Shown here one piece after another: positions 1 through 28,752 of a stretch of DNA of 28,752 nt. The notes under the pieces were generated by a model, which saw only the letters and a list, made by a program, of their open reading frames with translations, had not been told where the DNA came from and ran no database searches. The DNA is from a virus. Made by a program: the position numbers and the translations under genes. Each line of letters starts with the position of its first letter. Position 1 is the first letter of the stretch. Location: IMG/VR virus record IMGVR_UViG_3300021956_000062, positions 1 through 28,752 of that record; one strand, 5' to 3'.

Positions 1-9
1 ATTTTCCTA

Positions 10-1533
10 TTACGAATTTAGTTTGACCGTTGCTTCAATTATACCTTCTCCGGGAGTAGATTTGCTAGTCAATGCTCGTCCAATTACATTCCAAGGTGAT
101 ATTTCAGTTCTATGACCTGCTCGGGCTAGTCCATTTCCGGCACTTACCAAGCGATCTCCTTTTCGAATTTGTCCAATTACACGAACAGGAACACGCCCAC
201 TTACTGCCACCGGGGGATGTGTTAGATCCGATCCTGCACCAGAATTCATTAAATAGGCCGCCTTAGTACTTATGACTCCAAGAATGTTTTCGCTTAATTC
301 TTCTGCCACAGCGGTAATTTCTTTGGATCCACCCAATTCAACAACTGTTCCGGGTTGGATGTAAACATCAGATTCAAAGCGTTCAGCAACGTCGGCGTAT
401 TGTGCGTGGATAGATGTACCATAAATGTTATTCCACCAGCTGGTTGTGCTACCTAAATTGTATGTTAAGTTAGCTGTTGGCACTAAGTTTGCCCCGAACG
501 TTGTATTACCACCCGACCCACCTAGTCCTAAGTTAACAATAGCATCATCAACATAACGTTTGTTAACTACGTTATTGTCGCTGGGGTTAGGGAATACATA
601 CGATGTTCCTGTTGCTGTATTGGCAAAAACACGAACGTTTCCATCGCCAGCAACTGTAAAAAGTTTAGTTAACGTGCCGCTAACACGACTGTACAAGCTC
701 AAGTCTTGACCAGACACGTTACTAGAAATTCTAGCAACACCAGTTACTTTATCTAATACTAAATCACCAGATGCTCCAATGGTTAAACCATTGTTGGTGC
801 TAATTGTTTGCGCTACAGTAAACGGTGTGGTACTGGTGTACTTAGCAAAGGATGCAGATGACACACCACCTAAGTTGTCGGCATTGTGAGCATTACCCCA
901 GAATCGTAATCCAACTAAGGTACCACCGATGTTTTCATCTGGTAAATTCATACCAGGATTAATTGTACTGAAACCACTGGTAGTTAACGCAGGAACTGGT
1001 GTAAAGGCTGTGTCTTTACTAAGGATGGCCGCAAGTTTGTTGTCAATTAAGAATTTAACAATAACGTGAGTAGTTGTACCATCTGATAATGTATCAGCGA
1101 TTGCACCTGACTGGCCTGTTGACGCTGTAAACGCAGGGCCAATAACAGTCCATGTTGTTCCATTGTAAACATTTAACTGTGCATTAGAACTGTCCCACCA
1201 TAGGTCACCTACTGCTGAGTATGAAGTGGAAGGAGAAGTTGAACTACTGGTGGCACCACTAATGCGCTTCCAGGTAGAAGAACCCATGTATACTTTAAGA
1301 ATTTTGTTAGATGAACTAGATTTGTCCCACCAAAGTTGTCCTTCTTGTGGATGTGCTGGTGCTGAACTGCTGGCAAAATTTTCCAACAACTGTACAAAGT
1401 TTTCGTTTAAAAACTGACCATAACCTGGGAAATTTTTACCAACTAATGTCAAACTAGTGGTCGTAGAGTCAGACGTACCCGGTTGCAACGATACTAGGGT
1501 TGTTCCATCTGAATTTGTTATTGTATATGCCAT
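10..1533 (-). CDS. Tail fibre protein, shared N-terminal anchor and YADVAE-type C-terminal domain
   Basis: A 507-residue virion fibre, probably attached to the baseplate and contacting the host surface. Residues 1-95 are the anchor domain found in two other genes of this window (MAYTITNSDGT start, GKNFPGYGQFLNENFVQLLE). Two GxLWWD...VYxGxxW units follow at about 64-95 and 105-132. The middle is Ser/Thr/Asn-rich with little charge, as in beta-structured fibres. From about 355 an LGSTTSWWNNIYG segment leads into a C-terminal domain beginning YADVAERFESD (Tyr379) and continuing GVISTKAAYLMNS and VSGRVPVRVIG. The same domain ends the gene at 7364-8392. The start has GGAG 9 bases upstream. It is the last complete gene of the cluster. 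TAGGAAAAT just past its stop (positions 1-9) looks like the ribosome site of the next gene. The fibre call comes from composition and paralogy; receptor and exact position are unknown. Confidence 0.8.
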   Translation of the reverse strand: MAYTITNSDGTTLVSLQPGTSDSTTTSLTLVGKNFPGYGQFLNENFVQLLENFASSSAPAHPQEGQLWWDKSSSSNKILKVYMGSSTWKRISGATSSSTSPSTSYSAVGDLWWDSSNAQLNVYNGTTWTVIGPAFTASTGQSGAIADTLSDGTTTHVIVKFLIDNKLAAILSKDTAFTPVPALTTSGFSTINPGMNLPDENIGGTLVGLRFWGNAHNADNLGGVSSASFAKYTSTTPFTVAQTISTNNGLTIGASGDLVLDKVTGVARISSNVSGQDLSLYSRVSGTLTKLFTVAGDGNVRVFANTATGTSYVFPNPSDNNVVNKRYVDDAIVNLGLGGSGGNTTFGANLVPTANLTYNLGSTTSWWNNIYGTSIHAQYADVAERFESDVYIQPGTVVELGGSKEITAVAEELSENILGVISTKAAYLMNSGAGSDLTHPPVAVSGRVPVRVIGQIRKGDRLVSAGNGLARAGHRTEISPWNVIGRALTSKSTPGEGIIEATVKLNS

Positions 1534-1555
1534 CTAACTGTGCTCCGATTATGTT

Positions 1556-1563
1556 TATTTACC
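1556..1563 (-). promoter_or_regulatory. Degenerate late-promoter-like element before the 10-1533 fibre gene
   Basis: GGTAAATA on the minus strand, one mismatch to NATAAATA, in a 35-base gap and followed by GGAG at 1543-1546 and the ATG at 1533. Spacing suits a short leader; the match itself is weak. Confidence 0.2.
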
Positions 1564-1568
1564 TGATT

Positions 1569-2702
1569 TTATGCTTCATATTGGAACCAAAAATCTCCGT
1601 CAACTCCAGTTCCGCTGTTTGGGGTGCTGGTGCTAATGTATCTGTGGCTACCTTCCCATAATGCCCCGGTAGCAATTTCTCCCTGTACAAATGCTGTAGT
1701 TGCAATTTTAGTACTATTGTCGCCGCTGGTTGCTGTAACTGCACGAGCCGCACCAGTAAATGTCGGTGCATCAATTGGCGCTTTATAAGACAAGCTATTG
1801 TTAACAGCCGTATTCAGCGTAGAAATATTAGCAAGAATATTAGTGTCTATGTAAACTCTGCGTGTAGCATCTTGTGTCATCACATAAGATGTTGTAGCAA
1901 TTTGCGTATTTGCTGTTCCAGCAGGGGCTGTTGGGGCGGCAGGAACTCCGGTAAACGTAGGACTAGCAATGTTTGCTCTTAGATTTAACTGAGTGTTGGT
2001 GTAACTGGTTAATGCGGCAATATTGGCCAACAAGTTTGTATCTACATAAGTTCTGCGTGTGTCATCTTGTGTCATCACGTATGCAGTAGTAGCGATTGTT
2101 GTAGAATTATCGCCTGCACTGGCTGTAACTGAGCGTGGGTTGCCAGTTAGTGTTGGGCTATTAATAGTTGCTCTTAATGCAATAGCATCAGACTGAGCAC
2201 CAGCATTGGCAGTTAAAGAAGTAATGCTGTCTGCTTGTGAACCAGCATTGGCCCATAAGTTTGTGATGTTGGTTGCTTGGCTGGCCGCATTGCTCCACAA
2301 GTTTGTGATTTGTGTGTCTTGACTGGCCGCATTAGAGTTTAATGCAGATACGTTAGCAAGGATAGCGGTATTAATTACATCTACGTTAGCACGTATTCGA
2401 CTGTCAACTGCGGATACGTTTGCGGCCAACTGTGCTGTAGTTGCAATTCCGTTATAAGTTGAGCCATCATAAACATTCAACAATCCTGTTGAGCTGTTGT
2501 ACCAAATCTGTCCAGCAATAGAGCCAACTGGGGTTGTTGTTCCTGCAAAGTTTTCCAATAAGAAAACTTGATTTTCGTTTAAGTACTCGCCGTAACCAGC
2601 ATAATTTCTACCGGCCAAGCTCAATGAAGTAGATGTATCCAGCGTTCCATCTGCTATGTTAGCTACGATAGTTCCGTTATAATGGTTAATTGTATATGAC
2701 AT
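1569..2702 (-). CDS. Tail fibre protein with 14-residue coiled-coil repeats and 65-residue repeats
   Basis: A 377-residue fibre paralogue. Residues 1-90 repeat the anchor domain (MSYTINHYNGT, GRNYAGYGEYLNENQVFLLE, GQIWYNSSTG). Residues about 119-174 hold four 14-residue units of the type NAxSQxxxITxLWx, two heptads each, typical of a trimeric coiled-coil shaft. Residues about 180-355 hold three units of about 65 residues (xPTxTGxPxxxTAxxG, then IATTxYVMTQDxTRR). The C-terminal tip GSHRYISTSTPNSGTG then DGDFWFQYEA is shared with the fibre at 5582-6646. No lysogeny or chaperone motif is visible. The start has only a weak purine stretch (AAAAGAA) upstream, but the paralogues begin at the same point. 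It follows the 73-residue gene by 37 bases. It is probably a short or accessory fibre for a receptor different from its neighbours. Confidence 0.8.
   Translation of the reverse strand: MSYTINHYNGTIVANIADGTLDTSTSLSLAGRNYAGYGEYLNENQVFLLENFAGTTTPVGSIAGQIWYNSSTGLLNVYDGSTYNGIATTAQLAANVSAVDSRIRANVDVINTAILANVSALNSNAASQDTQITNLWSNAASQATNITNLWANAGSQADSITSLTANAGAQSDAIALRATINSPTLTGNPRSVTASAGDNSTTIATTAYVMTQDDTRRTYVDTNLLANIAALTSYTNTQLNLRANIASPTFTGVPAAPTAPAGTANTQIATTSYVMTQDATRRVYIDTNILANISTLNTAVNNSLSYKAPIDAPTFTGAARAVTATSGDNSTKIATTAFVQGEIATGALWEGSHRYISTSTPNSGTGVDGDFWFQYEA
1640..2165 (-). repeat. About 195-base repeats in the fibre gene at 1569-2702
   Basis: Three diverged units of about 65 codons. Each contains a TxTGxPxxxT segment and IATTxYV; the first two also share the DNA segment tcttgtgtcatcac (plus strand, near 1870 and 2063) encoding the MTQD motif. 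Confidence 0.7.
2180..2345 (-). repeat. 42-base tandem repeats, fibre coiled-coil shaft
   Basis: Four units with a period of 42 bases. Equivalent bases fall at 2201, 2243, 2285 and 2327 (cagcattggc, cagcattggc, ccgcattgct, ccgcattaga on the plus strand). Each unit encodes two heptads (NAxSQxxxITxLWx). The units are imperfect, so they are old duplications under protein constraint. Confidence 0.85.
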
Positions 2703-2739
2703 ATGGCATTCTTTTATTCTATAATGTACTTATCAAAAA

Positions 2740-2961
2740 TCACTGTTGACTGTCTCTCCAGGCTTTATATGCTGTTATAATAGGGCCGTGGAAGTTCTCA
2801 GGGACAGCATCAGTTCCGTTTAAGATATACTGTATCAACGGAAGGTTGGGCATTATTAAATTGTACATAGGTGCATTTTTTGTCAGTTCTTCAAAAAGTT
2901 GATTACGCTGTCCTGCATCTAAGTTTTGAAACTTGTTTGTTAAATCGTCGAGAGTATACAT
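2740..2961 (-). CDS. Small protein of unknown function
   Basis: A 73-residue protein that I do not recognise. It looks helical and soluble, with no signal peptide, membrane segment or Cys. The N-terminal half is charged (LDDLTNKFQNLDAGQRNQLFE), followed by a Pro-containing segment (MPNLPLIQYILNGTDAVPEN) and a short YKAWRD end. Its start lies inside the 3' end of the upstream permuted NlpC-type gene (22-base overlap) in another frame. AAGGA lies 9 bases before the ATG, so translation is probably coupled. Its place before a fibre gene would allow a fibre-assembly chaperone, as small proteins next to fibres sometimes are, but nothing in the sequence shows this. Confidence 0.65.
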   Translation of the reverse strand: MYTLDDLTNKFQNLDAGQRNQLFEELTKNAPMYNLIMPNLPLIQYILNGTDAVPENFHGPIITAYKAWRDSQQ

Positions 2962-3434
2962 TCCTGTTCTTCCTTTGTTATTTCTCTAGCAACTGGGCAT
3001 TCTTTTAGTTTGCGATACAAGTCCGATGGCTTTACTTTTTTAAAGTCATCATCGAACAATTTAATTCCAATTAAGTCTAATCCCATTGCACAGAATTCAC
3101 TGCACATCCATTGCTTGTGATCTTTCCAGTGCTTCTTGGTTCGCGGAATGAGAACGTTCAATGGCGCAAGAGCAGTATAATCGTAGGGTTTACCTAGTTC
3201 TCCTTCGCACCACTCGCGCAGGATTTGTTCTTGCTCGGCGGTTATGTCTAGTTCATAGTTGTATTCCCAACGATACTTTCTATTACGAGTAGCAATAATT
3301 CTACCTGCTTCCATGGCCGCAACAATCTGTATGCCGTCGCTGAATTCAAACTCGCAATGGCTTACACGACTCCAAGTCCATAGTCTTATCAACGGACTTA
3401 GTGGCAAAAGGCTTGCAGTAAACCTAATCTTCAT
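2940..3434 (-). CDS. Permuted NlpC/P60 (YiiX/LRAT-type) papain-fold protein
   Basis: A 164-residue protein with the signature of circularly permuted NlpC/P60 enzymes. The candidate catalytic His comes first (SHCEFEF, His26) and the candidate nucleophile Cys comes late (WMCSEFCA, Cys111), preceded by GKPYDYTAL and a basic stretch. That order and the YDY...W.CSEF pattern fit the YiiX/YebB-like branch, whose members act as amide or ester hydrolases. A phage enzyme of this kind could cut cell-wall peptides, modify lipids or act on host proteins; the substrate is not visible. The N-terminus is hydrophobic for about 20 residues but has no clean signal-cleavage site. The ATG overlaps the stop of the Hint adhesin gene as ATGA, with GGGA upstream inside that gene, so the two are translationally coupled. 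The fold is moderately sure; activity is inferred. Confidence 0.68.
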   Translation of the reverse strand: MKIRFTASLLPLSPLIRLWTWSRVSHCEFEFSDGIQIVAAMEAGRIIATRNRKYRWEYNYELDITAEQEQILREWCEGELGKPYDYTALAPLNVLIPRTKKHWKDHKQWMCSEFCAMGLDLIGIKLFDDDFKKVKPSDLYRKLKECPVAREITKEEQECILSTI

Positions 3435-5575
3435 ATGTTTTTCCCAAAAATTAATTTTCGTAGTCGAGACTTAAACCAACGATCCATATATGGTTTAAGT
3501 GTTTCACGGTTTGTGATGGCCCACGCAAGAGCTCGTCCCACACAACGACCTTTAATATTGTCATTGTGTAATACGTAGTTCGTTATTGTATAAACAAGTT
3601 CAAAATATCTAGCTTGTTGCTCAGCACTTACTGTTTGGTTCTCAGCATTGTATACATAATTTTCGTATGCTTCAGCAGACATAAGACCGCGGTATAACAA
3701 TACATAAGCGGTGCCAGTCTTAACAATGTTATTAACTTTTACGCCATTGGCATAATGGCTTTCGCCTGTTTCTAACATTAAGTTATAAACGGTAACTGCT
3801 TCTTTAATTTTCTTCTTGTTTGGAACATCAACAATTTTAATAGGACCTAACCAAGGTGCCAGTGTAGTTGCCAGTTCACTAATAGCACACAGCTCATTAT
3901 TGTCATTGTAGAATGGATGTTCTTCTGTGATGTAAGGTTTAACTTTCTTGTCTAACGAGAATACCCATTTGCTGACATCATGTGCGCGAGTCTTAACGCC
4001 AATTACTTTTGTGGGAGTGTTAGTTAATGCTTCTAATATTACATCACCTATTTGTATGGTGTCAATTGGTTTGGTGGTTCCGTCAGCCATGGTAATTAAT
4101 GTGCCAGCCAAGAAGCAACCGCCACCACCACCGCCGCCGCTGTCGCCGGTCTGGCCGCCACCATCACCGCCACCGCCTTGACCACCCGAGTCCGGAGGAG
4201 AAGATACACTTGTAGCAGGAACCACAGCAGGATATGCACCACCAAAATAAGTTGATTCAAATGCTGGGGTAATAGTTGGTGCGCCAAATCCTTTGAGTAA
4301 GCGCCATTCGCCGTTTACCTTAGTCCAACCTGCTTGCAGTCGCTTCCATGCGCCGCCTACTTTAACATAAGTACTGTCTAAGCCTTTCCAGGTACCGCTT
4401 ACTTTGACTCCGCCAAACGAACTGGCTGTTAATACCAATACAATTCTACCACCGTTGCCATCACCATATGTACCAAGACCAACAGGACTTGCATAATAGG
4501 AACTAGTTGCTCCAGCGGGTGTATTGCCTGGTGGTTGTTGTCCTCCACTGCTAGACGTGCCGGTGTACCCTCCGCTACCACCTGAGCTGTTGTCAAATCC
4601 TTGGTCGCCACCGGCTCCGCCAGTTAAGCCACCGCCACCTCCGCCACCTCCGGCGCCGTCACCTACACAACTGACACCGTTTGTGCCTTGTGTCAAATAT
4701 GGCAACGCATTGGTTGCAAATATTATGCCCATTGGGCCTTGTACAGTAAGTCCTATGCTACCTGGGCCGCCACTGTTGCTTCCGTAAATGCGTACAGTAT
4801 GTACTCCGGCCGCAACTGTTGCAGAATACGTGTATGTGGCACCATAACCCGGTACAGACAAGATTGAACTGCCGTCTAAGTAAATTGTTCCTGAGTTATC
4901 GCAACTGCTAACAAATGTGTATGTACCAGTTACCGGGCAATTGATTGTAAAAGTTTGGTCAAATGTTGCAGAATAAATGTCGGCGTTCCATATGCCGTAA
5001 GTGTTTAACCAAGCTACATACGCACCGTTTGTAGATGTTGCAAAGTTAGAATACGCAGATGGGCTATTGTAATTGACTGCATTTGCACCTGCACGATTCC
5101 AAGAGCCACCACCGCCACCACCGCCTCCGGCCGCAACATAGTGAGTTGAGTTGTTGATGATTAATACAGAGGCGCCACCTCCACCTCCGCCACCACCAGA
5201 CCAGCCGCTTGGGCCAGCATTTCCGCCGGATCCGCCAGCAAAGCTACGTCCTGCTCCGTATCCGGCATAGCCAGAAGGAACAAATGAATGTCGTCCATAC
5301 CCGCCGCGGCCACTGCCAGAGCTAGTACCACTGCCGCCCTGTATTCCGCCGCCGCCTACACAAACATCAACAGTATCGCCGGCCGCTAAAGTAATGGTAT
5401 TTGTGTAGTACCAGCCACCACCGCCTTGTCCCCCAGGACCATTTCCATCACTGCCACCACCACCGCCTCCGGCGCCCCACATGTGAACTTCCACTTCGGG
5501 GTGGTAGCCCACAGGCATTGTAAAGGTTTGTCGACCTCCGGTATAATCAAATGTTTTAACTACTATGTTTGACAT
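3431..5575 (-). CDS. Glycine-rich tail adhesin with PA14-like module and internal Hint (intein-like) domain
   Basis: A 714-residue mosaic. Residues 1-30 form a short beta start (MSNIVVKTFDYTGGRQTFTM). Residues about 34-170 and 300-380 are Gly-rich with runs of five to eight Gly, resembling glycine-rich phage adhesins. Residues about 172-280 look like a PA14-type sugar-binding module (SSCDNSGTIYLDG, AGVHTVRIYGSNSGG). Three short VKVxGxWKxL units lie at about 389-436. A last Gly run at about 462-486 ends at Cys487, the first residue of a Hint domain (CFLAGTLITMADGTTKPID, TEEH at 550-553, HYANGVKVNN ending at Asn616). About 98 helix-prone residues follow. There is no homing endonuclease. The penultimate His of inteins is Asn and the +1 residue is Ile617, so complete splicing is unlikely while cleavage at Cys487 is plausible. 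No clear Shine-Dalgarno sequence precedes the start. The gene is ATGA-coupled to the next gene. Confidence 0.78.
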   Translation of the reverse strand: MSNIVVKTFDYTGGRQTFTMPVGYHPEVEVHMWGAGGGGGGSDGNGPGGQGGGGWYYTNTITLAAGDTVDVCVGGGGIQGGSGTSSGSGRGGYGRHSFVPSGYAGYGAGRSFAGGSGGNAGPSGWSGGGGGGGGASVLIINNSTHYVAAGGGGGGGGSWNRAGANAVNYNSPSAYSNFATSTNGAYVAWLNTYGIWNADIYSATFDQTFTINCPVTGTYTFVSSCDNSGTIYLDGSSILSVPGYGATYTYSATVAAGVHTVRIYGSNSGGPGSIGLTVQGPMGIIFATNALPYLTQGTNGVSCVGDGAGGGGGGGGLTGGAGGDQGFDNSSGGSGGYTGTSSSGGQQPPGNTPAGATSSYYASPVGLGTYGDGNGGRIVLVLTASSFGGVKVSGTWKGLDSTYVKVGGAWKRLQAGWTKVNGEWRLLKGFGAPTITPAFESTYFGGAYPAVVPATSVSSPPDSGGQGGGGDGGGQTGDSGGGGGGGCFLAGTLITMADGTTKPIDTIQIGDVILEALTNTPTKVIGVKTRAHDVSKWVFSLDKKVKPYITEEHPFYNDNNELCAISELATTLAPWLGPIKIVDVPNKKKIKEAVTVYNLMLETGESHYANGVKVNNIVKTGTAYVLLYRGLMSAEAYENYVYNAENQTVSAEQQARYFELVYTITNYVLHNDNIKGRCVGRALAWAITNRETLKPYMDRWFKSRLRKLIFGKNI
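3728..4117 (-). other. Hint (Hedgehog/intein) domain within the adhesin gene
   Basis: Codons 487-616 of the adhesin. Intein block A is present with Cys487 and the ADGT turn, block B has the TxxH form (Thr550 to His553), and block F reads YNLMLETGESHYANGV. Block G reads VKVNN instead of the usual His-Asn followed by Cys, Ser or Thr. About 130 residues is a minimal Hint size. The domain directly follows a poly-glycine run. Confidence 0.8.
4115..5480 (-). repeat. Glycine-codon low-complexity tracts in the adhesin gene
   Basis: Runs of GGN codons, seen as ccN triplets on the plus strand, at about 4118-4190, 4610-4660, 5100-5135, 5170-5215 and 5450-5475. They form local GC-rich islands in otherwise AT-leaning DNA and are prone to length change by slippage or recombination. 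Confidence 0.75.
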
Positions 5576-5581
5576 AATTTA

Positions 5582-6646
5582 TTATTGGTATTGAAACCAG
5601 AAGTCTCCGTCTGAGCCGTCGCCTGAAGTTGGTGCACTGGTAGAAACATATTTTCTACTGCCATCCCAATACTGAGTGGCATTGCGAACCCACGCTGTTG
5701 TTGCTATTTTTGTGCTGTTGTCCAAAAATGATTGTGTTGGTGCTGTTGGATAGTTAGTAAATGCAGGACTATCAAACATGGTTGCCTTGCTTTCATTGGT
5801 TACATTACCTAGTCCCACCATGGATTGTGTAATTCCGTTTACTGTCCCTGTAAATGTAGGACTAGTAAACATTGTTGCTTTACTTTCGTTGGTAACATCA
5901 CTTAATCCTACCATGGCTTTTGTTATACCACTGACTGTTCCAGTGAATGTAGGATTGTTCAATGGTGCGTAGGCCGACAACGGGGTTGACGTGATATAAC
6001 CAGCAGACTGTATTGCTGAAATAGCCGCGGCTTGAGTGGCCGCATTAGCAAATAATGTAACCACATTTCCTTGTAAAACAGCAACATTGCTGACTATGGC
6101 TGAAACATTACTGTTGGTTGAGTCTGTTTTGGTTGTCAGTGTTGTGGCTGTTGTTTGTAGAGAACTGATATTGACATTGGCGGCCGACACATTGGCATTG
6201 ATAACATCTATAGCATCACTTTGTACTCCGGCATTGGCCCACAAACTGGTAATTGCGTCTGCTTGCACCCCGGCGTTAGCTGTTTGTATATTAGCATTGG
6301 CTTTGATTGCTGTTTGCAGTATAGCTACGTTGGCAATTAGAGCCGCATTTAATGTGCTTATGCCACCGCCCAATTGATCTACATTGGCTAGTGCATTAAA
6401 TGTAACACCATCAAAGAAACTAATGGTATTAGATGATGTATTGTACCACAGTTGTCCAGTTAATGGATACGTTGGTGCCGTATCGTTAGCAAAGTTTTCT
6501 TGTAAGTATACAAAGTTTTCGTTTTGCGCTGTACCATAGTTAATATAGTTTTTGCCAACCAGCTTAATACCGTACTTGTCGTTTAGTGTACCGTCAAGTA
6601 AAGTTAGTAGTTGAAGTCCATTTGTTTTGTATATGGTATAGCTCAT
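5582..6646 (-). CDS. Tail fibre protein with coiled-coil shaft and 31-residue tandem repeats
   Basis: A 354-residue fibre with the shared anchor at residues 1-90 (MSYTIYKTNGL, GKNYINYGTAQNENFVYLQE, GQLWYNTSSN). Residues about 100-225 are Ala/Asn/Thr-rich coiled coil in which the 14-residue NAGVQxDAIxxxxA unit recurs. Residues about 229-290 hold two near-identical 31-residue units (PTFTGTV, MVGLxxVTNESKATMF), a motif common in phage fibre shafts. The tip (GSRKYVSTSAPTSGDG, DGDFWFQYQ) is the same as in the fibre at 1569-2702. Anchor, shaft and tip all match that gene, so the two are clear paralogues. The start has AGGA 9 bases upstream, and 6 bases separate it from the preceding stop. The next gene to the left, the Hint adhesin, starts 6 bases after its stop. 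Confidence 0.8.
   Translation of the reverse strand: MSYTIYKTNGLQLLTLLDGTLNDKYGIKLVGKNYINYGTAQNENFVYLQENFANDTAPTYPLTGQLWYNTSSNTISFFDGVTFNALANVDQLGGGISTLNAALIANVAILQTAIKANANIQTANAGVQADAITSLWANAGVQSDAIDVINANVSAANVNISSLQTTATTLTTKTDSTNSNVSAIVSNVAVLQGNVVTLFANAATQAAAISAIQSAGYITSTPLSAYAPLNNPTFTGTVSGITKAMVGLSDVTNESKATMFTSPTFTGTVNGITQSMVGLGNVTNESKATMFDSPAFTNYPTAPTQSFLDNSTKIATTAWVRNATQYWDGSRKYVSTSAPTSGDGSDGDFWFQYQ
5774..5959 (-). repeat. 93-base tandem repeat, two units, in the fibre gene at 5582-6646
   Basis: Units start at 5774 and 5867 (plus-strand aaacat), 93 bases apart, and encode two nearly identical 31-residue units with MVGLxxVTNESKATMF. The DNA differs mainly at third positions, so the protein sequence has been maintained after duplication. 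Confidence 0.85.
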
Positions 6647-6652
6647 CGTTTA

Positions 6653-7336
6653 TTATCCTAGTGAACTCAAGTTAGTTAGTGTTTGAATTCGCACAGTATA
6701 ATCGATTTGAATAAGTCTGTTCAATGACTTTTGCACAGGATGGAACACCACATGTGTTAATAGTAATCCTGTTGTTGTTAATCCTTCACTATCATCCAAA
6801 CTACGTGCTTTTAATCCTAGTTCATCAAATACGTAGTCGGCATTCAAACTTTGACTGTTATCAAATGCGGCTTGGTCTGCAGGCTCGCCGTAGTCAAGTA
6901 GACAGGTAACTAAAATGTCTGTATAAATGTTGCCAGGTGTGTGTAATACTGTGATTTTATTGCGAGCAGGGTCTGTGTTTTTAATACTTGTGTCGTCAAC
7001 AATTTTAAAATATGTAGGATTGTACAAATTACTGTTTTGTGTGTTTGTATTGGCTGGCAGATAGCTAATAACACCAGTTGGGTCAACAGCAGTACCACCA
7101 TTACCAAAGTGCATTTCGTAGATAAAGCTCTGTGCTTTGTTGCTCAAGTTCTGAGCTAACGCTACGGAAATGTTTTCGTAGTGAATAGCGTTACGTTTGT
7201 TGATGAAAACTTCACCGGACTCGGGGTCAAATATCTTAATATGACCTTGTACATGAATACCACCGGTTTCATCTGGTTTGCGTTCTGGCTGTTGAGTTTC
7301 CATTTTTTCTTTATCCTGCTCTTTATCTTGTTCCAT
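6653..7336 (-). CDS. Conserved-looking virion structural protein, function unknown
   Basis: A 227-residue protein (from the longest start) with a Glu/Lys/Gln-rich start, then HIKIFDPESGEVFINKRNAI, a YEMHFGNGGTAVDPTG segment and a beta-rich C-terminal half ending NLSSLG. The GHIKIFDPESG and FGNGGT segments look like those of virion proteins of T4-like environmental phages, from memory of the family and not from a search. A baseplate or fibre-adaptor role is possible from its place between fibre genes. There is no signal peptide or enzyme motif. The ATG at 7336 has no Shine-Dalgarno sequence. An internal ATG at 7301-7303 (Met12) has AGGA about 10 bases upstream, so the true start may be Met12, giving 216 residues. 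A late-promoter-like element precedes the gene. Confidence 0.72.
   Translation of the reverse strand: MEQDKEQDKEKMETQQPERKPDETGGIHVQGHIKIFDPESGEVFINKRNAIHYENISVALAQNLSNKAQSFIYEMHFGNGGTAVDPTGVISYLPANTNTQNSNLYNPTYFKIVDDTSIKNTDPARNKITVLHTPGNIYTDILVTCLLDYGEPADQAAFDNSQSLNADYVFDELGLKARSLDDSEGLTTTGLLLTHVVFHPVQKSLNRLIQIDYTVRIQTLTNLSSLG
7314..7317 (-). promoter_or_regulatory. AGGA ribosome site supporting an internal start at 7303
   Basis: AGGA about 10 bases before the ATG at 7301-7303 (Met12 of the longer frame). No comparable site precedes the ATG at 7334-7336, so this element favours the shorter 216-residue product. Confidence 0.45.
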
Positions 7337-7342
7337 ATTTGT

Positions 7343-7350
7343 TATTTATC
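7343..7350 (-). promoter_or_regulatory. Late-promoter-like element before the 6653-7336 gene
   Basis: GATAAATA on the minus strand, fitting NATAAATA, in a 27-base gap. It is only 6 bases from the first ATG (7336), too close for a ribosome site there. It would fit better if translation starts at the ATG at 7303, which has its own AGGA. Confidence 0.35.
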
Positions 7351-7363
7351 GCTAAAAATATGG

Positions 7364-8392
7364 TTATAGTACCAAGGCTTCAACTAATTTGATGCCAGGG
7401 TCTTCGTTTGTTTCTAATGCTACTGCAAAAGGTATACCTCCTACATAGTCTGAGTTCATAACAGCACACCCGCAAGTATCTGCTACTAGATCTCTACCTT
7501 TAACTACCGGGCCTGTAACAAATACAGGAACTCGTCCTTTAAGTGCTACAAACACACCACCTTCTAATCCCGAGTTCATTTCGTATGCGGGGTTTGCCGA
7601 TATTACCCCAATGGCTCTGCGTCCGGGTTGGCAAGCAGTAATTTCGGCGTCACCGCCGATCATTACCACAGTACCTGTTGGGTATTCTGTGTCCGGCAAG
7701 TACTTTTCTGCCAAGTCAGCGTATTGTGCTGAAGTAGCACGGGCAAAGATTGTATTATACTGATAGCTTGAGCTACCGATATTGCTGACGTTATTGGCAC
7801 TAGGTGCAATATTACCTGTTGTTAATGTTGCTACAGTGGTAGTACCAGTGAAAGTTGGGCCCGAAGTTGATGCTTTATTATTAAATGTGCTCCAGTCAGT
7901 GCTACTTAGATATCCGTTGGCACTAGATGTTGCAACCGGCATACTAATGTTTGGATACGTGGCATTGCCAGATTTAACAATTGGGCTGGTTACCAGTACT
8001 GAGTTAACAACACCTGCTAAAACCGCAGACTGTACCGCACTAATTTGTGCGTCTTGTGTAGCGGCATTACTTTGTAAACTGGTGATCTGTCCTTGAATAG
8101 TGCTGATTGTTGAACTTTGGCTGGCTTGACCTGATGTTAATGTATTAATGGTTGTTTGCTGTGCGGCCGCATTGCTGGTTAATCCACCTAAGTTGGCTGT
8201 AATCGGTATTAAGCTGGTGTCAACAATAGTGCCAACAAAGGTGCTCATTGTTGCACCCGAAATTACAGACAGCAAATTTGACGAAGTTCCTACCGATACT
8301 ACTGGAAACAAGTAGTAGGGCTTATTCGCATCTGTACTGGCATTCGAATTGAATGACGTTGTTCTTGGTAATTCGCTAAATTTTATAGCCAT
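7364..8392 (-). CDS. Short tail fibre protein with a distinct N-terminus and YADLAE-type C-terminal domain
   Basis: A 342-residue fibre. Its N-terminus (MAIKFSELPRTTSFNSNAS) differs from the anchor of the other three fibres, so it probably attaches elsewhere on the baseplate. Residues about 60-125 are Ala/Ser/Gln-rich coiled coil with NAAAQ/NAATQ units like those of the paralogues. A short beta region (GPTFTGTTTVATL) precedes the C-terminal domain, which starts near 195 with NIGSSSYQYNTIFA and YADLAEKYLPD (Tyr224) and continues GVISANPAYEMNS and LKGRVPVFVTGPVVKG. The same domain ends the fibre at 10-1533. The start has AGGA 8 bases upstream, lying next to the stop of the giant gene, so translation is probably coupled. 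A receptor-binding role is inferred from its C-terminal position and sharing. Confidence 0.8.
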   Translation of the reverse strand: MAIKFSELPRTTSFNSNASTDANKPYYLFPVVSVGTSSNLLSVISGATMSTFVGTIVDTSLIPITANLGGLTSNAAAQQTTINTLTSGQASQSSTISTIQGQITSLQSNAATQDAQISAVQSAVLAGVVNSVLVTSPIVKSGNATYPNISMPVATSSANGYLSSTDWSTFNNKASTSGPTFTGTTTVATLTTGNIAPSANNVSNIGSSSYQYNTIFARATSAQYADLAEKYLPDTEYPTGTVVMIGGDAEITACQPGRRAIGVISANPAYEMNSGLEGGVFVALKGRVPVFVTGPVVKGRDLVADTCGCAVMNSDYVGGIPFAVALETNEDPGIKLVEALVL

Positions 8393-8396
8393 TTTG

Positions 8397-11300
8397 TTAT
8401 TCCTGTGTTAATATCTGTGAATTCTCAGTGATCATTATTGTATTTACTGACGGAGGATCATCTTCAGTACAATAGTATGATGTAATATCTGTCACCAATG
8501 CTGTAGCTCCTAATCCCAGGAATACCGCGGCGTTTGTAGAAGAATTTTGCAATCCTGTTGTTCCTGGAACGCCCAGCAATAATGCCGCGTAATCGTACCA
8601 GGCTGTAGTATCTTGGTAAATTTCCACGTTTGTTGTAATTCCGTTAATAGACGGAGCAGTAATTGTTACATTACCTTGAGCATTTACAGAGCCCAATATG
8701 GATATTGCGTTAGGTGCAACTGCACTAGATACACCATTAACATACAAAATACAGTTAGCATTGGCTGTTGTGACGTTGCCAGTTATAAATGTTACCGCAA
8801 CTGATTTAGCAGAAGTAACATTGCCGCGCACAACAGCATTTGCACCGCTGTAAAGCTGTGTAATGTAGTCACCGCAGTTGGCTGTAATATTGCCTGTTAG
8901 TGTTAGCTTGTAAGTTACATTATCAACTGTTGTAAATGTTGACGACGAACTATTAGATCTCCAGTAGTTAATCGTTGAGTTACTGCTAAACGAACTGTTT
9001 GACGAGATCAACGCTGTACGAGCATTCAGGTCTGGTATTCTTTGTAGTGCGCTGGCGTCATACACAACAGACCCAGACTCATGGAATTGGTTAGCTGTAC
9101 CTGCAACCCCACGTCTGATATTGGTTAGCGTGTTTGTTGCAGTATCGTTGTTCCAGTATGTGATTTTTTCACCACCGATAAACAATTCGCCGGGAATTGC
9201 ACGAACCAAATCAGGAACTGGCAATAGTGTCGAATCATTAACTGTGATGCTAGTGGCAGTTATGGATAAGTCGCCTACTAAATAGGCTGTAGCTAATCCA
9301 CTGATACGCAAATAATCATGTCCGCCACCAATATCTAAAAATTCTCTATAAGCGGTAATAGCACCATCGGGGTTTACTACCAAGTTGCCATAGACTTCTT
9401 TAGTAAAGACTGAAATATCTACACTTTCGTGTACTACACCCGGCAATAGCTCTTCTGGGGCGTGACTTGAATAGTAGTCAATGTAAGCACCACCGTCGAT
9501 ATTAATATCTTCGGGTCTGGTTCCAAGTCCTGTGTCAATGTAACGACTCTGAATTACAGTATCCAATAGTTCTTGGTCTGCTACGTTAGCGTCAAACTTT
9601 AAACCTTGAACTGTCACACCGGGATATTCAATGCCGTTAATATATTGTGTTAGGTAGAATTTATTAGTTCTAGTTGCCGATACTTCACGACCTAAAGCAG
9701 TATCTAAGTCTAGATTCATTTCTTTACGACTTGCTAGATAAGCAATAATACGATCGTTGGCATTGCCTGCTTGTTCACCAGTTAACAACTCAAATGTGTC
9801 AAAGTTAAAGTTAGGCGATGGACCTATGTTAGCAGATGGGCTGTATGCTTGACCGTTATAGGCAACAATACTACCAGCAACATAACTGTTGGCACTACTC
9901 CATATCTGTACATTGGAATCATAAGCGATACGATCAAACTTCAGCTTGCTATCAACTTGACGTACAGTTTTGTTTACCAAACGTGCGGCCGCCAATCCGT
10001 TGATTCCGGTGCCATTGATAGTAACAGTTGGTGCAGAGGTGTAGCCAGATCCAGGATTTGTTACGGTCACAGATCTAATTGTTCCGTTGCCTAACCAAAC
10101 TGTGGCATTGGCTGTTGCACCAGTACCGCCGCCGCCGGTAATCGTTACAGCAATATTTGATCCAGCCAAGTATCCGGTACCGGCATTGCTGATTTCAATC
10201 GATCCCACTTCAAAGCTATGATACTTGTTCCAGTATTGATACTCTGGTGTAACATTCAACAATGTTGAATCTATGGTTCTTTCACCGCTTGGAGTACGAT
10301 ATGCCGCCAGCGTCTTGCTGTACAAACTTGGTAAATCAAAGTCTGTTACGTTGCTACCAACTGTGTCAGAGCCAGTGTAGTCAACAATGTACTCGCGAAC
10401 AATAGTTCTGTAAGGCTTAACTTCTTCAATATACTGCTGATAGTACTCTTGGTTGTCAAGAACAAAGCTAGGTGGCTGACTTAGCTCACGCAGTTTATGG
10501 AACACATTGATAAAGCTGGTTTTAAATATCCAATCAACATTAACTTGTTCTGTTAAAATATAGTTAACCAATACAAAGAACAATTTGTTAAACTCGTCGC
10601 CTAGCTCGTTGATAAAGATATCGTCTCTAAGAGCTATCAATATGTTACGAATTTCAATACTTGGTGTTTGATCAAAACGCACAGTATCAAAACGATCTTC
10701 GTCGTAGCCCATTTGTCCTGCCGCTAAATCATACAGGGTAGATTTAAGTTGGATTGTTCCGTTTTCGATTCCAACTCGTTCTACTGTTAAGTCATCTTTA
10801 ACGCGATAGATACCAAATTGGCCGCCATCGTCATAGTTAACACGAATTATTTCTCCAGCTTTTAATGTCAAGGCCGCAATGTCCTTGTATGCTGTTACGG
10901 TGTAATTTAGTCTACCAGTTGGATCATAGTCGCTGGCATACCAATCAACTTTATCCCAGTACAATCCTGTATTAAAATATTGTATACGATATGTTTGGAA
11001 TTCTTTGTTGCTGTCTAAGCGATAAATGGTCCATAATCCACTGTTGGTACTGTCGCTGGTTACTAGTACTCGGTAACCTTCATCAATTTCTGTAGTATCA
11101 ATGTATCCAACTTCTTCCACCGCCGGAACAACTTTATCATATTCAGTACTTGGAGGAATAGGATCTACGTTTGCTAATCCCAACAAACTGTATTGATAAA
11201 CAATAGGATACTTAATTAGCACACCGTTGACATACTTGACAAAGTTTTCAACTGCTTTGGCGCGATTGACTACCATTGTTTGTCTTGGTCTAATGTCGAT

Positions 11301-14300
11301 ACCAATTTGATTAACGGCTGTTAGTGTTGGGTCTGGAACAACTTGTCCCATCATGTCAATGCCCGACAAACTGTCAATTAGTTTATCGATGATACGTGCT
11401 GGGATTGTACTCTCTGGGTCGTTCTCATTGATTAGTTCATACTCGGCGTGTACACTATTTTCGTTACGTAATTTTTGGTAGTCAACGTGCAATACTGTGT
11501 CCGACGCACTTAGATATTGTTCAATGTTTACCAATGCCAAGGCATTTTGTTTCATTACATAGGCATAAGGAATACCTTGTAGCTGTGGGTTTTCTATTAT
11601 ATCTTCTAAAACACTTACACTGAAACGCTTGCCTGGTGCCGCATTTTGTTTCTTAATGACCCAATAGTAATATTTAGAAACAATGTTTCCGCTGACTACA
11701 GTGGATACTGTAACATAGGTATCGTAAAACAGAGGTCTTCCGTCACCGCCATTGTTGATGTACTGAACTGGTGGGTAATCACTTTCCGTCCACTCACAGA
11801 CAACAATTCGACTACCGGGGAATAACTTACCCCAGTTGTTAGCACGGTAAACTAAATCGTCTTGTTCATAATCAATATATCTTAGTGTAGATAAATTCCA
11901 CCAAATCTTACCAACCTGACGTTCATTCCAGTGGTAGCTTTGATTTACTACTCGAGAAACACCAGCACCAGAGTTGTATGTCGCTGATCCAGTGTTGTAG
12001 ACCGCAGGATCTAATGCTGTTTTGTAGTCAATATCTTGTTCAGCAATACCAAGAATCTTGCCTTTGGCAGGATCAATATAATCTAAACTGGCCAAGATAA
12101 GCTGAGTAGTTTTATCGTAAACAAACATCTTATTGACATTGTTCAAATCTACTTTGTCAGTTTGTGTTCGTGTTACATTCCAGCTTGATACATAATCTAA
12201 GTTTGTGTAAGCATACACGCCACCGGCGTTAGTGGCTATGCTGTCATCGCCCGGAGCACCAATTAGTATCAAGTCCTTGTTAATGTCAATGCTAGTTCCA
12301 AATTGGTCCCCAGACTTTAACGCTGTGGATTTAATATGCTGTACATAGCTCATTGTTCCGGTATTTGTAGTACCAGTATTGGGATCCGTTAGCTTTTCAT
12401 AAACATAGACCGATCCACTAGATCTTATGGTGTCTATAATTCTAGTAGATGATTGATCAAATGTTGTTGTTCCTGTGTCAAGTTCAGACAAGTAATAAAC
12501 ATCGTCGCCTATGCTACTGATTAACAATGTTTCTGTTTCAGGATTATATTTTACGCTACTAGCAAACCCTCGACCAATCGAGCCTGCGGGATGTACGATT
12601 TGTTGATCTAGTTCATAAACAGAAATACCTGCCAGTGACAGGAAGTTAGACCCATTGGATCTAATAGACAATTTACTATTCTCTGTTAGCTTAGAACTGT
12701 TTATGGTTATAAATCCGTTAGATGCAACTGCGGCTGTGACCATTGGGATTTGTGCCGCGTTAATTAAACTTGCACACACATCAGGTTTTGCATATCCTGC
12801 TGGTGTTTCGACCCTATCCCACCCAGTTGTTCCTGCGGGTACAGAAGCATATTCTACGTTAGCTGATACCAGTGCATCAGCTAAATCTACATAATAGCTA
12901 TCAATATAAATGCCGATATTACTGTTAAATGTAAGTCCATTATTTTTAATTGATGCTATAGTATAGTCGGGGTCGCTGGTTGCTATAACACTACCTAATA
13001 CTTTTCCTGTTTCTGAGTAGCGATATACTGCACCAACTTGTCCGTTGGACAGTATAGTACCAGGTGCAGAAATATAAACAGTAGATGAATTAATATGATC
13101 TATTGCAATTTGGCTACCAAATAAGTTTCCACTTGCTTGGTTTGGCTCAGTAATTTTTTGCACTAATTCAAATTGATCACTTACAATCTTAACTACTTGA
13201 CCCAATGTCAACGGCGTGTTAAAGCGCAGTATGGCGCCGGCGGTGTTGTAAGCCGACGATGATTGTAGTGCTCCGTCAACATATACTTTGGCCAATGGGC
13301 CAATGGTTTGTGCAAATGTATAACTGTTTTCAAGTACTGACTTGAATGATTGTTCAAACAGTCGATACACATATACTGCACCGGCATTACTGTTTTGTCC
13401 CGGAGCACCAACAAATAACTCTTGTCCGTAGTCAGATGTCTGAATAACTTCGCCAAATCTGTCACCAGAAGAAACATCCGCAGGTATAATAATTTTGCCT
13501 GTATTTTTATAGAATGGACGCTGTACTATAGATACCTTGGTGTAAGGATCATCGGGCGGTCTTATGAAAGTTACCACGTTACCGCTAACAGAAAAGTCTA
13601 TGTCGAGCACATAGTTTCGGTATGTATCGCTAATTTCAATAGCCACATTACCATACGGTGTATAGTTTAATGTATATGTATTAGATACTGTGTCAGTTAC
13701 ATAAGTTATAGTGTTAGACTTAGATGTAACGTTACTTTCATAGTGATATACATAAGCTGAATTTTTACCAGGTACGCCAACATACAACCAATCGTTGTCA
13801 CCACTGATTGCTACGGCGTTACCAAAGTAATCGCCGCTGGTAGGCGACACGTTGGATCTAATAATCTGTACAGTTGATGTTGTTAAATCGTAAACATACA
13901 CATAACCTTGATTGCTGTTACTTGTGGGTGCTCCAACAGCCACAGTATAGTCCGAAGCCGACATAGAAGCGCCATACGAACCTACTGTATTGGCACGTGG
14001 ATCAAATCTGCTGGTCTGTGTTACATTATTACCGGATCTAGAGAATGTTCTAACAGTTCCTGTTGATCCATCGCTGTTGCTGTAAGCGGGCATACCAACA
14101 AAGAAGTTGTTGGCTAATTTGTTAGAAGTAATAGTAGTACCAAATCGAGCATTTGACAATGCAGATTCATCGGTGACTAATTTGGCTTTATTCCATGCTG
14201 TAGTTTTTTCGTATACTGCCCATTTACTGTCTGCTGTTGCAGAATCAACCCATAGTTTGTCGCCATCTTCCCATCCATTCAATGGGATAATTCCATTAGC

Positions 14301-17300
14301 TTCTATCAGATCTGTTAACCTAGCGGGTTGTAATTTATAAAATACCCCGTAACCATCAATGGTTTTTAAACCTTTTATTAAAGGCTCAGATGGTTCGCCG
14401 GCTAGTAAGTCAGTAGTTCTTGATATAACTTGTACGCTTCGGTCGCCGTTAACTATGTAAACTTGATAGAACCCGTTGAATCTTTCGTCGAATGCTTTGA
14501 TAGCAAAAACATCCCCCGCAGACATATTGTGATAGTCTGAGAAATTTACGGTCATCAAATTATCGATATCATAGGTTAAGTTTGTTACATTTGTTTGTGT
14601 TTCAGTAATTCTGTATACAGACCATTCATTTATATAATTCTTTGCTACCCAAATGTAATAGCCTGGGCCAACTTTAGGCAACACAGAATCTAAGTCAGCA
14701 AATGTGTCAAAGCTGTATAGTGTTACGTCAACGTCTGTTAGATTAACATAGCCTGCTGTTTCAACATCATTTATATTTGTTGTTGTGCTGTCTTGGTTAA
14801 AGAATAAGTTTTTGCTAACGCCCGGCGGCGCTTTATACAAATCAACCGGGTGGTATCCAAGTACACCGACTTGGCTATCGGGGTCGCCGTCGTCTAAGAA
14901 TTCAACTATAGCAGGATTTGTAGTTACCACAACTTCGTTAAGTTCTAATTCTACAATTTGATCGCTGACTGTTGCTCCGTATTCGCCAACACGCAATGCC
15001 CACTCTTCATAAATGTCAATTTCACTGGTCAGATCGTTAGCACGGGCGTTAGTTAATCCAGTAATTGCGTTCAGGGTGCCTTTTTCTTTAATAAACCCTT
15101 GATAGAATTTAACCTGGCTGGTTTCATCAAGACCAAATTCGCTTAGGTAAGGACGCTTACGGAATCCAATTAAGCTGGTACCGTAACCCTCAAAAGTTGA
15201 ATCTGCTGGCAAATTATCAACATCATATATTTGTTGTAGTCTTGTTGCATTGTAAGCAAAGTTGGGCAACAATCCAGTTTTGATGTCTGTTGTACTAATT
15301 AATCGCCATTGTCCATCTTGGCTAAAGGTTGACGATGCTGATATATTGGTTAGTGCTGTATAGTAACGTGTTTTATACTGAACAATACTGCCCATTAAAT
15401 AATCAACACCAGGTTGCCATTCATCAACTTGATCGTTGTTGTAAACAAATCCCGGTGGATTAAATGCGCCGGTCCAAGATCCAGTCTTGCTACCTATTAG
15501 TTTTAGTCGGAACTGTCTGTTACCTAGCTCAGGTACATATAAAATGTCATTGAAAACTGTAACGTTGTCGAACAATATAGCATGTTCATACTGCACAACA
15601 GTTAAATCAGCTAGACAAATTGTTTGCCCACCTATCGTTTTAAGTGTAAATTTGTTATCAGTTCGTATTTCTGTAAATTGTGTATTCTTAACAAAATTAC
15701 TATTTTGATCAAGAATCTTTGTGCCGCCGGGGCTGTTTTCAATGTAAGAAATTACACCATCGGGTTGTACGTTTGTAATTTCATCAAATACCGGGCTCAG
15801 TACAATAATGCTACCTGGATTCCACCCTTGTTGACTCCAAGTTAAAAATTCCTTTGCACTTAATACCCAGTTACGAGTCTCGCCGAGATTGTCATCTTGT
15901 TTATCAAACTTAAATCCCTGTGCTACAAGATAGCGGCCATACCCTGTTAAGAAATCAACAACTTCTTGCGTAGTGCTAAATTCATAGCCGTACGGAACGG
16001 TTAACTTAACAGGCTGGTAATCTTTATAAATTATACCACGAGATTTTAACGCCTGGACAATATAATAATTGTTATTGGCTAAACTGGGTATAACGGTAAA
16101 GTAAGGACTGTTTTGGTTGTAGCCATTTACAGTATAACCATTTTCTGTCTTTTCGACTACTACAGCACTATACACAGCCTTACGAATTGGTGTGCTTTCA
16201 TTCAGTCTGACGTTATAGTTTTCTGTTGGAATAATAATACTATTATTAGTATTGGTTGGACTGCCCTGCTCTGCCAGTACTTCAATAAACTTTGTGTCAG
16301 TGAAACCACCAACTTTATAACCAAGCTGGATATCTACGGTGTCTAAATATGTACGAATAGTTGTATTAGGATCTATGCCCAAGTTTAGCACATAATCTCT
16401 AACCCAATTTAAGTAGCCTGCAGATCTGACAGCAGAGCCATTGGTGGTATCACCATTGATAACCACAGTAGTAGGTGTAATGCGTTGACGAGTTTCGCTG
16501 TTAACTAATTGGTCGATTGTTGTATTTCTGTAGTATCTATCAATATTAATCAAGCTACCGAAGTAGTACCCAGGTTTGCTTAACGCCAATGCAAATTGTA
16601 GTGCGTATGGGAAAAAGCTACTAGTGCGCCAGGCAAACTCAGCGGGGCCTTGGTCACCAACGCTATAACTGGCGTTGGCTTTTAGACTGCTAAATGTTGC
16701 GGTAGCCCATTTTTCAGGACTTAATAAATCACCGTAGTCGTCAACTGGAATAATATTTGATAGTCCCGGACGAGCAAAACGCAAGTCGTTGCCAGCACGA
16801 GTGCCAGCATGAATATAGCCAGCCTCTAAATCTTCCCACAATAATGTATTACTACCAGTATAAGGAGCCGCGCCATATCGGTCTTCCCACCAAGTTGGCT
16901 TTTGCCCAAAACCTAGCATTTCCCACGGGTGTGTATTAGGACGATATGTATCAAAGAAATAATTAAAGATAGCTCGCCATGTACCTGGTAATTGTTCACC
17001 ATCAACACGATCTTTAAATTTTTTGTAATTCCAAGTCCATGGATTACCAGACTCAAAATAACTGTTGGTGCTATAATCAACTTGATTATCGCCTACCCAA
17101 CGTAAGAATCTACTGCTTAAAATCTGATTGAATTCTTTCAGTGAATAATCGGTGTCACGGAACTTGCCAGGCAAATGATCATACAAATCAAAGATATGTG
17201 TTTCATAATCAATCTTGATATTGTTGTAAATGCGTTTTTCAAGTTCTAACAGCAAGTCATCACGTATATCCCCAAATACTGGGGTAATACTGCCGTCGTG

Positions 17301-20300
17301 TCCTTGGATAACTTCTACTGGATTAATATAACTGTTATCTGTAAACATCGATGGCATGAACTTTGGATATAGTCCTAGCTTGCTTGGTGTTTCTGGAACA
17401 AAACATCCGTCAGTATCATAATATTCATCAATTTGAATTTTATCGCCAGCTGTTAAGGTAATGCTGTCATTGATAACGATGGCACTACGATCTTGAGGGA
17501 AAATAAAATCTTCACCTTTAATTAACTGTGTTCCGTTGAGATATACCAATACTGCTCGATTGCTTAGTGCAGTATCGTTAAAAACTTGAGTGATTTCGTA
17601 TTGCTTAGTAAAAGGATTAATTACAGTATAATTAATCACATTTTTGTTATCACCATAGGGTATCATATCACTATAATACCACGGGAACGTTTTGTTCTTA
17701 ATACTGTTGATGCTCTTTAAAATAGTATCTACACTACCAGCAATATTCTTAGGATCAATTTCATTTATTTTTGTTGCCAGCTCTAAGAACTTATTTTTAA
17801 ATCTAGAGTACTCGCGAGCGGCTAAATCTAATCCACGTACAAAATTTAAATTCTTATCTGTTAAGAAAATATTGCTGTACATAGCAGGGGCACTTTGTTG
17901 TAAAATGTTGCCGCCATTGCCTTTGTACTCAATGTCTCTAAGACCTTTATAATCTACACTACCAGCGTCTACTGCTAACTTAGTATTTTGTTTGATACTG
18001 GTTACGTGATTGCGAATTTGTCCCAGTGTTAAAGATGTAAACTTGGCATTTTTGCTATTAAAATCCAAACTGCTGGGTATTTCATAATAGCCAGTTTTGC
18101 TTGGTGTTTTACTGTAAATCAAAATATCAACTTTGTCGCCAGTTGACAATAAAGTATAATCAACTCTAACTGTTTGTCTTGCACCAACCAATTTGTATTC
18201 GTAACTGCTAGATTTTAGTAGTTGGTTGTTAACAAATACTTTTGTGTATGGTATTGCACTTTCAGTTTCCGGCAATACATCCACAGGGAAATAGTTAGTA
18301 GATCCATTGTAAGCATAGGAAAATATCTGATATTGTTTTGTATGCTCAATATTCTTTTTCCAAATATTTCTATTGTTATAGTTTGTTAGATCTATATTTT
18401 GTCTAAAGAAATTATAGTTAATAGGAACTGTAACAGTACTAGGTCCGCTGGCATAGGTAACTGTGTCAGCATCAAAGTTGTTTGTAAACTGAATATCACC
18501 GATGCTGTTAAAGTTTCTGTAACTTAATGGAAAACCCAATACCTTGTCGTTGGTACCGCTACCTACAGTATAAGAAAATATTGGAGTTCCTGCAAAACTG
18601 CTAACAGGGTAGTAAGCAACATTGCTCAAACTAATGCCGTTGCTGTCAACAACATCAAACATAGGTGTTTGGTTTACTGCTGTTTTAAGTTGTCCTTGGT
18701 TCCACGAAGTTCCATCATACCAAAAATTCAAGCCGGCATTGTTACCTTGAGTTACGTTAATACAATGCCCTTCAGCAACTGCATAGTCGTCGGCTAATAC
18801 TAAGTGCAAAGTTCTATCAGATGTTGTGCCACCTGTTGTGTCAATGACTTGCACCAAATATATAGAGTTTCTAACAGAACTGTCTGTATCATCGGCAAAC
18901 ACCACACGCATACCATCAGTGAATGTAATGCCACTGATAGTTACACTAGTGGCACCTCCGGTATAGGCACCCTCGACGGTGTTCATTGCATCTGTAATGA
19001 TTCCGTTGTTAACCAACAGATCAACAGGCAATTTGGCCACACGGCCTGCATTGTATAGTTGCAGGTGCCCTTCAAACTCAATAATAGGACGTTGGGCACG
19101 TAGTGTTTGATCTGGTAAAGCAACTGTGTTGTTGTAGGCGGCCGTTGCTGAAATAACATCAACGTGGAACCAACGATTGCTACGGCTCCAGCCATTGTGA
19201 TCAACGCTGTCCCGATTTATAGTAATATAGTCTGGTGTGCCGATTCCATTAACTGCATAAGCTTCTGGTGTAACTAAATCTGCCGCTTTTACAAGACTAA
19301 TACTTTTACCGACGCCTTCGACGTAGTACTCATTGTTCCAGTACATTTCGTCTGTGGTGGTTTCGTCAAATTGAATTTTTAAGCCATTGGTAAAGATAAC
19401 ACCGTTTGGACTTGTATATGACTTTTGTCCTAGGATGTCTGCGGCTACATCAATTTTATAACCTTCGCTGTCGACAATTTTAATAATGCCCGCAAGTCCT
19501 TCTGCAGATCCGTCTTGATAATAAAGTGTATCAAGAGTAGCAGTAACTTGTGGTACTAGTCTGTATAGACCAAGTCTGTCGAAGTAATATTCGTTGGTAG
19601 CATACTCAACACCACTCTTAACAAAAATGCGCTCGTTGGCGTTAATTACTTGGTCTGGTACCAGTATCACTAAGAAGTCGTTGTCCTCAATAGGTTGTAG
19701 TTCGATGGTCCACAAACTTCTACGATCCTCTGGTAATACAACTTCTCCAGCATCGTAATACTTTTCGTCAAAGCCTTCGAGCGGATGGTCCCAAATACCC
19801 GGTGTTTCCCAGAATGTGTCGCCTTGCTCAGGATTAATAAACGCCAATGTTTTTTTGTTTAATTCGGTTGTTACTCCATCAAATACATCCGGATATGTGG
19901 CCAACAACACACTAAGCATTTGATTCTGAACTTGATTGTATGTGTAATTGGTTACAAAGTCTACGCTGGCCACTTGTGGCATTTTGCTGTAAACGTCTTG
20001 TGCATCTTTCTTTGGTACATTGAATACCACTTGTCCACTGGCAGTTCCGTTATTATCAACTCCAAATATATCTCTAGTAGAAATATTAGATTGTAGTGCC
20101 TTTGTGCCACTAACACCAGGTTCGGTTTGAATCCAAAATCCGTTGGTTCCTTGGTCAACATTGAACTGATAACTACCACCACGTGCTAGTGTTATTACTG
20201 GATTCGCGCCGGTACCGCTACCACTGAAGTTATAACCATTGGCGGCCAAATTTCTAGTAACTGTGTATGTTTGCTCTTTGTCAACTACTCCGGCATAAAC

Positions 20301-20732
20301 TTGTACGGCATCGGGGCCATCGGGCAACCAGTAATAGTCGTTATAATTTGCAAATTTATCAAAATCAAACAAGCCATCAAATGTGTAGCTTTCGTTGGCA
20401 AACAGTCTGCTGTGATCTTTGGTGTTGCCGCCCAACACATCAATTTGCTGAATCAAATCAATGTATGTACTAAACAAACTCACTGTGCCGGCCGCTTTGT
20501 CTTGTACCACAACAGTGGGTTCAAGTTGATAATTTTGTCTTGCTGTTGTAGGCTCAGTTACATAATTGTCTGTTGTTTTATATGTAGGCGCAAATTTACG
20601 TCCAATATACCCATTGACACGTCGTAGGTCGGCTTCTGCTGTTAACTGATCTAAAGTTGCATTTAAGAACTTTTTGTTAGCATCAGTTTGGAATATTGCT
20701 GGTAAAAATTTTAATGTATTAGTTGCGGCCAT
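8397..20732 (-). CDS. Giant multidomain virion/baseplate protein (4111 residues)
   Basis: A single uninterrupted frame. The N-terminus ([20 protein letters not shown]) and a Trp-rich core at about 1150-1800 ([35 protein letters not shown]) resemble large structural proteins of T4-like cyanophages, as does [20 protein letters not shown] near 3735-3755. Other parts: fibre-type beta modules ([33 protein letters not shown]); two CBM5/12-like motifs near 1770 and 3610; seven FG-GAP-type repeats from about 2190 to 2840; a GxGY...GGGGTGATA module near 3515-3575; and a [14 protein letters not shown] module near 3880. It follows gp6 by 5 bases, in the place of T4 gp7 or P2 I, so it probably extends the baseplate wedge and carries sugar-contacting surfaces. 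The Shine-Dalgarno sequence is weak (GGA, 11 bases). The gp7 link is positional only; no enzyme motif was found. Confidence 0.85.
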
Positions 20733-20737
20733 TTAAT

Positions 20738-23700
20738 TTATATTCCGAGTTGTGCATTAGCTGTTGACGTTTGATTTAAGTGGTTAGCTGTAATTGATGC
20801 AATTACCTCAACGTTGTTTACTGTAGCCGCGCTGGTAATAATTTCATTATGATCTGCGTTTACTTGATACATTGCACCAAATTGGATTCTAGGATCCGCT
20901 GGAACTATGATGATACTGGCCACCAACGGAGTCAAGGCTTGGTGCAAGTATGCACTAAGCTCGGAGAAATAAAATGTTTCGCCAAAGTCCCAGTTATCGA
21001 TGTCAAAATAACTGTTAATGGCCGCGACCACCGCGCTCTTGATTTCACTTTCGCTGGTAACCAAGTTAGGGTTAGCCACTACTTTAAATTTAGCTTGTAA
21101 ACTGGTGTCTGCCTTGTCACCAAACAATGGTTTAAACTTAGCTGGGTTATAGACAATGGTATCACTCAATGCTTTGTAGTTGTTTAGTATACTGTAAGAA
21201 CTAGACAATTCTTCATTGGTTGGCGCAGTAGGTTCTGCTACTTTACCTGATGTGTCACGTATCCATGCCTGGTATCCAGTTGAATAGTCTTTGGTCAAAA
21301 TATACAAGTCCATGATGTTATTTGGACTTGGATCGATGCGACGGTTATTTGGGCTAACGTGCTGATATTGGAAGCTCAAACTTTGACGACCAGCATAAGC
21401 AATATAGCTGGTTAACGGATCGCTGATTACTGTTGGGTTTGTGCTAACTAGGCTATAAAATAGTCCAGGTCCAGCCGCATAGAATATTTGTCCCGGTACA
21501 TATGAGTCGCCGTGCAGTTTAATATCAGCTAGTGTTAGATAATCAGTTACAACTTCACTGCGATCAACAGGTATGGTGTTTACAAACGCATTATTGTTTG
21601 CATCAACTTCTTGCTTAAAGAATACCAATTTGTTTGTGGCGTTTACTTCAGGATTTACAACGGTGTCAAACAGGTCTGGGTCATCAGGTACTCCGTCGTT
21701 GTTACTGTCAGGGAAAGTAACTAATACACGAGTAGGATCTCGATAGCCATCACTGGACACAATATTTTCATATATTTGCCATACAATATTTTGACCTATT
21801 GCATTTGAGCTATCTGGTGCTTGATTAATCTTTAGCACAGAAATTTGGTCACGAAGTGTTCTTGCTAATTTACTGTCGTATACTTTAATGTTTGTGTCGT
21901 AATAGAACGTTGTTTCGGCTACACTTTCAAATACATAACTTAGGCCGCGACTTGTTACTGTAAATTGGTTATTGTTATAAATGACTTTAATTAACCAGCT
22001 GGCATCTAATGCACGACCTGTGGCATCACCGGCATTTTCTAAACTAAATGTTGCAGAATTGCTGATGTTAGTTGATGTGATAATTCTAAATGTGGCCGTA
22101 ACCAGATCGTATCTAATAGCAAAACTCTGATACGATCTAATTAACGAAGCCAATCGTGTTGGAGTAACTTCATCAGAGTACAAGCCCGACTTGGTATCTA
22201 CTGCAAAATCTGTAGCCTGTGTGGGGATAACTTTGCTGGCAATAGCCCCGTCGGGGATATGTTGATTTAATGTTATTTGTCGTGTTGTGGTATTGACTGC
22301 CATCACTGCGGCATAGATATAATTTTTCTCGCCTTGGTACTGTGCAGTTCCTGCCTTGATTGTATTTTGTGCAGAAAAGAAATATCCGCTAGGTGCAACA
22401 AATTTAATCATTGCACCTAAATTAATCATATTTCTATGTGACGTTAACGAAGCCAAACCGGTACCAATCGACAACGCTGTACCTACAGAAGTGGTAGTTG
22501 CTGGAGTAGACGCTTCCAGTTGCCCTGTGCTGGCATTTGTGACATTAGTTCGGCTGTTCCAATAAATTGGGCCGCCGGCATCCGTAGTTAAATCATAGCG
22601 AGGAGTCGTATTATATCTAAAATGTGTGAACTTCTCTTGACTTAAAATTGGTCTGATGCTGTCATATATAATTTCATTGACATCGCCGATGGTTTCAAAT
22701 GTGAAATTAAATGCATCATTTGAATTAGTATCTCGATATAGGTAACCGTCGTCACAGAAAATATTTGTGCTAGAATACTTGCCTGTTACATCCAAGACGT
22801 CTAGGAAGCGGCTTACACCACTGCTGGTACGATTTACTGCTTTAACCTTAACAACAGAATTAAACAAACTAAAAGGAAGAATGTTATAATCCTCACCGGT
22901 AATCATACGATTTTGTGTATAGTATTGCTGTGGGGCATTGGCACGTACATCTGCTAAACTTTCAGCGGCCGATGAGTTAGTTACTGTATATTGCAAACTA
23001 ACTGTTAATGTCATGGTTTCAATGCGACCTGTGCGGCTAACGTAGGCAATAGGAATGTTTATTTTTGACAACTCGTTAGGTGTTATCTTATAATTCAATC
23101 CGTTACTCTGACGATAGTAGAATGTAAAGTTGCCTTGTGGTACATTAGCGAACACCCCATCACCAAATATTAAATCAACTTGGTCGTTGGCACGAGTATT
23201 GATTTGGTAAATGTAACGGTTGGCTGTTTGACTGTAAGCAACGTTTGTACCTGCTACAGCCGGAACTTGAGTCCAGAACTGATTAGCCACCCCTTGAGCG
23301 TTTGTACCATACAACCAAGTGTCTGAATTATTGATGTTACTGAAGTTGATGTTTACAGTACGATTTGGAATGTTTTCACTTAGGCTAAAATCAATTTTGT
23401 TCAAAGAACCTTGTTTAAAGAAAACAAAGAAACCTGTGTTGTTGCTGTTGTTACCTAGATTGTCGTTTTGGTAAAGAATATTAAAGATTGAGCGTGGAAC
23501 CGGCGTTGGCTCGTAAATGTAATCTTTGTTTGTGGTTGTGGCACTGACTGCTTCAAACGCCATGGTGCGGTTTTCGATTGTGGCGTTGAAACTGTAAACA
23601 GGAGTTTGTCCTGGCACAATACTGATGCTGTAAGTATCAGTTTTAATATTATTAATTGTGGTGCTACTAGCGGGTTTTCCAATAACTTGACTGTTAACTA

Positions 23701-24190
23701 GCCCAGCATTTAGTATGGCGGTCATTTGCTCATACCAATTTTCGTTGGCGCTATCATTCCAATTAATAACTAAGTTGGTTAGGTCTGTGCCGTTGCTGTC
23801 AAATATTTGTTCAGTTGTACTAACGCTGTCAACTTTAAGAACACCCTGAGCGGCTACATTTCGTTTTGGGCTATAGCCCACTAAACGGCTTAATTTAAAA
23901 ACGCTGTCTTGGCGCTGTGCTGTGTCAATAAAGTTTTCGCGAGCATTTAAGTCTGCGCGAAATGCTAGACTTTGCCCCATAAAAGCAATAAGGTCAATTA
24001 GGGCAATATATTCACTGCTGTCTGTAAAATCATTAAAATCTTCGGGGTAAGTAGTACGCAAGTAATCAATCATAGTCTTGCGTAGGGTTTCAAAATCGTA
24101 GCTGGTAAAGTCAGCCGATTGGAAAGTCTGATAGATCTTGGTCCAGTCTTGTTGGACTAAAAGATTAGTTTGACGAGTAGTTAAAGCCAT
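20738..24190 (-). CDS. 6: Baseplate wedge protein, T4 gp6 / P2 J-like
   Basis: An 1150-residue wedge protein that would form the ring joining wedges around the hub. The N-terminal 120 residues carry the family signature: TSYDFETLRKTMIDYLRTTY, DFTDSSEYIALIDLIAFMGQ, then LAFRADLNARENFIDTAQRQ and RLVGYSPKRN. The middle is beta-rich and includes YRQSNGLNYKITPNELSKI and NRMITGEDYNILPF. An acidic DSNNDGVPDDPD loop at about 828-840 resembles a calcium-binding turn. The C-terminal part (SEIKSAVVAAINSYFDIDNW, FGETFYFSELSAYLHQALTP) is the usual end of J-type proteins. It is much longer than T4 gp6 (660 residues), as in other environmental T4-like phages. AAGG lies 7 bases before the ATG. The gene follows the gp25-like gene by 47 bases, a gap with a late-promoter-like element. 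Confidence 0.93.
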   Translation of the reverse strand: MALTTRQTNLLVQQDWTKIYQTFQSADFTSYDFETLRKTMIDYLRTTYPEDFNDFTDSSEYIALIDLIAFMGQSLAFRADLNARENFIDTAQRQDSVFKLSRLVGYSPKRNVAAQGVLKVDSVSTTEQIFDSNGTDLTNLVINWNDSANENWYEQMTAILNAGLVNSQVIGKPASSTTINNIKTDTYSISIVPGQTPVYSFNATIENRTMAFEAVSATTTNKDYIYEPTPVPRSIFNILYQNDNLGNNSNNTGFFVFFKQGSLNKIDFSLSENIPNRTVNINFSNINNSDTWLYGTNAQGVANQFWTQVPAVAGTNVAYSQTANRYIYQINTRANDQVDLIFGDGVFANVPQGNFTFYYRQSNGLNYKITPNELSKINIPIAYVSRTGRIETMTLTVSLQYTVTNSSAAESLADVRANAPQQYYTQNRMITGEDYNILPFSLFNSVVKVKAVNRTSSGVSRFLDVLDVTGKYSSTNIFCDDGYLYRDTNSNDAFNFTFETIGDVNEIIYDSIRPILSQEKFTHFRYNTTPRYDLTTDAGGPIYWNSRTNVTNASTGQLEASTPATTTSVGTALSIGTGLASLTSHRNMINLGAMIKFVAPSGYFFSAQNTIKAGTAQYQGEKNYIYAAVMAVNTTTRQITLNQHIPDGAIASKVIPTQATDFAVDTKSGLYSDEVTPTRLASLIRSYQSFAIRYDLVTATFRIITSTNISNSATFSLENAGDATGRALDASWLIKVIYNNNQFTVTSRGLSYVFESVAETTFYYDTNIKVYDSKLARTLRDQISVLKINQAPDSSNAIGQNIVWQIYENIVSSDGYRDPTRVLVTFPDSNNDGVPDDPDLFDTVVNPEVNATNKLVFFKQEVDANNNAFVNTIPVDRSEVVTDYLTLADIKLHGDSYVPGQIFYAAGPGLFYSLVSTNPTVISDPLTSYIAYAGRQSLSFQYQHVSPNNRRIDPSPNNIMDLYILTKDYSTGYQAWIRDTSGKVAEPTAPTNEELSSSYSILNNYKALSDTIVYNPAKFKPLFGDKADTSLQAKFKVVANPNLVTSESEIKSAVVAAINSYFDIDNWDFGETFYFSELSAYLHQALTPLVASIIIVPADPRIQFGAMYQVNADHNEIITSAATVNNVEVIASITANHLNQTSTANAQLGI

Positions 24191-24208
24191 AGATATACCT
24201 TGTTTTAG

Positions 24209-24216
24209 TATTTATT
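24209..24216 (-). promoter_or_regulatory. Late-promoter-like element before gp6
   Basis: AATAAATA on the minus strand, an exact match to the NATAAATA form described for cyanophage late promoters and one base from T4 TATAAATA. It lies in the longest gap of the window (47 bases), 18 bases before the gp6 ATG, with AAGG between. The leader would be short. No -35 element is expected for this class. Confidence 0.4.
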
Positions 24217-24237
24217 CATATACAAAAACGGCTTATA

Positions 24238-24612
24238 TTAAGCGTAGGTAAGTTTTTGACTTTGGTTATTGAAATTCATCAGCAACACATCGCTTTGATT
24301 GTTGTTTATGTATGTCAAGTCTATGATCACTTGCAGGCCGTGTTCTAGCTCGTTTACGGTAACATTATTGACATTGACACGCGGATCGTAGTTAATAATT
24401 TGCGTAATATCTGTAACGATAGCTTCTTTAGTGTCATTGGTCAAGGGCTCAAACAACATACTCCAAATGATTGTGCCAAACGCAGGGTTCATTAGCTTTT
24501 CGCCTTTGCGTATGTTGAAATGGTTAATCAAGTCTTGTTTAATTAGAGCCGCATCGGTGGCTCTAAACTTTTTAGACTGCCCTTGTGTGCTGAATCCGCG
24601 ATATATTGCCAT
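24238..24612 (-). CDS. 25: Baseplate wedge / sheath initiator, gp25-like (P2 W-like)
   Basis: A 124-residue protein of the gp25/GPW family, which sits in the inner baseplate beside gp6 and templates the first ring of the contractile sheath. The core motif is clear: DLINHFNIRKGEKLMNPAFG followed by TIIWSMLFEPLTND, with the conserved Phe-Gly and Glu-Pro positions. The C-terminal half (NYDPRVNVNNVTVNELEHGL and a VIIDLTY strand) is the usual beta end. Length is close to the family norm (T4 gp25 is 132 residues). Only a poor purine stretch (AAGAAAG) lies upstream, but MAIYRGFST is a typical start. It lies between the spike and gp6, the same order as V-W-J in phage P2. Confidence 0.94.
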   Translation of the reverse strand: MAIYRGFSTQGQSKKFRATDAALIKQDLINHFNIRKGEKLMNPAFGTIIWSMLFEPLTNDTKEAIVTDITQIINYDPRVNVNNVTVNELEHGLQVIIDLTYINNNQSDVLLMNFNNQSQKLTYA

Positions 24613-24617
24613 ATTAG

Positions 24618-24625
24618 TATTTACA
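24618..24625 (-). promoter_or_regulatory. Degenerate late-promoter-like element before the gp25-like gene
   Basis: TGTAAATA on the minus strand, one mismatch to NATAAATA, in the 18-base gap between spike and gp25-like genes. It continues into TAAATACTAA, which also occurs after the element before gp6. It is very close to the ATG (5 bases), which argues against a promoter. Confidence 0.15.
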
Positions 24626-24630
24626 CTTTC

Positions 24631-27600
24631 TTAGATTGACTGTATCAGCGGATTCTTTAGCAATTCTGCCGCAGGCTTGTTGGGTTGTACATGTGGTGGA
24701 TCGCCTTTAGGATCAAATCGCCATAATCCGTATTTGGCCAGTAATCCCATTTGTTCCAATTCGCCGGCTTGTGCTGGCGCAATATCCATAGCGCACCCGT
24801 GTCCGTGAATACCAACTTTAGGGACAGGTCTACTCAGTGATCCGTACGGTGGTACATTCACTGTGGGTCTATCTGGCATGTGGCCACCGGCTTTTACCCA
24901 AGCATCATAAATTGCCTGCTGTTCGCTTGCAGTACGCACAGTACTAGATACTGTGACTTTCTTGCCAGTTTTTTGTTTGTAGTCTTGTGCCATTTGCAAT
25001 ATTGTATCTTTGAATGTAGACAATGCAACATCAAAGTGAGCTCTGTCGCCCGAACGAGCTGTAAAGATTAGTACATCATCGGGCTTAATATTAACAGTAA
25101 CTGGAGGTACAGTAGCCGCACCTGTCGGCGGGGTTGATGTGCTGGCTGTTGCAATCCTAACAGGAACACCTGTTGATGCTGGTTGTACTTGGCTTAGAAT
25201 ATCAATGGCGTAACGTCCACGATTATACACGTCGTGCGGAGTAGCTCCGGTTTTATCTTTACCTATATTCGCATGACGCCACTGTTTGGCATATGATACC
25301 ATAGCATTAACATCACTACCAAACAGTTGTGTTTCATCTCTAAAGAAATAAGCGGCATAAACCATGCCACCAGCAACACAAATACTGTCGTCAAAGGTAA
25401 TGCCGCGACTGTTAAACAATCTGCTCCAAGCATCTTTAATAAAACTTACCATGCAGAAATCTTGTGCTGTTTCTGTTTTTAAGAAGTCAGACAAGCTGTT
25501 GACTTCGTCTTTGCCAGTCCAAGCACCTTTTTGATTAATTGCATCTAGCTTGTATTTGTTTAGATAATCAGATTTGATATAGCCGTACTCTTTTAATAAA
25601 ATGGCATTTATTGCATATTTGCCAACTCTATCTGCTGTTTTATAGCCTATGTCGCCGCCACTTTCTGCAAAGCCTATTTCAACAGCCAGTGCTTTTTGTT
25701 GTTTGGCAGTTAGACCGGGTATACTGTTTTTCTCGCCAGGAGTACCTTTACCTATTAAGTCACCTTGGACTTGCAGTTGGCTTGTTGCCATTTTTTCAAT
25801 TGGTGCTTTTTTAGTGACTTCTTTACCAAGAGTGGATTGTAACCCCGAGTCGTCGTTCTCGTATCCGCTTTGTACAGGGTTGCCTGAACCGTCAGTGATA
25901 GTGGCTCCCGATCCCGACTTAATAGTATTATCATTTTTGCGTAGCCAAGCCCATTGTTCTTTAAGTTTTTTCTTGCAATCTACTGCTTTAGCGTGTGCTG
26001 TATTTGTGCCTTGTCCATCATATCTACCACGTCCAAGTGTAGGATCTTCAACCGATGCCCAACAGGCCGCTGTAGCAACCTGGGCTTGCAATAATGCGGC
26101 CTCATCATTTTGATCAGACCCATTTAAGTACTTGTCAATTGATGGTCTTGCTGATTTACACAAGAAGTTAACGAATAAGTAGTCTTGGAATTCTGCGGTA
26201 AATTTCTGTGAACCGGAGATATTTAATTTTTTCACTGCGGCAGTAAGTGTAATTGGAATAAGTTGGTATCTGCCAACAGCAAACAATCGTTTGTAAGGAT
26301 CGGGTTCGTTGGATGCTTGCTTAGATAAGATCTGATCTATAGTCATGTTCACTAGATCTATTTTTTCACCGCCCACTGTGCCTGTTCCCTTAGGAGGACT
26401 AGAACCTCTATTAAACGCATTATAACCTGCACTACCCGACTCAAATCCAGCAATCCAGTCGCCGAACGGTCCGGCACCTGCGGGGCTAGTTGAATTAGGT
26501 TTATTAGCAGGTGGTGCCACATCTGTACATATACCAGCAGTTGGTGCAACTTGAACATCTAGTGTAGGAATAGTTGTACTGCCATCGCTACCTGGTATTG
26601 GCATTTGCACTATAGGAATAGGGTCTGTGTTTCTAGGCCAAGGTTCATGGTCTGGAGCAACCGTAACAATACTTTCTAAATGATCCGGTGTGTTGGCCGC
26701 ATTGCTTTGATATAATTGTGTTGCTGTTTTTGTAGTCTTTGGCAGTTGATTTAGTTGTAGGAATCCGGGGTCGTTTACTTCAGCTACAGCACCATCGTTT
26801 AGTCTAATAAAATTGTTCCCAACTAATCGCAACTCGGTTTTGCTGGCTATCCCTAGGCCGCCTCTTGCTGTCATAGATAGAGAGCCAATTGAACCAATGT
26901 CGATTTTACCGCTAAAAGCTCGTAGACTATCAGCCGCACGTAGAGTCATTGTTGCGGATTCTAGTCCCAACTTAGATGTTGCTCTAATACGTACTTCGTC
27001 GCCTTGTATGTTAACATTTTGTTGGCTGTGTAGATTTAAATCACCGTCGGTGCGTACATTAAATCCCTTGTTAGCGTACATGTGAATTTGTCCGCTGTTT
27101 CCAAATTCCATCCATGCTGTACCGGTGTTATTGGCAATGTATAATACCTGTTCGCTGTCGTTCATTAAAATTTGGTGGCCACCGGCTGTACGCAGTCTTA
27201 TCAATTGGTCTACGCCGGCATCATCACCGTCGTCCATTACAAATTGATGGCCACCGACACGATATTTAGGCGTTGTTCGATTTCCAGTCACCGGGGTTCT
27301 ACCGGGTGTGCTAATACCAAACACAGAGCTAGGGGCATCTCGCATACTGCTACTGCTGACTGCACCACGCACTCTATCTGTGTCAAGTCCTTGATTGATT
27401 ATAATTTCTGCTTGTGGTTCGTGTATTGGCAGTTTATTAGTTAAAAAAGTTGCCCCCATGTTGGCTTTAACGTTTTCGTTAAATTCAGCCGACGGCAGGA
27501 ATGTGGGTTCAGCTCTATCTAGTGCGGCTTTTACTAAGTTGCTTGTTGCGCTGGCTTTATCAACGTTGTCGCTGTATCTACCTAACCCAGGCACCATGCC

Positions 27601-27990
27601 GTGACTCATGTTTGTTGATGTTACACAAGCAAACCAATAACCGCGGCCTGCTTCTCCGTTAACAAAACAACACAATACCGTATTACCAACGTCAGGGGGT
27701 ACCATCCACATACCATATGTGCTTTCTGTGCCGGCCACTGTATTGTATTGTGCTTTTTCAGTCTGAGTAGTATGCCCATAATACGGACTGGCGTAGTTGA
27801 CCCAGCGCCAATTGTTTGGGTCATTTTCGTTACCACCCATGTCGGCTATCCACACTCGTAGACGACCCAATCGCAGTGGATCTACATTTAACTTAACAAT
27901 GCCAGAGTATATACCTTTATCAAACTTTATACCCGGTGCAGAGTCTTGGTTATAACTACTTGGTACTTTACGGCCTAATCTTAAATCCAT
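24631..27990 (-). CDS. 5: Central spike (gp5/VgrG-like) with two lytic-transglycosylase-like domains and an M15 peptidase
   Basis: A 1119-residue spike that would puncture the envelope and degrade peptidoglycan. Residues about 25-125 are the OB-like gp5/gpV start (GIYSGIVKLNVDPLRLGRLR). Residues 245-400 show short alternating beta repeats (GGHQFVMDD, GGHQILMND, DLNLHSQQNVNIQGDEVRIR) of a VgrG-like needle. After a Pro/Thr linker comes a first muramidase-like domain (WIAGFESGSAGYNAFNRG, Glu517; AVGRYQLIP, 571-579), then a second (GFAESGGDIGY, Glu776; GKYAINAILL; AWTGKDEVNSLSDFL). The end (about 965-1110) is an M15-type zinc peptidase with HGHGCAMD (His1062, Asp1069) and DPPH (Asp1097, His1100), spacing as in T5 L-Ala-D-Glu endolysin. 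Enzymes lie after the needle, unlike T4 gp5. GAGG lies 8 bases before the ATG, over the upstream stop. Domain calls are firm for OB, needle and M15, less so for the glycan lyases. Confidence 0.9.
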   Translation of the reverse strand: MDLRLGRKVPSSYNQDSAPGIKFDKGIYSGIVKLNVDPLRLGRLRVWIADMGGNENDPNNWRWVNYASPYYGHTTQTEKAQYNTVAGTESTYGMWMVPPDVGNTVLCCFVNGEAGRGYWFACVTSTNMSHGMVPGLGRYSDNVDKASATSNLVKAALDRAEPTFLPSAEFNENVKANMGATFLTNKLPIHEPQAEIIINQGLDTDRVRGAVSSSSMRDAPSSVFGISTPGRTPVTGNRTTPKYRVGGHQFVMDDGDDAGVDQLIRLRTAGGHQILMNDSEQVLYIANNTGTAWMEFGNSGQIHMYANKGFNVRTDGDLNLHSQQNVNIQGDEVRIRATSKLGLESATMTLRAADSLRAFSGKIDIGSIGSLSMTARGGLGIASKTELRLVGNNFIRLNDGAVAEVNDPGFLQLNQLPKTTKTATQLYQSNAANTPDHLESIVTVAPDHEPWPRNTDPIPIVQMPIPGSDGSTTIPTLDVQVAPTAGICTDVAPPANKPNSTSPAGAGPFGDWIAGFESGSAGYNAFNRGSSPPKGTGTVGGEKIDLVNMTIDQILSKQASNEPDPYKRLFAVGRYQLIPITLTAAVKKLNISGSQKFTAEFQDYLFVNFLCKSARPSIDKYLNGSDQNDEAALLQAQVATAACWASVEDPTLGRGRYDGQGTNTAHAKAVDCKKKLKEQWAWLRKNDNTIKSGSGATITDGSGNPVQSGYENDDSGLQSTLGKEVTKKAPIEKMATSQLQVQGDLIGKGTPGEKNSIPGLTAKQQKALAVEIGFAESGGDIGYKTADRVGKYAINAILLKEYGYIKSDYLNKYKLDAINQKGAWTGKDEVNSLSDFLKTETAQDFCMVSFIKDAWSRLFNSRGITFDDSICVAGGMVYAAYFFRDETQLFGSDVNAMVSYAKQWRHANIGKDKTGATPHDVYNRGRYAIDILSQVQPASTGVPVRIATASTSTPPTGAATVPPVTVNIKPDDVLIFTARSGDRAHFDVALSTFKDTILQMAQDYKQKTGKKVTVSSTVRTASEQQAIYDAWVKAGGHMPDRPTVNVPPYGSLSRPVPKVGIHGHGCAMDIAPAQAGELEQMGLLAKYGLWRFDPKGDPPHVQPNKPAAELLKNPLIQSI

Positions 27991-28000
27991 TTAAATATCC

Positions 28001-28750
28001 TCATGCAAATAGCGTCGGTGGGGTAAACGTTTTATTTGTATCAACAAATTCGTCGTCATCATTGACAATGTCGGATTCTGGATCCGTTGACTCAGTGTCC
28101 TCAAAGTCATCAATGTCCACTTCATCGGCTTCCTCGTCGATTGTGTGCAGATCTTCGTATTCAGGATCTTCGTCGGGTTCATCTGTTTCTTCAGTCTCGT
28201 CCGGCTCTTCTTCCTCGTCATCATTGAGTGGTATTAACTCCTCGTCGTCTCCTTCTGCATCTACGTCTGTGGGATTGAAATCATCTTCCTCTGCATCGGT
28301 TCCGTCGGCTGGTTCTCTTGCGTCGGGGCTGGCATTGCTGTCCTTGGCCTTCATCGATTCATTATCTTTTCTATCCTTACCTTTATCAGCATCTTTGGTT
28401 GCGTTGTTTACTGCATCTGGCATACGTATTAAATCAACAACTTGCTCAAATTTTCCAGCTTGAAACACGTTATCTACAGTTAACATTCTGTATATGCCTG
28501 AAAACACACTATTGGCTTCGTACTTAGGATCAGTGGAGGGTGTTCCCTTGGTATCGTCCATATCTAGTATAGTGCGGAATTCTACTTTAGCCATTACTTC
28601 GCCATTGTCCATTGGTACGCTACCATTGTCTTTCATTATACCTAATGTGTTAATCTGTGTTTCGTATCCACCTTGACTGGGATTTGTATATATGTCATCC
28701 TGCTTGATTAATTCTGGGTCACCAACAATCTTTAACTTCAAGTTGAGCAT
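28001..28750 (-). CDS. Probable baseplate hub-type protein, C-terminal part, with acidic tail (partial)
   Basis: 249 residues can be read from the first ATG, but the frame is open to the window edge and no ribosome site can be seen. The start (LNLKLKIVGDPELIKQDDIY) looks like the inside of a beta domain, so this is probably the C-terminal part of a longer protein. Residues 1-110 include VFSGIYRMLTVDNVFQAGKF and VVDLIRMP, a pattern like the end of hub proteins of the gp27/GPD/Mu gp44 kind, which bind the spike. From about 115 the chain is highly charged and from about 145 to 240 mostly Asp/Glu, with almost no hydrophobics, hence disordered. It ends FTPPTLFA. Its place just before the spike matches the Mu order hub, spike, gp25-like. 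The hub call is inferred. Confidence 0.6.
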   Translation of the reverse strand: MLNLKLKIVGDPELIKQDDIYTNPSQGGYETQINTLGIMKDNGSVPMDNGEVMAKVEFRTILDMDDTKGTPSTDPKYEANSVFSGIYRMLTVDNVFQAGKFEQVVDLIRMPDAVNNATKDADKGKDRKDNESMKAKDSNASPDAREPADGTDAEEDDFNPTDVDAEGDDEELIPLNDDEEEEPDETEETDEPDEDPEYEDLHTIDEEADEVDIDDFEDTESTDPESDIVNDDDEFVDTNKTFTPPTLFA

Positions 28751-28752
28751 GA

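Follow-up and report, generated by a model that had tools for sequence, protein, structure and literature searches.

Textbooks explain the opening of the cell wall by contractile phages through gp5 of phage T4. The spike protein CBB_240 carries two enzymes after its needle, is a virion protein by mass spectrometry and was published in 2017 as unlike T4 gp5 (PMC5259590). A lysozyme has been noted in Atu_ph07 gp699 (PMC6102473). The hub protein gp15 of Anabaena phage A-1(L), located at the tail tip, combines three wall-enzyme domains, and two of them, an endoglucanase and a peptidase, were active against host cells in vitro (PMC10966104). In the evolved VgrGs of type VI secretion the needle is followed by effector domains, of which some are lysozyme-like (PMC3235180).

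Here we analyzed a stretch of 28,752 bases from an IMG/VR virus record (the window), which encodes a spike with three wall-enzyme-like modules after the needle: a lambda-type lysozyme (module 1), an SLT-type domain (module 2) and an M15-type peptidase (module 3). This set and order of modules was not seen in any cultured phage among the records and open papers searched; the spike type itself is already known. Coordinates are positions in the window, and all features described below lie on the minus strand.

A spike gene among baseplate genes

The first-pass annotation of this DNA had placed a spike gene at 24631..27990, and an uninterrupted ORF of 1119 amino acids with an ATG start is indeed found there on the minus strand. 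The N-terminal part of this gp5-type protein matches PHROG 13211, 'baseplate hub subunit and tail lysozyme' (E=1.2e-31), and its core is homologous to spikes annotated in the same way in PA5oct-like and Rak2-like phages. One related spike, PA5oct gp350, is a virion protein by mass spectrometry (record note). Because a gp25 baseplate wedge gene adjoining the spike gene (24238..24612; PF04965 E=2e-12) and a gp6-type baseplate wedge gene (20738..24190; phrog_10646 E=8.6e-288) follow directly downstream, the spike gene is part of a T4-type baseplate operon. Upstream is the 3′ part of a structural gene (28001..28750) whose relatives are about 1000 aa long with an acidic C-terminus. The corresponding ORFs on contigs L002 and L004 encode 1050 and 997 aa, and the L002 copy matches phrog_11190, a virion structural protein (E=4.9e-40).

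When the first 420 spike residues were searched with tblastn, 60 of 50,697 phage records matched, nearly all from jumbo T4-related phages and including PA5oct, Rak2-like phages, Atu_ph07, Phosso and SCTP-2. With the full 1119-aa protein as the query, none of the 50,697 phage records covered 80%.

The protein starts, as had been proposed, with an OB domain (about residues 26-130; 27601..27915). The match to PF04717 (E=6.7e-6) exceeds the gathering score, with its best stretch at residues 87-122, and phmmer against the PDB gave a weak match of residues 48-129 to the central spike of A-1(L) (8kea_D). The chain begins about 25 residues ahead of the OB homology and the upstream gene is separate, and thus there is no N-terminal gp27-like fusion. 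A VgrG-like needle had been read at residues 245-400. We find a triple-stranded beta-helix-like needle at about residues 245-410 (26761..27258), based on a period-8 repeat and on core homology. Hydrophobic autocorrelation over these residues is strongest at period 8 among periods 2-17 (z=3.4 relative to shuffles), and the gp5 needle likewise repeats every 8 residues (PMC3004832). The core is homologous to spikes of the 121Q/Rak2 type, which themselves match DUF2345.

The core ends near residue 433 and all modules come after residue 503. A linker of about 90 residues (411-502; 26485..26760) separates the needle from module 1, and has low pLDDT where it enters the structure model of residues 490-1119. 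Within it, at 448-451, is a conserved HEPW motif. In some lineages the conserved core ends near a HEP[WF] motif, and HEP[WFD] also marks where the shared core ends in Atu_ph07, in Phosso and in the class B spikes described below.

Based on the OB domain, the needle and the gp25-gp6 neighbourhood, the 1119-aa protein is probably the gp5/VgrG-type central spike of a contractile-tailed, jumbo-type T4-related phage. M15 and lambda-type domains are common in endolysins too, and the protein could in principle be an endolysin joined to what is left of a structural protein, serving late lysis rather than entry. We regard this as very improbable, given that the OB and needle core is intact, that the gene sits among baseplate genes and that it is kept as a spike in all relatives.

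Fold and motif predictions for the three modules

The catalytic-looking residues named in the first-pass annotation are all in place (E517, GRYQ at 573-576, E776, GKYA at 790-793, H1062, D1069, D1097 and H1100). It had also proposed structure prediction of all three segments, which returned a lysozyme-like fold for module 1, an SLT fold for module 2 and an M15-like fold for module 3. PDB sequence searches with the profiles of modules 1 and 2 gave chance matches only, and fold comparison was required. The model of residues 490-1119 (630 residues) has low overall confidence (pLDDT 53.7). Foldseek found no match to it at E <0.001, and VIA found matches for modules 1 and 3 only. Given this pLDDT, the structural matches found for modules 1 and 3 are to be read as support and not as proof.

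Module 1 (residues 503-690; 25921..26484) was delimited by VIA, hhalign and motif. In a model of moderate local confidence, its predicted fold is closest to the lysozyme domain of the A-1(L) hub (8kea_A, Z 8.3, the best structural match), and it also matches lambda lysozyme (3d3d, Z 7.4; 1am7, Z 7.0; 136 residues, rmsd 4.5-4.6). The hhalign comparison with lambda R (E=3.4e-5) covers the C-terminal part. The putative catalytic acid, Glu517 (codon at 26440..26442), pairs in the alignment with the lambda R Glu and with that of other relatives, and the GRYQ motif is shared with lambda R. E517, G573, Y575 and Q576 are invariant among the aligned orthologues of module 1. Thus, the first muramidase-like segment is predicted from fold and sequence to be a lambda-type (GH104-like) lysozyme domain, with the catalytic Glu and GRYQ present.

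Module 2 (residues 742-940; 25171..25767) was delimited by an AF2 model, VIA and PHROG. Modelled alone, from a deeper alignment of 23 sequences, it gave a pLDDT of 85.0 and a pTM of 0.84. The model matches Cj0843 in VIA with Z 10.7 (127 residues, rmsd 3.1), followed by MltC (9.1), MltE (9.0), Slt70 (8.5) and phiKZ gp144 (8.0), so that both soluble and membrane-bound transglycosylases are among the matches, and nearly all of the top 50 matches are lytic transglycosylases or other lysozyme-superfamily enzymes. A match to phrog_27932 is found in 13 of 13 members. The putative catalytic acid is Glu776 (codon at 25663..25665). It falls at the position of MltE Glu64, as judged by the offset of the aligned ranges and not by a residue-level alignment, and a catalytic role of that residue is implied by PDB titles with 'inactive mutant E64Q'. 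On the model, module 2 is of the SLT/GH23 lytic-transglycosylase fold.

The enzymatic activity of module 2 is uncertain, because the Gln of motif II is lost, the His of its relatives is replaced and the Glu itself is lost elsewhere in the family. In place of GxxQ/GxYQ, 13 of 13 members have GKYA (790-793; Ala793 here) or GRYG, although G790 and Y792 are invariant in the aligned orthologues. The catalytic-looking relatives phiM9 gp5, L066, L068 and L072 retain both GxYQ and the His, for which module 2 has Tyr. In two class B spikes, L074 and L075, the same domain no longer has the Glu, nor does the copy encoded next to the class A spikes, which indicates that decay occurs in this domain family. 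Module 2 may thus be a pseudo-enzyme whose SLT fold is kept for peptidoglycan binding or spacing, which would leave two activities, not three. We give this reading serious weight, somewhat short of an even chance. Against it, all 13 orthologues keep Glu776 and Ser777, at identities as low as 57%. The third motif of canonical SLT enzymes contains a Tyr; the Tyr of the module 2 lineage presumably occupies the same place, and we count it against loss of activity. Of the earlier proposal for this segment, the transglycosylase-like fold and Glu776 therefore stand, whereas the motif Gln does not.

Module 3 (residues 962-1119; 24634..25107) was delimited by VanY, hhalign and VIA. Its M15 motif set (SxxR, Hx6D and [D/E]xxH) is complete and includes the four residues that had been named earlier: S1016, R1019, H1062, D1069, D1097 and H1100 (the last four at 24691..24807) are invariant in 13 sequences. 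VanY (PF02557) was matched in 13 of 13 members with a best E of 1.7e-5; the match of the window's own module (E 5.9e-4, 20.1 bits) is under the gathering score, the cut-off being 25. The closest sequence relative found is the Campylobacter phage peptidase gp24 (hhalign E=2.3e-14). VIA on the low-confidence model gave Z 6.0 to BaLdcB (4mph), 5.2 to LysB4 (6akv) and matches to further M15 entries. These results support, without proving, an M15-like zinc peptidase fold with a putative zinc site; as the model of residues 490-1119 is of low confidence, the site is proposed from motif conservation and the moderate Z scores.

We also considered the enzymes of the A-1(L) hub as relatives. Its endoglucanase domain showed no similarity to module 2 and its peptidase domain none to module 3, and both candidates were dropped.

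Conservation of the three-module set

Orthologues, among them L002, L003, L004, L011, L012, L039, L044 and L048, were collected from IMG/VR; with the window's own spike the family comprises 9 full-length spikes and 5 partial ones. All three modules are present in identical order in 9 of 9 full-length spikes, with 36-89% identity per module, and their key residues are invariant across 11-13 orthologues per module. In a maximum-likelihood tree of the core, the three-module spikes form one clade with support of 100/99. Among 50,697 phage records and open papers, no cultured phage has the lysozyme, SLT and M15 set in this order.

Given that the members of this clade are known from metagenomic contigs only, without a cultured phage, the fusion might be an artefact of metagenomic assembly. 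The probability of this is negligible. Nine intact ORFs on different contigs have the same order of modules, the extensions of most full-length members being 52-86% identical to one another, and partial ones add to these. The independent contigs in effect refute an assembly artefact.

A spike family with different ends

To place the window's spike among its relatives, profiles of the core and of the modules were run over all collected loci, and Pfam was used for public phages. Seven architectural states, or classes (A-G), were seen. State A, to which 15 distinct spikes of the tree belong, has the core only, and the gene next to it encodes an SLT-like domain that lacks the Glu. State B is the core and SLT, and state C, that of the window's spike, the core with lysozyme, SLT and M15. 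In state D the core is followed by lysozyme and a trypsin-like domain, as in Atu_ph07 (E=6.1e-17 for the trypsin-like domain) and Phosso (by eye). State E, the core with M23-like and GH24 domains, is that of Rak2-like phages; XaC1, without a Pfam enzyme match, was assigned to it by kinship, and 121Q matched GH24 only. State F consists of the core and SLT_3 (XacN1 and RAS14), and state G of the core only (PA5oct and SCTP-2). The window's spike is thus one state in a family with interchangeable ends and not an isolated oddity.

In the core tree states A and E are also single clades, whereas the members of B do not resolve into a single group. A, B and C are placed together with support of only 85/95; several branches are long and the deep order is unsure. 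Most simply, the SLT module would be old in the A/B/C group, and lysozyme and M15 would have been added in the ancestor of state C.

Further candidates were also inspected. The T4-type spike L068 has its SLT domain before the needle and a region with an M15-like motif after it (by eye and by an endolysin PHROG). A C-terminal peptidase was sought by eye in gp5 of cyanophage ACG-2014d and none was seen. ACP17 gp131, considered as a spike with module 1, was dropped, its sequence having no OB or needle match.

Tentatively, and with rather less than even confidence, we propose that the spikes of jumbo T4-like phages are a modular delivery platform, in which a conserved OB-needle core carries interchangeable C-terminal enzyme cassettes. 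The lineage described here would be the fullest, with nine wall-cutting modules per tip acting jointly on glycan and peptide bonds, perhaps against an unusually thick or cross-linked wall.

Proposed working of the spike

We think it likely that the window encodes a three-chain spike which opens the wall with three modules placed after the needle, instead of the single lysozyme that T4 has before it. By analogy with T4 (PMC3004832), three spike chains should form the needle, and tail contraction would drive it through the outer membrane into the periplasm. The modules come after the needle in the sequence, and would either lead the way in or trail from the tip, held by the roughly 90-residue linker. 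Module 1 would then cut glycan chains, module 2 would cut or bind glycan, and module 3 would cut stem peptides. Up to nine modules per tail would in this way open the peptidoglycan, cutting both sugar chains and peptides. We infer the trimer, the tip location of the modules, the timing and the enzymatic activity of each module; that a single tail tip can bear several wall enzymes has a precedent in the A-1(L) hub.

The tip position is suggested by sequence order; the linker could let the modules fold back. They may lie along the needle, or be cleaved off in maturation, and act sideways or after release. The linker, with its conserved HEPW between needle and module 1, would allow this. T4 gp5 is itself cleaved, with its lysozyme beside the needle (PMC3004832), and membrane puncture is expected to need a smooth, sharp tip. 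On the other hand, VgrGs carry C-terminal effector domains after the needle (PMC3004832, PMC3235180), and a PAAR-type tip protein was not found in the window and 12 related contigs, 13 records that are possibly all fragments. On balance we consider folding back or cleavage unlikely, though far from negligible, and prefer a position of the modules at the tip.

If the proposed layout is right, many jumbo phages differ from the T4 picture, with enzymes that follow the needle and are swapped between lineages, in parallel with the swapping of effectors in type VI secretion. The natural cassettes would also be a testable set for asking which enzymes entry needs and how an enzyme-bearing tip crosses the membrane.

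Comparison with known systems

T4 gp5 has an OB domain, a needle and a tail-associated lysozyme function (PMC3004832), and the window's spike has the first two and the predicted third. Its one lysozyme is of another family, lies between the OB domain and the needle, and is blocked by the needle until release (PMC3004832), an arrangement that the window's spike does not share. Sinorhizobium phage phiM9 gp5 has the same SLT-type domain as module 2, but before the needle and with an intact GxYQ.

Other likenesses are within the jumbo phages. CBB_240 and its orthologues (121Q, GAP32 and RaK2) belong to the same family as the window's spike by core homology. These Rak2-like spikes have an M23-like domain and then a GH24 lysozyme after the needle, two enzymes compared with three here, and are without lambda-type lysozyme, SLT or M15. 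Atu_ph07 gp699 and Phosso share the core, a HEPF motif and a lambda-lysozyme-like domain after the needle; a trypsin-like domain comes next, where the window's spike has SLT and M15.

The A-1(L) hub gp15 resembles the window's spike in having three wall-enzyme domains, the first of the lambda-lysozyme type. In A-1(L), however, the enzymes belong to the hub protein rather than to the spike, and the other two, by eye an RlpA-like and an M23-like domain, are no match for modules 2 and 3. Evolved VgrGs carry their effectors C-terminal to the needle, and by domain order the window's spike has the evolved-VgrG-like arrangement that the first-pass annotation had suggested. An evolved VgrG is a fusion of gp27-like and gp5-like parts that serves secretion, whereas the chain described here starts at the OB domain and is encoded in a phage baseplate operon.

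Other genes of the window

Near their C-termini, two tail-fibre-like proteins encoded on the minus strand, at 10-1533 and 7364-8392 of the window, match a Peptidase_G2-type self-cleaving chaperone (E=9.4e-7 and E=0.017, respectively). The glycine-rich protein at window 3431-5575 (-) matches the Hint-type family PF14623 at a level below the cut-off (E=1.3e-4) and PA14 weakly; it is possibly a self-splicing or self-cleaving tail protein. The sole strong match of the 164-aa protein at window 2940-3434 (-) is to the PHROG family phrog_1128 (E=3.6e-21). This protein contains SHCEF and MCSEFC stretches, which seem reminiscent of permuted papain-like folds. The 4111-aa virion protein (window 8397-20732, -; phrog_10938) is encoded by a giant ORF retained adjoining the baseplate wedge gene gp6.

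Enzyme-like domains in spikes and other genes of related phages

The spike of Atu_ph07 (L006:5962-8556) carries a trypsin-like serine protease domain at its end (PF13365, E=6.1e-17), and a terminal domain of the same type was recognised, by eye only, in the Phosso spike (L008:5977-9108). In the passages of the Atu_ph07 paper retrieved by term search, gp699 is described as a lysozyme and no protease is named for it (PMC6102473). In the Phosso spike, an unusual linker rich in glycine and serine, well over 100 residues long, separates the core from the lysozyme-like domain.

In a T4-type spike (L068:2494-5214), an OB domain and an SLT domain precede the needle, and an M15-like motif lies in the C-terminal region beyond it, a predicted arrangement in which the needle is flanked by enzymes on both sides. 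Of the relatives found for the M15 module, the closest is part of the 887-aa 'endolysin' of Campylobacter phage NCTC12673 (L054:2591-5254), a long protein with a baseplate hub gene nearby, which may be a structural protein rather than an endolysin.

Among the class A relatives, whose spikes are core-only (L013-L034), the gene between spike and gp25 (for example, L026:7442-9049) encodes an SLT-like region that lacks the catalytic Glu. This region is located where the window lineage carries its fused modules.
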